This document shows, piece by piece, positions 1 through 64,000 of a DNA stretch of 64,000 bases. Origin of the DNA: Jezberella montanilacus (GTDB lineage: Bacteria; Pseudomonadota; Gammaproteobacteria; Burkholderiales; Burkholderiaceae_B); contig NZ_PVTV01000011.1 of the NCBI RefSeq assembly GCF_003003055.1, positions 62,001-126,000 of the forward strand, in the 5' to 3' direction. A program made the position numbers and the translations under genes. Position 1 is the first letter of the stretch. Every line of letters begins with the position of its first letter. Under the pieces are notes generated by a model, which had not been told where the DNA came from, made no database searches, and saw only the letters and a list, made by a program, of their open reading frames with translations.

Positions 1-742
1 GTTGCGCACTCGTTCGGCCGAACCGACGCTCGCGGTTACGATACCACTCAAAAGCTTGTAGGATTTCATCTTCACCGAAGTCAGGCCAATAACAATCTGT
101 GAAGTAAAGCTCCGTGTATGCCATCTGCCAGATCATAAAGTTAGAAATACGTTGCTCGCCGCCGGTACGGATAAACAAATCAGGTTCCGGAGCCCACGAT
201 AAGGCGAGGTGTTTAGCTATCGTTGCCTCGTCTATGCGCTCGGGGTGATCCGCCAGCGACGGATCGGCCGCCAGCATTTTTTTGGTGGCGTTCAGCACGT
301 CCCAACGACCACCGTAGTTGGCAGCAATACTCAAATGCAGGGTGTCGTTATGGGCAGTGGCGGACTCGGCCTGCGCGATCAGGTCTTGCAATCTTGGTTC
401 GAAAGCCGATATATCGCCAATCACGTGCAGTCGGATACCCTGTTCTTCTAGTTTTTTGACCTCACGCTCGAGCGCCTGAATAAACAGACGCATCAAGATT
501 GACACTTCATCTGCCGGCCGACGCCAGTTTTCAGAACTAAAGGCGAAAAGTGTCAGATGGCGAACCCCTAATCTGCCGCAAGCTTGTACAGTTCGAGTGA
601 CTGCTTGAACGCCTTTCGCGTGACCAACAGTTCGCGGTAGCATCCGCTGAGTGGCCCAGCGCCCATTGCCATCCATAATGATCGCCACATGCTGCGGAAT
701 CGCGGATGTAATCGGTACTTCTTGGGTTGAGCTGATCGCCAT
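1..742 (-). CDS. uppS: Isoprenyl transferase (undecaprenyl diphosphate synthase), 3' end cut by window edge
   Basis: This gene makes undecaprenyl diphosphate by cis-condensation of isopentenyl diphosphate onto farnesyl diphosphate, supplying the lipid carrier for peptidoglycan. I translated it by hand from the minus strand. It starts at the ATG at 742 and is open for 247 codons to the window edge, so only a few C-terminal residues are missing (usual length about 250). The family signature MDGNGRWA lies at residues 23-30 with the catalytic Asp24, and the C-terminal substrate region contains [11 protein letters not shown] and ending motifs WPDFGED and RERRFG. It follows frr by 14 bases on the same strand, in the usual proteobacterial order pyrH-frr-uppS. 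The identification is secure. Confidence 0.95.
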
Positions 743-756
743 ATCAATCGACAGTT

Positions 757-1317
757 TTAAACCGTCATGATCTCAGCTTCTTTTTGAGAGATTAATTTAT
801 CAATATCAACGACACAACGATCAGTCATCTTTTGCACGACGTCTTGCGACCGACGCTCATCATCTTCGGATATTTCTTTATCTTTCACGAGTTTCTTTAA
901 TGCTTCGTTGGCATCGCGACGAAGATTGCGCACAGCGATTTTGGCATCTTCACCTTCTGACTTGACGACTTTGGCCAGATCACGACGACGCTCTTCCGTC
1001 AACGCTGGCATGGGCACACGAATATTGTCGCCCATACCAATTGGATTCAAACCAAGATCTGAGTCACGAATCGCTTTTTCGACCACAGAGCCCATGTGTT
1101 TTTCCCAGACCTGAACACTCAGGGTTCTGGCGTCGAGCAAATTGACACTCGCCACTTGGCTAAGCGGTACTGGCGAACCGTAGTATTCAACTTGAATATG
1201 ATCCAAAATACCTGCATGGGCACGGCCTGTGCGGATTTTGGCGAGATTGGTCCTCAGGGTGTCGATCGACTTACCCATGCGGGATTCCGCAGACTGTTGA
1301 ATATCAGAGACACTCAT
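757..1317 (-). CDS. frr: Ribosome recycling factor
   Basis: RRF works with EF-G to split post-termination ribosomes in the cytoplasm. The 186-residue product has the family's usual length and typical features: an N-terminal helix, the segment [21 protein letters not shown], the block [21 protein letters not shown], and a charged C-terminal helix ending near [14 protein letters not shown]. An AAGGA Shine-Dalgarno sits 7 bases before the ATG. It lies 9 bases after pyrH and is probably cotranscribed with it and with uppS. Confidence 0.97.
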
Positions 1318-1326
1318 GGGGTTCCT

Positions 1327-2043
1327 TTAAACGTGTACTAACGTGCCTTCATCTTCACCACTGACTGCTCGTTTGAGTGCGCCAGGCTTATTGATTGAGA
1401 ACACGCGAATGGGAAGTTTTTGATCTCGGCACAAAGCAAAGGCAGTGGCATCCATAATTTCAAGGCGCTTACCAATTGCTTCATCAAATGATATTTTGTG
1501 ATAACGCGTGGCTGACGGATCCTTTTTAGGATCAGCCGTGTAAATACCATCAACTTTGGTTGCTTTTAAAACGATCTCAGCACCAATCTCAGCGCCACGA
1601 AGTGCAGCTGCCGTATCAGTTGTAAAAAATGGGTTACCCGTACCGGCAGCAAAAATAACCACTTTGCCTTCTTCGAGGTAGCGCAATGCTTTGGGCCGAA
1701 TATAGGGCTCGACGACCTGCTCGATATTCAAGGCAGACTGCACGCGGGCGTCGACACCGCGGTGTTTGAGTGCATCTTGCAGCGCAAGCGAGTTCATCAC
1801 TGTTGCCATCATGCCCATGTAATCGGCCGTTGCTCGGTCCATGCCTTGAGCACCAGGAGCAACACCTCTAAAAATATTGCCACCACCAATAACAATGGCC
1901 AGTTGCACGCCCATTGCCACCACTTCAGCTACCTCTTCTGTCATCCGAACGATTGTGCTTCGATTGATACCAAAAGCATCATCCCCCATGAGCGCTTCAC
2001 CAGACAATTTCAATAATGTTCTTTTGTGCTGCTTGCTGGTCAT
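1327..2043 (-). CDS. pyrH: UMP kinase
   Basis: This enzyme phosphorylates UMP to UDP with ATP in pyrimidine synthesis and belongs to the amino-acid-kinase fold, normally a hexamer controlled by GTP and UTP. The 238-residue length is standard. Family motifs seen are KLSGEAL near residues 12-18, IGGGNIFRG near 52-60, and the C-terminal ATP-binding region with TDTAAALRG and [10 protein letters not shown]. It is followed closely by frr. It is separated from tsf by 84 bases that hold a GC-rich hairpin (2089-2117). Confidence 0.97.
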
Positions 2044-2088
2044 GGTGGCTCTCTCGCAAGAAATTTGGGTAATGAAGTTTAGACGATT

Positions 2089-2117
2089 GCGACCCGAATT
2101 TCGCTCACCCGGGTCGC
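2089..2117 (-). terminator. GC-rich hairpin between tsf and pyrH
   Basis: The arms 2089-2096 (GCGACCCG) and 2110-2117 (CGGGTCGC) are perfectly complementary over 8 bp with a 13-base loop. The hairpin starts 11 bases after the tsf stop on the minus strand. No U-tract follows, so it could be a partial terminator, a processing site or a 3'-end stabiliser rather than a full intrinsic terminator. Confidence 0.45.
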
Positions 2118-2127
2118 TTCATACAGC

Positions 2128-3006
2128 TTAAGCTGTACCCGCAGCGGCTGCAGCCACTTCAGCAGCGAAATCGCTCGTCTTTTTCTCGATACCCTCACCG
2201 ACCACAAACAAGGCAAAGCTTGCGATGGAGGCGTTTTTCTCTTTCAACATCTGTGCAATAGTCTGTTTATCATTTTTGACAAAAGGCTGCGAGGTCAAAG
2301 CAACTTCTTTCAAAAACTTCTGCACAGAACCTTCGACCATTTTTTCAACGATCTCAGCGGGCTTGCCAGACTCAGCAGCTTTTAGACGGGCCACCGAGCG
2401 CTCGGCTTCTTTATCAGCCTCTGACACCCCATGCTCGTCAACCGCACGAGGCTTGGTTGCGGCAATGTGCATCGCTAGATCTTTGCCCACTTCATCAGCG
2501 CCAGCATAGTCAACCAGCACGCCAATTTTGCCGCTATGCACATAGCTCGAAAGCTTGTTCGCTGTGGCAAAACGCTGAAAGCGACGAATTGATATGTTTT
2601 CGCCAATTTTGCCGATCAATGCTGCGCGGATAGTATCGACGGTGCCTTCAGCCATCGGTGCTCCGGACAAAGCAGCAACGTCTGCGACTTCGGTTGTGGC
2701 AACCAGTTTGGCCAACTCGTTGACGAAAGCGACGAAGTCATCATTTTTGGCGACGAAGTCTGTTTCGCAATTCACTTCGATTACCGCACCTTGTTTGGCA
2801 TCGGTTGAAATGAACAAGCCGATTAGGCCTTCAGCGGTCACGCGGCTAGACGCCTTACTAGCCTTGCTGCCCAGCTTGACGCGCAGAATTTCTTCAGCTT
2901 TTGCCATGTCGCCGGCAGCTTCTGTTAGGGCTTTCTTGCACTCCATCATGGGTGCATCTGTTTTCTCGCGCAGTTCTTTAACCATTGCTGCGGTAATTTC
3001 GGCCAT
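2128..3006 (-). CDS. tsf: Translation elongation factor Ts
   Basis: EF-Ts is the guanine nucleotide exchange factor for EF-Tu. The 292-residue protein begins with the UBA-like domain ([22 protein letters not shown]) and continues with the core signature [15 protein letters not shown] near residues 78-92, which contacts EF-Tu. The length matches betaproteobacterial EF-Ts. The start has an AGGAG Shine-Dalgarno. It is the second gene of the rpsB-tsf unit, and a terminator-like hairpin lies between the two genes, so tsf may be read at a lower level than rpsB. Confidence 0.97.
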
Positions 3007-3024
3007 GTTTGCTCCTGGAATTTA

Positions 3025-3054
3025 CAAAAAGCACCCCGAACAAATGCCGGGGTG
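3025..3054 (-). terminator. Attenuator-like terminator between rpsB and tsf
   Basis: On the minus strand a 7-bp stem (CACCCCG pairing with CGGGGTG, plus-strand arms 3032-3038 and 3048-3054) with a 9-base loop is followed by CTTTTT. It lies about 50 bases after the rpsB stop and ends about 20 bases before the tsf start codon. It has the form of an intrinsic terminator and would be expected to let only part of the transcription through to tsf, pyrH and frr. Confidence 0.7.
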
Positions 3055-3103
3055 ACGGTTACTTCAAGCCGATACATGGATCGGCGAGTACGACACAAGC
3101 AGC

Positions 3104-3850
3104 TTAAGCTTGCTCGTCGTCTACTTCTACAAACTCTTCGTCTACTGACAGCTCTTCAACCAGCCCGTTCAGATTTTGTGCACGCCCTTCGAGCACGGCA
3201 TCAGCCACGCCTTTGGCGTACAGCGCGATCGCCTTTGCCGAGTCATCGTTACCGGGGATAACAAAATCAATGCCATCTGGTGAGTGGTTGGTATCAACAA
3301 CTGCGACAACTGGGATACCCAAAGTCTTCGCTTCAGCCACCGCAATCTTGTGGTAACCGACGTCGATAATGAAGATAACGTCAGGCAGGCCGTTCATATC
3401 CTTGATGCCGCCGATCGACTTGTTCAGCTTGTCGAGTTCACGTTGAAACATCAAGCCTTCTTTTTTGGTCAGGCGCTCGGTGCTACCTTCAGCGGCCATG
3501 ATTTCCATGTCTTTGAGGCGTTTGATCGAGCTCTTAACCGTTTTGAAGTTGGTGAGCATGCCACCCAACCAACGGCTGTCTACGAAAGGCATACCAGCGC
3601 GTGCTGCTTCGGCAGCAATGAGCTCGCGAGCGGCGCGTTTGGTGCTGACAAACAGGACTGTGCCGCCTTTCGCAGCTGTCTGTTTGACGAATTTGATGGC
3701 GTCTTGGTAATTGGCAACCGTTTTTTCAAGGTTGATAATGTGAATCTTGTTGCGATGACCAAAAATGAAAGGAGCCATTTTTGGGTTCCAGTAGCGGGTC
3801 TGATGACCAAAGTGCACACCGGCTTCAAGCATTTCGCGCATTAACGACAT
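3104..3850 (-). CDS. rpsB: 30S ribosomal protein S2
   Basis: S2 is a structural protein of the small ribosomal subunit. The 248-residue product starts [25 protein letters not shown], the classical S2 N-terminus, and carries [17 protein letters not shown] and [19 protein letters not shown] in the core. The acidic C-terminal tail ([17 protein letters not shown]) is usual for betaproteobacteria. It is the first gene of the minus-strand block and is transcribed divergently from map. The 5' region of about 190 bases is long enough for an autoregulatory leader, which I cannot demonstrate. Confidence 0.98.
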
Positions 3851-4009
3851 AGTGATATTACTCCGAGGGTTGGGTCTGGTATTGAGTCTGCACTTGTCTA
3901 AACTAGATAAGCACCCTGGCGACCCAACACGCGATTAGGGTTTTTGAAAAACGAGTGGCACAAACCGGCAACTCAATGACCAAAAACCAATAAAAAAACT
4001 AGGTAAGCC

Positions 4010-4015
4010 TATAAT
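4010..4015 (+). promoter_or_regulatory. Candidate -10 element for map-glnD
   Basis: A perfect TATAAT lies 34 bases before the GTG and 40 bases before the ATG proposed for map. No good -35 match is visible at 16-18 bases upstream, so this is only a candidate. It is the only consensus -10 in the 199-base gap between rpsB and map. The rest of the gap is AT-rich with no open frame. Confidence 0.4.
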
Positions 4016-4049
4016 TCTACTATCTTTCACCATTAGTGTTCAAGTGGCC

Positions 4050-4850
4050 ATGGGTTTAGTAACAAATAACGACGATCTCGACAAAATGAGAGCAGCCTGT
4101 CGCGATGCAGCAAAAGTTCTCGATTACATCACCCCTTTCGTCAAGGCGGGGGTCACAACAGGTGAGCTTGATCAGCTTTGCCTAAAATATCTGACAGAGG
4201 TGCTTCAGGTCACTTCCGCGACGGTCGGCTATGCGCCTCCCGGCTATCCGCCGTTTCCCGGTGCAATCTGCACGTCAATCAATCACCAAGTTTGCCACGG
4301 GGTACCCGGCGACCGGGTTTTGAAAAACAGCGATGTCCTCAATATTGACGTCACGATTATCAAGGATGGCTGGTTCGGCGACACAAGTCGTATGTATTAC
4401 ATAGGCGAACCGTCGATTTTGGCTAGGCGGCTGACTGAAACAACCTACGAGTGTATGTGGCTGGGCATCAATCAAGTCAAACCAGGAAATACCCTGGGCG
4501 ACATCGGCAATGCTATACAGAAACATGCCGAAAAAGCAGGCTTTTCGGTCGTTCGTGAGTTCTGCGGTCACGGTATCGGGAAAAAATTCCACCAAGAGCC
4601 GCAAGTCCTCCATTACGGTAAACCCGGCACGGGGACCAAACTAGAACCAGGTCTTATTTTCACCATTGAGCCAATGATTAACGCTGGCCGTCGCGAAATC
4701 CGGCAACTGGCAGATGGCTGGACGGTCGTCACCCGGGATCACAGCCTCTCGGCACAATGGGAACACACCATACTTGTCACTGAAACTGGTTTTGAAGTGA
4801 TGACAGTTTCAGACGGAATGCCAGCGCTACCCTCGTTCATTCTGCAGTAA
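4050..4850 (+). CDS. map: Type I methionine aminopeptidase
   Basis: This enzyme removes the N-terminal methionine from nascent proteins. The 266-residue protein shows the pita-bread metallopeptidase motifs: the catalytic His in NHQVCHGVPGD, the metal ligands Asp in LNIDVTI and GWFGDTSRMY, the His in CGHGIGKKFHQEP, and the Glu residues in FTIEPMI and WEHTILVTE. A GTG at 4044 in the same frame would add two residues; I chose the ATG because neither start has a clear Shine-Dalgarno. It is followed after 9 bases by glnD, an arrangement common in Burkholderiales. Confidence 0.95.
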   Translation: MGLVTNNDDLDKMRAACRDAAKVLDYITPFVKAGVTTGELDQLCLKYLTEVLQVTSATVGYAPPGYPPFPGAICTSINHQVCHGVPGDRVLKNSDVLNIDVTIIKDGWFGDTSRMYYIGEPSILARRLTETTYECMWLGINQVKPGNTLGDIGNAIQKHAEKAGFSVVREFCGHGIGKKFHQEPQVLHYGKPGTGTKLEPGLIFTIEPMINAGRREIRQLADGWTVVTRDHSLSAQWEHTILVTETGFEVMTVSDGMPALPSFILQ

Positions 4851-4859
4851 ATACTGAAA

Positions 4860-7448
4860 ATGGATCATCAGGCAATCAAAGATATCGCTCTGGTCGTTCA
4901 ACAAGAAAGAGAACGCGCCATCACTGCTTACCGGGCCAAGCCGTCAGCAGATCGCCTGCTCGGTGCGCTGCGACGAACCGTTGATCAGGCTCTCGGCAGA
5001 TTACTTGCCGTTTGTCCTCTCCCCAAAGGGGCAGCGATGGCCGCAGTGGGTGGTTACGGACGGGGTGAGCTCTACCCCTACTCCGACGTTGATGTGTTGA
5101 TTTTGCTACCGCGAGATCCCAATCCTGCCGAGGCCGAATTATTAAGTACCGTCGTTGCTGCCATGTGGGATATTGGCATTGAGCCTGGTTATAGCGTCCG
5201 AACGATTGATCAGTGTCTGTCTGAAGCTGCTGCGGATATTACCGTTGAAACGTCAATGCTCGAATCTCGCTGGGTGGCCGGGAGTCGTTCGCTTGTCAGA
5301 CAATTTTCGGCGGCCATGACCGCAAGGATCGACGCGCAGAAATTCTTTCAGGCAAAGCGTGCTGAAATGCAGCAACGACATGCTCGCTATCAGGATACCC
5401 CGTATTCGCTTGAACCAAACTGTAAAGAATCTCCTGGCGGCCTCAGAGATCTTCAAGTAATCATGTGGATGGCAAGAGCCGCTGGATTTGGCAAAAGTTG
5501 GCAAGAAATCGCGCGTGCTGGGCTTTTGACCGCTAAAGAGGGCCGCGACCTCAGAAGGGCTGAGCAAGCATTTAAGCGATTACGAATTGAATTGCACCTG
5601 TTGACCCAGCGCCGCGAAGATCGTCTGTTGTTTGATCTTCAACACGGACTGGCGCAGGCATACGGCATTGAGGCAAGTCAAACTCGCCGTGCAAGCGAGA
5701 TGTTGATGCAACGATATTATTGGGCTGCGCGCCTGGTCACGCAGCTCAATATTTTATTGGTCGAGAACATTCAAGAACGCTTGTTCCCTACCCCTGAACA
5801 TGACGTTCGCATCATCGACGCCTATTTTGTCAATCGCCATAATCGTATCGATATCTCTCGAGAAAGTATCTTTGAGCAAACGCCTTCGCTGCTTTTGAAA
5901 ATATTTCTGGTCATGCAACAGCATCCCGAGATTGACGGATTGACTGGTCGAGCGTTGCGAGCGATTTGGCACAACCGACATCGTATAGACGCTCAGTTCA
6001 GACGCGATCCGGAAAACAAGCATCTTTTTCTCCAAATTCTTCAGCAACCACAAGGGCTGGTGCACGCCCTGCGTCGGATGACCATGTTGAATATTCTGCC
6101 GAGATATCTCCCTCCTTTCCGGCGCATCGTCGGTCAGATGCAACACGATTTATTTCATGTGTATACGGTTGATCAACATACCCTCGCAGTGATCCGTAAT
6201 TTACGACGCTTCACCATGCCCGAGCATGCGCAAGAGTATCCGCTCGCCTCTCGCTTAATGGCAAGTTTTGATCGTCACTGGCTCCTTTACGTCGCAGCGC
6301 TTTTTCACGATATCGCTAAGGGACGTGGCGGTGATCATTCAGTGCTGGGCGCAACAGAAGTGACACGCTTTGCCCGATCGCACGGACTAGACAGAGCTGA
6401 CACTGAGCTAGTCATTTTTCTGGTTGCACAGCATCTTCAAATGTCTCAGGTTGCGCAAAAGCGTGACTTATCTGACCCGCAAGTCATTGACACGTTTGCT
6501 CGACAAGTGAAGGATGTCAGACACTTAACAGCACTGTATTTGCTGACAGTTGCCGATATCCGCGGCACAAGCCCCAAAGTATGGAACACTTGGAAAGGCA
6601 AATTGCTTGAAAGTCTCTTTCATTCAACGCGCGCGTTGTTGGGAACTGAGCCACAAGAATCGAATACCGTTCTTAAACAGCGCACGGATGAAGCGACGCG
6701 CTTGACCAATCTCGTTGGTATTTCCGAGGAGAACCGTGAGCGTTTTTGGGCCCAGCTCGATGTGGCTTATTTTTTGCGTCACGATGCGAGCGATATTGCT
6801 TGGCACACCCGTCATCTCAACTATCAGTCGCAAGCTGAGCACGTGATCGTAAAAGCAAGACCAACTGATGGCGCGGAAGGGCTTGAGGTGATGGTTTACA
6901 CCAAAGACATGCCTGATTTATTCGCCCGCATCTGTTTGTTCTTTGGCTCCAAGGCAATGAATATTCTTGATGCAAAGATTCACACCACTCGTCGCGGCTA
7001 TGCCCTGGACAGTTTCGTCGTTATGCCAGCCAATGAATCACAAGAATTGCGCACGCTTGCACCCATGGTTGAATATGAGTTGGCCCTGCAATTACAAGAC
7101 CCTAGCCAAGAAGCACCCAAAGCTCAAAACATCATGGATACTAGAACCTCTCGCCTATCCAGAGCTTTTCCTGTTCCTCCCCTCGTACAGATATACCCAG
7201 ATGAGGGCAGCGAGAATTGGCGGCTTGAAATCACAGCAACAGACCGACGTGGTCTGCTGAGTAGTATTGCCGAAAGTTTTGTTCACTTCGGTATAACCGT
7301 TCAGACAGCGAAGGTGATGACGTTAGGGGATCGGGTGGAAGACGTTTTTGTGATTAGTGGCGATTGCTTACAGCAACCCAGAACGCAGCGACAGTTCGAA
7401 AGATCACTCCTTGAAGCACTTTCAGAGACACTAAAAAATGTTGCTTGA
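4860..7448 (+). CDS. glnD: Bifunctional PII uridylyltransferase / uridylyl-removing enzyme
   Basis: GlnD senses glutamine and adds or removes UMP on PII proteins, and so feeds the NtrB/NtrC pathway encoded 20 kb away in this window. The 862-residue protein has the full architecture: the nucleotidyltransferase motif GGYGRGELYPYSDVD at residues 64-78, the GlnD linker domain, an HD phosphohydrolase motif ALFHDIAKGRGGDHS near residue 480, and two C-terminal ACT domains beginning near residues 662 and 785. The stop codon overlaps the start of dsbB by 11 bases, which suggests cotranscription. Confidence 0.97.
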   Translation: MDHQAIKDIALVVQQERERAITAYRAKPSADRLLGALRRTVDQALGRLLAVCPLPKGAAMAAVGGYGRGELYPYSDVDVLILLPRDPNPAEAELLSTVVAAMWDIGIEPGYSVRTIDQCLSEAAADITVETSMLESRWVAGSRSLVRQFSAAMTARIDAQKFFQAKRAEMQQRHARYQDTPYSLEPNCKESPGGLRDLQVIMWMARAAGFGKSWQEIARAGLLTAKEGRDLRRAEQAFKRLRIELHLLTQRREDRLLFDLQHGLAQAYGIEASQTRRASEMLMQRYYWAARLVTQLNILLVENIQERLFPTPEHDVRIIDAYFVNRHNRIDISRESIFEQTPSLLLKIFLVMQQHPEIDGLTGRALRAIWHNRHRIDAQFRRDPENKHLFLQILQQPQGLVHALRRMTMLNILPRYLPPFRRIVGQMQHDLFHVYTVDQHTLAVIRNLRRFTMPEHAQEYPLASRLMASFDRHWLLYVAALFHDIAKGRGGDHSVLGATEVTRFARSHGLDRADTELVIFLVAQHLQMSQVAQKRDLSDPQVIDTFARQVKDVRHLTALYLLTVADIRGTSPKVWNTWKGKLLESLFHSTRALLGTEPQESNTVLKQRTDEATRLTNLVGISEENRERFWAQLDVAYFLRHDASDIAWHTRHLNYQSQAEHVIVKARPTDGAEGLEVMVYTKDMPDLFARICLFFGSKAMNILDAKIHTTRRGYALDSFVVMPANESQELRTLAPMVEYELALQLQDPSQEAPKAQNIMDTRTSRLSRAFPVPPLVQIYPDEGSENWRLEITATDRRGLLSSIAESFVHFGITVQTAKVMTLGDRVEDVFVISGDCLQQPRTQRQFERSLLEALSETLKNVA

Positions 7449-7923
7449 GAGAAAACTATTTTCTTTAATTTTTATATTTTGCTTTGCGGCACTGAGCACA
7501 GCACTGGTTTCCCAACACGTCTTCAGCCTGATGCCATGCGCCTGGTGTGTCATGCAAAGGCTGATCTATGTGTTGATTGGCTTAATCGCCGCCGGCCTCG
7601 CTTTAATACCTTGCAAAAAATGGCCTGTCACGATTGGAGGTATTGCTCTGATCGTCTTGTCTTTTTCTGGGATCGCTGCAGCCTGGTATCAAACACATTA
7701 TGCTGCCAAGGCATTCTCATGCAATCTGGGTTTTGCGGATAAGTTAATGATTAACACAGGACTAGATGCCGCACTGCCGTCAGTGTTTGGTATCTTCGCT
7801 AGTTGCGCTGATGCCGTCGTCAACATTATGGGACTGGACTACTCAAGCTGGAGCTTGTTGCTTTTCGGTGTGCTCGGTTCGATCGCAACAATCATCACGG
7901 TCAGGTCTGTGAGAGCAACTTAG
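7438..7923 (+). CDS. dsbB: Disulfide bond formation protein B
   Basis: DsbB is an inner-membrane quinone reductase that reoxidises periplasmic DsbA. The 161-residue protein has four hydrophobic segments. The first periplasmic loop carries the redox pair in LMPCAWCVMQR near residues 33-36; the second loop carries a further cysteine pair in FSCNLGF and FASCADA. The conserved Arg after the first pair is present. It overlaps the end of glnD by 11 bases. The stop lies only 5 bases from the convergent purF stop, with no recognisable terminator between them. Confidence 0.93.
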   Translation: MLLERKLFSLIFIFCFAALSTALVSQHVFSLMPCAWCVMQRLIYVLIGLIAAGLALIPCKKWPVTIGGIALIVLSFSGIAAAWYQTHYAAKAFSCNLGFADKLMINTGLDAALPSVFGIFASCADAVVNIMGLDYSSWSLLLFGVLGSIATIITVRSVRAT

Positions 7924-7928
7924 CGTGT

Positions 7929-9443
7929 TCATTCGTCCTCAGCCGCATATCCCATATTGAACAACAGACCACCAGATTCATCCTGTGAGTGCTTGCGCGA
8001 CTCGCCAAGCTGTTCAAGATAGGCCGGTGTGATATCGCCCGTCACATACTCACCAGTAAAGCATGAGGTGTCAAACTGTTTTAATGCCGGATTCAGATCT
8101 GTAATCGATCTTTCCATTGCGTCGATATCTTGATACACCAGTGCATCGGCGCCGATAATCTCAGCAATCTGATCATTATCCCTACCTGTGGCGATCAACT
8201 CTTTCTGAGTTGGCATATCGATACCGTAAACATTCTGATAACGCACTGGCGGCGCAGCAGAGGCCATGTACACCTTGTTTGCACCGGCCGCACGCGCCAT
8301 GTCAACGATCTCACGACTCGTCGTACCCCGGACAATCGAGTCGTCAACCAGCAGAACATTTTTGCCTTTGAACTCGAGACCGATGGTATTTAATTTTTGT
8401 CTGACTGATTTTTTGCGTACAGACTGCCCGGGCATAATAAAGGTACGGCCCACGTAGCGGTTTTTAATCAGACCTTCCCGATAGTTTAGATTTAGGCGTG
8501 CAGCTAACTGCATTGCCGCCGGGCGGGACGAGTCAGGTATTGGCATCACCACGTCGATATCACCTAGCCGTAAAGTCCGTGCCAATTTATCGGCCAAGTA
8601 CTCACCCATCCGCAGACGAGCACCGTACACTGATACGCCCTCAAGCACTGAGTCGGGACGGGCAAAATAAACATATTCGAAAATACAAGGTGCGTGAATG
8701 GCACCCACCGTACACAGCTCGCTGGATACTTTTCCATCTAAAGAAATAAAAATTGCCTCGCCTGGCAAGATGTCCCGAACAAAAACAAAACCAGATCCTT
8801 CCAGAGCGACCGACTCGGACGCGACCATCCACTCAGGACCTTGTGGCGTATCAAAACGACCCAAACACAAGGGACGAATGCCATGGGGATCTCTGAAAGC
8901 GAGCAAACCATAACCGGATATCTGCGAGATCACTGCGTAAGCGCCTTTAACCCTCTGATTAACCGCCTTCACAGCTCGGAAAATAGCCCCTTCGTCAAGT
9001 GACACGCCGTTAGCCGCAGTTTGAAGCTCATGAGCTAGGACGTTGAGTAAAACCTCAGAGTCTGAATTGGTGTTGATGTGTCGTCGATCAACGTTGAACA
9101 GAGATTCACGAAGGCTACGCCAGTTAGTCAGGTTCCCGTTATGTGCGAACGTAATACCAAACGGCGCATTGACATAAAATGGTTGAGCTTCCTCAACGCT
9201 GTCACTCGAACCAGCGGTGGGATAACGAACCTGTCCGATACCACTCGTACCAGGCAACGACCGCATATTACGAGTACGAAACACGTCACGCACCAAGCCG
9301 TGAGCCTTGTACATATTGAAATGATTGCCGTTTGATGTCGCTATCCCGGCAGCATCCTGCCCCCGATGCTGCAACAGTAGCAAACTATCGTAGAGCAACT
9401 GATTGACAGGACCACGTCCGATTACTCCAACGATTCCACACAT
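7929..9443 (-). CDS. purF: Amidophosphoribosyltransferase
   Basis: PurF catalyses the first committed step of purine synthesis, making phosphoribosylamine from PRPP and glutamine. I set the start at the ATG at 9443 so that Cys2 of MCGIVGVIG becomes the N-terminal nucleophile after methionine removal. An upstream extension of the frame to 9575 overlaps cvpA and is not likely to be translated. The 504-residue protein has the class II glutaminase domain (QHRGQDAAGIAT, HNGNLTN) and a phosphoribosyltransferase domain with the PRPP loop VLLVDDSIVRGTTS. It is the last gene of the folC-dedD-cvpA-purF block. Confidence 0.97.
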   Translation of the reverse strand: MCGIVGVIGRGPVNQLLYDSLLLLQHRGQDAAGIATSNGNHFNMYKAHGLVRDVFRTRNMRSLPGTSGIGQVRYPTAGSSDSVEEAQPFYVNAPFGITFAHNGNLTNWRSLRESLFNVDRRHINTNSDSEVLLNVLAHELQTAANGVSLDEGAIFRAVKAVNQRVKGAYAVISQISGYGLLAFRDPHGIRPLCLGRFDTPQGPEWMVASESVALEGSGFVFVRDILPGEAIFISLDGKVSSELCTVGAIHAPCIFEYVYFARPDSVLEGVSVYGARLRMGEYLADKLARTLRLGDIDVVMPIPDSSRPAAMQLAARLNLNYREGLIKNRYVGRTFIMPGQSVRKKSVRQKLNTIGLEFKGKNVLLVDDSIVRGTTSREIVDMARAAGANKVYMASAAPPVRYQNVYGIDMPTQKELIATGRDNDQIAEIIGADALVYQDIDAMERSITDLNPALKQFDTSCFTGEYVTGDITPAYLEQLGESRKHSQDESGGLLFNMGYAAEDE

Positions 9444-9478
9444 ATTGATTCCGTGATGAAAGATAAATAGCGACTGGG

Positions 9479-9967
9479 TTAGTAAGGCAACCAACTTTGG
9501 AACGGCGCCGGCAAACGTTGTTTGATTTCTTGAACGACATGCACAATAGGACTCGAAAACATCGCATTCTTCCACCAGACCTCAGTGGGTAGCGGCGTGA
9601 AACCAGCCAACGTCACGACTAACAGAATAAAAAGCCCGCCCCGTAACAGACCAAAGACTGCACCTAAACCGTGATCTGCCGGGCTCAAGCCGGTCTTGTT
9701 GATCAAGGCGTGCAAGGTCATGTTGACCAAACCAACCAACAGCAAGACACAAGCGAAAACACCGATATAAGCGAGAGCCATCCGTACGATATTTTGACTA
9801 ATCCACGCTTGCATCCAATCCGTCGCAACCGGCCCCCACCAAATTGCCGCCAGAAACGCCAGCGCGTAGGCGACCAAGGAGAGGACTTCTTTAAGTAAAC
9901 CACGTATCAAGCCCAATATAGCTGATAAGCCAAGCACTGCTAGCACGACGAAGTCAAAACCAGTCAC
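9479..9967 (-). CDS. cvpA: CvpA family inner-membrane protein
   Basis: This is the colicin V production protein family, a small inner-membrane protein often located beside purF; its molecular role is not settled. The 162-residue product has four hydrophobic helices, with GLIRGLLKEVLSLVAYALAFL in the first half and the family motif DHGLGAVFGLLRGGLFILLV near residues 98-117. The start is a GTG that overlaps the dedD stop as GTGA, which points to translational coupling. It ends 36 bases before purF starts. Confidence 0.92.
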   Translation of the reverse strand: MTGFDFVVLAVLGLSAILGLIRGLLKEVLSLVAYALAFLAAIWWGPVATDWMQAWISQNIVRMALAYIGVFACVLLLVGLVNMTLHALINKTGLSPADHGLGAVFGLLRGGLFILLVVTLAGFTPLPTEVWWKNAMFSSPIVHVVQEIKQRLPAPFQSWLPY

Positions 9968-10860
9968 TGTGGAATGATGTAAGCGCTACCAAAACCAAGC
10001 GTACGCAATCGCGTTTGCGCTGCTTGGGCGGATTCCTTGGTCGCAAATGGGCCAGCTCTGACGCGATAGTATTGTCTGCCAGAGACTTCTACAGGGCCAT
10101 CAACATAGGCATTGCTGACACCCTGGCTGACTAGTTTGTCACGCTGGATATTCGCCTCGGCTTGCATATCTAAGGATACAGCTTGAACCACAAAATTTGC
10201 TTTGGTTGGACCCCGAGACGTAACGCTTGACTTACTGGTATCCGCAGTGCTCGAAGGTGCTGTTGAAGAGGCGCTCGAACGTCCCTCAAGCAGTGCCAAG
10301 GCTTGACTGCCGTCGTCGGTACGGGTTTTGTCTTGTACATCCTTAGTATTCTTGACGTCTTTTGCCACAGTTTGGGCTGACTTGCTGTCTATGGTTTTTT
10401 TGGCGTCCGCCTTGGCAGCCGCCAACACTGCAGCAGACGAATCAGTTTGACCACTGGATGAAGCCTCCGGCACAGGCGCTGTTGCAGCGGCAGCTGCTTC
10501 AGCACTGGGCAGGGCTTGGGGATTAGTTACTGTGCCGGACGCCGCGCTAGCCGAGGCGTTTGCGGCAGGACTGGCCGCGCTGCCGGATACCATTGAGCTC
10601 GGGTCAGCTAAGTTGGGTTGAAATGGTGAATCTTGTCGGGGGATCTTGACTGTAATCTTATCAGTATCGGTATTCGGCTCGGAATCCAGCAACATGGGTA
10701 GGACTACCACGGCTGCGAGCACCAGCGCGACGGCACCAGCCAGTCTGCGTCGAGCACGCACCCTGAGTTCGGCGGCCTGTGCCTCACTTGAAACAGAGGG
10801 GCGTGGTTTTGCTGCCGGTTTACGGCTCGCTGAACCTTCTTTTCTGGAAAACAATCCCAT
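9964..10860 (-). CDS. dedD: DedD/FtsN-like SPOR-domain protein
   Basis: This is a 298-residue inner-membrane protein with a short cytoplasmic N-terminus, one transmembrane helix near residues 40-58 (LAGAVALVLAAVVVLPMLL), a long low-complexity periplasmic linker rich in Ala, Ser, Thr and Lys, and a C-terminal SPOR domain from about residue 225 to the end (VQAVSLDMQAEANIQ, YRVRAGPFATKESAQA). SPOR domains bind denuded glycan strands at the division septum. Position between folC and cvpA matches dedD. The linker composition is typical and not evidence of transfer. Confidence 0.88.
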   Translation of the reverse strand: MGLFSRKEGSASRKPAAKPRPSVSSEAQAAELRVRARRRLAGAVALVLAAVVVLPMLLDSEPNTDTDKITVKIPRQDSPFQPNLADPSSMVSGSAASPAANASASAASGTVTNPQALPSAEAAAAATAPVPEASSSGQTDSSAAVLAAAKADAKKTIDSKSAQTVAKDVKNTKDVQDKTRTDDGSQALALLEGRSSASSTAPSSTADTSKSSVTSRGPTKANFVVQAVSLDMQAEANIQRDKLVSQGVSNAYVDGPVEVSGRQYYRVRAGPFATKESAQAAQTRLRTLGFGSAYIIPQ

Positions 10861-10864
10861 ATCT

Positions 10865-12169
10865 TTAATCAGTTACCTTCTCAAGCGCACCAGCAACCGT
10901 TAGAAACGATCCGAATACCACGATTCTATCATCCAGGTTGCAGTTAGCTCTGGCTTGTCCGTACGCAAGTTCCACCGTATCAAACGCTTTAATAGTGGGT
11001 TTCTCTGCAGGAGGAGCAGGCATCGTGGCAATCGTTTCTTGGACACGCTGAGCAAGTTGCTCTCCCGTCAAACCTCGTGGGCCGGGCAAGCCTGCGCAAA
11101 ACCAGAAATCTATTCTGCCTGCGAGGTGCCTTACCACCGATTCGACATCCTTATCCGACAACATGCCAAAGACGGCATAGGTGTAGGGATGGAAGCCCAT
11201 ATTGCCGAGGTTTTTCTCAAGCACTGCTGCTGCGTGCGGGTTATGCGCGACATCCAGGATGGTTAGCGGTTGGCCTGGCAGTATTTGAAACCTGCCAGGC
11301 AAGGAGGCCTGAATCAAGCCCAGCCTGACCGCCTGTTGCGGAACTGACAGGCGATCTCTTAAGGACTCAAGAGCCGCGAGTGCTGCGGAAGCATTCAGTA
11401 ATTGATTGGCGCCTCGCAACGCAGGATAGGCCATCGCATTGCGTCTCTGAGCCCGACCAGCAAACGCCCACTGTTGCCGATCGCCTGAATAATTGAAATC
11501 GCGACCGAAAAGCCATAAATCGGCACCGATTGCCGAGGCGTAGTCAAGTAAAGACTGAGGCGGTGCAGGATCGCTACAGATGGCCGGCTTGCCAGATCGG
11601 TAGATATGGGCTTTTTCGGCACCAATGGCTTCACGCGTGTCACCCAGCCACTCGACGTGATCAATATCAACGCTCGTGATGATTGAGCAGTCTGCATCGA
11701 CCATATTGACAGCATCCAGACGCCCGCCCAACCCCACTTCGAGCACCATCACGTCTAATTTGGCTTTGGCAAACATCGCCAATACGGCCAAGGTGGTGAA
11801 CTCGAAATAGGTCAACGACACATCTTGTCTAGCCGCTTCGATCCGATTGAATTCAGCCGTAAAGTCGGCATCGGTGACGATTTTGCCATTTATGCGTGCA
11901 CGCTCATTAAACTTAATCAGATGGGGAGACGTATAGAGCCCCACCTTGTATCCTGCGGCGAGCAAAATTGCCTCGAGCATGGCGCAGGTTGAGCCCTTGC
12001 CGTTTGTCCCCCCCACCACGATCTTCAGTGCCGGCGTGTCAAGTGCCAGTCGCTCAGCGACCTGACGCACTCTGGCTAGCCCCATATCGATGGTGCTCGG
12101 ATGAAGACGTTCAAGATAACTTAGCCATTCATCGAGTGACGACTGGTCAGTGGGGGTGCTGTGTTGCAT
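10865..12169 (-). CDS. folC: Bifunctional folylpolyglutamate synthase / dihydrofolate synthase
   Basis: FolC adds glutamate to dihydropteroate and to reduced folates using ATP. The 434-residue length is standard. Mur-ligase family features are visible: the P-loop VVGGTNGKGSTCAMLE near residues 51-66, TSPHLIKFNERARI near 80-93, and the C-terminal segments LDVAHNPHAAAV and VFGSFLTVAGALE. It is the first gene of the folC-dedD-cvpA-purF block in this window; accD, often found upstream in Burkholderiales, is not here, because the cupin operon lies divergently upstream. Confidence 0.96.
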   Translation of the reverse strand: MQHSTPTDQSSLDEWLSYLERLHPSTIDMGLARVRQVAERLALDTPALKIVVGGTNGKGSTCAMLEAILLAAGYKVGLYTSPHLIKFNERARINGKIVTDADFTAEFNRIEAARQDVSLTYFEFTTLAVLAMFAKAKLDVMVLEVGLGGRLDAVNMVDADCSIITSVDIDHVEWLGDTREAIGAEKAHIYRSGKPAICSDPAPPQSLLDYASAIGADLWLFGRDFNYSGDRQQWAFAGRAQRRNAMAYPALRGANQLLNASAALAALESLRDRLSVPQQAVRLGLIQASLPGRFQILPGQPLTILDVAHNPHAAAVLEKNLGNMGFHPYTYAVFGMLSDKDVESVVRHLAGRIDFWFCAGLPGPRGLTGEQLAQRVQETIATMPAPPAEKPTIKAFDTVELAYGQARANCNLDDRIVVFGSFLTVAGALEKVTD

Positions 12170-12306
12170 GGATGTAAGTCACTCTTCCAACTAACAATAC
12201 AGAATTTTAACAGCGCGGATTACTGCGCACGCCCTGTCAAGCAAGGTAACGAGGGCAACTATATGTAAAATCCAGCACCGAGAATAATTATGTTGAGGAC
12301 AGCACA

Positions 12307-12717
12307 ATGACGGTTGGCTCGATTCCCGCACCGAAGTGGTTGATAAAAGAAGCAAATGTGACTGGCTATCACCCCGCCAACCATACCGGCACCTTGAATA
12401 AACGACTGATCAGTCAAGAGACGGTGGGAGCCAAGCATGTTGAAGTGTTGCTCGGGGTGATTGAGAAAAATCAAGGTGCGCTACCCCACGCGCACCCAGG
12501 TATCGAACAGGTTTGCTATTTGTTAAGTGGCACGGCACGTGCATCAGTAAGTGGTGAAAGTGCGGATATGGTTGCTGGTGATTGTTGTTTTCTGCCACCG
12601 GATCTACCTCACTCTTTTGTAGTAACCAGCGATGAACCGGCCAGAGTGCTAGTGATCTATTCTCCTCCGTACGAGGAATCTCCTGAGCGAGTTATTCGTC
12701 ATTTTCCCAAGGATTAA
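12307..12717 (+). CDS. Cupin-domain protein
   Basis: This is a 136-residue single-domain cupin. Motif 1 is seen as LPHAHPGIEQVCYLLSGTA near residues 59-77 and motif 2 as GDCCFLPPDLPHSFV near 96-110, with His and Glu residues in the metal-binding positions. The start has a GAGGA Shine-Dalgarno 7 bases upstream. It is followed after 3 bases by a Bug-type receptor and then by an NRDE protein, so the three are probably one transcript. The substrate cannot be told from the sequence; small cupins of this kind may be isomerases, dioxygenases or sugar-binding proteins. Confidence 0.8.
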   Translation: MTVGSIPAPKWLIKEANVTGYHPANHTGTLNKRLISQETVGAKHVEVLLGVIEKNQGALPHAHPGIEQVCYLLSGTARASVSGESADMVAGDCCFLPPDLPHSFVVTSDEPARVLVIYSPPYEESPERVIRHFPKD

Positions 12718-12720
12718 ATT

Positions 12721-13728
12721 ATGTCGTTTTTTGGTTCGTCTTCACGTCGTCGTTTAGTCCATGGGTTAGTCCATTCAGCCGTAGTGATCGCCGTCGCTTG
12801 CCTGAGTCCGGCATTGACTCATGCCGCCGATGCTACTTTTCCCAACCGCCCCATCACGCTGGTTGTGCCTTTCCCTGCCGGCTCAGGTACAGACGCCATT
12901 ACACGAATCGTGGCAACCGAACTAATCGGCGTACTCGGTCAACCAGTGATTGTGGAGAACAAAGCTGGTGGCAATGCCACCATCGGTGCGCAGTACGTCG
13001 CCAGAGCCAAGCCGGATGGCTACACCTTGTTGGTAGCAACCAATACCCCTTTGTCCGCAGCACCGTGGTTAATGAAGTCGGTGCCTTACGACGCGATCAA
13101 AGATTTCACACCTGTGGCACGTGGAGGCAATCTGCCATTTATGTTGGTGATCAATCCAAAGTTACCCGTGCAATCGGTTCAGGATCTGGTGGCATTGGCT
13201 AAAAAAAGCCCTGGCAAAATGAATTACGCATCGGGTAACAGCACTGGGATCGTTGCTGGAGCCACACTTGGTTCACGCGCGGGTATTGACGTCGTTCACG
13301 TGCCTTACAAAGGAACCCCTCAGGCAATGACTGACGTCATTGGCGGACAAGTGGACTTTATGTTCACGGACTTTGCCTCAGGTGCACCGTTTGTTAAGAG
13401 TGGCCAAATGAGAGCGCTGTCAGTATCGTCGGCGGCACGCAGCGCCCTGGCACCTGACCTGTCCTCAATGCTTGAAGGGGGCGTAAAGGACTTCGACCTC
13501 GTGTCATGGAATGGTTACGTTGGTCCGGCCGGGATGCCTGCAGATGTTGTTGCAAAATTAAATGCAGCGTTCGTTCACGTCCTGAGCAAACCTGAAGTGA
13601 AAGCCAGACTGGCTGATCTTGGGTTTGACGCCTTCAGTGGCTCTCAGCCAGAGTTTGCAAAGTTCGTGGCCGATCAACTGGTGCTCTGGGGTGAGCTGAT
13701 CAAAGGCGCTGGCATTCAGCCTGAATAA
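12721..13728 (+). CDS. Bug/TctC-type periplasmic solute receptor
   Basis: This is a tripartite tricarboxylate transporter substrate-binding protein, a family greatly expanded in Bordetella and relatives. The 335-residue protein has a Sec signal peptide of about 35 residues ending THA-AD and the family landmarks YPFPAG-like VVPFPAGSGTDAITR, ENKAGGNATIGAQYVARAKPDGYT, HVPYKGTPQAMTDVIGGQVDFMF and WNGYVGPAGMPADVV. No TctA or TctB membrane partners occur in the window, so it probably works with a shared transporter elsewhere or as a sensor. The ligand is unknown; Bug proteins bind diverse carboxylates and amides. Confidence 0.92.
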   Translation: MSFFGSSSRRRLVHGLVHSAVVIAVACLSPALTHAADATFPNRPITLVVPFPAGSGTDAITRIVATELIGVLGQPVIVENKAGGNATIGAQYVARAKPDGYTLLVATNTPLSAAPWLMKSVPYDAIKDFTPVARGGNLPFMLVINPKLPVQSVQDLVALAKKSPGKMNYASGNSTGIVAGATLGSRAGIDVVHVPYKGTPQAMTDVIGGQVDFMFTDFASGAPFVKSGQMRALSVSSAARSALAPDLSSMLEGGVKDFDLVSWNGYVGPAGMPADVVAKLNAAFVHVLSKPEVKARLADLGFDAFSGSQPEFAKFVADQLVLWGELIKGAGIQPE

Positions 13729-14552
13729 TGTGCCTAGCAGTCATCGCCTACCGAATTTCAGAGAAATGGCCTTTGGTCATCGTGACCAACCGGGATGAGT
13801 TTCACGCAAGAGACGCCATCCCTGTTGGCCCCTGGACTGACCACCCTTCGATTATCGCTGGTCGCGACGTCACGGGCGGTGGAACCTGGTTGGGACTAAG
13901 CACCAAGGGCCGGATTGCCTTACTCACTAATGTTCGTGAGCCAGGTCGTCACATCCCCGACGCACCGACACGTGGCCAGTTAACTGAGCGCTTTTTGCTG
14001 GCTGACGAAGCGCCGGCAGATCATGCCCTGTCACTTCAAACTGTTATTGATCGCTATAACGGTTTCAATTTATTGATCGGTCACGTTAATGAACTTTGGT
14101 ATGTATCCAATCGTTCAAGTCGCTCGCCTCACAAGCTTGATCCCGGTATTTATGGCTTATCCAACGCTGAACTGCAGACGCCCTGGCCTAAGCTCATCAA
14201 GACTCGAGATGCTGTTGCCACGCACCTTAAATCTTTATCTTCGACCAATCCCGATCCGGATCATCAGTTTTTGTTTGACATCATGAATGATCGCCAAGCT
14301 CCCCCAGATGATCAACTCCCCTTGACGGGTGTGGGGATAGAACGCGAAAGAATGCTGGGTAGCCCTTTTATTAAGAGCGAAACTTATGGCACACGTTGTA
14401 CGACCGCTGTTATGTTTCGGCAAGATGGTACGGCGTGGGTGTTCGAGCGGACGTTTGATCCTGATGGGCAGGTGATCGGATCGGCTGAGTGGTGTGTTGA
14501 TACCCAGACAGAACGGATAGAGTTACCTTCTGTAAATACCAATCAGTCTTGA
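13728..14552 (+). CDS. NRDE (TANGO2-like) family protein
   Basis: This 274-residue protein begins MCLAVIAYRISEKWPLVIVTNRDEFHARDA, containing the family-defining Asn-Arg-Asp-Glu motif at residues 22-25 and a Cys at position 2. The family resembles N-terminal nucleophile hydrolases, and Cys2 would be exposed after methionine removal, but its bacterial role is not established. The start overlaps the receptor's stop (TAATG), which indicates translational coupling with the cupin-Bug operon. No signal peptide is seen. Confidence 0.85.
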   Translation: MCLAVIAYRISEKWPLVIVTNRDEFHARDAIPVGPWTDHPSIIAGRDVTGGGTWLGLSTKGRIALLTNVREPGRHIPDAPTRGQLTERFLLADEAPADHALSLQTVIDRYNGFNLLIGHVNELWYVSNRSSRSPHKLDPGIYGLSNAELQTPWPKLIKTRDAVATHLKSLSSTNPDPDHQFLFDIMNDRQAPPDDQLPLTGVGIERERMLGSPFIKSETYGTRCTTAVMFRQDGTAWVFERTFDPDGQVIGSAEWCVDTQTERIELPSVNTNQS

Positions 14553-14590
14553 GTGGTAAGGCTACCAACTCTTTAAAAACTCATCTTTTT

Positions 14591-14618
14591 ATTTCAATAA
14601 TTCAAATATAATTGAAAT
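14591..14618 (+). promoter_or_regulatory. Candidate ArsR operator overlapping the arsR -10
   Basis: A perfect 8-bp inverted repeat, ATTTCAAT (14591-14598) and ATTGAAAT (14611-14618), is separated by 12 AT-rich bases. It encloses a TATAAT at 14607-14612. The second arm ends one base before the arsR ATG at 14619. ArsR-family repressors commonly bind such repeats over the -10. If the TATAAT is the -10, transcription would start at or next to the ATG, giving a leaderless mRNA. Confidence 0.6.
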
Positions 14619-14945
14619 ATGAAATCAAAAAATGCGATCTCTGCCCTCCTTGCACTGGCTCAAGAATCTCGTCTTGTGATTTTCCGTACCTTGGTTCAAG
14701 TCGGACCAAGCGGAATGTCGGCTGGCAAAATCGGGCAAGTAACCGAAATTGCACCTTCTTCTATCTCTTTTCACATGAAAGAACTTGTCAACGCTGAGAT
14801 GGTGACAGCTCGCAAAGACGGACGTTTCATCATTTATACCGCCAACTTCGACACCATGAGCGAGCTCATCGCTTTTCTCACTGAAAATTGTTGTGGTGGT
14901 AATCCCTGTTTATCAACCAGTACACAAACTTGCGTGACCATATGA
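14619..14945 (+). CDS. arsR: ArsR/SmtB-type arsenic-responsive repressor
   Basis: This is a 108-residue winged-helix repressor. The recognition helix region is ITEIAPSSISFHMKELVNAEMV near residues 42-62, followed by the wing ARKDGRFIIYT. The likely As(III) site is the C-terminal cluster Cys91, Cys92 and Cys97 in NCCGGNPC, with another Cys105; this placement differs from the CVC site of E. coli ArsR and resembles the C-terminal sites of other ArsR types. There is no Shine-Dalgarno before the ATG, consistent with a leaderless message. It is followed by aqpS with a 4-base ATGA overlap. Confidence 0.88.
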   Translation: MKSKNAISALLALAQESRLVIFRTLVQVGPSGMSAGKIGQVTEIAPSSISFHMKELVNAEMVTARKDGRFIIYTANFDTMSELIAFLTENCCGGNPCLSTSTQTCVTI

Positions 14946-15607
14946 TCACAACATTCAACAAACTGTTATCAGAAGCACTGGGAACCTGCTTACTATTGGC
15001 GGTGGTGATTGGCTCTGGGGTCATGGCACAACGTCTGTGCGGGGGTAATGATGGATTGGCGCTGCTGGCCAACACGCTAGCCACGGTCGGAGGACTCTAT
15101 ATTTTGATCGAAGTGTTCGGCCCCACAAGTGGCGCGCATTTCAATCCCGTTGTTTCTATGGTCATGGTGTACAGAGGCACTTTGCATCGCAATTTACTCT
15201 TACCTTATCTCGCAGCCCAGCTTGTTGGCGCAATGCTAGGTGCCTGGCTTGTACATGGCATGTTCGATATGAGCATTCTGCAATTTTCGACCAAGGTTCG
15301 CACCGGAACGGGACAGTGGATTGCAGAAGCAGTTGCCACGTGTGGTTTGTTACTAGTTATCCTGCGTGCGCCAAGCGCCCGTGTTGCGGCAATGGTTGCC
15401 GCCTATATTGGTGCTGCTTATTGGTTTACGGCATCCACTTCCTTTGCTAACCCTGCTGCGGTCTTCGGTCGCATGTTTAGCGACAGTTTTGCGGGGATTG
15501 CGCCAAGTAGCGCCTTGGGCTTTGTTTTTGCTGAGATTGCTGGGGCGTGCATTGCGCTGGGGTTGCATGGTGCACTGGGCAAATCATCGATGAACCTTGA
15601 GGAGTAA
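14942..15607 (+). CDS. aqpS: Aquaglyceroporin-type channel, probable arsenite channel
   Basis: This 221-residue MIP-family protein has six hydrophobic helices and two half-helix loops. The first loop motif is HFNPVVS (NPV in place of the usual NPA), the second is FANPAAVFGRMFSDSF (NPA). It lies between arsR and arsC, in the position where an ArsB or Acr3 pump is usual. The arrangement matches the aqpS operon described in Sinorhizobium meliloti, where arsenite made by ArsC leaves down its gradient. I chose the ATG overlapping the arsR stop; an upstream TTG would add four residues. Water or glycerol transport is the alternative role. Confidence 0.85.
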   Translation: MITTFNKLLSEALGTCLLLAVVIGSGVMAQRLCGGNDGLALLANTLATVGGLYILIEVFGPTSGAHFNPVVSMVMVYRGTLHRNLLLPYLAAQLVGAMLGAWLVHGMFDMSILQFSTKVRTGTGQWIAEAVATCGLLLVILRAPSARVAAMVAAYIGAAYWFTASTSFANPAAVFGRMFSDSFAGIAPSSALGFVFAEIAGACIALGLHGALGKSSMNLEE

Positions 15608-15612
15608 ACACC

Positions 15613-16038
15613 ATGAACAACATCACGATTTATCACAACCCTGCTTGCGGCACATCGAGAAACACGCTTGCTCTGATTAAGCATGCAGGGCTCGAACCAA
15701 CTGTCATCGAATATCTTAAAACGCCACCTACCAAGCAAAGATTGATCGAACTCGTTGAGGCGATGAAGATACCAGTACGGGCTTTGTTGCGCGAAAAGGG
15801 CACGCCGTATGCGGAATTAAAACTTGGCGACTCATCTTGGTCGGATGATCAATTGCTGGATTTCATGATGCAGCAGCCCATTCTGATCAATCGGCCGATT
15901 GTGGTCACACCTCTAGGGGTCAGGCTTTGTCGACCGTCTGAGGCAGTATTAGCGCTGCTACCAGTGCCAAAGCTTGAGCCGTTTACTAAAGAAGATGGCG
16001 AAGTCATTATTGATACGGGTGCCAGGCAAAATAACTAA
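15613..16038 (+). CDS. arsC: Glutaredoxin-dependent arsenate reductase
   Basis: ArsC reduces arsenate to arsenite with glutathione and glutaredoxin. The 141-residue protein has the E. coli R773-type active site HNPACGTSRN with catalytic Cys12, and the arginines of the anion site in LLREKGTPY, NRPIVV and LCRPSEAV. It starts 5 bases after aqpS, with a GAGG Shine-Dalgarno over the aqpS stop. It ends the operon; no arsB, acr3, arsA or arsH follows before the LexA-controlled imuA promoter. Confidence 0.95.
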   Translation: MNNITIYHNPACGTSRNTLALIKHAGLEPTVIEYLKTPPTKQRLIELVEAMKIPVRALLREKGTPYAELKLGDSSWSDDQLLDFMMQQPILINRPIVVTPLGVRLCRPSEAVLALLPVPKLEPFTKEDGEVIIDTGARQNN

Positions 16039-16105
16039 ATCATTGCCACGTCACGAAACAATAGCGACCAGACAAATCTAGAGCAGGTAACAAAAAGTCA
16101 CTATA

Positions 16106-16125
16106 TACTGTATATTTATACAGTA
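16106..16125 (+). promoter_or_regulatory. LexA (SOS) box upstream of imuA
   Basis: The 20-base sequence TACTGTATATTTATACAGTA differs from the E. coli consensus box at one central position and is nearly a perfect palindrome. It lies 18 bases before the imuA start and overlaps a possible -10 (TATAAC at 16124-16129), so bound LexA would block the promoter. This is strong evidence for DNA-damage control of imuA-imuB-dnaE2. Confidence 0.92.
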
Positions 16126-16143
16126 TAACTACGTTGACTTTTA

Positions 16144-16866
16144 ATGCTGATCCAACCTGAAACTATCCACCCCGCCCTGTGGCGCGGCGCTCAAATGAGC
16201 CGCGTCGTGGGGCCATGCATCAGTACGGGTTACGCAGATCTTGACGCATCTCTGCCAGGGGGCGGTTGGCCTCAAGGCAATCTGATTGATTTGCTCCTTG
16301 CACAACCAGGCATCGGCGAAATGCGCCTGCTTCAACCCATGCTTCAGCAATTGCTAGCCAAGCAGTCTGACGCGTGTCCGGTGATTTTGCTCAATCCACC
16401 TTATGAACCTAATGCAATATGTTGGGCTAAATGGCAGTTGCCAACTGACCGCCTGCTATTGATTCGGGCGCGTAAGCCTAAAGACTCGGCGTGGATTGCC
16501 GAGCAGATTCTTCGCAGCAATCATTGCGCGGCACTCTTGTGCTGGTTAGACCCTATCCGTCAGGCTGATTTACGCAGATTGCATTTATTAGCTCAAGGCA
16601 CTGAGAGCTTGTTTTTGACGTTCAGGCCCATGACGACGAAGGATCAAGCTTCACCTGCCCCGCTGCGTTTAAGTCTTCACGCCATTTTTGATGGCCTTGA
16701 AATATCTGTCTTCAAACGGCGTGGCCCTGTTCTCAAACAAATTGTGCGTCTAAATTGGTATGGCACAGATAAACCCCAAATCCCTGGTGACAGATCTCTG
16801 GATCGCTCTACGCCTCAGCGCGCCCAGTCTGAGCGTCTGGCGGCTGCACTGGCTCATCGAGCCTGA
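16144..16866 (+). CDS. imuA: SOS mutasome protein ImuA
   Basis: ImuA is the RecA/SulA-related partner of ImuB and DnaE2 in damage-induced mutagenesis. The 240-residue protein begins MLIQPETIHPALWRGAQ and shows the ImuA pattern STGYADLDASLPGGGWPQGNLIDLLL, which corresponds to the RecA-like N-terminal core; a canonical Walker A lysine is not seen in this segment. The ATG lies 18 bases after the LexA box with no Shine-Dalgarno, so the 5' leader must be very short. Its 3' end overlaps imuB by 107 bases in another frame. Confidence 0.9.
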   Translation: MLIQPETIHPALWRGAQMSRVVGPCISTGYADLDASLPGGGWPQGNLIDLLLAQPGIGEMRLLQPMLQQLLAKQSDACPVILLNPPYEPNAICWAKWQLPTDRLLLIRARKPKDSAWIAEQILRSNHCAALLCWLDPIRQADLRRLHLLAQGTESLFLTFRPMTTKDQASPAPLRLSLHAIFDGLEISVFKRRGPVLKQIVRLNWYGTDKPQIPGDRSLDRSTPQRAQSERLAAALAHRA

Positions 16867-18262
16867 GATTGCAGCCGTCATCGACAATGGCGCAGTGTTG
16901 ACGTGCACCTCAGGCGCTTATGCAGCGGGAGTGCGTATTGGCATGCGCCGTGCAAGTGCTATCGGTATCGCACAAAATTGTGTGATGCTTGATCGGGACC
17001 CGCAGGCTGAACAAGCTTTATTGGATACCCTTGCCCAGATTGCTTTGCGTTATACGCCTTGCGTGGTGCAGCACGTGAATCACACGATATTGCTTGATAT
17101 CGCTGGCAGTGTGAATCTGTTTGGTGGCGTGCGCGCCTTATTCAATCGCTTGAACAAAGATATCAATGCTTCACGCTTGCGTGTGGCGACGAGTCTCGCA
17201 CCGAGCGCAATGGGGGCATGGTTACTGGCACAACCCAAGCAACCATCGTTGCGTCGTTTTTTAAAAATGTCCAAGCTGCATCGTGCGCTCGATCAAATGA
17301 CTTGCGCACGAATACCTGAAGCATTGCCTTATCTAGTGTGGTTGACCAACATAGGTTGTCACACACTGGGGCAACTACGTCAACTGCCTCGCGCAGGACT
17401 CAAACGTCGCTCGAGTCTCAAGTTACTCAATGAGCTCGATCAGATTTATGGGCAAGCGGTTTTCCCTTATCAACCTTATGTTGCTCCTGAGCATTTTCAA
17501 CAGAAAATTGATCTCATGGATCGTGCTGAAAATACCGCCGCCATTCAAAGCGTTGTTGAAGTCATGCTGGGTAATTTGTGTATTTGGTTGGCAGCCAAGC
17601 AATCTGCAATCCTAAGGCTTAAATTCATTTTTTATCACGAGCGATATCGACAAGCGGATTCATCAAGCGAATTAATCTTATCAATAGCTGAACCGGCTTG
17701 GCTAGTGGCTCATTTGTTAAAGCTACTCAAAGAACAATTAGCCAAACATAGCTTCGATTCGCCTGCGGTGGGGATCGAATTGGTCAGTGTTGAACTGTCA
17801 GCGCTACCGGCAGGCAATGGCTTGCTTTTTGCAGATAAACGTCGTCAATCTGCTGAGTTGAGTCGTTTGCTGGATTTGATTGCCATGCGGATTGAAGCAA
17901 ATAACGTCTTGAGCCCAAACTTAGTCAATGACTATCGTCCAGAGATCGCAAATCGATGGAACGCTTATCGCAGTCAAAAATCGATCAAACACGAGGCATC
18001 AAAACCGGAGACTCATACAGACACACCTTTCTGGCTTTTAGCAAAACCACTTGCGCTTTCTATTAAACAGGATCGCCCTGTTGTCGGTATGCCACTACAA
18101 CTCATACAAGGACCTGAACGTATTGAATCAGGTTGGTGGGATGCGCCGTTAACTGCACGGGATTACTTTGTCGCACAAGACACACAGGGAATTCGCTACT
18201 GGCTTTATCGCGAACGGGATACAGACCCTGTGCGGTGGTTTTTGCATGGTTTGTTCGCCTGA
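16760..18262 (+). CDS. imuB: ImuB, inactive Y-family polymerase-like protein
   Basis: ImuB links DnaE2 to the sliding clamp and is a Y-family homologue usually lacking polymerase activity. The 500-residue protein starts its conserved part at LWIALRLSAPSLSVW and continues with the Y-family finger and thumb-like region (AGVRIGMRRASAIGIA). The acidic catalytic pattern of DinB (DxD and SxDE) is not seen: the segment VNHTILLDIAGSVNLFGG has a single Asp. The ATG at 16760 lies inside imuA; a GTG at 16787 would trim nine residues but still overlap. It ends just before the proposed dnaE2 start. Confidence 0.88.
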   Translation: MAQINPKSLVTDLWIALRLSAPSLSVWRLHWLIEPEIAAVIDNGAVLTCTSGAYAAGVRIGMRRASAIGIAQNCVMLDRDPQAEQALLDTLAQIALRYTPCVVQHVNHTILLDIAGSVNLFGGVRALFNRLNKDINASRLRVATSLAPSAMGAWLLAQPKQPSLRRFLKMSKLHRALDQMTCARIPEALPYLVWLTNIGCHTLGQLRQLPRAGLKRRSSLKLLNELDQIYGQAVFPYQPYVAPEHFQQKIDLMDRAENTAAIQSVVEVMLGNLCIWLAAKQSAILRLKFIFYHERYRQADSSSELILSIAEPAWLVAHLLKLLKEQLAKHSFDSPAVGIELVSVELSALPAGNGLLFADKRRQSAELSRLLDLIAMRIEANNVLSPNLVNDYRPEIANRWNAYRSQKSIKHEASKPETHTDTPFWLLAKPLALSIKQDRPVVGMPLQLIQGPERIESGWWDAPLTARDYFVAQDTQGIRYWLYRERDTDPVRWFLHGLFA

Positions 18263-18285
18263 ATTACCCAGGCCAGGTGAAGCTT

Positions 18286-21200
18286 GTGATAACAGATCGT
18301 TTACCCGGTTATGCAGAGTTGCATTGCGCAAGTTATTTTTCTTTTTTGCGAGGTGCGTCTTCGCCAGAAAGTCTGGTGACGCAAGCAGCTGCACTAGGTT
18401 ATCACGCGCTTGCAATAACCGATGAGTGTTCAATGGCAGGTATTGTACGCGCGCATACTGAAGCGAAAAAGTACGATCTGCCCTTAATCATCGGGACCGA
18501 GCTCAGGTTAAATCGTCGTGAGAATACGTCACAGGTATTTTGCAGGATTATTCTCTTGGCACAAAACCGTGAAGGCTACGGCAACTTGTGTGAATTGATT
18601 ACGTTGGGCAGAAGACGGGCTGAGAAAGGCCATTACTTGCTGTATCCCGAAGATATTGAGGACCTTGCAGATTGTCTGGTGATTCTCGTCCCCTCACTTG
18701 GCCCTAATGAGCACGATCTTGAAGGATCGATGCGCTGGCTTGCTTGTCATTTCAAAAGATACGCATGGGTTGGTTTAACACGCTTACACCACGCACAAGA
18801 GCACGCATACCAAACCCGTATTCAAGAACTTGCCACACACAACGAATTAACTTGTGTCGCTGTTGGTCAAGTTGAAATGCATAAGCGTTCGCGAAAACCT
18901 TTGCATGATGTGTTAGCCGCTGTGCGTCTGCGCAAACCGGTTGCACAGTGCGGCTATGAACTGGCAATGAATGCCGAGCAACACTTGCGGCCTCGAATCC
19001 GACTAGCGAGCTTGTATTTACCGGCGTTAATGCTAGAGACAATTCGTATCGCCGAGCTGTGCAGTTTTTCTCTAGATGAGTTGCGTTATGAGTATCCAGA
19101 AGAAATTGTCCCCATTGGTCAAACTCTTGAATCCTATCTTAAAGAACAAACTTGGCTGGGGGCTACGCGTCGCTATCCAGAGGGCATCCCTGAGATCGTC
19201 GGTTCACAGCTGGTAAAAGAATTAGCGCTGATTAATGAGTTGCGCTATGAAGCTTATTTTTTGACGGTTTATGACTTGATTCTGTTTGCCCGTGAGCGCA
19301 AGATACTCTGCCAGGGGCGTGGCTCAGCTGCAAATTCAGCCGTCTGTTATTGCTTGGGGATTACTGAAGTAAATCCCGCTAATGGCAACGCCCTGTTCGA
19401 GCGATTTATCAGCCGTGAGCGCAATGAGCCACCTGACATTGATGTCGATTTTGAACACCAGCGACGAGAAGAAGTCATTCAGTATCTTTATCAGAAATAT
19501 GGGCGTCACCGTGCCGCCTTGACTGCTGTCGTGACTTCGTACCGCCCGCGCAGTGCTTTGCGCGACACAGGGCGTGCGTTGAATATTGATCCCGATATTA
19601 TCGATAAGGTTGCTAAATCCCACAAGTGGTGGGATGGCAAGACAGGGCTAATCGATCGCTTGGTTGAAGCGGGCTTGGATCGTGAATCTATCGTTACCTC
19701 TCAATGGGCTGAGCTTGCACAAGCCTTATTGGGATTTCCTCGGCACTTGTCGCAACATCCAGGTGGCTTTGTATTAGCAAAAGGTGCTCTGTCTCGTCTG
19801 GTGCCAATCGAAAATGCCGCCATGGCGGATCGCAGCGTTGTGCAGTGGGACAAAGATGATCTGGACGCAGTTGGGTTATTAAAAGTAGATGTGCTGGCGT
19901 TGGGTATGTTGACAGTAATCAGGCGAGCCTTGGCTTGGGTTGCCTGGCGTCGAAAGCTACCTAACTTCACGATGCAAGATATCCAGGATAACGACCCTGC
20001 CACCTTTAGTATGATTTGCCAGGCTGATACTGTCGGGGTATTCCAGATTGAGTCGCGTGCGCAAATGAGTATGTTGCCTCGACTCAAACCGGCCTGCTTC
20101 TATGATCTGGTGATTGAAGTAGCGATTGTCAGACCAGGCCCTATTCAGGGAGGCATGATCCATCCCTATCTGCGACGTCGACAAGGGCTTGAACCCGTCA
20201 CGTATCCCAGCAAAGAGGTTGAGTCAGTGCTGAAGAGAACCTTGGGTGTGCCGATTTTTCAAGAACAAGTCATGAAGATCGCCATGGTTGCAGCGGGCTT
20301 TACGGCTGGTGAAGCTGATGCACTTCGTCGCTCAATGGCGGCCTGGCGACGTAAAGGTGGTGTGGATCAATTTCGGACTCGGCTCATCGATGGTTTGCTT
20401 GCGCGAGGCTACGAAAGCGTTTTTGCAGAAGCGATTTTCAGGCAGATTGAAGGCTTTGGTGAATATGGATTCCCTGAGAGTCATGCGGCCAGTTTTGCCT
20501 GGCTGGCTTATGTCAGTGCCTGGTTGAAATGCCATGAACCTGAAGCCTTTTTAGCAGCGTTACTGAATTCTCAGCCCATGGGATTTTATGCGCCTGCACA
20601 ATTGATTCAAGATGCAAAGCGTCATGGGGTTGAGATTGATCCAGTCGACGTGCAATGTAGTGATTGGGATTGTCAGCTCGTTATCGGCCAACGCAAGCAA
20701 GACCAAGTGATTGTTCGACTAGGATTAAATCAAATATCAGGTTTGAAGCGAGATACAGCGCAGCGAATTGTCGAGGCACGCTCGCGCAGTAACTTTGCAG
20801 ATCTGGCAGATCTGGCTAAACGTGCCGAGCTAGACGCTGCAGATTTGAAAACACTAGCACAAGCCGATGCACTGAAAAGCCTCAGTGGTCATCGTCATCA
20901 AGCATCCTGGGATGCGGCTGCTATTAAGCTTGAACAGGATTTGATGGGTAAAACTAGCATTGTCGAAACCGATGTGGTCTTATTGGAGGAACCCAGCGAA
21001 GCACAGAGTGTTGTTGCCGATTACCGCCATTTAGGCTTTACCTTAGGCCGTCACCCTGTCGCCTTGCTGCGCCCTGCTCTGCAAACGCTCAGATTCGCAA
21101 CCGCTGGGATATTGGCAGACTATCCATCTGGTCGTTTGGCAAGAGCGTGCGGATTAGTAACCGTCAGGCAACGCCCGGGCACTGCTAAGGGGATTATTTT

Positions 21201-21414
21201 TGTCACCCTTGAGGACGAGACGGGGTGTGTCAATATTATCGTGCAGCCTGCGCTCGCCCTTCGCCAAAGACGCGAGCTTTTGCAATCGTCACTACTTGGT
21301 GTCATTGGCGTTTGGCAAAACACCCAGGGGGTCAGACACTTATTAGCAGGACGACTTGAGGATCAAACGGTGTTACTGGGACAACTCAGTACAGCAAGTC
21401 GTAACTTTCATTAA
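18286..21414 (+). CDS. dnaE2: Error-prone DNA polymerase III alpha subunit DnaE2
   Basis: DnaE2 is the translesion polymerase of the ImuA-ImuB-DnaE2 mutasome. I place the start at the GTG at 18286, which has AGGTGA five bases upstream and lies 23 bases after imuB; the frame is open upstream to 18133 inside imuB, but that part does not resemble the family. The product is 1042 residues. It has the PHP-domain start YAELHCASYFSFLRGASSPE, the polymerase acidic motif PPDIDVDFEHQRREEVIQYL near residue 380, and the C-terminal OB-fold region. Many DnaE2 proteins share this length. Confidence 0.95.
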   Translation: MITDRLPGYAELHCASYFSFLRGASSPESLVTQAAALGYHALAITDECSMAGIVRAHTEAKKYDLPLIIGTELRLNRRENTSQVFCRIILLAQNREGYGNLCELITLGRRRAEKGHYLLYPEDIEDLADCLVILVPSLGPNEHDLEGSMRWLACHFKRYAWVGLTRLHHAQEHAYQTRIQELATHNELTCVAVGQVEMHKRSRKPLHDVLAAVRLRKPVAQCGYELAMNAEQHLRPRIRLASLYLPALMLETIRIAELCSFSLDELRYEYPEEIVPIGQTLESYLKEQTWLGATRRYPEGIPEIVGSQLVKELALINELRYEAYFLTVYDLILFARERKILCQGRGSAANSAVCYCLGITEVNPANGNALFERFISRERNEPPDIDVDFEHQRREEVIQYLYQKYGRHRAALTAVVTSYRPRSALRDTGRALNIDPDIIDKVAKSHKWWDGKTGLIDRLVEAGLDRESIVTSQWAELAQALLGFPRHLSQHPGGFVLAKGALSRLVPIENAAMADRSVVQWDKDDLDAVGLLKVDVLALGMLTVIRRALAWVAWRRKLPNFTMQDIQDNDPATFSMICQADTVGVFQIESRAQMSMLPRLKPACFYDLVIEVAIVRPGPIQGGMIHPYLRRRQGLEPVTYPSKEVESVLKRTLGVPIFQEQVMKIAMVAAGFTAGEADALRRSMAAWRRKGGVDQFRTRLIDGLLARGYESVFAEAIFRQIEGFGEYGFPESHAASFAWLAYVSAWLKCHEPEAFLAALLNSQPMGFYAPAQLIQDAKRHGVEIDPVDVQCSDWDCQLVIGQRKQDQVIVRLGLNQISGLKRDTAQRIVEARSRSNFADLADLAKRAELDAADLKTLAQADALKSLSGHRHQASWDAAAIKLEQDLMGKTSIVETDVVLLEEPSEAQSVVADYRHLGFTLGRHPVALLRPALQTLRFATAGILADYPSGRLARACGLVTVRQRPGTAKGIIFVTLEDETGCVNIIVQPALALRQRRELLQSSLLGVIGVWQNTQGVRHLLAGRLEDQTVLLGQLSTASRNFH

Positions 21415-21468
21415 TAACTAGCCACAATCCGAGCCGACCATCCATGCTAGGTCATCCACAGAGCCATT

Positions 21469-21474
21469 TATAAT
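21469..21474 (+). promoter_or_regulatory. Candidate -10 element for the yqeY-like gene
   Basis: A perfect TATAAT lies 39 bases before the start codon at 21513, in the 98-base gap after dnaE2. No convincing -35 is visible. An AAGG Shine-Dalgarno precedes the start. Confidence 0.4.
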
Positions 21475-21512
21475 GCGAATTAAGCATAATTCTTTACATC
21501 ACAAGGTCACTC

Positions 21513-21968
21513 ATGTCAGAACTTAAAACACGTCTCGCTGATTCCGTTAAAGACGCCATGCGTGCAAAAGCCAGTGAGCGTCTCGGTACGCTTCGCTTGT
21601 TACAAGCAGCGATCAAACAGAAAGAAATCGACGAACGCAAAGATCTGACCGACGCAGAAATCACCACCATCATCGAGAAACAGATCAAACAACGTCGTGA
21701 GTCGATCGCCGCGTTTACGCAAGCAGGCAGAACTGAAACGGCTGCGCAAGAGACAGCTGAAATGGTTGTTTTGCAAGAGTTCTTACCGCAAGCTGCAACT
21801 GAGGAAGAAGTCGCAGCTGCCATTGATCAGGCTTTCGTACAGGTCCAAGCTGAGGGCGTAACAGGACCCGCTGCCATGGGAAAAGTCATGGCAATTTTGA
21901 AGCAAGCGTTGGCTGGGCGTGCCGACATGTCAGCCCTGTCTGGTCAAGTCAAGGCACGACTCGGTTAA
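21513..21968 (+). CDS. GatB/YqeY domain protein
   Basis: This 151-residue helical protein belongs to the YqeY family, related to the tRNA-binding C-terminal domain of the GatB amidotransferase subunit. Visible features are the N-terminal KTRLADSVKDAMRAKASERLGTLRLLQAAIKQKEID and the C-terminal segment GPAAMGKVMAILKQALAGRADMSALSGQVKARL typical of the family tail. Its biochemical role is not known. In many genomes it sits between rpsU and dnaG; here it stands alone between dnaE2 and a convergent thioesterase gene. Confidence 0.9.
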   Translation: MSELKTRLADSVKDAMRAKASERLGTLRLLQAAIKQKEIDERKDLTDAEITTIIEKQIKQRRESIAAFTQAGRTETAAQETAEMVVLQEFLPQAATEEEVAAAIDQAFVQVQAEGVTGPAAMGKVMAILKQALAGRADMSALSGQVKARLG

Positions 21969-22001
21969 GCCAAACTTACTTAGTAAGCTGGTTTACCGCG
22001 A

Positions 22002-22427
22002 CTACTTGCTAACCTTGATAATTTTGAACGCACCCGACGCAGTGGCAACGACTTTGCCACTATCGTCACGTGCGACTGCTTCACAAAAGGCAATAGAACC
22101 GCCGCGACGCACACAACGCGCCTCGACCGTCATATCACCATCGCCTGGCTCAATAAAATTAGTCGACATACTGATGGTAGCCATGCCATACCCCACCGGG
22201 TCAATTGACCGTGCTGCGGCACTCAGCGTGAAATCAAACACGCTTAGAATAGCGCCGCCATGTATTTGCTGACGACTATTGTGCAGGCTCTCTTTGATTG
22301 GTAAGCGTGTGATCGCCGTATCGTTTTCACACAGTACGGGGATGACACCAAGCATCTCAAGATATGGGATATCAAACCCGAAATAAGAGACGTGGCCAGG
22401 TTTAGCTAAATTGGTTTGATTCTTCAT
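22002..22427 (-). CDS. PaaI-type hotdog thioesterase
   Basis: This is a 141-residue hotdog-fold protein of the PaaI/YdiI group, which usually hydrolyses acyl-CoA thioesters. The family signature is SRQQIHGGAILSVFDFTLSAAARS near residues 51-74, with the HGGA turn, and the later strand pattern MTVEARCVRRGGSIAFCEAVA. Its start overlaps the stop of the upstream dehydrogenase gene by ATGA, so the two are probably translated together. A common substrate pathway is plausible but not shown. Confidence 0.82.
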   Translation of the reverse strand: MKNQTNLAKPGHVSYFGFDIPYLEMLGVIPVLCENDTAITRLPIKESLHNSRQQIHGGAILSVFDFTLSAAARSIDPVGYGMATISMSTNFIEPGDGDMTVEARCVRRGGSIAFCEAVARDDSGKVVATASGAFKIIKVSK

Positions 22428-23521
22428 TTTATTAGCTTGCTAATCGCTTCACCCATATCGGTCGTGTTTGATTTGCCACCTAAATCAGGGGTGTGTGGCC
22501 CTTGAATCAAGACAGTCTCAATGGCCTTAACGATCGCATTGTGCGCATCGAGATATGGCTTTTGCTCGGCTTCTGGCAAGCCTAATCCCAAATATTCAAG
22601 CATCAAGGCACCTGACCAGATCATGGCAACCGGATTTGCAATCTTCTTGCCATAGATGTCGGGGGCTGAGCCGTGAACAGGTTCAAACAACGAGGGAAAT
22701 TTGCGGTCGGGATTCAGGTTGGCAGATGGCGCCAAACCGATCGTGCCGGTACAAGCTGGGCCCAGATCCGACAAGATATCGCCAAACAGATTTGAGGCAA
22801 CGACCACATCAAAGCGATCAGGTTGCAAAACAAAACGAGCAGACAAGATATCAATGTGCTGCTTGTCTGTACTAATTTGTGGATACTGTTTGCCCATCTC
22901 GGCTGCACGTTCATCCCAATACGGCATGCTGATTGCGATACCGTTAGATTTGGTTGCAATCGTGACGTGTTTACGTGCGCGCCGGGTTGCCAATTCAAAA
23001 GCAAATTTCAACACACGATCAACACCGGTGCGGGTGAAGATGGATTCTTGTAAAACGATCTCGCGATCGGTACCTTCGAACATTTTGCCACCAACCGCTG
23101 AATATTCACCTTCAGTGTTTTCTCGAACAACAAAGAAATCAATATCGCCAGGCTTACGATTAGCAAGCGGGCAAGGTACGCCTTCAAACAACCTCACGGG
23201 CCGCAAGTTGATGTACTGGTCAAATTCACGTCGAAATTTAAGCAAAGAGCCATAGAGTGACACGTGATCTGGCACGATATCTGGCATACCTACCGCGCCA
23301 AAATAAATCGCATCGCAGGCCGACAGATGTGTCTTCCAGTCATCCGGCATCATTTTGCCAGTCTGGGTGTAGTAGTCGCATGATGCCCAATCAAAATGTT
23401 TGAATTCAAGATTGAGACCAAATTTAGCTGCGGCGACATCCAGGACACGCAGTCCCTCTGGCATGACTTCTTTACCAATACCATCACCAGCTAAGACTGC
23501 AATACGAAATGGGCGACTCAT
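22424..23521 (-). CDS. Tartrate/D-malate dehydrogenase (isopropylmalate dehydrogenase family)
   Basis: This is an NAD- and metal-dependent beta-decarboxylating dehydrogenase. I start at the ATG at 23521 (MSRPFRIAVLAGDGIGKEV), which has AGGAGA upstream; an extension to 23611 lacks family similarity. The 365-residue protein has the substrate arginine region LLKFRREFDQYINLRPVRLFEGVPCPL, the DmlA/TtuC-like FFVVRENTEGEYSAVGG, and metal ligands in ASNLFGDILSDLGPACTGTIGLAPSANL. The sequence fits tartrate or D-malate dehydrogenase better than LeuB. The gene overlaps the PaaI thioesterase gene downstream. Confidence 0.85.
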   Translation of the reverse strand: MSRPFRIAVLAGDGIGKEVMPEGLRVLDVAAAKFGLNLEFKHFDWASCDYYTQTGKMMPDDWKTHLSACDAIYFGAVGMPDIVPDHVSLYGSLLKFRREFDQYINLRPVRLFEGVPCPLANRKPGDIDFFVVRENTEGEYSAVGGKMFEGTDREIVLQESIFTRTGVDRVLKFAFELATRRARKHVTIATKSNGIAISMPYWDERAAEMGKQYPQISTDKQHIDILSARFVLQPDRFDVVVASNLFGDILSDLGPACTGTIGLAPSANLNPDRKFPSLFEPVHGSAPDIYGKKIANPVAMIWSGALMLEYLGLGLPEAEQKPYLDAHNAIVKAIETVLIQGPHTPDLGGKSNTTDMGEAISKLIK

Positions 23522-23607
23522 GGACAACTCTCCTGTGGTTTTTGTGATTATTTTCGATCTTAACCCTATCGAGCGGGTGTTATGTGGTTGTTTAGCGATT
23601 TCCAAAT

Positions 23608-24444
23608 TCAAGACGAACCGAACTCCCGTGACAACTCCGCTGCCCGATGATCCGCTGCAGCCATTGCCTCTTGCACAATCGAAGAAAAATCACGCTTAAC
23701 GAAAACATCCAGTGCCGCGGCGGTGGTACCGCCTTTGGAGGTGACACGTTCGCGTAAGGTGCCAGGATTTTCGGGTGACTCGGCAGCCAGTTTCGTAGCA
23801 CCAGCTAAAGTAGCCAACGCTAAGGTTCTGGATTGATCATGACTAAGCCCTAACTTTTGGCCTCCCGCAATCAATGCCTCAATAAACAAAAACACATAGG
23901 CTGGTCCGCTACCTGACAGTGCGGTGACTGCATCAATCGACGCGTCACCGTCAACCCAGACGACCTGGCCGACTGAAGATAGCAAATGAGTGGCCGTGTT
24001 ACGGTCATGCTCGCTGAGTTGCTTCGGTGCAGCCATGCCTGTAACCCCCGCAGCAACTAAAGCCGGGGTATTGGGCATGCAACGCACCACGCGGTGATGA
24101 GGGACACCTTCATTAGCCAACCAGGTTGACAGTGACGTGATTGAGATGCCCGCAGCAATGCTGATAACAAGAGTTTCCTGGCGCAGATATGCACCAGTTG
24201 TCTGAACTACTTCGCGCATTTGCTGAGGCTTGACAGCAAACATCCATACATCGAAACCAGACAATGTTGCATCGGCTGACACAAGAGTCTTTACGCCCCT
24301 CGCCTGCCATTTTTGCCTCAACGACTCGTCAATCTCAATCACCATTAAATGCGCTGGCGGACATCCTTGCGCAAGGAGACCTGAGGCCAACGCATTAGCC
24401 ATATTGCCGCCACCAATCATCGCAACTTTAGGAAATGTCGACAT
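23608..24444 (-). CDS. proC: Pyrroline-5-carboxylate reductase
   Basis: ProC reduces pyrroline-5-carboxylate to proline with NADPH. The 278-residue protein has the Rossmann start VAMIGGGNMANALASGLLAQG, the middle motif MPNTPALVAAGVTGMAAPK, and the C-terminal active-site region DAVTALSGSGPAYVFLFIEALI followed by PGTLRERVTSKGGTTAAALDVF. It is a complete, usual-length member. It lies 6 bases after ubiA and 86 bases before the dehydrogenase start. Confidence 0.96.
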   Translation of the reverse strand: MSTFPKVAMIGGGNMANALASGLLAQGCPPAHLMVIEIDESLRQKWQARGVKTLVSADATLSGFDVWMFAVKPQQMREVVQTTGAYLRQETLVISIAAGISITSLSTWLANEGVPHHRVVRCMPNTPALVAAGVTGMAAPKQLSEHDRNTATHLLSSVGQVVWVDGDASIDAVTALSGSGPAYVFLFIEALIAGGQKLGLSHDQSRTLALATLAGATKLAAESPENPGTLRERVTSKGGTTAAALDVFVKRDFSSIVQEAMAAADHRAAELSREFGSS

Positions 24445-24450
24445 ATCTTC

Positions 24451-25329
24451 TCAAATGAGTTTAGGGAGTAAAACAGTTTGACCAAAGATGCCAGTAAAAA
24501 CGGCAAAACCAAACCAGGTATTGTGTAAGAATGCTTTAAAACACGCCTCACGTTCTCGCTGATGAATCCAAGTCAAGTGCAAGATAGCGATACAGGCAGC
24601 TGCAAACAATCCCAGCCAGTAAGGCCATGCATAGTTCAGTAAATAACCACAATAAGCAAGCAAAACTAAGGTAATCAAATAGGATAGCGCAACCATGACG
24701 ATATCCCATTGGCCAAACGTAATAGCCGAAGTCTTCAGGCCCAATCTAAGATCATCGTCGCGATCAACCATTGCATACTCAGTGTCATAGGCAATTGCCC
24801 AGAACACGTTAGCCAACAACATCAGCCATGCTACGGCTGGCACGCTGTCTGTCAGCGCCGCAAACCCCATTGGGATCCCGAACCCAAACGCGATCCCGAG
24901 ATAGGCCTGAGGGATAGCAAAAAATCGCTTAAATAATGGATACGTACCCGCCACCAACACCGCCACAACGGACAGTTGAAGGGTTAATAAATTAAGTGGC
25001 AAAGTCAGTAAAAAGGCTGTGATCGCTAAGACGATCGCGACCAGCAGCGCCTCGCGTGGCTGGATCAAACCGCTCGTGAGCACCCTGCTCTCTGTCCGTT
25101 TCACGTGCTTGTCAACATCACGATCAAAATAGTCATTGATTGCGCAACCAGCTGATCTCATCAGTGCGGTACCAAGGAAAAAAATCACAAAAATGCTTAG
25201 AGGTGGCAAGCCGTCGGCACCAATAAATAATGCCCAAAGCGTTGGCCACAGCAGTAGCAAAATGCCAATAGGCTTATCCAAGCGCACTAGCTTGGCATAA
25301 AGCAACAACTTATTCGAAACCCAACTCAT
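24451..25329 (-). CDS. ubiA: 4-hydroxybenzoate octaprenyltransferase
   Basis: UbiA prenylates 4-hydroxybenzoate in ubiquinone synthesis at the inner membrane. The 292-residue protein has eight or nine hydrophobic helices and both aspartate-rich motifs: [24 protein letters not shown] near residues 60-83 and [24 protein letters not shown] near 179-202. I start at the ATG at 25329 (MSWVSNK); a TTG one codon upstream also fits. Position beside oxyR and recG is usual for betaproteobacteria. Confidence 0.96.
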
Positions 25330-25333
25330 CAAA

Positions 25334-26278
25334 TTAAACCTGTATTGGTAAATCGGACAGCATTTTCACGCCCTCTAGACCGCACTCAAAAATGGCTTTA
25401 ACCAGCGACTCAATCGCAGCGACACGCGGAAAGCTCTTGCGCCAAACCATCACGACTCTTCTGTCGGGGACGGGCCGCTCAAAACTTACATACTTCATGA
25501 ATTTACTGTTTTTATCATTGCCTAATATTGACGTGCTTGGCATCACTGTGATGCCGACGCCCGCTGCGACCATATGGCGAATGGTTTCAAGCGATGAGCC
25601 TTCAAAGGTTTTTTGTATCCCTTCACTAGCGGCCGAGAATCTGGATAACTCTGGGCATACCTCAAGCACCTGATCTCTAAAACAATGCCCATTACCAAGT
25701 AACAACATGGTTTGCTGTTTAAGATCACTTGCCGGGACCGCTCGGCGACCCGCCCATGGATGACTCGAAGGGACAGCCACCATAAATGGTTCGTCGTAAA
25801 GAGGTTGAATAGCGAGGCCGCTCTCAGGCAGGGGCAACGCCATGATGGCACAGTCGATTTCACCAAGTCTTAACAGCTCGATCAATCTGACCGTAAAGTT
25901 CTCTTGCAAGATCAAAGGCATTTGAGGGGTTTGCTCGATTTGCCTCGGTACGAGTTTAGGTAATAAATAAGGGCCAATTGTGTGAATCACACCTACTCGC
26001 AAAGCACCGGCTAAGGGATCATGGCCCAACCGGGCAATTTCTTTGAAGTTAACGCTTTCTTCAAGCACTTTTTGAGCTTGATCGACGAGCTGTTGACCAA
26101 TATTGGTGACACCAATTTCGGATCCTCCTCGTTCAAAAATCGTGACCCCTAGCTCATCTTCAAGCTTTTTGATTGCAACCGAGAGTGTTGGCTGACTCAC
26201 GAAGCAGGCTTCAGCGGCTCGGCCAAAATGTCTTTCACGCGCAACGGCGACAATGTACTTGAGTTCAGTTAGGGTCAT
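25334..26278 (-). CDS. oxyR: Hydrogen-peroxide-sensing regulator OxyR
   Basis: OxyR is a LysR-family activator that switches by forming a disulfide between two cysteines. The 314-residue protein has the N-terminal helix-turn-helix [31 protein letters not shown] and, in the sensor domain, [16 protein letters not shown] with Cys199 and Cys208 at the same numbering as the E. coli protein. This makes it OxyR rather than a generic LysR regulator. Its targets are not next to it here: recG lies upstream and ubiA downstream on the same strand. Confidence 0.95.
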
Positions 26279-26299
26279 GTAGCGGCCTCTTGTATTGCA

Positions 26300-28390
26300 C
26301 TAACTTCGTAAAAAATCTTCACGACCACGCATCCAACGATGCAGATGCTGCTCGACGACTTGAGGGGAGGTCTTTCTGAGCTCTTGGGCAACGTCGCGAG
26401 CGACGCTAACCAAACCGCCATCTTCAGCTAAATCAGCAAACCTGAGTAAGGCAACACCAGACTGCCTTGCGCCCAGTAACTCACCTGGACCACGCAAATC
26501 GAGATCCCGTTGGGCAATTTCAAAGCCATCTTGACTTTCAAACATGGCGCGAAGCCTTGAACGTGCCAACTCAGATAACGGCGCCTGATAGAGCAAGACA
26601 CAAACCGATTTGCTCTGCCCTCGACCTACTCGACCGCGAAGCTGATGCAATTGAGCTAAACCAAAGCGTTCGGCGTGTTCTATCACCATCAATGACGCAG
26701 TCGGTACGTCAACCCCCACTTCAATCACTGTCGTGGCAACGAGCACCTGAATCACGCCATCACGAAAATCTCTCATGACCGCGGCTTTCTCAGCAGACGA
26801 CAAGCGGCCATGAACCAAGCCAACCGTAATACCAGTTAAAGCTTCTGAGAGGCTCGCCTGGGTGTCAACAGCGGTTTCAAGCTCAAGCGTCTCGCTCTCT
26901 TCGATCAAGGGGCAGACCCAGTAAGTCTGCTGACCACTTGTCGCAGCGTTAGCTATGTGCTGGATGACTTCATCACGCCTCGCGGCCGACAGCAATTTAG
27001 TCACGATAGGACTGCGACCTGGCGGCAAACCAATAATCGACGAAACCTCTAGGTCAGCGAAAAAAGTCATCGCGAGTGTTCGGGGAATAGGTGTCGCACT
27101 CATGGCAAGTTGATGAGGCACCAGATCAAGCTGATCTTTGGTCAGCCCTTCGCCTTTTCGTGACAACAGCAATCGTTGATTAACACCAAAGCGGTGCTGC
27201 TCGTCGACAATCGCCAAACCAAGATTTTCAAATTCAACCGTTTCTTGAATCAGCGCTTGCGTGCCCACAATCAGGCGCGCCTCGCCAGATTGGATTCTAA
27301 GCGTCGCCTCTCGCTTTGCCTTAGGGCTCAGACTACCTGTGAGCCAACAAATCGATACGCCCAGTGGTTCGCACCAAACTTTCATTTTTTGAAAGTGCTG
27401 CTCTGCCAAGATCTCTGTCGGCGCCATCACAGCGACCTGCACGCCGTTTTCTATAGCTTGCAAAGCAGCCATCGTGGCGACGATAGTTTTTCCGCTGCCA
27501 ACGTCGCCTTGAAGCAATCGATACATTGGGTAGGTTTTACCTAAATCCTCAGAGATCTCAGCAATGACCGTATTCTGGGATTGCGTGAGTTCGAAGGGCA
27601 AGCTCTGTTTGAGTTTCTGTGTCAGTGACTGAGTCGATTCAAACAACTTGGGTAATGAGGGCGCTCGTTTACTGCGTCTGGCGTCGCGAGCCGCCGCAAG
27701 CGAAAGTTGCTGCGCCAAGAGTTCATCAAACTTCACCCTCATCCAAGCGGGATGAGTATGCTCAAGCAAAGCAGTCTCATCGTCATCTGGTTTGGGTGAA
27801 TGCAGGACTGCAATCGCTTCTGCAAAGGGCATTAATTGCAAACGGGTAACTAAGTCATTGGGCAAAGTATCCGCAATATTCACTTGCGACAGTGCCTGAG
27901 TAATCGTCTTGCGTATCGTTGGTTGCGTCAAGCCTTCAGTTGAAGGATAGACAGGGGTTAAGACCGCGGGCAATGGACTACCTACGACTGTAAGACGCGG
28001 GTGAATGATCTCAAGGCCGTGATAACCGGCACGCACTTCACCCCGTATTCGCCAGCGTTTGCCTGGTTGCATTTGTTGATGCTGACTGGGATAAAACGTG
28101 AGCCAACGCAGGTTCAATGTGCCCGTGTCGTCTTCAACCACGGCAGTAAGCTGTCGGCGTGGTTTGAGCATGACATCAGAACGCACGACTGAGATCTCAA
28201 TCTGAGCATTCATATTTGGGCGCAAGTCGGCAATAGACGAAATCCTCGTTTCATCCTCATACCGGAGCGGCAGGTGCAAAACAAAATCCTCGGGCGTTCT
28301 CAGTCCGAGTTTTTCAAACTTCTGTGCCGTCAGTGAGCCACCTGATACGATCGTTTTTTTCGACTTTGAGGCGGCTGTACGGGTCACCAT
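26300..28390 (-). CDS. recG: ATP-dependent DNA helicase RecG
   Basis: RecG remodels stalled forks and Holliday junctions. The protein has the N-terminal wedge domain (LHLPLRYEDETRIS, OB fold), Walker A GDVGSGKTIVA near residue 295, the DExH-type box VDEQHRFGVNQR near 393, and the helicase C-domain VIEVGVDVPTASLMVIEHAERFGLAQLHQLRGRVGRG. I chose the ATG at 28390 (696 residues); a TTG at 28423 would overlap the ridA end by 11 bases. No clear Shine-Dalgarno decides between them. Confidence 0.95.
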   Translation of the reverse strand: MVTRTAASKSKKTIVSGGSLTAQKFEKLGLRTPEDFVLHLPLRYEDETRISSIADLRPNMNAQIEISVVRSDVMLKPRRQLTAVVEDDTGTLNLRWLTFYPSQHQQMQPGKRWRIRGEVRAGYHGLEIIHPRLTVVGSPLPAVLTPVYPSTEGLTQPTIRKTITQALSQVNIADTLPNDLVTRLQLMPFAEAIAVLHSPKPDDDETALLEHTHPAWMRVKFDELLAQQLSLAAARDARRSKRAPSLPKLFESTQSLTQKLKQSLPFELTQSQNTVIAEISEDLGKTYPMYRLLQGDVGSGKTIVATMAALQAIENGVQVAVMAPTEILAEQHFQKMKVWCEPLGVSICWLTGSLSPKAKREATLRIQSGEARLIVGTQALIQETVEFENLGLAIVDEQHRFGVNQRLLLSRKGEGLTKDQLDLVPHQLAMSATPIPRTLAMTFFADLEVSSIIGLPPGRSPIVTKLLSAARRDEVIQHIANAATSGQQTYWVCPLIEESETLELETAVDTQASLSEALTGITVGLVHGRLSSAEKAAVMRDFRDGVIQVLVATTVIEVGVDVPTASLMVIEHAERFGLAQLHQLRGRVGRGQSKSVCVLLYQAPLSELARSRLRAMFESQDGFEIAQRDLDLRGPGELLGARQSGVALLRFADLAEDGGLVSVARDVAQELRKTSPQVVEQHLHRWMRGREDFLRS

Positions 28391-28412
28391 GACAGGATTT
28401 GAGTTTAAGGAT

Positions 28413-28799
28413 TTAGATGACAATCACCGCTTCGATTTCAAACTGTGCGCCTTTAGGCAAACTAGCAACGCCGACCGTTGAACGAGCTGGATAGGGCTGT
28501 GGCAGAGAGTCAGCCATGATCCCGTTGGCAATGCTGAACTGACCGAGATCGGTCAAAAACAAATTCAGTTTGACAATGCTAGCAAGCGATCCGCCTGCGG
28601 CTTCGATCACTGCAGCCATGTTGGCAAAGCTCTGCTTGACCTGATCTTCGAAACGATCAGAAATCATTTCACCTGTTGCTGGCACCAAGCCAATTTGGCC
28701 TGACAAATACACAGTCTTACCCGCTGGAGCAACGATCGCTTGCGAGTACGGGCCAACTGCTGCTGGTGCTGAGGCGGTGTGAACAACCGTTTTAGTCAT
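28413..28799 (-). CDS. ridA: RidA family reactive-intermediate deaminase
   Basis: RidA hydrolyses reactive enamine/imine intermediates such as 2-aminoacrylate. The 128-residue protein is a canonical YjgF/YER057c member: AVGPYSQAIVAPAGKTVYLSGQIGL, KLNLFLTDLGQF, and the C-terminal PYPARSTVGVASLPKGAQFEIEAV, which includes the conserved Arg and Glu of the active site. An AAGGA-type Shine-Dalgarno precedes the ATG. A strong intrinsic terminator separates it from ntrC upstream. Confidence 0.95.
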   Translation of the reverse strand: MTKTVVHTASAPAAVGPYSQAIVAPAGKTVYLSGQIGLVPATGEMISDRFEDQVKQSFANMAAVIEAAGGSLASIVKLNLFLTDLGQFSIANGIMADSLPQPYPARSTVGVASLPKGAQFEIEAVIVI

Positions 28800-28812
28800 G
28801 GCATATCCTTGT

Positions 28813-28856
28813 GTTAAAAAAATGACTATTGAATTTTACCTTTCAATAGCCATTTT
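28813..28856 (-). terminator. Intrinsic terminator after ntrC
   Basis: The arms 28819-28833 and 28842-28856 pair over 15 bp with one G-T wobble and an 8-base loop. On the minus strand the stem runs into a tract of seven T residues. It sits 16 bases after the ntrC stop and ends about 20 bases before the ridA start codon, so it should close the glnA-ntrBC unit. On the plus strand the stem also ends in TTTT, but no gene points that way. Confidence 0.85.
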
Positions 28857-28872
28857 TAAAAACACAAAATAA

Positions 28873-30339
28873 TTATGCCCCGCTTTCAGTTGCGTCATCT
28901 ACGGGATCAAGGCCCAGCTCCCTGAGCTTGCGGGTGATCGTGTTACGCCCCATACCCAAGCGCGACGCCGCTTCAACGCGGCGACCGCGACAGACCTCTA
29001 GTGAAGATTGCAGTAGCGTGCGCTCAAACTGATCCGTCAACGTGGACCAGATATCTCCCTCTGAGCGCGACAAACGCTCGGTCGCATCAATTGCCAGTAA
29101 TTCCTGCCAAGTCATTGGACTGGCAGCTACCGCAACGGTGGGGCTCAGTTGATTGACAGGCAAACCGGCTGCACGGATTTCTGGTGGCAAATCTTCAGAT
29201 TCAATCGTCTGGCCCGGGGCCATGACTGTTAACCAGTGGCAAAAATTCTCAAGCTGACGGACATTGCCCGGATAATCAAAGCTATACAGTGCTTTCAACG
29301 CTGCATCAGACAAACGTTTCGGAGCAACGCCTAGCGCTCTTGCGCTGACACCGAGAAAATGTTTGGCTAATTCTGGAATATCTTCAATGCGTTCACGCAG
29401 AGGTGGCAAACGCAATCTAATCACATTTAACCGATGAAACAAATCCTCACGGAACCTGCCTTGCAGCACACGCTCTTCTAGCGGTTGGTGGGTCGCCGCA
29501 ACAATCCTCACGTCAACCTTAACAGGCTGTGCCCCACCGACTCGGTAAAACGTTCCGTCTGACAACACTCGCAACAAACGTGTCTGCAACTCAAAGGGCA
29601 TATCCCCAATCTCGTCCAGAAACAACGTACCGCCAGCAGCCTCTTCAAATCGCCCTCGCCTCAGCGTATTCGCTCCAGTGAATGCGCCCCGCTCGTGGCC
29701 GAACAGCTCTGCTTCGAGCAGGTCGCGCGGGATAGCAGCCGTATTAATAGCAACGAACGGGCCTTTGGATCGAGCACCATGATTATGCAAAGCACGTGCG
29801 ACCAGCTCTTTACCCGTGCCCGACTCTCCCGTGATTAACACTGTCACATTAGATTGGGCGAGTCTTCCAATGGCGCGAAATACTTCTTGCATCGAGACCG
29901 ACGCGGATTGAGTTAGCATGCCCTTGTCGCTGACTTGACCGGACTCAACCACCTCTTGCGCGTCATCTGCCTGCTCTCTGCCCTCATTTACTGCACGACT
30001 GATGAGATTGACTGCATCGTTAATATCGAATGGCTTCGCCAGATAGTCAAATGCCCCCCCCTGAAAAGCAGCAACGGTGCTGTTTAAATCGCTAAAGGCC
30101 GTCATGATGATGACAGGTAGAGAGGGATACTTCTCTTTGATTTCCTTTAACAGCGTTAAGCCATCCATCCCTGGCATCCTGATGTCAGAGATCAGCGCCG
30201 CAGGCGTCTCTTCTTTAAGGGCATAGGACACGTCCTTGGCATTAGAAAAGCTGCGCGTCACGATACTTACTCTAGCAAGTGCTTTTTCAAGAACCCAACG
30301 AATCCCTTGATCATCATCAACTATCCAAACTGGCTTCAT
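28873..30339 (-). CDS. ntrC: Nitrogen regulation response regulator NtrC
   Basis: NtrC (GlnG) activates sigma-54 promoters when nitrogen is low. The 488-residue protein has the full three-domain layout: receiver with phosphorylatable Asp52 in [10 protein letters not shown], the AAA+ domain with Walker A GESGTGKE and the sigma-54 contact loop GAFTGA, and a C-terminal Fis-type helix-turn-helix ending in [21 protein letters not shown]. It lies 3 bases after ntrB. A perfect sigma-54 promoter and a candidate NtrC site occur in front of glnA, consistent with autogenous control. Confidence 0.96.
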
Positions 30340-30342
30340 AAA

Positions 30343-31392
30343 TCAAGGCTCCAAGGGTAATAACAATCGAAACTCGGTATGTCCGGGTCTAGAGTCAAAT
30401 TCAATCACACCACCGTGTTGTTGCATAAAGTCTTGAGCAAGACTTAGGCCAAGTCCCGTTCCACCTTCTCGTCCAGTCACAAGTGGATGAAAAATACGAT
30501 CTTGCAACTCGGCTGGAACACCCGGTCCATTGTCAATCACTGTCACGACGACGGCCAGCCGATGCTGTTTATGACGCAGCAACACCTGCCTGGCAATGCG
30601 GGTACGGATGGTGATGTGTGGTGAGCCCATTGCTGCAGTTTGCGTCAGCATCTGCGCTGCGTTTCTGACAACATTAAGTAAAGCCTGCATCAGCCGAGCG
30701 GGGTCTGCCTTGAGCTCTGGCATCGATGCGTCGTAATCTCGCTGCAACGCAATTTCTCTGAATTCAGCACGAACCAGCGCACAAACTCGTTCGCAAATCT
30801 CGTGGATATTAATACTCTGCCATTGGACAGGCATGCGTTGTGGCGCAGCGAGCCGGTCAACTAAGGCTTGCAAGCGATCGGCTTCAGAGATGATCACGCG
30901 TGTGTACTCGGTCAGAGCGGGATCAGGTAGTTCAGCTTCCAGCAACTGAGCAGCACCGCGCAAGCCTCCGAGCGGATTCTTCACCTCATGGGCCAGGTTT
31001 CTTAGCAACTCATGCTGAGTCTCGATCTCATCACCCAACCGCATGGATCGATCTACTAACAGCCTCTGCTCGACGTCCCGGATCTCAATCAATGCGGCCC
31101 AAGGTTGATTAACCAAGGCCAGTGAAGTGACTGCAACTTCGATCGTGTCAGAGCCACGCCTGACTGAAGCGAATTGACGACAATCAGGAACGAGGCCTGC
31201 ACAGGCCTGACTGATGGTGTGTTCAAGAGCACTGTCTTGATCAAATAGAAAAAAAGCAGGTTGCCCGATGATGTGTCGGCGCGACCGTCCGAACATATCT
31301 TCGGAGGCGGAATTCGCTTCAACCACTTCTCCTGCCTCGTTAAGAAGCAGAACAGTGGTAGCGAGAAGTTCGAAAGCTTGTACGGAAATCAT
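30343..31392 (-). CDS. ntrB: Nitrogen regulation sensor kinase NtrB
   Basis: NtrB (GlnL) phosphorylates NtrC and is switched by PII. The 349-residue cytoplasmic kinase has a PAS domain at about residues 8-100, the dimerisation helix with His135 in NLAHEVKNPLGGLRG, and the ATPase boxes NVVRNAAQML, VIDNGPGVPAE and GREGGTGLGLSLAQDFMQQHGG. No transmembrane segment is seen. The start has no visible Shine-Dalgarno and lies 4 bases past a strong hairpin, so its translation may depend on opening that structure. Confidence 0.95.
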   Translation of the reverse strand: MISVQAFELLATTVLLLNEAGEVVEANSASEDMFGRSRRHIIGQPAFFLFDQDSALEHTISQACAGLVPDCRQFASVRRGSDTIEVAVTSLALVNQPWAALIEIRDVEQRLLVDRSMRLGDEIETQHELLRNLAHEVKNPLGGLRGAAQLLEAELPDPALTEYTRVIISEADRLQALVDRLAAPQRMPVQWQSINIHEICERVCALVRAEFREIALQRDYDASMPELKADPARLMQALLNVVRNAAQMLTQTAAMGSPHITIRTRIARQVLLRHKQHRLAVVVTVIDNGPGVPAELQDRIFHPLVTGREGGTGLGLSLAQDFMQQHGGVIEFDSRPGHTEFRLLLPLEP

Positions 31393-31396
31393 GGGA

Positions 31397-31416
31397 GTCG
31401 GGCCGGGCGGCCCGAC
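31397..31416 (-). promoter_or_regulatory. Hairpin covering the ntrB ribosome-binding region
   Basis: The arms GTCGGGCC and GGCCCGAC pair perfectly over 8 bp with a 4-base loop. On the minus strand the structure starts about 25 bases after the glnA stop and ends 4 bases before the ntrB ATG. No T-tract follows it in that direction, so it looks more like a translational block or mRNA processing barrier than a terminator. On the plus strand TTTTT follows a few bases later. Confidence 0.6.
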
Positions 31417-31441
31417 CCCAAGTTTTTGTCAGCTACTCAAA

Positions 31442-32854
31442 TTACAAGCTGTAATACATATCGAATTCCGCTGGATGCGTTGTGACACGCATACGCTGGA
31501 CTTCCTGCATTTTGAGCTCAACATATGCATCCAGCATCGAATCGCTGAATACACCGCCACGAGTCAAGAACTCACGATCCTTGTTCAACTCTTCAAGTGC
31601 TTGCTCGAGTGAGCTGCAAACCGTTGGGATCTTTGCGTCCTCTTCTGGGGGCAAGTCATACAGATTTTTGTCAGCTGGATCGCCAGGGTGGATCTTGTTC
31701 TGCACACCATCCAGACCTGCCATCATCAGCGCTGAGAAGGCCAAATAGGGGTTAGCCAGTGGATCTGGGAAACGAGTTTCGATGCGACGTGCCTTAGGAT
31801 TCGGCACATTAGGAATACGGATCGAAGCTGAACGGTTGCGGAACGAGTAGGCCAGTTTCACTGGAGCCTCAAAGTGAGGAACCAGACGCTTATAGGAATT
31901 CGTACCTGGGTTGGTGATTGCATTCAAAGCACGAGCATGTTTGATAATGCCGCCGATGTAGTACAGGGCAAAATCTGAGAGGCCAGCGTACTTGTCGCCA
32001 GCGAACAGGTTTTGACCGTCTTTCCAGATGGACTGGTGAACGTGCATACCCGAACCGTTGTCACCGACGATTGGCTTAGGCATGAAAGTTGCAGTTTTGC
32101 CGTAAGCGTGGGCAACGTTATGAACAACATATTTCAGGGTTTGGTTCCAGTCGGCACGTTTAACCAGCGTGTTGAACTTGGTACCGATTTCCATCTGACC
32201 CGCGCCAGCAACTTCGTGGTGATGAACTTCGACAGGAATGCCAAGTTCTTCGAGAACCATGGACATTTCAGAACGCATATCCTGGAACGAATCAACAGGA
32301 GGAACCGGAAAGTAACCGCCTTTGACTCGGGGACGATGCGCCAAGTTACCGCCTTCGTACTCAATCCCAGTTGACCATGCAGCTTCTTCAGATTTGATTT
32401 TGACAAAACAACCAGACATATTCACGTCCCAGGTCACGCCGTCAAACACGAAAAACTCTGGTTCTGGGCCGAAATAAGCCGTATCACCCAAACCGCTGGC
32501 TTTTAAATAAGCCTCAGCGCGCTTAGCCAAAGAGCGTGGATCACGGTCATAACCCTTACCATCCGAAGGCTCAATCACATCGCATGTCAGAATAATGGTT
32601 GACTCTTCACGAAAAGGATCCAGCTTCGCACTGTCCATGTCGGGCATGAGCATCATGTCTGAAGCCTCAATGCCTTTCCAGCCCATAATTGAGGAACCGT
32701 CAAATGCCTGACCTTCGCTCAGTTTTCCTTCGTCGATCTGGCTGACTGGGACAGAAATGTGCTGTTCTTTGCCAAGGGTGTCCGTAAAACGGAAGTCAAC
32801 AAACTTGACCTCGTTTTCGGCAATCATTTTCATAACGTCTTGGGGGGTGCTCAT
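31442..32854 (-). CDS. glnA: Type I glutamine synthetase
   Basis: GlnA condenses ammonia and glutamate with ATP. The 470-residue protein is a GSI-beta type dodecamer subunit. It carries [22 protein letters not shown] near residues 52-73, the ATP-site motif [16 protein letters not shown], and the adenylation motif NLYDLPPEE with Tyr near position 399, so it is probably controlled by GlnE as well as by PII and NtrC. A sigma-54 promoter lies about 90 bases upstream. ntrB and ntrC follow on the same strand. Confidence 0.98.
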
Positions 32855-32943
32855 GGTTGAGTGAACTCCGGAGTTAAAGAGATTTAAGTAATTGTCAGCT
32901 ATCCAAAGCTGCCATGGATTTGGACATCTTCAGTTGAATATCA

Positions 32944-32959
32944 AGCAAATTTTGTGCCA
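32944..32959 (-). promoter_or_regulatory. Sigma-54 promoter of glnA
   Basis: On the minus strand the sequence TGGCACAAAATTTGCT matches the -24/-12 consensus (TGGCAC, five bases, TTGCT) exactly. It lies about 90 bases upstream of the glnA ATG. It fits NtrC-dependent transcription of glnA and probably ntrBC. Confidence 0.9.
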
Positions 32960-32999
32960 GATCCCCCAACCTAGTCTGCCCCAATAGTGGACAACATCA

Positions 33000-33016
33000 A
33001 GCAACATTTTAGTGCA
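33000..33016 (-). promoter_or_regulatory. Candidate NtrC-binding site upstream of glnA
   Basis: On the minus strand TGCACTAAAATGTTGCT keeps the GCAC and (T/G)TGC half-sites with seven bases between, close to the NtrC consensus TGCAC-N7-GTGCA. It is centred about 55 bases upstream of the -24 element, a spacing suited to an enhancer site. The right half-site has one mismatch. Confidence 0.55.
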
Positions 33017-33030
33017 CAGAAAATATTTTT

Positions 33031-33047
33031 CGCCCCATAAAAGGGCG
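33031..33047 (-). terminator. Weak hairpin after hemW
   Basis: The arms CGCCC (33043-33047 on the minus strand) and GGGCG (33031-33035) form a 5-6 bp stem starting 2 bases after the hemW stop. The following bases are AAAAATATTTTC, so the U-tract is displaced. It may end rdgB-hemW transcription only partly. Confidence 0.35.
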
Positions 33048-33048
33048 T

Positions 33049-34290
33049 TTACAAAAATAAAGATTGAAGATCATTCAAAAATCGCCAACCAAGTGGTGTT
33101 GCCTGCAAACGACCCGGGTTTAAACTCAATAAACCTTTGTCCATTGCGTGCAACAATTTACCGCGAATGCTATCCAAATGCTGTCCGGTACGCTCAGTGT
33201 ACAGCGCGACATCAACACCCTCTCTGAGTCGTAAAGCATTTAGCATAAATTCAAACGGAAGCTCTTCCGGACTGAGTTTTCGATGTTCAGCCAAGTGACT
33301 GTTGTCTCGCAGCTTAGCCTGCTTAATCCACGATTCTGGTTGTCGCAACTTGGCGAAACGTTCGATCCGGTCAGCAAAGGATAATTTGCCATGCGCACCC
33401 GGACCGATGCCAAGGTAATCGCCAAACTCCCAATAATTGACGTTATGACGAGCCAGAGCACCTGTTTTAGCAAAGGCGGATACTTCATAGCGTCCGAGTC
33501 CCGCATCGCTCGCTAGCTGCTCCAGCGTAAGCTCCATATCGATCACTATGTCGTCGTCTGGCGTGATCGGCGGGTATTTGGCAAAGACGGTATTTGGCTC
33601 TATTGTTAACTGGTACATCGACAAATGCTCTGTGCCGAAAGCCAAAGCCTGACGCGCATCATCTGCCGCTTCAGTGATGGTCTGACCCGGCAAGCCAAAC
33701 ATCAAATCCAGGTTTACTCGCTTGAAGTTTTTTAAGGCTAACTCAATGGCGTGATTGGCCTCACTAGCATCGTGTACTCGGCCCAAGCTTTTCAAATGCT
33801 TGTCATGAAACGACTGAATTCCCAAGGACACGCGATTGATTCCGCTTGCCGCGTAACTTTTAAAACGATTCGCTTCAACTGCCCCGGGATTGGCTTCAAG
33901 CGTAATCTCGGCATCAGGCCACAAGCTGAGATAGCTGCGAACCATCGCTAACAAACGATCAATCGCCTCGCCTGAAAGCAGGCTCGGCGTCCCCCCGCCA
34001 ATAAAGATAGTATGGATCTGCCGTCCCCAAATCAGCGGCAAAGTCTGCTCAAGATCCGCGGCAAGCGCTTCGAGATAATCGGCCTCAGGAATCTCGCCTA
34101 TTTGTTGATGCGAGTTGAAATCACAATAGGGGCACTTGCGCACGCACCACGGGACGTGAATATAGAGCGACAGAGGCGGCAAAGCGTCAAGCAAAGCGCC
34201 TCGCTTGGGTCTGTCCTCAAACGGTCGTCGCCTGGGGGATTCTTGTGCAATTGGGATAATGCGCAACGCCGGCCTCTCGGTTGTGCTCAT
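33049..34290 (-). CDS. hemW: HemW (radical SAM heme chaperone-like protein)
   Basis: HemW, once called oxygen-independent coproporphyrinogen oxidase, is a radical-SAM protein thought to deliver heme. The 413-residue product starts its conserved region at SLYIHVPWCVRKCPYCDFNSHQ, with the CxxxCxxC iron-sulfur motif, and has IFIGGGTPSLLS and the HemN-like C-terminal domain. The extra Cys and Arg typical of true HemN N-termini are missing, which supports HemW. I chose the ATG at 34290; a TTG at 34302 would overlap rdgB by 4 bases. Confidence 0.92.
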   Translation of the reverse strand: MSTTERPALRIIPIAQESPRRRPFEDRPKRGALLDALPPLSLYIHVPWCVRKCPYCDFNSHQQIGEIPEADYLEALAADLEQTLPLIWGRQIHTIFIGGGTPSLLSGEAIDRLLAMVRSYLSLWPDAEITLEANPGAVEANRFKSYAASGINRVSLGIQSFHDKHLKSLGRVHDASEANHAIELALKNFKRVNLDLMFGLPGQTITEAADDARQALAFGTEHLSMYQLTIEPNTVFAKYPPITPDDDIVIDMELTLEQLASDAGLGRYEVSAFAKTGALARHNVNYWEFGDYLGIGPGAHGKLSFADRIERFAKLRQPESWIKQAKLRDNSHLAEHRKLSPEELPFEFMLNALRLREGVDVALYTERTGQHLDSIRGKLLHAMDKGLLSLNPGRLQATPLGWRFLNDLQSLFL

Positions 34291-34298
34291 GCGATCAA

Positions 34299-34934
34299 TC
34301 AACTGAACTCAGGTGACGACAACTTGCGGATCAGCTCCCGGAAGGCTTGTCCGCGGTGACTGAGATGATTCTTTAAGTCTGGCGGCAATTGCGCGACAGT
34401 CATTTGTTGCTCAGCCAACCAGAAATGCGGGTCGTATCCAAAACCATGCTCGCCTTGCGGTTGCTCAACAATTAAACCCGACCAATTCGCTTCTGCTATT
34501 AAAGGCTGCGGATCGTCTGCATGCCGAACTAGCACCAACACTGCTACATAATGGGCACTACGATCGACCAATCCGTCGGCCTGAGCAAGTAACGACAAAG
34601 CTGAAATGACTTTTTGATTATTTTGCTGGTCTGAACGGTTGCCGTGCTCATCCTCTGCATAGCGAGCGGAATGGACCCCTGGTTCACCGTTTAATGCATG
34701 GACACAAATCCCTGAATCATCCGCCAAGGCAGGCAGGCCGGAAGCGCTGCTAGCATGCCGAGCTTTAGCCAAAGCATTTTCAACAAAGGTCGGGTATGGC
34801 TCGGCAGCCTCGCTGATTCCCAGTTGGCTCTGCGGAATAAGTTCAATCCCTAAAGGTTCGAATAAGCTTGAAAATTCTTTCAGTTTGCCCGCGTTATTGG
34901 ATGCAAGGACGATTTTTTTTAGCTTAACCATCAT
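34299..34934 (-). CDS. rdgB: Non-canonical purine NTP pyrophosphatase
   Basis: RdgB hydrolyses XTP, ITP and dITP to keep damaged purines out of nucleic acids. The 211-residue protein has the HAM1 start [16 protein letters not shown], the metal and base-site region [26 protein letters not shown]-like segment, and the C-terminal motif [22 protein letters not shown] followed by [14 protein letters not shown]. Two adjacent ATG codons (34934 and 34931) are possible starts. It is followed directly by hemW, an arrangement usual in betaproteobacteria. Confidence 0.95.
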   Translation of the reverse strand: [211 protein letters not shown]

Positions 34935-34943
34935 GGTTCATCA

Positions 34944-35846
34944 TCAATTTGTTTTCGCGTCTTCAATCAACATGGTCACAAAATCCCGGGTAAAACCAGG
35001 AAGCTCTTTCATGTTGCGCACACAGACATGCAGGTTTCTGAGCGCCCATTCATCCGACAACTGAACAATTTGGATATTCAGATTTTTAACGTAACGACGG
35101 GCCACGCGATCTGGCACAACCCCGATTCCGACACCCGCTTCAATCATGCGACAAACCGTCTCAAAATTACTGACTTCAACCCTAAATCGAAATAAATGAC
35201 CTAGCCTGTCGGCGTTTTGAATAAGAAAAGCGTGGATGGCACTCCATTCGGATAAGCCTACGTAGTCGTAGCTGAGCGTGTCAGCAAAGGCCACGCTATT
35301 AGGTCCGGCCAAAGGATGGGCTGTCGGGGTAACAAGAACCAGCTTGTCTTCACGATAGGGAATGAATTCCAGCTCAAAGCCGGCAGGTTGACCGGCGACA
35401 AGGCCAATATCGGCGGCGCCTTCAGCCACGGCTTTAACGATCATGTAACTCAGTCGCTCACGCAACTCAACTGTTACGTCGGGGTGAGCGGCCAAATACC
35501 GGCTCAAGACAGCTGGCATCGATTCAGTCATCGCCGTGGTGTTGGCCAGCATGCGGATTTGGCCTTTAATACCGCGCGAGTACTCGTGAATATCACCTCT
35601 AAGATGCTCGATCTGTCTTAGCACCAGTTTAGCGTGGCGCAAAAATGCTTCGCCCGAGGGGGTGAGCGTGACCCCTTGACTGTTGCGGTGAAAGAGCCGG
35701 GTACCAAAGTGTTCTTCAAGATTTTTGACTCGATTGCTTGCAGCTGGCAGAGACAAATGGGATTTTTCAGCGCCACGAGTCAAGCTACTTGCATCCCCAA
35801 TGTTGACGATAAGCTGGAGGTCGGTCAGATCGAAATGATTAGCCAT
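34944..35846 (-). CDS. LysR-family transcriptional regulator
   Basis: This 300-residue regulator has the LysR N-terminal helix-turn-helix (LTDLQLIVNIGDASSLTRGAEKSHLSLPAASNRVKNLEEHFG) and a C-terminal effector domain. It is divergent from an acyl-CoA dehydrogenase gene, with a 113-base AT-rich gap, so the usual inference is that it controls that operon and itself. No specific T-N11-A operator can be assigned with confidence in the gap. The inducer is unknown. Confidence 0.85.
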   Translation of the reverse strand: MANHFDLTDLQLIVNIGDASSLTRGAEKSHLSLPAASNRVKNLEEHFGTRLFHRNSQGVTLTPSGEAFLRHAKLVLRQIEHLRGDIHEYSRGIKGQIRMLANTTAMTESMPAVLSRYLAAHPDVTVELRERLSYMIVKAVAEGAADIGLVAGQPAGFELEFIPYREDKLVLVTPTAHPLAGPNSVAFADTLSYDYVGLSEWSAIHAFLIQNADRLGHLFRFRVEVSNFETVCRMIEAGVGIGVVPDRVARRYVKNLNIQIVQLSDEWALRNLHVCVRNMKELPGFTRDFVTMLIEDAKTN

Positions 35847-35959
35847 GAATATAAATTGTTTCTTTGTTAACTGAAAACCCGGGGTTAATTAATCGTCAAT
35901 TGGCAACTGCTGGCTGATCAGGCACATTACACACATCGAAAACCCCATCATAAGCGACC

Positions 35960-37120
35960 ATGAGTTCTCACGCAGAGCAGTTCACCGAAATCCGCGACGC
36001 CATTCGGGATTTGTGCAAACAGTTTCCCGACGAATACTTCCGCAAAATCGACGAGGCACGGGTTTATCCAGAAGCCTTTGTTAACGCCCTGACTGAGGCG
36101 GGCTGGATGGCTGCGCTAATCCCCCAGGAATATGGCGGTTCGGGTTTGAGCCTGACAGAAGCATCAGTCATCATGGAAGAAATCAATCGTTGTGGTGGCA
36201 ATTCTGGCGCTTGCCACGGCCAGATGTACAACATGGGCACCCTGTTGCGTCACGGTTCAAAAGAGCAAAAAGATCTCTATCTGCCTAAAATCGCGTCAGG
36301 CGAGCTGCGTTTGCAATCGATGGGAGTGACTGAGCCCACCACAGGCACGGATACCACCAAAATTAAAACAACTGCGGTTAAAAACGGCGATCGCTATGTC
36401 ATCAACGGTCAAAAGGTTTGGATTTCGCGAATTCAGCATTCAGATTTGATGATTTTGTTAGCTAGAACTACACCTTTGGACCAAGTCACCAAAAAATCGG
36501 AAGGCATGTCGATTTTTATCGTCAATCTGCATGATGCAATCGGTCACGGCCTGACGGTGAAACCGATCTTGAACATGGTTAATCATGAAACCAATGAATT
36601 GTTCTTTGATAATCTGGAAATCCCTGCTGAAAATTTGATCGGTGAGGAAGGCAAAGGCTTTAAGTACATCCTTGATGGTCTGAACGCTGAACGTGCGCTG
36701 ATCGCTGCCGAGTGTATCGGTGACGGCTACTGGTTTATCGATCGGGTATCCCAGTACGTCAAGGACCGTATCGTCTTTGGTCGTCCCATTGGTCAGAACC
36801 AGGGAGTGCAATTTCCCATTGCGCGTGCTCACATCAACGTTGAAGCCGCTAGCTTGATGCGTTACGAAGCCTGCCGCTTATTTGATGCGAAGCTACCTTG
36901 CGGCACTGAAGCCAATATGGCGAAATTGCTCGCCGCAGATGCCTCATGGGAAGCCGCCAATGCTTGCCTGCAGTTTCACGGCGGCTTCGGTTTTGCCTGC
37001 GAATATGACGTCGAACGCAAATTTCGTGAGACACGCCTCTATCAAGTGGCTCCTATTTCCACTAACCTCATTTTGTCTTACGTGGCTGAACACGTTCTCG
37101 GTTTGCCACGTTCGTTCTAA
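35960..37120 (+). CDS. Acyl-CoA dehydrogenase family protein
   Basis: This 386-residue flavoprotein has the family's N-terminal helical domain, the middle beta domain with MGVTEPTTGTDTTKIKTTA and WISRIQHSD, and the C-terminal helical domain with ERALIAAECIGDGYWFI and CLQFHGGFGFACEYDVERKFRETRLYQVAPIST. The C-terminal catalytic Glu of most members (YEGT) is replaced by YQVA. A Glu at residue 244 in NAERALIA is in the position used as base by isovaleryl- and long-chain-type enzymes, so activity is plausible. The substrate is unknown. It is followed by an MmgE/PrpD gene after 28 bases. Confidence 0.85.
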   Translation: MSSHAEQFTEIRDAIRDLCKQFPDEYFRKIDEARVYPEAFVNALTEAGWMAALIPQEYGGSGLSLTEASVIMEEINRCGGNSGACHGQMYNMGTLLRHGSKEQKDLYLPKIASGELRLQSMGVTEPTTGTDTTKIKTTAVKNGDRYVINGQKVWISRIQHSDLMILLARTTPLDQVTKKSEGMSIFIVNLHDAIGHGLTVKPILNMVNHETNELFFDNLEIPAENLIGEEGKGFKYILDGLNAERALIAAECIGDGYWFIDRVSQYVKDRIVFGRPIGQNQGVQFPIARAHINVEAASLMRYEACRLFDAKLPCGTEANMAKLLAADASWEAANACLQFHGGFGFACEYDVERKFRETRLYQVAPISTNLILSYVAEHVLGLPRSF

Positions 37121-37148
37121 TCATTTTGCTCGTTTGTAAAGGATTGTC

Positions 37149-38531
37149 ATGACAGCCATTCGCTCAACTCAAGCCGCCATCGTGTTGCACCCCAGTGCCG
37201 AACTAGCCCGTTTCGTTTCAGCATTGCAGTTCAAGGATATCCCCGAGCACGTGGTGCGGCGTTGTGAGGATCTGTTTCTCGACACCATGGCATCCATCCT
37301 AGCCGGGTCAACCGCTCGTGCGGTGAAGTCAATGGGTAAATTTGGTTTACTGATGGGACCTCAGAATGGCAGCTCAGAAGACTTCGTCAATCGTCGACTG
37401 ACATCTCCCCTCTTTGCTGCGATGTCCAATGCAGCGTCAGCCCATGTCGTTGAGCAAGATGATGTTCATAATGGCTCGGTATTTCATCCAGCGGCTGTTG
37501 TGTTTCCGCCGGCCTTAGCGGTGGCTCAGGCGATAGGCGCATCAGGCGAAGAATTTATCACTGCATCGGTTGCTGGTTATGAAGCGGGCATTCGAATTGG
37601 CGAATTTTTGGGACGGTCACACTATAAGATTTTTCATACCACCGGAACAGCCGGCACCGTCGCTGCGGCTGTGGCAGTAGGTCGCCTACTGAAGTTGAAT
37701 ACTGAGCAGATGTTGCACGCGATTGGTTCAGCAGGTACACAAGCAGCTGGTTTGTGGGAGTTTCTGCGTGATGCGGCTGATTCAAAACAGCTGCACACTG
37801 CCCACGCAGCAGCGAGTGGGTTGACCTCAGCATACCTGGCTCAGGACGGATTTACAGGTGCGCGCCGAATTCTCGAAGGTCTGCAAGGCATGGCAGCTGG
37901 TATGTCCACTGACGCAGATCCCAGCAAAATCGTTGACCGGCTGGGTCAACGCTGGGCTTTAGCTGAAACCTCATTCAAGTTTCACGCATCGTGTCGCCAC
38001 ACCCATCCTGCCGCAGACGCCTTGCAACACGCCATTCGCACCCATGGCTTGAAGGCAACCGAGATCAGTAAAGTTGTGACCCATGTTCATCAAGGCGCAA
38101 TCGATGTGCTGGGTCCCGTGACTGACCCACAGACTGTCCATCAATCGAAGTTTTCAATGGGTACAGTCCTTGCCTTGATCGCCCTGCGCAATTCAGCCGA
38201 TCTGGCTAACTTTGACAGTGGATTGAAAGACAAGGCCGTCGCCGAGTTTCGTGATCGTGTCGTGATGGAGCTCGACGAAGAAGTCGACTCTGCCTACCCC
38301 GCCCGCTGGATAGGCAAAGTGACTGTGACGACAACTGATGGCCGTGTCGTAACGGGTCGAGTTGACGAGCCTAAGGGTGATCCAGGCAACACTTTATCGC
38401 GAGCGGAGATCGAACAAAAGGCTTTACGCTTGGGTACCTATCTGGGCGCCTCAACAGAGGCTGAGGTAAAGGCTTTGATTGCTAAAGTCTGGGCCATTGC
38501 GAGTGAGCCTGCATTGGGGCGCTTGCTGTAA
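37149..38531 (+). CDS. MmgE/PrpD family protein
   Basis: This 460-residue protein belongs to the MmgE/PrpD family, which includes 2-methylcitrate dehydratase and related hydro-lyases or isomerases. Seen features are the N-terminal all-helical domain with EDLFLDTMASILAGSTARAV, the HVVEQDDVHNGSVFHPAAVVFPPALA segment, and the basic His-rich segment FKFHASCRHTHPAADAL. It shares the operon with the acyl-CoA dehydrogenase, which suggests catabolism of a branched or dicarboxylic acyl compound. It is probably not the methylcitrate-cycle PrpD, because prpB and prpC are not nearby. Confidence 0.83.
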   Translation: MTAIRSTQAAIVLHPSAELARFVSALQFKDIPEHVVRRCEDLFLDTMASILAGSTARAVKSMGKFGLLMGPQNGSSEDFVNRRLTSPLFAAMSNAASAHVVEQDDVHNGSVFHPAAVVFPPALAVAQAIGASGEEFITASVAGYEAGIRIGEFLGRSHYKIFHTTGTAGTVAAAVAVGRLLKLNTEQMLHAIGSAGTQAAGLWEFLRDAADSKQLHTAHAAASGLTSAYLAQDGFTGARRILEGLQGMAAGMSTDADPSKIVDRLGQRWALAETSFKFHASCRHTHPAADALQHAIRTHGLKATEISKVVTHVHQGAIDVLGPVTDPQTVHQSKFSMGTVLALIALRNSADLANFDSGLKDKAVAEFRDRVVMELDEEVDSAYPARWIGKVTVTTTDGRVVTGRVDEPKGDPGNTLSRAEIEQKALRLGTYLGASTEAEVKALIAKVWAIASEPALGRLL

Positions 38532-38567
38532 GCGCGAGAGGCAACGCTTTAATCAAGCGGCATTTTG

Positions 38568-39860
38568 TCAGGCAAGCATATCCGACCAGATATTTCTCGC
38601 CCACGACCAGGCGTAAGTGCCTTCCAGAGCCGTGGGCTCGGGCGATAAGCCCCCTGAACCTGGTACGACCTTAAAGGTTTTATCCTTTGCGTCGTAGGCG
38701 TGCACGCTTGCTACATGCACCACTCTTTTGGCATCAACAAAGCTATAACAAGTATTGGTCAACAAAGGCGCCGGTGCCACTGGCCAGTCATTGAGCTCAG
38801 CAACAATCGCCGCAGCGGCAACCTTGGCATGCTGATTGGCCATATGACCAGACTTTGGCATCAATTGAGCATTTTGTGTCGCGTCGCCAATGACATGAAT
38901 ATTTTTGGCAGCTGTGGACTCAAACGTTAAAAAGTCTACATAGACCCAGCGCTTGCTCGCGTTGGCAAGCCCTGTCTGCGAGGCAATGTCACCGGCACGC
39001 ATGCTCGGCAAAACGTTTAACACATCGGCTTTGACATCATCCTGAATATCGAATTTCAATGTCTTTGTTTTTGAATCAACCGCAACCACATTATGCGAAG
39101 GCATGTACTCAATCATACCGGGGTAGAGCTCAGCCCAAGCTTTCTTGAACAAAGCGCCTTTTGAAACGATATCCTGATTAGCATCGAGCACAACAATTTT
39201 GGATTTGGGTTTGTGCTGTTTGAGATATGACGCCACCTGACAGACACGCTCATAGGGGCCGGGCGGGCAACGATATGGCGCTTCGGGGATACTCAGCGCG
39301 AATACACCACCGTCGCGCATTGCTGCTATCTGCTTATGCAGCCTGTCTGTTTCAGGACCTGCTTTCCAAGCTTGTAGCGTAGCACCCGAGGCGTTGGCTT
39401 GCGTTAAGCCTTGAATGCTATCCCACATCATCGACACACCAGGTGACAACACTAGCTTGTCGTATCGAAGCGTGTTGCCAGACTTAAGTTTGATCGTTTT
39501 TTTGACTGGATCGATTGCAGACGCATAGTCTTTGATCAGTTTGATGCCATGCTGTTTAGTCAGATCGTTATACGATCTGGTCAAATCCCCAAGCGATTGC
39601 GAACCACCAATCACGAGATTCGATAATGGACACGAAACAAATTTATCGTCAGGCTCGATCAACGTCACACGAGCTTGATGGTTTGAGAATAAGCTAAGGT
39701 ATTTGGCAGCTGTCGCGCCACCGTAGCCTCCACCAATCACGACGATCTCTGCACGCGCGATGCCAGTAGCCCGGGCCGTGCGAGTCATCCCCAGCGAAGC
39801 GAAAGAAGTAATTAAGCCAAGCGATGCTGCCGAAGTGCCTAAAAAATCACGTCTTTGCAT
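38568..39860 (-). CDS. fccB: Flavocytochrome c sulfide dehydrogenase flavoprotein subunit
   Basis: FccB (SoxF type) oxidises sulfide in the periplasm and passes electrons to a partner cytochrome c. The 430-residue protein has a Tat signal (QRRDFLG) and a FAD-binding start IVVIGGGYGGATAAKYL near residues 39-55. Cys77 in FVSCPLSNLV and a second Cys near 370 in TNTCYSFV match the redox-active disulfide. GDATQNAQLMPKSGHMANQHAKVAA is the C-terminal FAD motif. It lies 9 bases after the cytochrome gene and ends the ten-gene operon. Confidence 0.92.
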   Translation of the reverse strand: MQRRDFLGTSAASLGLITSFASLGMTRTARATGIARAEIVVIGGGYGGATAAKYLSLFSNHQARVTLIEPDDKFVSCPLSNLVIGGSQSLGDLTRSYNDLTKQHGIKLIKDYASAIDPVKKTIKLKSGNTLRYDKLVLSPGVSMMWDSIQGLTQANASGATLQAWKAGPETDRLHKQIAAMRDGGVFALSIPEAPYRCPPGPYERVCQVASYLKQHKPKSKIVVLDANQDIVSKGALFKKAWAELYPGMIEYMPSHNVVAVDSKTKTLKFDIQDDVKADVLNVLPSMRAGDIASQTGLANASKRWVYVDFLTFESTAAKNIHVIGDATQNAQLMPKSGHMANQHAKVAAAAIVAELNDWPVAPAPLLTNTCYSFVDAKRVVHVASVHAYDAKDKTFKVVPGSGGLSPEPTALEGTYAWSWARNIWSDMLA

Positions 39861-39869
39861 GTGAATCCC

Positions 39870-40241
39870 CTACTTCTTTCCGAGATATTGAGCGATTGCC
39901 TTCAATTGCTCTTCGCTGTAGCCCTTAGCTATCTGAGGCATGATCGTGCCGGCTTGTGTGCCGTTGCGATAGGCAAGCAACTGCGCTAACAAGTCCTCAG
40001 GTTTTTGTTCGCTTAGCGCGGGCATCACTGCTGGACTAGCCGGCTTCCCATCGGTACCGTGGCAATTTGCGCAACTGGCAGCAAGCAGGCTTTGATTGAG
40101 ATGATCGGCAGAGGTTTGCGCAAAGCTCGTTGACAGCAAAATTGTTGTCATGGTCACAAAGCACAATCCAGGCATAGCGACCTTAATAAGCGCAGCGCTG
40201 ACGGACGTCGTTTTAAAAACTGGGGCGTTTGTTCGTATCAC
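39870..40241 (-). CDS. fccA: Monoheme cytochrome c (FccA-like)
   Basis: This 123-residue periplasmic class I cytochrome has one heme motif, CANCH at residues 57-61, and a likely axial Met in GTIMPQIAKGYSEEQ. It is the probable electron acceptor of FccB, whose gene follows. FccA of Allochromatium is diheme; this protein has one heme only, as in some other bacteria. The GTG at 40241 has a GAGGTG Shine-Dalgarno; an ATG at 40175 with AAGG is a second possible start and would give a shorter signal peptide. Confidence 0.85.
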   Translation of the reverse strand: MIRTNAPVFKTTSVSAALIKVAMPGLCFVTMTTILLSTSFAQTSADHLNQSLLAASCANCHGTDGKPASPAVMPALSEQKPEDLLAQLLAYRNGTQAGTIMPQIAKGYSEEQLKAIAQYLGKK

Positions 40242-40275
40242 TGTTCACCTCATTCGAGTTAAGCCGCTCAAACAA

Positions 40276-41061
40276 CTAGGGTCGCACACCCGGTGTTTCG
40301 ATCAAAAGGCCACGAGCTCGCCACATCAAAAACGCCTCAAGCTGTTTGATCTCGGTTGAATCAAAGGGAAAAGGCTCTGCCCTTACCCCAATCATACAGT
40401 TACGCAAACGTCGTTCAAGGGACCCAACTGACTGCCACTCAAGACGATAAATTGGATAACCAGTGGGATGAGCTTGAGGGATAGCGCTTCCCCCTAACTT
40501 CAAACCCGCTCTCTGGTCATGGCACTGAGCACACGACAAGTTCAGTTGTCCCATCCGTTGATTAAAAAGCGCACGACCCGCCTCTACCTGTTTCATTGCA
40601 GCCGGCGCATGATCAACCTGAATGGCTAAGCCCTTGGACTGAGCGGCAACGTAGGTGGTTAGTGCCAGCGAGGTTTTACTTTCGTGAGCAACCGAAGGCA
40701 AATCGAGACGCCTGGTTCGACATTGATTGATTTGTTCTTCCAGTGAGGTCAGACGCCCCTGTCGCAATTTGGGAAACGAAGCCGCAACACCTCTCATCGT
40801 CTTGCTTGCATCGCCATGGCAGGCGGCACAGGATTTTTGTTGAGAACCGTGTTGCTCTGACCAGAGCGCTTGACCATCAAGTAACCAGAATGCTGCAGGA
40901 TTAGAGTCTGGATTATCCTGCATCGCTTTGTTTTCAGCACTCATCAATTCGTAGGACGATTGACGAGGATCTTTTGCTTGTTGCGCACAAGCTGCTCTGG
41001 GTATCAAGAGTGCGAGCCCAAGCAAACACAGATACCACTGCGAGCGGATCGCCAGAGACAT
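40276..41061 (-). CDS. soxA: Diheme SoxA, sulfur-oxidising cytochrome
   Basis: SoxA with SoxX couples thiosulfate to the SoxY cysteine arm in the periplasm. The 261-residue protein has a Sec signal peptide (cleavage near ACA-QQ), heme motifs CAACH at 78-82 and CAQCH at 177-181, and Cys222 in RNCMIGVRAEPFPF. That cysteine corresponds to the active-site heme ligand of classical SoxA. The catalytic residues thus look complete, in contrast to its partner SoxY. It overlaps the end of soxZ (TAATG). Confidence 0.93.
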   Translation of the reverse strand: MSLAIRSQWYLCLLGLALLIPRAACAQQAKDPRQSSYELMSAENKAMQDNPDSNPAAFWLLDGQALWSEQHGSQQKSCAACHGDASKTMRGVAASFPKLRQGRLTSLEEQINQCRTRRLDLPSVAHESKTSLALTTYVAAQSKGLAIQVDHAPAAMKQVEAGRALFNQRMGQLNLSCAQCHDQRAGLKLGGSAIPQAHPTGYPIYRLEWQSVGSLERRLRNCMIGVRAEPFPFDSTEIKQLEAFLMWRARGLLIETPGVRP

Positions 41062-41390
41062 TAGGTCACCGTCAGTTGACTGGTTGTTTTAGCCAAATAA
41101 TCGTTATCACCTGCCCATGTAAACTCAAGCGTGCCGCTCTCAGTTGCAATGGTCGAGAACACGATCATGGGATTCGCACCCGTGCCAGGATGCAAATCAG
41201 CTCGAAAAATCTCAGTGCCGTTGTACGTGCATAAAAAGCTTCTGAGGATGTCGCGAGGGATGATGCCACCTTGTTCGTCACGACGAAAGCCACTTTCCAT
41301 GTCATGTTGCACAATCACTTTGATATCAATAATGTCACCTTTTTTTGCCTGATTGGGCATGGTGACCAGTGATCGGGATGTCCTGCTCAT
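41061..41390 (-). CDS. soxZ: SoxZ carrier subunit
   Basis: SoxZ is the immunoglobulin-like partner of SoxY. I start at the ATG at 41390, which overlaps the soxY stop (TGATG) and has GGAGG 4 bases upstream; a GTG at 41405 is less likely. The 109-residue protein has the family pattern HDMESGFRRDEQGGIIPRDILRSFLCTYNG, ADLHPGTGANPMIVF and SGTLEFTWAGDND. It lacks a signal peptide, as is normal, and should travel to the periplasm in complex with Tat-exported SoxY. Confidence 0.92.
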   Translation of the reverse strand: MSRTSRSLVTMPNQAKKGDIIDIKVIVQHDMESGFRRDEQGGIIPRDILRSFLCTYNGTEIFRADLHPGTGANPMIVFSTIATESGTLEFTWAGDNDYLAKTTSQLTVT

Positions 41391-41830
41391 CAGACCTCCG
41401 TACACGCTGAAAGCGTGACCAGCGTGTTAGCAGAACCTTGATGAAACGAGCCGTCACTCATTTCTGCGATCGCTAATACTCGTTGGGAATTCGACAAACG
41501 GACACGGCTCTGAACCATGGCACGGCCTGATCGTGCGCTTAAATAAAAACTAATAATATTTGGCAAAGGATTGCCCTCAGCGATGATGTGAATCGCTTTA
41601 ACGTAATCATTAGCAGTCATGGGGCTATCGACTACAACCGTCATCGGGACGAGATTGCCATTTTCAACTAAAGGCGGGATATCGAGTTTGACTCGGCTAG
41701 TTTTAACAAAAGCCTTTCCAACGATATTTTCTAGCGCCTTTTGAGCCTCTTCTTCAGACGCGTTCGCTTTGGCGAAGGTTAATAACCCCACCGACAAAGA
41801 GAGACCGATAAAACGACGACGAATATTCAT
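41390..41830 (-). CDS. soxY: SoxY-like sulfur carrier with divergent C-terminal arm
   Basis: SoxY normally carries sulfur intermediates on a cysteine at the end of a GGCGG tail. This 146-residue protein has a Tat-like signal (IRRRFIGLSLSVGLL), the SoxY core (VENGNLVPMTVVVDSPMTANDYVKAIHIIAEGNPLPNIISFYL) and ends LVTLSACTEV. The cysteine is retained at residue 143 but the flanking glycines are absent. The other reading frames at the 3' end do not restore GGCGG, so a simple frameshift does not explain it. It overlaps soxX and soxZ at both ends. Confidence 0.85.
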   Translation of the reverse strand: MNIRRRFIGLSLSVGLLTFAKANASEEEAQKALENIVGKAFVKTSRVKLDIPPLVENGNLVPMTVVVDSPMTANDYVKAIHIIAEGNPLPNIISFYLSARSGRAMVQSRVRLSNSQRVLAIAEMSDGSFHQGSANTLVTLSACTEV

Positions 41831-42279
41831 GGTTTAAGCGTCAATAAAAAAGCAACGATATCTTCTATATCTTGCGCGACCAAAATAGCCTTGCCCTGAT
41901 ACTGAGGAGAGACCCTGATTAAACCATCAGAGCTAAGATAGCTGGGCATAATCGTTGTAGGGTTAAACCATTGAGGTGCGACCAGATGCGCTCTCAACTG
42001 CCCAGCAGTCAAACGCGAAGCACTCTGGCTTAATTCTGGGGCAAGATTGCCTTGAAAATGCTCTTCTGGGAAAGGCCCGTTGTGGCACAGGATACACAAG
42101 CCACTCTGACGGCCTAATACAAGTAAGCGCCCTTTACTTGCGTCACCAGCTTGGTCAGTCAGCGGTTGCTCGATCGAACCACTGACTGAGTCAAACTGCA
42201 CTGAGTCAGCTAGCAAAGGTGTTGCCCATCCCAGCAGCGAACTGACTGCCAAGATCAAGCAATACCTTTTCACCGTCAT
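41827..42279 (-). CDS. soxX: SoxX monoheme cytochrome
   Basis: SoxX is the electron-accepting partner of SoxA. The 150-residue protein has a Sec signal peptide (PLLA-DS), heme motif CILCH at residues 62-66 and the axial Met111 in TIMPSYLSS, followed by the C-terminal helix DIEDIVAFLLTLKP. Its start overlaps the stop of the upstream molybdenum-enzyme gene (ATGA), a strong sign that the sox genes and the molybdo-enzyme genes are one operon. Confidence 0.92.
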   Translation of the reverse strand: MTVKRYCLILAVSSLLGWATPLLADSVQFDSVSGSIEQPLTDQAGDASKGRLLVLGRQSGLCILCHNGPFPEEHFQGNLAPELSQSASRLTAGQLRAHLVAPQWFNPTTIMPSYLSSDGLIRVSPQYQGKAILVAQDIEDIVAFLLTLKP

Positions 42280-44477
42280 ATCATCGTGATGCCGCTATTT
42301 TTAAGCGGCACGGTACGGATACGCTTGCCAGTCGCCGCGTAGTAAGCATTCAACACCGCCGGGGCTGCCACGCATATGGTCGGTTCACCGACACCGCCCC
42401 ACTCTTTGCCGCCACCCTGAAGAATGATTGCTTCAACTTTTGGCATTTGAGCAATGCGCATTGAGCCATAGGTATCAAAATTCTTCTGCTCAATCGCACC
42501 GTTCTTGACTGTACATTCTTGCAAGAATAAAGCTGATAGACCGTAAACAAAAGAACCTGCGACTTGACGCTCAATCTGTGCTGGATTGACTGCATAGCCA
42601 CAATCCGTCGCAGCAACAATACGATGCACTTTGATCTTCGTACCGTCTACAACCGAAATCTCACAGGCTGCCGCGACCATGCTGCCGTAAGCCGTCATCT
42701 GCGCCACACCTCGAAAGATCCCTTTTGGCGCAGGCTTTGACCATTCAATCCGCTCCGCCACCGCATTCAATGCGGCCAAATTGCGCGGGAAATCGGCCAT
42801 GTGTTTACGTCTGAACTCAACAGGATCCATCCCCGCCGTCTCAGCCATCTCATCCATGAAGCATTCCATGAAAATAGCATTTTGATTGACGTTCACACCG
42901 CGCCAGAACCCAGGAGGGACGTGCGGATTACGCATCGCGTGATCCACCAACAAATTGGGGAAGGTATAACTAAAACCGTGCTCGCCACCATCAAAGACAC
43001 CTTGGAAAGCAATTGGATCACGGCCTTTTTGTTGTTCAACCACAGCTGGACGCAAGGAGGCAAGAATTGACTGGCCAGACAAGCGCATATGCATACCTGT
43101 CATATTATTCTTGTCATCAAAACTGGCTGTAAGTTTGGACATCATGATCGGATGGTAGCGGCCCTGTGTCATGTCCTCTTCACGTGTCCAGATAAGTTTG
43201 ACGTGAATACCGGGCATCTGTTTAGCAATCAAAACAGCTTGGGTCGCGTAATCCTGTGTCGCACCGCGTCGGCCAAAGCCACCGCCCAAATTGACTTTAT
43301 GGACTTCGCATTTTTCTGCAGGCAAACCCGAAGCAGCAATGACTACCGCCATGGTGGATTCGCCGTCCTGGGTAGGCACCCAGGCTTCACAACGCTCAGG
43401 CGTAAAAATTGCCGTGGCGTTTTGTGGCTCCATGGTGGCGTGATTCAAATAAGGATACGAATAAGTAGCTTCGATTTTTTTTGTAGCGCCGGCTAATGCT
43501 GCTTTGATATCACCACGTTGATTGCCGACAAAAGCCTGCTCAGCCGTCAAACCTTCTTGAAGCAGAGCCTTGATTGATTCGCTCGATACGGCGGCATTGG
43601 GACCAAAATCCCATTCAATCTGAACTTCTGCAATGGCTGATTTTGCGTGCCAGAACGTGTCGGCAACGACAGCAACAGCTGTTTCACCAACCTTGATAAC
43701 TTTTTTGACGCCCTTCATGCTCAGGGCTTTCTTGTCGTCGAACGACTTCAGTTTGCCGCCAAAGACTGGGCATTCTTTAATCGTCGCAACCACCATACCG
43801 GGGAATTTTAAATCAGTACCGTAGACCTGTTTACCCGTCACTTTGTCCTGCAATGTATCGAGCCGGTTCAGCGGCTTGCCGATAATGGTCCAATCTTTGG
43901 GGTCTTTCAGAGCAACTTCTTTAGGCACTGGCAACTTTGAGGCAGCAACAGACACTTTACCGAAGGTCGTTTTACGACCCGTAGGCTTGTGAGTGATGAC
44001 ACCTTTTACAGCCACGCATTCAACCGCAGGGACTTTCCATTGCGCGGCGGCAGCCTCAATCAACATCATGCGAGCGGCAGCGCCGCCTTTACGGACATAT
44101 TGCTCAGAGGTGCGAATACCGCGGCTACCGCCTGTGGAGAAATCACCCCAAATACGATTACGATTCAGGCTTTCACCTGGCGTTGGGAATTCAATAGAAA
44201 CTTTGGACCAGTCACACTCAAGCTCTTCAGCCACTAATTGAGCCAATCCCGTTGAAGTACCCTGGCCCATTTCAGAGCGCACGATACGAACAATCACAGA
44301 TTCATCAGGTTTGATAACAACCCAAGCACCGATCTCTGGGCCGGACAGCTTACTAGCTTCTGCTGCAAATGCGCTGGTAGGTAACTCGATTCCAACGGCA
44401 AGGCCCACGCCTGTCAGGGCTGAGCCGACTACAAACTTTCTACGCGACAAATTAGCGATCTTGGTTGGTGCATTCAT
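42276..44477 (-). CDS. Molybdenum hydroxylase large subunit (IorB-like), copy 1
   Basis: This is a xanthine-oxidase-family molybdopterin-cytosine-dinucleotide subunit of the isoquinoline 1-oxidoreductase type, which hydroxylates N-heterocycles or aldehydes. I start at the ATG at 44477, with AGGGG upstream (733 residues). The N-terminus has a Tat signal (LSRRKFVVGSALTGVG). Cofactor motifs include SEMGQGTSTGLAQLVAEELE, GGGFGRRGATQDY and the C-terminal GGVGEPTICVAAPAV with the catalytic Glu. No FAD subunit gene is adjacent. The substrate is unknown. It is a close paralogue of the 44979-47192 gene. Confidence 0.9.
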   Translation of the reverse strand: MNAPTKIANLSRRKFVVGSALTGVGLAVGIELPTSAFAAEASKLSGPEIGAWVVIKPDESVIVRIVRSEMGQGTSTGLAQLVAEELECDWSKVSIEFPTPGESLNRNRIWGDFSTGGSRGIRTSEQYVRKGGAAARMMLIEAAAAQWKVPAVECVAVKGVITHKPTGRKTTFGKVSVAASKLPVPKEVALKDPKDWTIIGKPLNRLDTLQDKVTGKQVYGTDLKFPGMVVATIKECPVFGGKLKSFDDKKALSMKGVKKVIKVGETAVAVVADTFWHAKSAIAEVQIEWDFGPNAAVSSESIKALLQEGLTAEQAFVGNQRGDIKAALAGATKKIEATYSYPYLNHATMEPQNATAIFTPERCEAWVPTQDGESTMAVVIAASGLPAEKCEVHKVNLGGGFGRRGATQDYATQAVLIAKQMPGIHVKLIWTREEDMTQGRYHPIMMSKLTASFDDKNNMTGMHMRLSGQSILASLRPAVVEQQKGRDPIAFQGVFDGGEHGFSYTFPNLLVDHAMRNPHVPPGFWRGVNVNQNAIFMECFMDEMAETAGMDPVEFRRKHMADFPRNLAALNAVAERIEWSKPAPKGIFRGVAQMTAYGSMVAAACEISVVDGTKIKVHRIVAATDCGYAVNPAQIERQVAGSFVYGLSALFLQECTVKNGAIEQKNFDTYGSMRIAQMPKVEAIILQGGGKEWGGVGEPTICVAAPAVLNAYYAATGKRIRTVPLKNSGITMI

Positions 44478-44488
44478 CTTCAGACCCC

Positions 44489-44938
44489 TTAAGCCTTCGC
44501 AGCAGCATGGATTGCTGCGCGAACTTGTTGAAACGTGCCGCAACGACAAATGTTGGTAATCGCTTCGTCAATGTCCGCATCGGTTGGATTGGGTTTTTTA
44601 TTGAGCAAATCAGTCACCGCCATCAATAATCCAGACTGGCAGTAACCGCACTGAGGGACCTGGTGCTCGACCCAGGCAGCTTGCAATTTGGTTAACTTCC
44701 CATTGGCTGCAAGACCTTCAACAGTCGTGACCTTACGCGCACCCACTGCGCTAACTGGATATGAACAAGATCTGATGGCTTCTCCGTCAATCAGCACCGT
44801 ACAGGAGCCGCACTGAGCAATGCCGCAACCGTATTTGGTACCAGTCAGGCCGATCAGCTCACGAATCACCCACAATAGGGGCATATTGCTTTCTGCATCA
44901 ACGCTGTGCTGTTTGCCGTTTACGTTTACTTGGATCAT
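44489..44938 (-). CDS. 2x[2Fe-2S] small subunit (IorA-like), copy 1
   Basis: This 149-residue protein is the iron-sulfur subunit of the adjacent molybdenum hydroxylase. The plant-type cluster ligands are Cys38, Cys43, Cys46 and Cys58 in KYGCGIAQCGSCTVLIDGEAIRSC-like order, and the second cluster uses QCGYCQSG and ICRCGTF. It has no signal peptide and should be exported bound to the Tat-carrying large subunit. It ends 11 bases before that subunit's start. Confidence 0.93.
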   Translation of the reverse strand: MIQVNVNGKQHSVDAESNMPLLWVIRELIGLTGTKYGCGIAQCGSCTVLIDGEAIRSCSYPVSAVGARKVTTVEGLAANGKLTKLQAAWVEHQVPQCGYCQSGLLMAVTDLLNKKPNPTDADIDEAITNICRCGTFQQVRAAIHAAAKA

Positions 44939-44978
44939 GTATAAGTCTCCAGTGACTCAGGGTGAATAATGAAAAAAA

Positions 44979-47192
44979 TTAAATCAGTGTGAGACCATGC
45001 TTGCGCAGTGGTAACTCTCGTTGCGGTTTACCGGTTGCCGCAAAAATCGCATTGACGACTGCTGGCCCCACAACACAAATGGTCGGCTCACCCACGCCGC
45101 CCCAGAAGTCATACGTGGGGACCAGCACGCACTCAACTTTAGGAATGTTTTTGAGACGCGCGACCGGATAGTTTGTGAAATTTTGCTCTTTTACCTGGCC
45201 GTTTTCGATGGTGATATCCTCATTAAAGATGGAAGACAACGCCATCCCAACCGAACCTTCAATCTGAGCCTTGACGATAGAGGGGTTAACAAAATGACCT
45301 GAGTTCAGGGCAAAGAACATTCGATGCACTTTCACCTCACCAGAGGCTGAGACTGAAACCTCTGCGACCGCAGCGGAGTAGCTACCATAGCCCATAAACT
45401 GAGCCACGCCACGATGCACACCAGCTGGCAATGGACTACCCCAGCCAGACTTTTTAGCAACAGCATCGAGAACAGCAAGATGCTTGGGATGCTTGCTCAT
45501 CAACGAACGACGGAACTCAACCGAATCCTTCCCAGCTGCTTTGGCGCACTCCTCGATAAAACACTCCATGTACATACCATTCTGGTTAGTGTTCACACCT
45601 CGCCAGGGGCCAACCGGCACATGCGTGTTGCGCATCACATACTCAGTCAACAAATTCGGGACGGTATAGCCGAGCTGAGCGTCACCAGCTTCTTCGTAAA
45701 AACCTTGTAGCTGTCGGGTATCTTTATTGTTTTTGATTGCTGAGGGAGCCAGGAAAGCATTGATTGACTGCCCTGAAACTCGAACCGACAAGCCGACCAG
45801 ATTACCTTTTTCGTCAAGACCTGCGGACATCTTGGCTTTTGAAATGGGCCGGTAGAAGTCGTGAGTCATGTCTTCTTCGCGACTCCAGACCAGTTTGATC
45901 GGCGTGTCAGGGAAATTCTTGGCAATAGCAACAGCCTGATGCACATAATCCTGAGTTCCACCGCGCCGACCGAACCCGCCACCCAGATCCATAGTCTGAA
46001 CGTCACATTGAGCAAGCGGCACGCCACTGGCCTCTGATAAAGCTGCCAGAGAAATCTCAGCATTTTGTGTCGGCACCCAAGCGAAAGCGCTTTCTTTGCC
46101 AACTTTAACAACGCAATTCATGGGTTCCATCGTGACGTGAGCAACGAAGGTGCTGGCGTAGACCGCTTCAACTTTTTTGGCAGCACCTGCAATCACCGTT
46201 GAGGCATCACCTTCTTTGCGTTGCCAGAAATCACCCTCGGCATTTAGACCTTCAGTCAGTGCGTTAGAGATCGTCGAGCTCGATACTTTAGCGTTGTCAC
46301 CCAAATCCCAGTCAATCGGCAGATTCTCAAGTGCATTCTTTGCTCGCCACCACGTATCAGCCACGACGGCCACAGCGGAATCGTTAACTTTAACTACGCC
46401 TTTAACGCCGCGCATTGATTTGATTTTTGATTCATCAAATGCGACAAGCTTGCCGCCGAAAACAGGACACTGCTTGATCGCAGCGCACAGCATGTTGGGC
46501 AATTTCAAATCAATAGCGAATACTTTTTTACCATTTGTCTTATCAGCCGTATCCAGCTTGTGGACGGCATGGCCGGCGATCTTCCAGTCCTGCGGCTTTT
46601 TCAGGACGATCGACTTGGGATCAGGCGGTGTCAGCTTAGCTGCAGCCTCTGCAACTTTGCCATAAGAAATTTTCTTACCGGTTTTGGCGTGCGTGATGAC
46701 GCCTTTGCTGACCGTTAATTCAGCAACTGAAACCTTGAATTGATCAGCGGCAGCCTGCAAAAGCATCATGCGCGCGGCAGCACCACCCCGTCGCACGTAA
46801 TCTTGGGATTCACGGACCCCGCGACTCCCACCTGTCGACATGGCACCCCAAGCACGCTTGCGCGCGATGTTCTGACCCGCTGTCGGGGACTGAGTACTGA
46901 CTTTTGCCCAATCGCACTCAAGCTCTTCAGCGACCAGCTGAGCTAAGCCAGTCCGAGTGCCCTGACCCATTTCAGAGCGAACAAAGCGGATTATGCAACT
47001 ATCGTCGGGTTTGACTACCACCCAGATATCAACTTCATCTGACGTTTTCAAAGGAATCGCAGCTTGAGCGACAGCCACGCTGGGCAAGCTTAGCCCAAGA
47101 GAGAATCCAGCACCGAGTGCCGTCGAGCCAAGTACAAAGCTGCGACGTGAGGCGTCGAAACCTTTAGCTGTCTGAAGTGTGTTGTTTGTCAT
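44979..47192 (-). CDS. Molybdenum hydroxylase large subunit (IorB-like), copy 2
   Basis: This is the second tandem IorB-type subunit, 737 residues from the ATG at 47192, which has AAGGAGA upstream. It carries a Tat signal (SRRSFVLGSTALGAG) and the same cofactor landmarks: SEMGQGTRTGLAQLVAEELE, GGGFGRRGGTQDY and GGVGEPTICVVGPAV. By eye more than half of the aligned residues are identical with copy 1, but regions near the substrate channel differ (for example WRGVNTNQNGMYMECFIEE against WRGVNVNQNAIFMECFMDE). The two copies probably have related but different substrates. Confidence 0.9.
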   Translation of the reverse strand: MTNNTLQTAKGFDASRRSFVLGSTALGAGFSLGLSLPSVAVAQAAIPLKTSDEVDIWVVVKPDDSCIIRFVRSEMGQGTRTGLAQLVAEELECDWAKVSTQSPTAGQNIARKRAWGAMSTGGSRGVRESQDYVRRGGAAARMMLLQAAADQFKVSVAELTVSKGVITHAKTGKKISYGKVAEAAAKLTPPDPKSIVLKKPQDWKIAGHAVHKLDTADKTNGKKVFAIDLKLPNMLCAAIKQCPVFGGKLVAFDESKIKSMRGVKGVVKVNDSAVAVVADTWWRAKNALENLPIDWDLGDNAKVSSSTISNALTEGLNAEGDFWQRKEGDASTVIAGAAKKVEAVYASTFVAHVTMEPMNCVVKVGKESAFAWVPTQNAEISLAALSEASGVPLAQCDVQTMDLGGGFGRRGGTQDYVHQAVAIAKNFPDTPIKLVWSREEDMTHDFYRPISKAKMSAGLDEKGNLVGLSVRVSGQSINAFLAPSAIKNNKDTRQLQGFYEEAGDAQLGYTVPNLLTEYVMRNTHVPVGPWRGVNTNQNGMYMECFIEECAKAAGKDSVEFRRSLMSKHPKHLAVLDAVAKKSGWGSPLPAGVHRGVAQFMGYGSYSAAVAEVSVSASGEVKVHRMFFALNSGHFVNPSIVKAQIEGSVGMALSSIFNEDITIENGQVKEQNFTNYPVARLKNIPKVECVLVPTYDFWGGVGEPTICVVGPAVVNAIFAATGKPQRELPLRKHGLTLI

Positions 47193-47205
47193 GGCGTTGC
47201 TCTCC

Positions 47206-47703
47206 TTAAACACCTGTCACGCCGGTATCGGCGTAACGCTTCAGGACATCTTCAAGCTTCTGCTGACCTGCAGCGACATGGATACCATCGCGAATTCTCT
47301 GATAAGTTCCACAGCGACAGATGTTCGACATTGCGGCGTCAATATCCGCATCGCTGGGCTTAGGAACTCGCTTGAGTAACGCCACCGCAGCCATAATCTG
47401 TCCTGACTGACAGTAACCACACTGAGGAATATCCAGCGCTAACCAAGCTTTTTGCACGGCATGGCTGGAGTCTTTTGAAATCCCTTCAATTGTGGTGATC
47501 TTTTGACCGGCAGCAACCGAAACGGGGATTGAACAGGATCGTACCAATTCGCCATTAAGTTGCACGGAGCACGCGCCGCACTGCGCGACACCGCAACCAT
47601 ATTTGGTGCCGGTTAGCCCAACCACCTCTCTAATTGCCCAGAGCAAGGGCATATCGGGCTCGACGTCGATCGAGTGTGCAACACCATTTACGTTCAATTC
47701 CAT
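47206..47703 (-). CDS. 2x[2Fe-2S] small subunit (IorA-like), copy 2
   Basis: This 165-residue iron-sulfur subunit is the partner of the following large subunit. Ligands are seen in [23 protein letters not shown] and in [12 protein letters not shown] and ICRCGTY. It is slightly longer than copy 1 at the C-terminus ([17 protein letters not shown]). A GAGGA Shine-Dalgarno precedes the ATG. It is the first gene of the ten-gene minus-strand operon; the promoter should lie in the gap up to 47868, but I cannot identify one with confidence. Confidence 0.93.
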
Positions 47704-47868
47704 TGTATTGTCCTCAAAACATCACTAAGATGGTATGCGGCAAAACGGTCCACGCCAGCGCCTTGAATGTAACTGATGGCAAGGTATGTGTCACCGTCTA
47801 CGCTGACTATAAAACCAGAAGACAAACACAATTTCAAGTCTAAACCTAACTTAATGCCTCCCCTCACC

Positions 47869-48876
47869 ATGACATCAAGTATCAAAAACAAAAAATTCAT
47901 CTTAGCCAGTCACCCAGAAGGTCGGGTACTACCTGAAAACTTCATGCTTGTTGAAGAAAATTTACCGCCACTGCGTGACAACGAAGTACTCATCCGACAT
48001 CAATGGTTATCTTTGGATCCCTATATGCGCGGTCGCATCTCACCGGCTAAATCTTATGCACAAGGCGTCAAGATAGGAGACACAATGGTTGGAGCCACAG
48101 TTGGGGTCGTCGAGCAATCGCAATCCGACAAGTTTCAGGTCGGTGACGTTGTACTGAGCGCAACGGGATGGCAACTCTATGGCATAGCCAACGCCAGTCA
48201 GATCATGAAAGTGGACGCAAGCAAAGTGCCGTCTTCTGCTTTTGTCGGCATTTTGGGCATGCCTGGTATCACCGCCTGGACAGGTCTGATGAACATTTGC
48301 GAACCCAAATCAGGTGAAACGGTTGTGGTTGACGCCGCCTCAGGAGCCGTTGGTGCGGTAGTTGGGCAATTAGCCAAAATTGCAGGTTGCAGAGTCGTTG
48401 GGATTGCTGGGGGCGCGGCCAAGTGCGAATATGTCGTCAAAGAACTGGGTTTTGATGCTTGTGTTGATCATCGCTCCAAGACCTTTGCTCAAGACGTCAC
48501 AGATGCGTTACCGGCGGGCATTGATTGCCTGTTTGAAAACGTTGGCGGTGCGATTTTCGAGCTACTGCTCTCAAAGATGAATGCGTTCTCAAGAATTGCG
48601 CTCTGTGGCACAGTATCTGAATACAACGACGATCCCTATCCTAACAAAGTGCTCAGATCTATTTTGATCAACCGCATCAAGTTTCAAGGCTTCATCGTCT
48701 CGGATAAGCTTGAAACATGGCCTGGCATTCGAGAGAAACTGACTGAGTTGGTGATCGCTGGCAAATTGAAGTTTCGCGAATCGATTGCCGAGGGGCTTGA
48801 ACAAGCGCCGCAAGCCTTTGTCGGCATGCTTGCAGGTCAAAACTTCGGCAAGCAACTGGTTCGCATATCAAATTAA
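47869..48876 (+). CDS. NADP-dependent oxidoreductase (MDR family, curcumin-reductase-like)
   Basis: This medium-chain reductase, 335 residues, belongs to the leukotriene-B4/curcumin reductase group that reduces activated double bonds with NADPH. The start region WLSLDPYMRGRISPAKSYA, the nucleotide motif VVDAASGAVGAVVGQLAKIAGCRVVGIAGG and CLFENVGGAIFE are family markers. No zinc-ligand pattern is present. ATG codons at 47854 and 47869 are both possible and neither has a good Shine-Dalgarno. It is divergent from the molybdo-sox operon, and a shared regulator is possible but not seen. Confidence 0.88.
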   Translation: MTSSIKNKKFILASHPEGRVLPENFMLVEENLPPLRDNEVLIRHQWLSLDPYMRGRISPAKSYAQGVKIGDTMVGATVGVVEQSQSDKFQVGDVVLSATGWQLYGIANASQIMKVDASKVPSSAFVGILGMPGITAWTGLMNICEPKSGETVVVDAASGAVGAVVGQLAKIAGCRVVGIAGGAAKCEYVVKELGFDACVDHRSKTFAQDVTDALPAGIDCLFENVGGAIFELLLSKMNAFSRIALCGTVSEYNDDPYPNKVLRSILINRIKFQGFIVSDKLETWPGIREKLTELVIAGKLKFRESIAEGLEQAPQAFVGMLAGQNFGKQLVRISN

Positions 48877-48909
48877 ACGTCTACGACGAACAGAACTTTG
48901 GCTGAGCTG

Positions 48910-48929
48910 CGCAGGTGAGACCACCTGCG
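48910..48929. terminator. Bidirectional hairpin between convergent genes
   Basis: The arms CGCAGGTG and CACCTGCG pair perfectly over 8 bp with a 4-base loop, in the 63-base gap between the stop codons of the oxidoreductase (plus) and the Slam gene (minus). No T-tract follows on either strand, so termination may be weak or Rho-assisted. Confidence 0.5.
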
Positions 48930-48939
48930 TAGCGCAGCA

Positions 48940-50199
48940 TTAAAAGACGTTCTTTAAAAACACGCCAATTATGCCTTTGTCGTAGCTGTAGAAATCGATA
49001 TTTGAATTGTTGTGTTGATAGACATAACCGACTTCTGGCCTCAGTCCAAACACATACCAATCCCTTTTTGTCAGCGTTGCAGACAGCGTCGTTAATGAAT
49101 CAGTTCGATTCAAGCCCCAAATCGGATCAGCATCCCAGTAGTTACGTCTTGACAGCGAGGCTTTTAGATTGAGTTGCAACCCAGTCGAGTCTTCAGCGAT
49201 TTGTGTGCCAAGGCCCGCAAACATCCCGTATGAACTGTAGGCATCTGTTTGAGCTGTTGTCCGATCGGCCCCCACTTCAGCGCTAAGCGTCCAGTTTCTA
49301 AAAACGTTGTAGGTATAGCCCAGTTGCATCTGCACCTGTGTGCCATTCAAGTAAAAATAACTGGGGAAATTCAGCACAGCGGCTTTGGCCGATACTGAAA
49401 TAAAATTTTGATCTGGTTGATTAAAAATCATTCTGGACGAGACATATGGCGCGTCGTACAACAGACTGCCGCCATAAAACATGAATTCATTACCCACGCG
49501 CACTTCTTTGTAATTGGCGTCTAGCCAGCGTTTAGCAACGCTAGTGTCGCCAATTTGTCGGTTGAACGCCTGTGTAGAAAAAGTTGAGGTCACCAAACTT
49601 GCCGACGCAAACAGACCATCTGTCCCGGGTATCTCTCTCTCGATCTCTGCGGTCAAGTTGAGGGCCCATTGCGTGTTGGTCGGCAGGCTCGGCTGATAGT
49701 TAAGCGTTTGACCAAAAATATTAAAGGTTCGCTCGGACGTTATCTGACCGGGGTTGCTGTCTTGGTAAATACCGACATAAAATTTAAACGTCTGGCGTTT
49801 CTGGATTTCGCTTAAGTACCACTCAACCCTATCACGCACGACAATGGGTACAGGCTGTGTGAGCACTTGGATAAACTGCTCTTTGGCGTCGGCTAGTCGA
49901 CGAGCTACAAACAGACTTCTGGCAAGTTCAAGCTGCACCCGAACGGCTTTGGTATCGGCGTAAAGCGCCTGAAAAATAAGGATCGCTTGATCGATATCCT
50001 TATCCATCATGAGGATGCCCAATTCAAAGCGCTTCTGAAGCTCTGTCTGTTGGGTCATTGGGCCGGCGGTTTGAACATACACCGAGGTGGGCGCAACGAT
50101 TGGCGGGCTGATCAGGATACTGCTTTGTGAGGAAGCGAACGAGCAATAAAAAATGGCCGCCAACCCAGGCAGCCATGCACTCATACTAGGTCTTCGCAT
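48940..50199 (-). CDS. Surface lipoprotein assembly modulator (Slam, type XI secretion)
   Basis: Slam proteins move specific lipoproteins across the outer membrane. The 419-residue protein has a signal peptide, a helical TPR-like periplasmic domain at about residues 45-140 (ELQKRFELGILMMDKDIDQAILIFQALY, VRVQLELARSLFVARRLADAKEQF) and a C-terminal region rich in alternating aromatic strands that ends in Phe (GIIGVFLKNVF), as expected of a 14-strand barrel. Its start overlaps the stop of the upstream TbpB-like lipoprotein gene (TAATG), which gives it an obvious client. Confidence 0.86.
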   Translation of the reverse strand: MRRPSMSAWLPGLAAIFYCSFASSQSSILISPPIVAPTSVYVQTAGPMTQQTELQKRFELGILMMDKDIDQAILIFQALYADTKAVRVQLELARSLFVARRLADAKEQFIQVLTQPVPIVVRDRVEWYLSEIQKRQTFKFYVGIYQDSNPGQITSERTFNIFGQTLNYQPSLPTNTQWALNLTAEIEREIPGTDGLFASASLVTSTFSTQAFNRQIGDTSVAKRWLDANYKEVRVGNEFMFYGGSLLYDAPYVSSRMIFNQPDQNFISVSAKAAVLNFPSYFYLNGTQVQMQLGYTYNVFRNWTLSAEVGADRTTAQTDAYSSYGMFAGLGTQIAEDSTGLQLNLKASLSRRNYWDADPIWGLNRTDSLTTLSATLTKRDWYVFGLRPEVGYVYQHNNSNIDFYSYDKGIIGVFLKNVF

Positions 50200-51137
50200 T
50201 AACGCTTGCCACCAAAGGCGCCAATCAGCGACGTCACACCAGAGCCCGAGGCAGAGAACGTACCGCCAATTTCTTGCGCATTTGGCCCGTAGAGCTGGCC
50301 TTGAGCCGTACCAGTCATCCCACCTGTCGTGGTGATGTTGCCGTTAAACAGCGTGCCAGAGCCGGAGAACACAAGCAACCCACTGTAGTTCAGCTGCGGT
50401 GCAGACGTGGTTGAAGTAATGTTTTTGGCGATGAGGGAATTCGTCAACGTCGTATTAGACGTTGAAATGACGACGGTTTGAGCACCATAATCGACTGAGG
50501 CAGACATGTTAGCCGTCGCAAACCCAGCCGAGTTGGTACCCGTGATCGCTACTGCGCTCGATAAACCTGTGAAGGTTGCAGTACCTGTTGTCGGCAGGGA
50601 CGTGAGCGGATTACCGTAAGTCGCAGCACCAACCGTGCCAGCGCCCAAACCTTGGCCGGTGACCCAAACGCCGAAAGACTGATAATCCCAACCGTTTGCC
50701 GGGCCATTAGCAAATAAGCCGGAGTTAGTACCAGCCACGTTCGTGGCCTGCACGTAACTACCAACCAGAACTGACGAATTCGTCAAGGAATCGCCTACGC
50801 CCTTATCGAACGCGAGGCTGTACCCGCTAGAGGCCTTTAAGTAGATATTGTAAGTACTGCCAGCGTTATCATACTGGCTCGTATAGGTTGCATTGTTCGA
50901 GGTGGACTGGCTGGCGTTGCCCACAAGCTGATAGTTACCGCTGCTGTCAGTCACATAGGTTCTTTGCGCGCTAAAGCCAGTGGCGATGATCGTGCTGCCC
51001 CCTGTGACCGCGCTCCATTGACTGAACGCCGTTACGCTCGAACTATCGGAGCTTTTAGAGGCGCAACCGGCCACACTCAGTACCGCAATAGTCACAAGCA
51101 ATAATTTCTGGCTTAACGACCTGTCGAACTTTTTCAT
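50199..51137 (-). CDS. Slam-dependent lipoprotein with TbpB-type barrel
   Basis: This 312-residue protein has a lipoprotein signal peptide with lipobox VAGC (Cys near residue 25). Its C-terminal half (from about residue 170) is a Gly/Ser/Thr-rich beta region that closes with GQLYGPNAQEIGGTF and GAFGGKR, the recognisable end of the transferrin-binding-protein B barrel domain. Such lipoproteins bind host iron proteins, heme or complement factors, but the ligand here is unknown. No TonB-dependent receptor or clear Fur box is next to it. It is the first gene of a pair with Slam. Confidence 0.82.
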   Translation of the reverse strand: MKKFDRSLSQKLLLVTIAVLSVAGCASKSSDSSSVTAFSQWSAVTGGSTIIATGFSAQRTYVTDSSGNYQLVGNASQSTSNNATYTSQYDNAGSTYNIYLKASSGYSLAFDKGVGDSLTNSSVLVGSYVQATNVAGTNSGLFANGPANGWDYQSFGVWVTGQGLGAGTVGAATYGNPLTSLPTTGTATFTGLSSAVAITGTNSAGFATANMSASVDYGAQTVVISTSNTTLTNSLIAKNITSTTSAPQLNYSGLLVFSGSGTLFNGNITTTGGMTGTAQGQLYGPNAQEIGGTFSASGSGVTSLIGAFGGKR

Positions 51138-51256
51138 GGAAATCCGTCTAAGTAATCGAACAAAGAGCCTTAGTATAGGGCAAGCCGCCCCCCACCGACG
51201 TCCACACTCGACCGAAAGTTACAAGTTGTTTCATTTTCGTGATCGGTAAGATCCCG

Positions 51257-52003
51257 TCAGTTTTTTACTGCATCGAGCTGCTTTACCGTCAGGGACCCGA
51301 TACCGGATTGCGCCAAGGCAAGCAAAGCGTCAAGGTCAGCGCGATCGAAGGTCATCCCCTCGGCCGTACCTTGAATTTCCACAAATCGTCCTGCCCCCGT
51401 CATGACAACGTTCACGTCGGCGTCACAGTCCGAGTCTTCGATGTAATCCAAATCCAGCACAGCGCGGCCTCTAACCATGCCAACAGAGACAGCGGCGATT
51501 GAATCCGTCAAGGGTGATTGGGTAAGCGCGCCGCTTTGAAGTAAGCCAGTCAACGCGTCGGACAGCGCAATCCAGGCCCCGGTAATACTGGCGCATCGAG
51601 TACCACCATCGGCTTGCAATACATCACAGTCAAGCTGAATCGTCCTTTCGCCCAGCATTTTCATATCGATGACGGCTCTGAGGCTTCGGCCGATCAAGCG
51701 TTGGATCTCTTGCGTACGGCCGGATTGCTTACCTTTGGCGGCTTCCCGATCTGATCGAGTGTGTGTCGCGCGAGGCAGCATGCCGTACTCGGCGGTTACC
51801 CATCCTTGCCCCTGCCCCTTCAAAAAAGGTGGTACTTTCTCTAATACGCTTGCAGTACACAGGACTCTGGTTTCCCCCATGGAAATTAAAACAGAGCCCT
51901 CGGCGTGTTTAGTGAAATGCCGCTCGATCCTCACCTCACGCAATTGGTCGAATGCGCGACCCGAAGGACGCAAAATATCGAGTGGCTGATTGTGATTAGT
52001 CAA
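51257..52003 (-). CDS. rph: Ribonuclease PH
   Basis: RNase PH trims tRNA 3' ends phosphorolytically. The 248-residue protein has the PNPase-fold motifs: [18 protein letters not shown] near residues 35-52, [33 protein letters not shown], and the phosphate-site [23 protein letters not shown]. Its C-terminus [33 protein letters not shown] is complete. It is divergent from ggt with 33 bases between the two start codons. Confidence 0.96.
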
Positions 52004-52036
52004 TTTTGATACCTTTAAAACGTTGGAGTCGCCTCA

Positions 52037-53839
52037 ATGCAAGTAGTGAAATCTTACAACCCCTTGCTACTTTCAGTCTTGTTAATTGGCTGTACTCCCT
52101 TGCATGCCCAAGGTGTCCCTAACTCCGCTGTTTCAATATACGATAATTCTTACGAGATATTTCAGCCAGTTGTATCCAGTCACGGCATGGTAGCTACCGA
52201 ACAACGCCTGGCAAGCCAAGTTGGCGCAGACATCTTAAAACAAGGCGGAAACGCCACTGATGCGGCCGTGGCAATTGGATTCACGCTTGCGGTTGTCCTG
52301 CCCAACGCAGGAAACCTTGGCGGTGGCGGGTTTATGCTGGTTCACGACGCAAAAGCTACTCAGACTGAAACAATCGATTTTCGAGAGACGGCACCGTCGG
52401 CGGCGAGCCGTGACATGTATTTGGATGCATCCGGCAAAGTCATCGCCGGCAAATCGACGATTACCCGTTTTGCTGTTGGTGTGCCTGGCACCGTCGCGGG
52501 ATTGACTTACGCGCTTGAGAAACACGGCAGCATGCCCATTGCACGCGTCGTTGCTCCAGCGATCCAGTTGGCGGAGGAAGGCTTCATCGTGAGTCCGGTA
52601 CTCGCTGAACAGTTCAAATTGCAACGCGATCATCTCGGGCGTTGGCCTGGTAGCCGAGGTGTTTTTTTTAAAGCAAAATCAACTCATCAAGCTTGTCAGC
52701 CCGATGCCTGTGATCTAAATCAAGTAGAACCGCTGCAGGCTGGCGACCGCCTTAAACAACCTGACCTCGCCAAAACACTTGGACTTATCGCCGATAAAGG
52801 AGCCGCCGCGTTTTATCAGGGCGATATTGCGCAAAAAATTGTGACTGAAGTGAACCAAGACGGCAACGTGATGAGCTTAGACGATCTCGCTCATTATCAA
52901 ATTCAGAGTCGACAGCCAGTAAGGGGAAGCTATCGTGGTGTCGATGTACTTTCTATGCCAGCTCCAAGTTCTGGCGGTATCCATTTGATCGAAATGCTGA
53001 ATCTGCTGGAATATTTTCAGCTCAGTGAAAGCGGTTTTGGTAGTGCACAAAGCATTCATCTGCTGACCGAAGCCGCTCGCCTCGCCTACGCCGATCGATC
53101 AGAATACCTGGGTGATCCTGCTTTTTACAAAGTGCCACAAATCGGTCTGACATCCAAGGGCTATGCGCAGAGTTTGATTAAAAAAATCAATCCTAACAAA
53201 GCAACGGCAAGCAAAGACACCAAACCCGGCCTACCACTACCTTATGAAAGTGATCAAACCACCCACTTCTCGGTCATGGATAAAAATGGCAACGTAGTCA
53301 GCACGACTTACACCTTGAACTTGAATTTTGGATCCGGAATGGTGGCTCGGGGTACAGGGGTTTTATTGAATAATGAAATGGATGATTTTTCAGTCAAACC
53401 AGGTGTGCCGAATGCATTTGGGCTCGTGGGTGGTCAAGCGAATGCGATAGAAGCAGGCAAACGTCCTTTAAGTTCTATGACTCCTGTGATTGCCTTCAAA
53501 AATGGCAAGCCCTGGATCGCCACGGGATCACCAGGCGGATCGCGAATCATCACAACTGTTCTGCAAAACCTGGTCAATGTGATCGATTACCAGATGAACA
53601 TTGCGGAAGCTGCAGCAATGCCGAGGATGCATCATCAGTGGGTACCCGACGTTTTGCGGCTTGAGCGTGGTTTCAGCCCTGACACAATCAAAATATTGAA
53701 AGGCATGGGCCACGATGTGAAAGTCCAGCCCACCATGGGCCGTATCCAAACTGTTCAATTCGAAAACGGCATGTACTGGGGTTCCTCGGATCCAAGAAAT
53801 CCTGATGGCGCGGCAATCGGCGTGGAGGTGCAGCAATGA
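52037..53839 (+). CDS. ggt: Gamma-glutamyltransferase
   Basis: This Ntn-hydrolase cleaves gamma-glutamyl compounds such as glutathione and matures by autocleavage. The 600-residue precursor has the processing site SDQTTHFSVMDKNGN with the nucleophile Thr at about residue 408, GGGGFMLVHDA near the start of the large subunit, and the C-terminal GSPGGSRIITTVLQNL. The signal peptide ends LLIGCTPLHA, which may be a lipobox (Cys near residue 19) rather than a Sec cleavage site, so the enzyme may be membrane-anchored. It overlaps yicC by 4 bases. Confidence 0.95.
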   Translation: MQVVKSYNPLLLSVLLIGCTPLHAQGVPNSAVSIYDNSYEIFQPVVSSHGMVATEQRLASQVGADILKQGGNATDAAVAIGFTLAVVLPNAGNLGGGGFMLVHDAKATQTETIDFRETAPSAASRDMYLDASGKVIAGKSTITRFAVGVPGTVAGLTYALEKHGSMPIARVVAPAIQLAEEGFIVSPVLAEQFKLQRDHLGRWPGSRGVFFKAKSTHQACQPDACDLNQVEPLQAGDRLKQPDLAKTLGLIADKGAAAFYQGDIAQKIVTEVNQDGNVMSLDDLAHYQIQSRQPVRGSYRGVDVLSMPAPSSGGIHLIEMLNLLEYFQLSESGFGSAQSIHLLTEAARLAYADRSEYLGDPAFYKVPQIGLTSKGYAQSLIKKINPNKATASKDTKPGLPLPYESDQTTHFSVMDKNGNVVSTTYTLNLNFGSGMVARGTGVLLNNEMDDFSVKPGVPNAFGLVGGQANAIEAGKRPLSSMTPVIAFKNGKPWIATGSPGGSRIITTVLQNLVNVIDYQMNIAEAAAMPRMHHQWVPDVLRLERGFSPDTIKILKGMGHDVKVQPTMGRIQTVQFENGMYWGSSDPRNPDGAAIGVEVQQ

Positions 53840-54777
53840 TTGCAAGCATGACGGCTTTCGGTAGCGGTAAAGCGACCAACGATTTCGGCACAGTCGTCGT
53901 GGAATTAAAAAGCGTCAACAGTCGATTTCTTGACTTACAGTTTCGAATACCTGATGAGCTTCGGCTAACAGAGCAGCCCATACGCGAGAGACTGTCTCAG
54001 ATGATCAAACGTGGCAAAGTGGAAGTTCGCGCGAGTTTTACCAAGCCCAACAAAGAACTCACTGATCGTTTAAGTGAACAACACCTCGCTCGAATTGCCG
54101 AACAATTGGCAGCTGCCAGACTCATCTTGCCCGAAACCGCATCGCCCAAAATAACTGAGCTACTGAATTGGCCTTCAGAGTCTCTGGCTCACGTGGCACC
54201 AACTGATTGGAACGACCTGTGCATGGCGGCACTCGAAGTCGCTTTGGCAGAAATGAAATCTAGTCGACAGCGCGAGGGATCAAGGCTCGCCGATGCAATG
54301 AAAACGTCGGCTGCAGAAATAGACAACATTATCGACGAAATGGGTAAGCACCTGCCAGCTCTGATGTTGAGCCATCAAGAACGGATGGCTCAAAAACTGC
54401 ACGATACGCTGAACAAAGCATTTCCCAATGGCTTGAGCCATATCTCTGGCCAGGAGACGTTTGAAAGAATTGCAGCAGAATCAAGCCTGTTTTCAATGCG
54501 CATCGACGTTGCCGAAGAGTTAGCCCGTTTGAAGTCTCATTTGAGCGAATTGGTCTATCTACTCAGCCACGGTCAGGCTCCCAAGCAAGCCAAGGCCAAC
54601 TCCACTAAAACGGAAGCTGGCAGTATCGGTAAACGTTTAGATTTCCTGTTTCAGGAAATGAATCGTGAAGCCAACACGCTCGGATCGAAATCGGCGAGCA
54701 TTGAAATGACTCGCGCATCGATGGATCTCAAATTATTGATCGAACAGATGCGCGAGCAGGCTCAAAATATTGAGTGA
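53836..54777 (+). CDS. yicC: YicC family endoribonuclease
   Basis: YicC proteins are endoribonucleases implicated in small-RNA decay. The 313-residue product starts MIASMTAFGSGKATNDFGTVVVELKSVNSRFLDLQFRIPDELR and ends with the conserved KRLDFLFQEMNREANTLGSKSA and MKLLIEQMREQAQNIE-type tail. The start overlaps the ggt stop (ATGA). In many proteobacteria yicC is next to gmk; here two minus-strand genes lie between them. Confidence 0.93.
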   Translation: MIASMTAFGSGKATNDFGTVVVELKSVNSRFLDLQFRIPDELRLTEQPIRERLSQMIKRGKVEVRASFTKPNKELTDRLSEQHLARIAEQLAAARLILPETASPKITELLNWPSESLAHVAPTDWNDLCMAALEVALAEMKSSRQREGSRLADAMKTSAAEIDNIIDEMGKHLPALMLSHQERMAQKLHDTLNKAFPNGLSHISGQETFERIAAESSLFSMRIDVAEELARLKSHLSELVYLLSHGQAPKQAKANSTKTEAGSIGKRLDFLFQEMNREANTLGSKSASIEMTRASMDLKLLIEQMREQAQNIE

Positions 54778-54789
54778 GGAAGACCGCTC

Positions 54790-55545
54790 TTAGCCTCGTC
54801 CAATGAAAGGCATTGTTCTGGCCATGATGGTCATGAACTGCACATTGGTATCAAGTGGAAACCCAACCATCTGCACAATTGATTCTGCGACGTGATTAAC
54901 GTCCATACGTGGTTCGGCACGCGTTGACCCATCAGGTTGGAGAACGCCTTTTGTCATCCTTTCTGTCATCGGTGTTTCAGCGTTGCCAATATCAATCTGA
55001 CCACAGGCAATATTGTATTGACGAGTATCCAGTGAAATGGACTTGGTTAAGCCAGTCACGGCGTGCTTGGTCGATGTGTAGCCGATAGAGAATGGTCTCG
55101 GCGCGTGCGCAGAGATCGAACCATTATTGATAATTCTGCCGCCTTGTGGCGTTTGCGCTTTCATCATCCGAATGGCGCCCTGCGCGCATAAAAACATGCC
55201 AGTGAGATTGATGTTGACGATGTCGCGCCAAACATCGGTGGGCAAATCCTCGATCGGGACAGGCGGACCACCTCGCCCCGCATTATTGAAAAGTACGTCA
55301 AGACGACCGAACTTCTGTTTAATTTGTTCAAAAGTCGCGTTGACCGATCCTTCATCAGCGACATCGGTTGGCATAGGATGCAGATGCTGAGCCAAATCGC
55401 CACCGAGAGCTTGTGTCTCGTTCAGCATTTCAATCCGGCGTCCGGCCAAGCAGACGTCGTAGCCGGCTTTTGCCAGATGAAGCGAGACGGCACGGCCAAT
55501 ACCAGTCCCTGCGCCTGTCACTAATGCGACTTTCAATGATGACAT
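54790..55545 (-). CDS. Short-chain dehydrogenase/reductase
   Basis: This 251-residue SDR has the nucleotide motif [10 protein letters not shown] near residues 10-19, NNAGRGG, the catalytic Ser in [10 protein letters not shown] and the YTSTK active-site motif near 153-157. The cofactor specificity is not certain, though LAGRR after the second strand fits NADP. The substrate is unknown. An AAAGGA Shine-Dalgarno precedes the ATG. It is convergent with yicC, 12 bases from its stop. Confidence 0.9.
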
Positions 55546-55604
55546 TTTTTGTCCTTTTTAAGTTTTAAGTTTATTAAAATCTTTACTTATTAGTTTTTTA
55601 ATGA

Positions 55605-56462
55605 TCAAACCTCAACAGGCGCACCGGGTTGAGTGCTCCATTCGCTCCAGGAGCCGCCGTAGAGCGCCGCCCCTGTCAAGCCAGCAAGTTCCATTGCGAT
55701 GAGATTGTTGCAGGCAGTGACACCCGACCCACAACTTGACACCACTTGCTCAGGGGTAAAACCATCTAGCAACTGCTCAAATTCGTTACGCAAACTCGCT
55801 GCATCTTTAAACTTACCATCCTCACGCAGATTTTGTCCGCAAGGGCGATTGCGAGCGCCGGGAATATGCCCAGCAAGTTTGTCGATGGTTTCGTTTTGAC
55901 CGTGAAACCGGTCATTTGCCCGAGCATCAATCACAACGCGATCAGGGTGTCCAAGCCCTGCTTTCATATTGTCAAGATCCACCAGTTTGACACGCTCAGG
56001 TCCCAGAACAAAGTTGCCTTTTGGTCTTGCGTCAGGTGTGTCAGCACTGAGTTCGTAACCGGCGCTCTGCCAGGCTTTGATCCCTCCATCCAACACCACC
56101 ACTCTGGTATGCCCAACCCAGCGTGCCATCCACCAAAGTCGCGCAGCGTAGGTACTCCCGTTGCCGTCGTAGGCCACTAGCAAGGTGTCCTGGTTCAAGC
56201 CCATAGAAGCGAGAAGCTGGGCGAAAGTCTCTCTCCGTGGCAGCGGATGTCGTCCGTTAAGACCCGTTTTCGCAGCGCTCAGCTCGCTTCCAAGGTTGAC
56301 ATACCGTGCTCCGGGTATGTGAGCTGCCTGATATTGCTTAGCACCCAGCTCATGGTCAACAAGGTCGTAGCGACAATCACAAATCAACAGCTTCTTGCCA
56401 GCATCGGGTCTCGCTGCTATCTCTTGTAGCGCTTCGGCGGTCATAATCGGGCGTGCGGTCAT
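55605..56462 (-). CDS. sseA: Two-domain sulfurtransferase (3-mercaptopyruvate type)
   Basis: This rhodanese-fold enzyme has an inactive N-terminal and a catalytic C-terminal domain. The active-site loop CGSGVTA matches 3-mercaptopyruvate sulfurtransferase rather than thiosulfate rhodanese (CRKGVTA). I start at the ATG at 56462 because it has GAGGA upstream (285 residues); an ATG at 56483 has none. The gene sits alone on the minus strand between the SDR and gmk and is divergent from gmk. A link with the sulfur operon is only speculation. Confidence 0.87.
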   Translation of the reverse strand: MTARPIMTAEALQEIAARPDAGKKLLICDCRYDLVDHELGAKQYQAAHIPGARYVNLGSELSAAKTGLNGRHPLPRRETFAQLLASMGLNQDTLLVAYDGNGSTYAARLWWMARWVGHTRVVVLDGGIKAWQSAGYELSADTPDARPKGNFVLGPERVKLVDLDNMKAGLGHPDRVVIDARANDRFHGQNETIDKLAGHIPGARNRPCGQNLREDGKFKDAASLRNEFEQLLDGFTPEQVVSSCGSGVTACNNLIAMELAGLTGAALYGGSWSEWSTQPGAPVEV

Positions 56463-56532
56463 TTCTTCATCCTCATCAGGCATAACGGTCTGCTATGCTT
56501 TTACCTTCACATCGAAGAGTGTATTGTGACTC

Positions 56533-57159
56533 ATGTCTGAGCCAGTCGGAAACGTTTTTGTCATCGCCGCACCCAGTGGTGCAGGCAAATCGAGCCTAGT
56601 AAACGCTTTATTGGCAGATGATCCCTCCTTGGCCTTGTCTGTATCCTGCACGACTCGAAAACCTCGTACAGGTGAGATCGAAGGCAAAGACTATCGTTTT
56701 GTCAGTATGGAAGCCTTTGAGAGCTTACAACGCGAGAATAAATTACTTGAATGGGCTCAAGTGCACGAGAACTATTACGGGACACCCCGAGACAAAATAG
56801 ACCAAGCCGTCCTAAACGGGCAAGATATTCTGCTTGAAATCGACTGGCAAGGTGCTTTACAAGTGCGCAAGGCGCTTCCGAGCGTGGTTGGTATCTTTAT
56901 TTTGCCCCCGTCAATTGATGCCTTGCTTGAGCGTCTGCAAAAACGAGCAACAGATACTGACGAAGTGATCGCCAAACGAATTCAGGCTGCGAACAGTGAG
57001 ATCTCGCACGCACCAGAATTCGAATATGTTATTATTAATCAAGTATTTACTGACGCTTTAGCCGAATTGAAAACCATTATCTCAAGTGTGCGTTTGCGTT
57101 ATGCCAAGCAACAGACTCGGCACAGATCGCTTTTTAATCAGTTCGGGTTAGACGCATAG
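56533..57159 (+). CDS. gmk: Guanylate kinase
   Basis: Gmk phosphorylates GMP to GDP. The 208-residue protein has the P-loop [13 protein letters not shown] near residues 11-23, the GMP-binding segments [23 protein letters not shown] and [16 protein letters not shown], and the lid region [17 protein letters not shown]. It is complete, and is followed by rpoZ and spoT in the standard order. Confidence 0.97.
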
Positions 57160-57193
57160 ACCTCAAATCGCGACATGACTCAGAGGCAGTCAG

Positions 57194-57222
57194 TCGTCAT
57201 GAACCGCGCGGCAGACTATACT
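57194..57222 (+). promoter_or_regulatory. Candidate sigma-70 promoter for rpoZ-spoT
   Basis: TATACT (57217-57222) is preceded by TCGTCA (57194-57199, four of six -35 matches) at 17 bases. It lies 35 bases upstream of the rpoZ ATG in the 97-base gap after gmk. Confidence 0.4.
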
Positions 57223-57256
57223 CACACTTGAGCAACTTTGTACGACAAGGATTATT

Positions 57257-57460
57257 ATGGCCCGCATCACCGTTGACGAATGTCTGGATTTCATCCCTAA
57301 CCGCTTCAAATTGACTTTGGCTGCGACGTATAGGGCCCGTGAATTGGCCCAAGGCCACGCCGCCCGCATTGAATCCAAAGACAAGCCAACCGTTACCGCT
57401 TTGCGTGAAATCGCGGCTGGGGTGACCGGTGTCGAAATGATGCGCAAGGTTCCGACCTGA
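57257..57460 (+). CDS. rpoZ: RNA polymerase omega subunit
   Basis: Omega assists assembly of RNA polymerase and takes part in ppGpp binding. The 67-residue product starts [33 protein letters not shown] and ends [12 protein letters not shown], the usual betaproteobacterial form. It precedes spoT by 13 bases. Confidence 0.96.
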
Positions 57461-57473
57461 TTGGTTGGTCAGC

Positions 57474-59762
57474 ATGGGCAACCCCGGTTTACCATCTACT
57501 GTGTCCGGGGAAGCCACGATTGTTAAAAGTGAACAATCTTTAGGTAAGCGCTCAAAAAGTACTGGTAGTAAGCGCCCTACCGCACACTCAGCCAAGCCTG
57601 TTGAAACCAAAATTGAACCAGCCATTGCAACGCTGGCTCACCTGCAAACCGTGCTCGAGGATTATCTTGAGCCAAAAGACATCAACAAAGTTAAAGATGC
57701 TTACCGGTTCGCGGATCAGGCACACTTGGGTCAATTCCGCTCAAGCGGTTCTCCGTATATCACTCATCCCATTTCAGTTGCCGAGATTTGCGCTGGCTGG
57801 AAGCTTGACGTAGACGCACTTCGTGCGGCGTTACTGCACGATGTGATGGAAGATCAAGGTGTCAGCAAACAAGAACTCATTGAGCGCTTTGGTGACGAAG
57901 TTGCCACGCTCGTCGATGGTCTCTCCAAGCTAGATCGACTTGAATTTGAAACCAAAGCCCAGCAGCAGGCAGAAAGCTTTCGCAAAATGTTGCTTGCAAT
58001 GGCTAGGGACATCCGGGTCATCTTAATCAAGCTTGCAGATCGACTCCACAACATGCGGACGCTGGACGCGGTTAGCCCAGCAAAGCGTCGACGCGTCGCT
58101 CAAGAAACGCTTGAGATTTATGCACCAATTGCTCATCGCTTGGGTCTGAATGCTCTGTTTCGCGAACTACAAGACATGTGTTTTGCCGCCATTTATCCAA
58201 ACCGCTATCGAGTCTTGAATAAAGCGGTCATGACAGCTCGGGGCAATCGGCGTGAAGTTTTATCGAAAATATCCGACACGGTAAAAGCGGCGCTGCCTGC
58301 AGCGGGCATCGAAGCCGATGTAGCAGGTCGCGAAAAGACCTTGTTTGGCATCTATCACAAGATGATCGAGCAAAAAAAATCTTTCACCAACGTGTTGGAT
58401 ATATATGGCTTTAGGGTGATTGTGCACACCCTGCCAGAATGTTATCTAGCGCTTGGGATAGTCCATCAGCTCTATCGACCTGTGCCTGGCAAGTTCAAAG
58501 ATTACATTGCGATCCCTAAGGTGAATGGCTATCAGTCTTTGCATACAACGCTCGTCGGCCCATACGGCACCCCAATCGAGTTTCAGTTCCGCACGCATGA
58601 CATGCATCAGGTGGCCGAAGAAGGTGTCGCGGCGCACTGGCTATATAAATCTGACGATAGCCAACTTAATGATCTTCAGAGGAAAACGCATCAATCCTTG
58701 CAATCCTTGCTTGATATCCAAAACCAAACGGGTGATTCGCACGAGTTTCTTGAACATGTGAAAGTCGATCTGTTTCCCGATGCGGTTTATGTTTTCACAC
58801 CGAAAGGCAAGATCGTGTCTTTACCCAGAGGTGCAACGCCTCTGGACTTTGCGTATTCGATCCATACCGATGTTGGAAACCGGGCATCGAGCTGCAAAGT
58901 CAATGGCGACATCGTCCCGCTGCGCACCCCCTTGTCAAGCGGTGATCATGTCGAAATCATCACTGCGGCAACAGCGCAACCAACTGCTCAATGGCTAAAC
59001 TACGCGAGAACTGGACGTGCGCGGTCCGAGATTCGATACTACTTGCGCAATATGCAATATGTCGAATCAGTCGCGTTTGGCGAGCGAATGCTTGATCAGG
59101 CACTGCAGGATCTGGGTTTGGAATTACCACCAGAAAATCATCCAGCTTGGGACAAGTTAGTCCGTTCAAGTGGTGCAAAATCACGAACCGATGTGCTGGC
59201 AGATATTGGCCTCGGTAAGCGTTTAGCAGCGGTTGTCGCTCGACGCTTTGCACCTGATCATCCTCTCGTGGCAACGACGGCTGCTGCAGTTGACGAGATG
59301 ACAAACGCACGCTCGAACACAATCCTGATTCATGGTAACGAAGGACTTGCGGTGCAACTCGCACCTTGTTGCGGACCGCTCCCGGGTGACGCCATTGTTG
59401 CAGTCATCCGCGAAGGTCACGGCTTGGTCGTGCATACAAGTGAATGCTCTAGTGCTATGCGAACCCGGTCAAAAGAACCGGAAAGATGGATTAATGTTGC
59501 CTGGGCTTCGGAAACATCTCAGCACTTTGCCGCGCGAATTGAAATCGTTGCGCGCAATGAAAGAGGTGTACTTGGCAGAATTGCTGCAGAAATTGCACAA
59601 GCCGATTCAAACATCGTGCATGTAACCATGCATGAGGATTCGGTCGACACGATTTGGGTAAACATGACAGTGCAAGTCGATAGCCGAAAGCATCTTGCCC
59701 ACGTTTTCCGTGCTATCCGACATGTCAGTCAAGTTGAAAAGATCGTTCGCGTAAAAAATTAA
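57474..59762 (+). CDS. spoT: Bifunctional (p)ppGpp synthetase/hydrolase SpoT
   Basis: SpoT makes and degrades the stringent-response alarmones. I start at the ATG at 57474 (762 residues); a TTG at 57465 would add three. The HD hydrolase motif LLHDVMED is near residue 120 and the domain appears complete, so hydrolase activity is expected. The synthetase region spans about 260-390 (GREKTLFGIYHKM, FKDYIAIPKVNGYQSLHT). A TGS domain is near 435-495 (VYVFTPKGKIVSLPRGATPLDFAYSIHT) and an ACT domain is at the C-terminus. The N-terminus is a basic low-complexity tail. Confidence 0.96.
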   Translation: MGNPGLPSTVSGEATIVKSEQSLGKRSKSTGSKRPTAHSAKPVETKIEPAIATLAHLQTVLEDYLEPKDINKVKDAYRFADQAHLGQFRSSGSPYITHPISVAEICAGWKLDVDALRAALLHDVMEDQGVSKQELIERFGDEVATLVDGLSKLDRLEFETKAQQQAESFRKMLLAMARDIRVILIKLADRLHNMRTLDAVSPAKRRRVAQETLEIYAPIAHRLGLNALFRELQDMCFAAIYPNRYRVLNKAVMTARGNRREVLSKISDTVKAALPAAGIEADVAGREKTLFGIYHKMIEQKKSFTNVLDIYGFRVIVHTLPECYLALGIVHQLYRPVPGKFKDYIAIPKVNGYQSLHTTLVGPYGTPIEFQFRTHDMHQVAEEGVAAHWLYKSDDSQLNDLQRKTHQSLQSLLDIQNQTGDSHEFLEHVKVDLFPDAVYVFTPKGKIVSLPRGATPLDFAYSIHTDVGNRASSCKVNGDIVPLRTPLSSGDHVEIITAATAQPTAQWLNYARTGRARSEIRYYLRNMQYVESVAFGERMLDQALQDLGLELPPENHPAWDKLVRSSGAKSRTDVLADIGLGKRLAAVVARRFAPDHPLVATTAAAVDEMTNARSNTILIHGNEGLAVQLAPCCGPLPGDAIVAVIREGHGLVVHTSECSSAMRTRSKEPERWINVAWASETSQHFAARIEIVARNERGVLGRIAAEIAQADSNIVHVTMHEDSVDTIWVNMTVQVDSRKHLAHVFRAIRHVSQVEKIVRVKN

Positions 59763-59777
59763 TTCGTTTGTTTTAAG

Positions 59778-60818
59778 CTACCGTTTTACCGATATCCCAA
59801 TCGCTTTACCGATCGTCGAATTAAAGTCTTCAACGCATGACTCGTTGCACTGTTTTGCCCAACGCGGCAATACTTTTTGTTTCGAGAGGTTTTTTGCGAA
59901 CGCGTAATCGGCTTGAGAAGGATTAACCAAGATCATTTTGGCCTTCGTCGCGACGGGGCAACTCTTGCTGCCTACTAAGCAGGCAATCCCTTTTTGATTA
60001 TCGGTCGCTGAGTAGTCCCAGAGCTGGTCAACAAGACGCTTTAACTCAAGGCTGATAAAAACCTGAACTTGAGGATCAAACTTATCCCAGACAGCCTGAT
60101 TGACCACGTAGACTTGATTGTTCCACCCCAGCGGCATGGCAAAAACGGTACGAGTCCATTTGTACCACCCTGCCTTAAATGCAGACATACTTGAAGAAAT
60201 CGCGCAATCTATCGACTTATCCTGAAACGCCTTGGTTGCTTCGCTCATTGACAGAACTGTCGACTTGGCACCGAGCGCCTGCATAAATGTCGCCTGCGAA
60301 CCAGTACTGGTTCTAACCTTACGCCCCTTTAGCTGTGCGAGTTCCTGAATCGGGGTGCGACAAAATAAAAGTTGCGGTGAGCTGACCGCCACGCCGAGTA
60401 GTTTGACACCATAGGCACCGCGATAGGTTTCAGCTAGTACTGGCTCAAACGCCAGCGTAATCGCCTTGGCTGACTTGGCATCGGTAGCGAGCCCGGCAAT
60501 ATTAATTGCTTCATTGATTGGCTGATCGGTCAGGTAGTAAGACAGTGGTACGGAAGCGAACTGCGCGATGCCCTTGCCAGTTAATTTCAATAAATCCGGT
60601 CCTTTGATCCCGACATCGTCAAAGGCCTTTATTTCTGCGGTAATACGACCTTTCGAGTCATTCCCTAGGGTTTTAGTCCAAAAGGGGACTTCAATATCTT
60701 GATAGATAGATCGTGTACTCAGGCTACCCAGCACTTTTAATTGTGTCTGCGGCAAATCCTGTGCAGACGACAGGCCAACCGCTATCATCGCTGCGAACCA
60801 AAAGACAGCACGTCTCAT
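59778..60818 (-). CDS. TRAP-type (DctP family) periplasmic receptor
   Basis: This 346-residue DctP-family protein has a Sec signal peptide (cleavage near SSA-QD). Typical features are the N-terminal strand LKVLGSLSTRSIYQDIEVPFWTKTL and the central arginine motif GRKVRTSTGSQATFMQALGAKSTVLSMSEATKAFQ, where the arginine usually holds a carboxylate. I chose the ATG at 60818; a TTG at 60857 would add 13 residues. No DctQ or DctM permease gene is in the window. It follows the ABC ATPase on the same strand after 83 bases. Confidence 0.82.
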   Translation of the reverse strand: MRRAVFWFAAMIAVGLSSAQDLPQTQLKVLGSLSTRSIYQDIEVPFWTKTLGNDSKGRITAEIKAFDDVGIKGPDLLKLTGKGIAQFASVPLSYYLTDQPINEAINIAGLATDAKSAKAITLAFEPVLAETYRGAYGVKLLGVAVSSPQLLFCRTPIQELAQLKGRKVRTSTGSQATFMQALGAKSTVLSMSEATKAFQDKSIDCAISSSMSAFKAGWYKWTRTVFAMPLGWNNQVYVVNQAVWDKFDPQVQVFISLELKRLVDQLWDYSATDNQKGIACLVGSKSCPVATKAKMILVNPSQADYAFAKNLSKQKVLPRWAKQCNESCVEDFNSTIGKAIGISVKR

Positions 60819-60901
60819 TTGTCTTGCCCCACGATTATTATGCTTCAATTTTAACAACCCCTGCGGCTACTGCCTATTGCTGGCTTGTTAACGCAGTTGA
60901 A

Positions 60902-61624
60902 TCACTGACTGACAAGCCGGCCATTTTCGAGCATTAACTGCCTGCCACAACGCTTGGCCAAGTGTAAATCATGCGTCACAAGGATCAATGTGCTGGCTCT
61001 TGACTGATGCATCTCAAACATAAGTTCGATAATCCGTTCACCCGTTGCTGTATCGAGGCTACCGGTGGGCTCGTCGGCGAGAATCAGGGACGGGTTTTGT
61101 ACAAAAGCACGAGCAATACAAACTCTTTGCTGTTCGCCACCTGACAAGGTAGCGGGAAAATGCCTCAATCGGCTGCTCAGACCGACTTTGTCAAGCATCT
61201 GTTCAGCGGGCTCGCGTGCCGCTTTATTTTGTAATTCAAGCGGCAGCATCACGTTTTCAAGCGCAGTTAAGTTGGGCAGCAACTCAAAGGATTGAAAAAC
61301 GAAGCCGACTTTGGCCGCGCGTAATCTAGCTCGCCCATCCTCATCGAGATCAAAAAGAGCAGTACCATCAATCATCACTTTGCCGATGGTGGGCTTATCA
61401 AGCCCGGCAAGCAAGCCTAACAAGGTAGACTTGCCAGAGCCAGAGGGCCCGGTGATGGCAACAGATTCACCGGACTTAATCGTAAAATAGAGGTCGTCGA
61501 TGATTTTTATTACCCCCTGTGCATCTTCAACCTCTTTGCTCAGGCCCGAAACTTCCACCGAAAAATCATTGATATCCTGCTCGTCACAATCGTTTGTCAC
61601 TTCGTCCGCCACTTTACTTGTCAT
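60902..61624 (-). CDS. ABC transporter ATP-binding protein (YbbA/LolD-like)
   Basis: This 240-residue ATPase has Walker [10 protein letters not shown] near residues 61-69, signature LSGGEQQR, and Walker [13 protein letters not shown]. The type is that of the MacB/LolD/YbbA group. In many proteobacteria YbbA is divergent from tesA and followed by the permease YbbP; here the divergence from tesA is kept but the next gene is a TRAP receptor and no permease is visible. The start ATG overlaps the tesA ATG head to head. Confidence 0.9.
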
Positions 61625-62339
61625 GTCACGACACTCTAACCGTTTTAAGCATCACACCATAGCGATCATAAGGCTTTTAATTGCTTCATTTAGTCTTTCG
61701 ATGACACTGGATGTATTGACGCCATCACTAGTGAATGCAGCTCAGAACGTGGTCGATAAAGGCATTGTGGTGATGGGCGACAGTCTGGCAGCAGAATATG
61801 GACTACCGCGCGACACCGGCTGGGTCAAACTGTTGGATAGGGAAATTAATCAATCGGGTGAAAACGCTGGCATCCATTTCACGATCCACAATGCCAGTAT
61901 CAGCGGAGAAACGACCAGCGGTGGTATCAAACGACTGCCTGAGCAACTCGCACAATACAAACCATATCTTGTCATCATCGAATTGGGCGCCAACGACGCC
62001 TTACGTGGCCTGTCCTTGACGGCAACACGAGAGAACTTAAGAAATATGATTACTACCTCTCAAGCCAGTGGGGCTAAAGTGCTCTTGCTTGGCATGCAAA
62101 TACCGCCGAACTATGGTCAAGACTACAGTCGAAAATTCAAACAACTTTTTCAAGATCTTGGTCGAGAAACAGGATGCACAACGATTGCATTTTTTTTAGA
62201 GGCCATTGCAGCCAACAAAGAAATGTTTCAAGCAGATGGGTTACACCCTACAAGTGCTGCGCAACCCATCCTGATGCAAACCGTGAAGGCAGCTTTAGCA
62301 CCCATGATTACTTTTGTTCGTCCAGCTCACCAGAAATAA
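61623..62339 (+). CDS. tesA: Arylesterase / multifunctional acyl-CoA thioesterase I
   Basis: TesA is a periplasmic SGNH-hydrolase. The 238-residue protein has a signal peptide of about 39 residues (to VNA-AQ), the block I motif VVMGDSLAAEYGL with the catalytic Ser, block III GANDALRG, and block V ADGLHPTSAAQ with the catalytic Asp and His. I start at the ATG at 61623, which shares the bases CATG with the start of the divergent ABC gene. Its 3' end overlaps the convergent ppiD gene by 32 bases. Confidence 0.92.
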   Translation: MSRHSNRFKHHTIAIIRLLIASFSLSMTLDVLTPSLVNAAQNVVDKGIVVMGDSLAAEYGLPRDTGWVKLLDREINQSGENAGIHFTIHNASISGETTSGGIKRLPEQLAQYKPYLVIIELGANDALRGLSLTATRENLRNMITTSQASGAKVLLLGMQIPPNYGQDYSRKFKQLFQDLGRETGCTTIAFFLEAIAANKEMFQADGLHPTSAAQPILMQTVKAALAPMITFVRPAHQK

Positions 62340-64000
62340 CTTTGGCAGCGGCGGGTAACATTTCAACTTTATAAGTTTGGCGTAAAACAGCAAGCGCTGC
62401 ACGTTCTTCAGCCCCACCAAGCGCCTGAGCCAACTCTTGCCGAAGCTGAGCCAATTGACCAGGCTCGGCCTGGGGTGCCGCCTCAACTTTGCTGAGTTCA
62501 ATCACATCGTAGCCAGTGGCGGCAGGCATAGAAACAAACTGAGGCAAGACTTTTGCGTCAAGGACCATAACTCTGTCTACTTGCTCTTTGGTTAACGAGC
62601 CGCGGTTCTGACGTGAAATAGTCAGAGGCGCATCGAAACCTTTTAGCTTGCTCGCAGCCTGACCGGACTTTAATTCTTCTACACGCTTATCAGCAGCGAG
62701 TTTAGCCAGTTCAAGGGCTTTCTCGACTGTCAATTTGCTATTAATTACTTCGGATACGTCTTTTAAGGGCGGTACGTGAGTCCCATTGACTTTGGATACA
62801 CGCAACGCCAACATTGTGTCTGGGGATAATGTGATCACACCTGAATTCAAACGGCTTTTAAAGACATCTGCTGAAAACGCAGTTTGAGCAACTTTGGGGT
62901 TGTTCAGAACCACCGCTTCGGGAGATGACTCCTCAAGTTTGCTACCGCCTTGGTTAACAGGCAGAAGTCCCGTTCTCGACAAGCCTTGTGCAGTCAAAAC
63001 AGGTAAGCCTAACGCGTCGGCGACAGGCTTGAGGCTGTCACGCTGATCGTAGATCAGCTTGGTCATTTTGTCAGACATTGTGGCAAAACGATCAGATGAA
63101 ATTTGTTTGCGAATCTCCGTGACGATATCGGCTTTGACTTCACCTAGGGGCTTGACGGTAATCGGCTGGATATCTGCGACATGAATGACGTGATAACCGA
63201 AGGGGCTCTCGACTGGTCCCGAAATCGTCCCTTTATCAACTGCGAAAATTTCGGACTCTACTTGAGGCACGAGCATGCCCTTCGTGATCCAACCTAAATC
63301 ACCACCTGAGTCTTTTGAACCCGTATCTTGCGAAAACTTTTTCGCGAGATCACTAAAACCTGGCGGATGTGCATTTGCCTGTTTTGTCAGGTCAGTCGCA
63401 AGTTCTTGCGCTTTCTTTTTAAGTTCAGGGGTTGCGTCTGGCGCGACTTCAATCAGAATATGACTTACCCGACGACGTTCAGGCTGACTATAACGAGCCT
63501 GATTTTGTTTATAGAAAGCGTCGATGTCAGCATCTGATACGGTGATATCTTTCGACGCAGCGCTTTCGTTAACTAGCAAATACTCAATGTCGACACTTTC
63601 AGGGATCTGCAAGCTAGCTTGGTTCGATTCGTACCACGCATTAATCTGTTCAGGCGTGACAATGACCGATTTCTTGTAACCATCGGCATTAAAGGACTGA
63701 ACTGCGACCACACGCTTCTCACCTAGCAGTGCGGCAAATTTTTGTACGACTGCGTCAGGCACTAACACACTACTGGATACTGGACTCAAAACCTGTGCAA
63801 GCGCGAGATCTCGTCTTAAGCTGTTTTCAAAGCCCGTGGCAGTCATGCCTTGCGATGCCAGAATTTGGTGGTATCTCTCAGGTGAAAACTGCCCGTCTTG
63901 CTGAACCGCTGGAATAGATGCAATGGTGCGACGCAGTGTCTCATCAGAGACCGTGAAACGTCCTTTCTCAGCGGCAAGCGCCACCGTTTTTTGATCAATT
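62308..64000 (-). CDS. ppiD: Periplasmic folding chaperone PpiD, 5' end cut by window edge
   Basis: PpiD is an inner-membrane-anchored SurA-like chaperone. The frame is open to the right edge, so the N-terminal anchor and part of the SurA-like domain lie outside; about 560 residues are visible. Features seen are the helical N-terminal domain (FSPERYHQILASQGMTATGFENSLRRDLALAQVL), a parvulin domain with RRVSHILIEVAPDATPE and SPFGYHVIHVADIQP near the middle, and a helical C-terminal domain ending GELDEQK. The stop lies within the convergent tesA gene. The partial length fits a family of about 640 residues. Confidence 0.92.
   Translation of the reverse strand, partial: IDQKTVALAAEKGRFTVSDETLRRTIASIPAVQQDGQFSPERYHQILASQGMTATGFENSLRRDLALAQVLSPVSSSVLVPDAVVQKFAALLGEKRVVAVQSFNADGYKKSVIVTPEQINAWYESNQASLQIPESVDIEYLLVNESAASKDITVSDADIDAFYKQNQARYSQPERRRVSHILIEVAPDATPELKKKAQELATDLTKQANAHPPGFSDLAKKFSQDTGSKDSGGDLGWITKGMLVPQVESEIFAVDKGTISGPVESPFGYHVIHVADIQPITVKPLGEVKADIVTEIRKQISSDRFATMSDKMTKLIYDQRDSLKPVADALGLPVLTAQGLSRTGLLPVNQGGSKLEESSPEAVVLNNPKVAQTAFSADVFKSRLNSGVITLSPDTMLALRVSKVNGTHVPPLKDVSEVINSKLTVEKALELAKLAADKRVEELKSGQAASKLKGFDAPLTISRQNRGSLTKEQVDRVMVLDAKVLPQFVSMPAATGYDVIELSKVEAAPQAEPGQLAQLRQELAQALGGAEERAALAVLRQTYKVEMLPAAAKVISGELDEQK

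Follow-up and report, generated by a model that had tools for sequence, protein, structure and literature searches.

A candidate periplasmic enzyme-plus-carrier unit of IorAB-type molybdenum hydroxylases and a distinct SoxYZ in Jezberella montanilacus

Introduction

The genes soxY and soxXA are commonly taken as markers of thiosulfate oxidation, the process served by the Sox system of Paracoccus pantotrophus (SoxXAYZB and SoxCD). Relatives of the SoxYZ carrier are also found in other settings. Two reports describe, in the ped cluster of Pseudomonas putida, a quinoprotein dehydrogenase-associated SoxYZ-like carrier together with a SoxH-like metallohydrolase (TIGR04557; PMC12997753, PMC11237559). 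SoxYZ genes next to flavocytochrome c have been described from SAR324 bins (PMC4782131). In Bradyrhizobium diazoefficiens, soxY2 is reported to be non-essential for thiosulfate oxidation (PMC5748708), and this protein may be of the AACIE type. A literature search returned no description of an IorAB-SoxY pairing and nothing on the AACIE arm name, which is carried by the model TIGR04487 (SoxY-related AACIE arm protein) and used in two plasmid records. Here we analyse a ten-gene operon in which these families meet, located in a window of 64,000 nucleotides (contig NZ_PVTV01000011.1, positions 62,001 to 126,000) from J. montanilacus.

Methods

Two sets of loci were compared. The order set, drawn from the taxonomic order of the window, comprises 40 of the best 43 places, omitting the window's own locus and one place each of G114 and G169; 15 of the 40 score under the TIGR04487 cut-off. 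The named set is the best 80 of 417 named loci. The sets partly overlap (for example L041/L101, L048/L158, L052/L154) and were counted separately. Because the arm contributes to selection by either carrier model, arm type is not independent of locus choice, whereas IorB and SoxB are. Neighbouring gene families were clustered in stretches of up to 20 kb around the 40 order loci, and the neighbours were also listed. ORFs shorter than 600 aa and L175, a duplicate of the L243 gene, were left out of the IorB tree; L244 was scored as linked, though IorAB and soxXYZA are divergently oriented there.

Results

Organization of the operon

The ten-gene, single-strand operon proposed in the first-pass annotation was recovered in full. 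Its gene order is iorA2-iorB2-iorA1-iorB1-soxX-soxY-soxZ-soxA-fccA-fccB, and every ORF lies at the stated position on the minus strand and belongs to the family named:

47206..47703, minus strand: iorA2, [2Fe-2S] subunit (Fer2 + Fer2_2) of the second molybdo-hydroxylase
44979..47213, minus strand: iorB2, molybdopterin subunit, twin-arginine motif; likely start ATG 47192
44489..44938, minus strand: iorA1, [2Fe-2S] subunit
42276..44549, minus strand: iorB1, molybdopterin subunit, twin-arginine motif, WGGVGEP with Glu722; likely start ATG 44477
41827..42279, minus strand: soxX, monohaem cytochrome c, above the TIGR04485 cut-off
41390..41830, minus strand: soxY paralog, TIGR04487 (AACIE arm), twin-arginine motif
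41393..41410, minus strand: SACTEV codons (C-terminal arm of SoxY, replacing GGCGG); Cys143 at 41402-41404
41061..41405, minus strand: soxZ, carrier partner; likely start ATG 41390
40276..41061, minus strand: soxA, dihaem, Cys222 and Arg218 present
39870..40241, minus strand: fccA-like monohaem cytochrome c
38568..39860, minus strand: fccB, flavocytochrome c sulfide dehydrogenase flavoprotein, twin-arginine motif, Cys198 and Cys371 present

Intergenic gaps measured from the listed starts are at most 40 bp, and the operon is flanked by a divergent gene starting at 47776 (+) and a convergent gene ending at 38531 (+). The true starts of iorB1, iorB2 and soxZ probably lie downstream of the listed ones. 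Among the overlaps described earlier, ATGA at iorB1/soxX and soxX/soxY and TAATG at soxZ/soxA are as reported, whereas soxY/soxZ reads TGATG. As to the earlier statement that every component is exported, twin-arginine motifs are visible by eye in both IorB, SoxY and FccB, whereas both IorA and SoxZ have no signal of their own and would thus be exported together with their partners. The idea of a single unit working outside the cytoplasm is upheld. The operon is also borne by plasmids.

Subfamily of the carrier

The operon SoxY scores 182.3 bits against TIGR04487 (cut-off 172) and 96 bits against TIGR04488, the model of true SoxY (cut-off 125), and its C-terminus reads SACTEV rather than GGCGG. 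SoxZ lies narrowly below the cut-off of its own model (74.6 against 76 bits), and against the fused-YZ model TIGR04557 (cut-off 140) SoxY reaches 64 bits and SoxZ 31 bits, the two genes being separate. The SoxY fold agrees with 2oxg, and its arm is predicted to be flexible (pLDDT <50, residues 144-146). By these comparisons, the operon SoxY is assigned to a distinct SoxY subfamily and is predicted not to act as a thiosulfate carrier; SoxYZ retains the arm cysteine, whereas the glycine pairs that flank it in GGCGG, the arm that SoxB acts upon, are gone. The carrier is present in 24 of the 31 genomes tested from the window's genus.

Conservation of the IorB-SoxY pairing

The co-occurrence in other genomes, which the first-pass annotation had proposed as a check, is strong. 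IorB adjoins a SoxY of this kind in 36 of the 40 order loci (24/25 above the TIGR04487 cut-off and 12/15 below it) and in 74 of the 80 named loci (best 80 of 417), the latter including Alphaproteobacteria and Rokuibacteriota; four of the six named-locus misses are cut by a contig end. Carrier loci without an adjacent IorB despite room for one number five or six. SoxB occurs in none of the 40 order loci and in none of the 80 named loci (best 80 of 417). Among 20 canonical SoxY loci used as a control, IorB was found in 0/20 and SoxB in 19/20, the SoxB profile for this comparison being built from one sequence. The difference between 36/40 and 0/20 (Fisher p 2.5e-12, uncorrected for kinship) places the IorB-SoxY association far beyond chance. 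At the level of genomes, 13 of 60 yielded an IorB match of at least 598 bits (the next reached 506), and TIGR04487 was matched at E 3e-34 or better in 12 of these 13 and in none of the other 47. The complete gene set was found in many Polynucleobacter loci. Matches in Methylosinus OB3b and on an Indioceanicola plasmid were considered as members and rejected on their GGCGG arms and the presence of SoxB.

SoxB and SoxC elsewhere in the genome

SoxB has no match in the whole 3.16 Mb genome, taken as 100% complete. SoxC is encoded far from the operon (TIGR04555, 604 bits against a cut-off of 420), adjoining a c-type cytochrome gene, and SorA is encoded as well. The reported absence of SoxB therefore extends genome-wide, whereas that of SoxCD applies to the window only; no complete soxB/soxCD set exists in the genome, SoxB being absent although SoxC is present. 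The earlier statement that the operon does not serve classical thiosulfate oxidation stands. Its description as an incomplete Sox system does not, as the carrier belongs to a SoxY subfamily of its own and SoxB is encoded elsewhere in 22 of 25 carrier genomes, so that the carrier usually accompanies canonical Sox rather than being its leftover. Of the 23 further genus genomes with the carrier, 7 have no SoxB above its cut-off; three of these seven are <90% complete, and one of the three, G407, has a SoxB fragment.

These data bear on an inorganic Sox variant, in which IorAB would replace SoxCD in oxidizing SoxY-bound sulfane sulfur, or the unlinked SoxC would do so. Such a variant would suit the true SoxC elsewhere in the genome and the intact appearance of SoxXA and FccAB, but it is distinctly unlikely given the missing GGCGG arm and the lack of a SoxB for sulfate release. 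The known targets of xanthine-oxidase-family enzymes are carbon centres or CO, which also speaks against it, and IorAB would be superfluous if SoxC did the work.

SoxXA and FccAB

Both SoxA and SoxX of the operon exceed their model cut-offs, and SoxA aligns with the Rhodovulum and Paracoccus proteins, including 1h31. Cys222, which we take to be the conjugating or catalytic cysteine, Arg218 and two CxxCH motifs are present in each of the 105 aligned SoxA from linked loci (105/105); none of the 20 canonical SoxA of the order has the first CxxCH. FccB has FCSD domains and aligns over its full length with 1fcd, and Cys198/Cys371 occur in 21/21. SoxXA is kept in 25/40 order loci and 77/80 named loci (best 80 of 417), and FccAB is optional, being found in 2/40 and 18/80 (best 80 of 417), respectively. 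Most copies found include SoxXA, complete with the putative catalytic cysteine and both haem motifs, and some include FccAB with the redox cysteines.

The remaining 15 order loci have IorB and SoxYZ with SoxXA missing from the locus, and none of them showed a further CxxCH protein within ~4 kb (the L047 and L073 contigs are truncated). SoxXA is accordingly not an obligatory acceptor of IorAB electrons. The same counts weigh on the view that the genes are merely co-regulated neighbours, with SoxXA as IorAB electron acceptor and SoxYZ without a role towards the substrate. The first haem motif, retained throughout linked SoxA and lost from canonical SoxA of the order, is consistent with this view, as is the correlation of IorB and SoxA distances (r 0.79, 44 loci; a Mantel test that ignores kinship), which shared history is also expected to give. 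However, the constant partner is SoxYZ, with SoxZ and the arm cysteine each present in 40/40 order loci, and we consider the explanation very unlikely.

IorAB molybdo-hydroxylases

The operon IorAB proteins combine MoCoBD domains with a separate Fer2/Fer2_2 subunit (xanthine oxidase family, IorAB type). Isoquinoline 1-oxidoreductase proper acts on N-heterocycles; the solved structure nearest to IorB1, by sequence as well as by fold, is 8gy3 (TM 0.82), a membrane-bound aldehyde dehydrogenase from Gluconobacter oxydans. In the IorB tree, 58 SoxY-linked rows and one unlinked row form a single clade, with 19 unlinked rows outside (support 100, fast method). All 59 IorBs of the clade have Trp717 preceding the GGVGEP motif, where 13 of 14 unlinked IorBs have Pro, five divergent unlinked rows being excluded besides L245 to leave 14 of the 19. 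Glu722 of that motif, presumably the catalytic glutamate of the xanthine oxidase family, is present in 58/58 linked IorBs. The loop around Arg550 varies with arm type, reading WRGVNxNQN as the consensus of 44 IorBs and WRAVAHTxN in 10 from xxCG-arm loci; two clades underlie this difference, and a single event may account for it. In sequence terms, a distinct IorAB-type clade is inherited jointly with a distinct SoxYZ, and a dedicated, co-inherited IorAB-SoxYZ unit is very probable.

The kinship with 8gy3 raises the alternative of an aldehyde carrier, in which the SoxY cysteine would trap a reactive aldehyde as a thiohemiacetal and IorAB would convert it to a thioester, from which hydrolysis would yield the acid. 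The part of SoxXA and FccAB would be only to maintain the cysteine. Ten order loci consisting of IorAB-SoxYZ only are in keeping with it, as are the fused SoxYZ-like carriers described alongside a SoxH-like hydrolase and PQQ alcohol dehydrogenases (PMC12997753, PMC11237559). It is nonetheless unlikely, leaving unexplained the SoxXA with an intact conjugation site in 25/40 and 77/80 loci (the latter from the best 80 of 417), and no recurrent hydrolase was seen among the immediate same-strand neighbours, judged by eye from sequence starts.

Several IorBs can share one Sox set (two in the window, two in L064, three in L138), and iorB2 clusters with IorBs that elsewhere lie upstream of their own soxXYZA. 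This sharing suits a service module as well as it suits a substrate carrier. Xanthine-oxidase-family enzymes require a terminal sulfido ligand, and a SoxY persulfide made by SoxXA/FccAB could act as a periplasmic sulfur donor, restoring that ligand on the IorAB molybdenum after export. The need for the ligand would account for the pairing of the carrier with this molybdenum family, and the shared Sox sets also favour such a role. We nevertheless regard it as most improbable: 25/25 carrier genomes encode XdhC_C, the family that usually assists sulfuration, which weakens the case, and related IorBs of the same genomes (L246, from the window's own genome, and L247) have no Sox genes alongside, although Sox proteins could act on them from elsewhere.

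Neighbouring genes

Flanking genes vary, and none within up to 20 kb of the 40 loci points to a substrate. Setting aside genus-level synteny (in Polynucleobacter and in a few groups of related genomes), the most widespread neighbour family is of the solute-receptor type, occurring in 16/40 loci at varying places. A gamma-glutamyltranspeptidase gene 4 kb from the window operon, with a GGT-family gene close to the operon in Polynucleobacter, gave a hint of glutathione, which was dropped because the two are only ~31% identical and 29 of its 30 matches lie in Polynucleobacter loci or in bins of the order or of betaproteobacteria. The organosulfur or heterocyclic substrate first proposed is a guess.

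Discussion

We tentatively propose, at somewhat short of even confidence in the mechanism as a whole, that the operon encodes a periplasmic enzyme-plus-carrier system separate from thiosulfate-oxidizing Sox. SoxXA would oxidatively couple a thiol-type sulfur compound, probably organosulfur, to the SoxY cysteine, and the flexible arm would deliver this covalently bound substrate to the IorAB molybdenum centre. There, the carbon adjacent to sulfur would be oxidized with oxygen from water, and the organic moiety would be released as aldehyde or acid. The sulfane sulfur may remain on the arm or leave, with FccAB removing or recycling it, and electrons would pass to SoxXA/FccA or to an unlinked cytochrome. 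As no sulfonate would form on the arm, SoxB would be dispensable, and the lack of SoxB in this genome and in 7 of 23 genus genomes counts in favour of the proposal. Ten xxCG-arm order loci without SoxXA (L073 is cut after soxZ) indicate that a SoxXA-loaded disulfide is not the whole story. The aldehyde dehydrogenase nature of the nearest solved structure also counts against the proposal, as do the carrier loci that have room for an IorB but lack one.

More broadly, and with the balance leaning further against it, the molybdenum hydroxylase may act on a thiol- or aldehyde-bound substrate covalently tethered to the swinging cysteine arm of a re-purposed SoxYZ, much as in carrier-protein chemistry transferred to the periplasm. 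Taken with the SoxYZ-like proteins that accompany quinoproteins, SoxYZ would then be a carrier of general use in periplasmic oxidations. If the carrier does present bound substrate to molybdenum, this would be a new working mode for a molybdo-hydroxylase and would also suggest a function for an unexplained class of SoxYZ-like proteins. Since the soxXYZA set here belongs to another process, surveys that count such genes without soxB may misread bacteria of this sort.

Compared with the Sox system of P. pantotrophus, the operon has homologous SoxX, SoxA, SoxY and SoxZ and keeps the putative catalytic cysteine of SoxA, but such loci are without SoxB and the GGCGG arm and have a molybdo-hydroxylase as the usual partner. 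The carrier falls within TIGR04487, a model that names the protein only. The closest match of IorB1 is 8gy3, with which it has a separate [2Fe-2S] subunit in common, whereas the operon IorBs form their own clade with Trp717 and an active-site loop of their own, and no cytochrome subunit is encoded in the operon besides SoxX, SoxA and FccA. FccB resembles 1fcd along its length and in both redox cysteines, FccAB being optional in these loci. The quinoprotein-associated carrier (PMC12997753, PMC11237559) likewise places a SoxYZ-like protein beside a periplasmic carbon dehydrogenase; it is a fused YZ with a PQQ enzyme, whereas the operon has separate SoxY and SoxZ with a molybdo-hydroxylase, in loci that mostly include SoxXA.

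Operon organization and identity of the carrier SoxY

The operon iorA2-iorB2-iorA1-iorB1-soxX-soxY-soxZ-soxA-fccA-fccB (window 38568-47703) lies where the first-pass annotation had placed it; its ten genes are all on the minus strand, separated by gaps of at most 40 bp at the listed starts, and family searches agree with the gene names. It is flanked by a divergent gene starting at 47776 and a convergent gene ending at 38531. Inspection by eye upheld the overlaps read as ATGA at iorB1/soxX and soxX/soxY and as TAATG at soxZ/soxA, the soxY/soxZ junction being TGATG instead. Promoter- and terminator-like sites scored only 1.0 to 1.3 standard deviations over shuffled sequence and were given no weight.

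The operon SoxY scores 182.3 bits against the NCBIfam model TIGR04487, 'SoxY-related AACIE arm protein', above its cut-off of 172, and 96.2 bits against the true-SoxY model TIGR04488, below its cut-off of 125. Its C-terminal arm ends in SACTEV, the canonical arm in GGCGG. The structural model adopts a SoxY fold, agreeing best with the Paracoccus SoxYZ complex 2oxg; confidence is low chiefly in the first 20 residues and in the arm. This carrier is not the SoxY of thiosulfate oxidation, which is the decisive correction to the first-pass annotation: the label 'incomplete Sox' is rejected because the carrier is a separate SoxY type within a conserved unit.

The window's genome (3.16 Mb, rated 100% complete) encodes one SoxY and one XdhC_C, and SoxB has no match anywhere in it. 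The reported absence of SoxCD is true of the window but not of this SoxB-less genome, since a true SoxC (604 bits against a cut-off of 420) with an adjoining c-type cytochrome lies at locus L262 (around G000:C1:254860); SorA sulfite dehydrogenase and MsrP are also encoded. Beyond the operon, the window contains:

48940-51137, minus strand, Slam-like outer-membrane protein (SlipAM) and TbpB-type barrel-domain protein
52037-53839, plus strand, gamma-glutamyltranspeptidase, 4 kb from the operon
55605-56483, minus strand, rhodanese, matched over two segments, at a distance of 8 kb from the operon

The first two proteins are likely a surface-lipoprotein export pair. Proximity of the gamma-glutamyltranspeptidase was judged coincidental; near the Polynucleobacter operon there is a distant member of this family.

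Conservation and distribution of the carrier-IorB pairing

Among 399 genomes of the order, 25 have a match above the TIGR04487 cut-off. Two partly overlapping sets of carrier loci were compared: 40 order loci, taken from the best 43 places (25 above and 15 below the cut-off), and the best 80 of the 417 named loci confirmed in a search with an alignment of 16 carriers. In the 40 order loci and these best 80 of 417 named loci, respectively, IorB adjoins the carrier in 36 and 74, SoxZ occurs in all, SoxX with SoxA in 25 and 77, FccB in 2 and 18, and SoxB in none of either set. The association of IorB with Sox genes in the window is borne out by other genomes. Four loci missing IorB (L092, L109, L141 and L157) are cut, five others (L059, L067, L077, L107 and L120) carry soxXYZA of the linked kind without IorB despite more than 9 kb upstream, and L071 has such a cluster with no IorB within the 2.4 kb upstream present. 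As a control, 20 canonical SoxY loci were drawn from the 20 best genomes of a TIGR04488 search (106 of 200 genomes above cut-off); the best SoxY ends in GGCGG in 19 and in GGCG in one (L227), SoxB is present in 19/20 and IorB in 0/20. Arm type follows partly from the choice of loci by these models, unlike the IorB and SoxB counts.

The pairing also holds from the enzyme side. A search of 60 order genomes with IorB1 gave 13 with a match of at least 598 bits (next match, 506), and a carrier (E 3e-34 or better) was found in 12 of these 13 and in none of the other 47. The exception, genome G045, has no Sox gene in the fetched 20 kb (L243), and the IorB it encodes is not a member of the linked clade.

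SoxB exceeds its cut-off in 22 of the 25 carrier-bearing genomes of the order. Within the window's genus, where 24 of 31 genomes have the carrier above cut-off and 22 have SoxB, the carrier is independent of SoxB, because every combination is seen: 16 genomes have both, eight have the carrier alone (the window's own genome among them; in G407 there is a fragment of SoxB), six have SoxB alone and one has neither (Fisher p 0.64). For the 20 genomes with a completeness of 90% or more, the counts are 11, five, three and one.

Plasmids from Neorhizobium galegae, Methylobacterium sp. NMS14P and Roseomonas marmotae carry the operon as well; the R. marmotae copy follows the window's gene order, with a single IorAB pair and with the Fcc genes last. 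The IorB of the N. galegae plasmid (L266, 4713-7200) is unannotated and reads as two ORFs, the result of either a frameshift or a sequencing error. Separately, L248 (G055:C19:28300-48200) holds at ~9955-10600 an IorB fragment ~75% identical to IorB1 beside a SoxA match, with SoxY and SoxZ not found there, perhaps the remnant of a deleted operon copy. Three metagenome bins titled Klebsiella pneumoniae or Bordetella parapertussis (L145, L153 and L156) carry copies close to those of other Burkholderiales, and their titles look mislabelled.

Phylogeny and active-site features

In the SoxY tree (113 columns, arm left out), 60 linked carriers form one set with support of 87, which is not strong, neighbouring two SoxYs from Alphaproteobacteria that end in GGCGG and come with SoxB; the order's canonical SoxYs are placed elsewhere. 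This arrangement suggests, as a lead only at 113 columns, that the operon came to Burkholderiales from outside and that its SoxY did not arise by duplication of the resident one. A FastTree phylogeny of 78 IorB rows groups 58 SoxY-linked rows with a single unlinked one, at a support of 100, and leaves the remaining 19 unlinked rows outside; the single unlinked row (L245) comes from a genome that also holds a linked copy. The window's IorB2 falls in a subclade whose remaining SoxY-linked members each precede a soxXYZA of their own, so two types of IorAB appear to have come together around a single Sox set in the window.

Trp717, immediately before GGVGEP, is present in 59/59 linked-clade rows, the position being Pro in 13/14 unlinked ones, and Glu722 is kept in 58/58 IorBs. 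Among solved structures, both sequence and fold place IorB closest to the Gluconobacter oxydans membrane-bound aldehyde dehydrogenase, 8gy3 (IorB model mean pLDDT 78.8, first 68 residues low). The Arg550 loop has the consensus WRGVNxNQN in 44 IorBs, all from longer-arm loci, and reads WRAVAHTxN in ten whose loci have a carrier ending in xxCG and no SoxXA seen. Residue 724, beside Glu722, is Thr in 43/44 of the former and Pro in 10/10 of the latter; four rows (L064 twice, L079 and L249) are intermediate. Such a difference by arm type would be expected of an arm that reaches into the active site, but it weighs little more than one event.

Linked SoxA retains two CxxCH motifs, Arg218 and Cys222 in all 105 alignable sequences; Cys222 aligns with a cysteine of Rhodovulum SoxA 1h31, a residue that serves in SoxA as haem ligand and persulfide site. 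Canonical SoxA lacks the first haem motif in 20/20. FccB Cys198 and Cys371 are kept in 21/21.

Proposed mechanism and comparison with described systems

Gene content and phylogeny show that IorAB and the modified SoxYZ are co-inherited, mostly with intact-looking SoxXA and sometimes with FccAB. We infer a mechanism in which SoxXA would load a sulfur compound onto the SoxY cysteine, the arm would present the bound compound to the molybdenum site, the carbon next to the sulfur would be oxidised and FccAB would clear the sulfane. The loci that lack SoxXA suggest a further route of loading, which leaves a place for an aldehyde variant of this carrier mechanism. Some of them may use SoxXA from elsewhere in the genome; the genomes of L047, L048, L049, L051 and L053 each have a second carrier locus, and SoxXA is present in the three of these five second loci that were fetched (L078, L077 and L071). 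A role of SoxYZ as sulfur donor, rather than as substrate carrier, is weakened by the presence of XdhC in 25/25 carrier genomes and by the existence of IorBs with no adjacent Sox genes.

The operon is a conserved system, undescribed in the open-licence literature searched, where no account was found of SoxY paired with a molybdenum hydroxylase, the xanthine dehydrogenase family or aldehyde oxidoreductase, or of 'AACIE'. Divergent SoxYs are reported near alcohol, methanol and formate dehydrogenases and DMSO reductase (PMC11237559), a fused SoxYZ-like protein beside PQQ dehydrogenases (PMC12997753), and a similar gene set read as alcohol catabolism (PMC11582611). In SAR324 bins, divergent SoxY and SoxZ are reported on either side of a flavocytochrome c, with no other Sox genes; an isoquinoline 1-oxidoreductase is reported separately, not linked to them in the text consulted (PMC4782131), and this may be an unrecognised instance of the IorAB-SoxYZ system.
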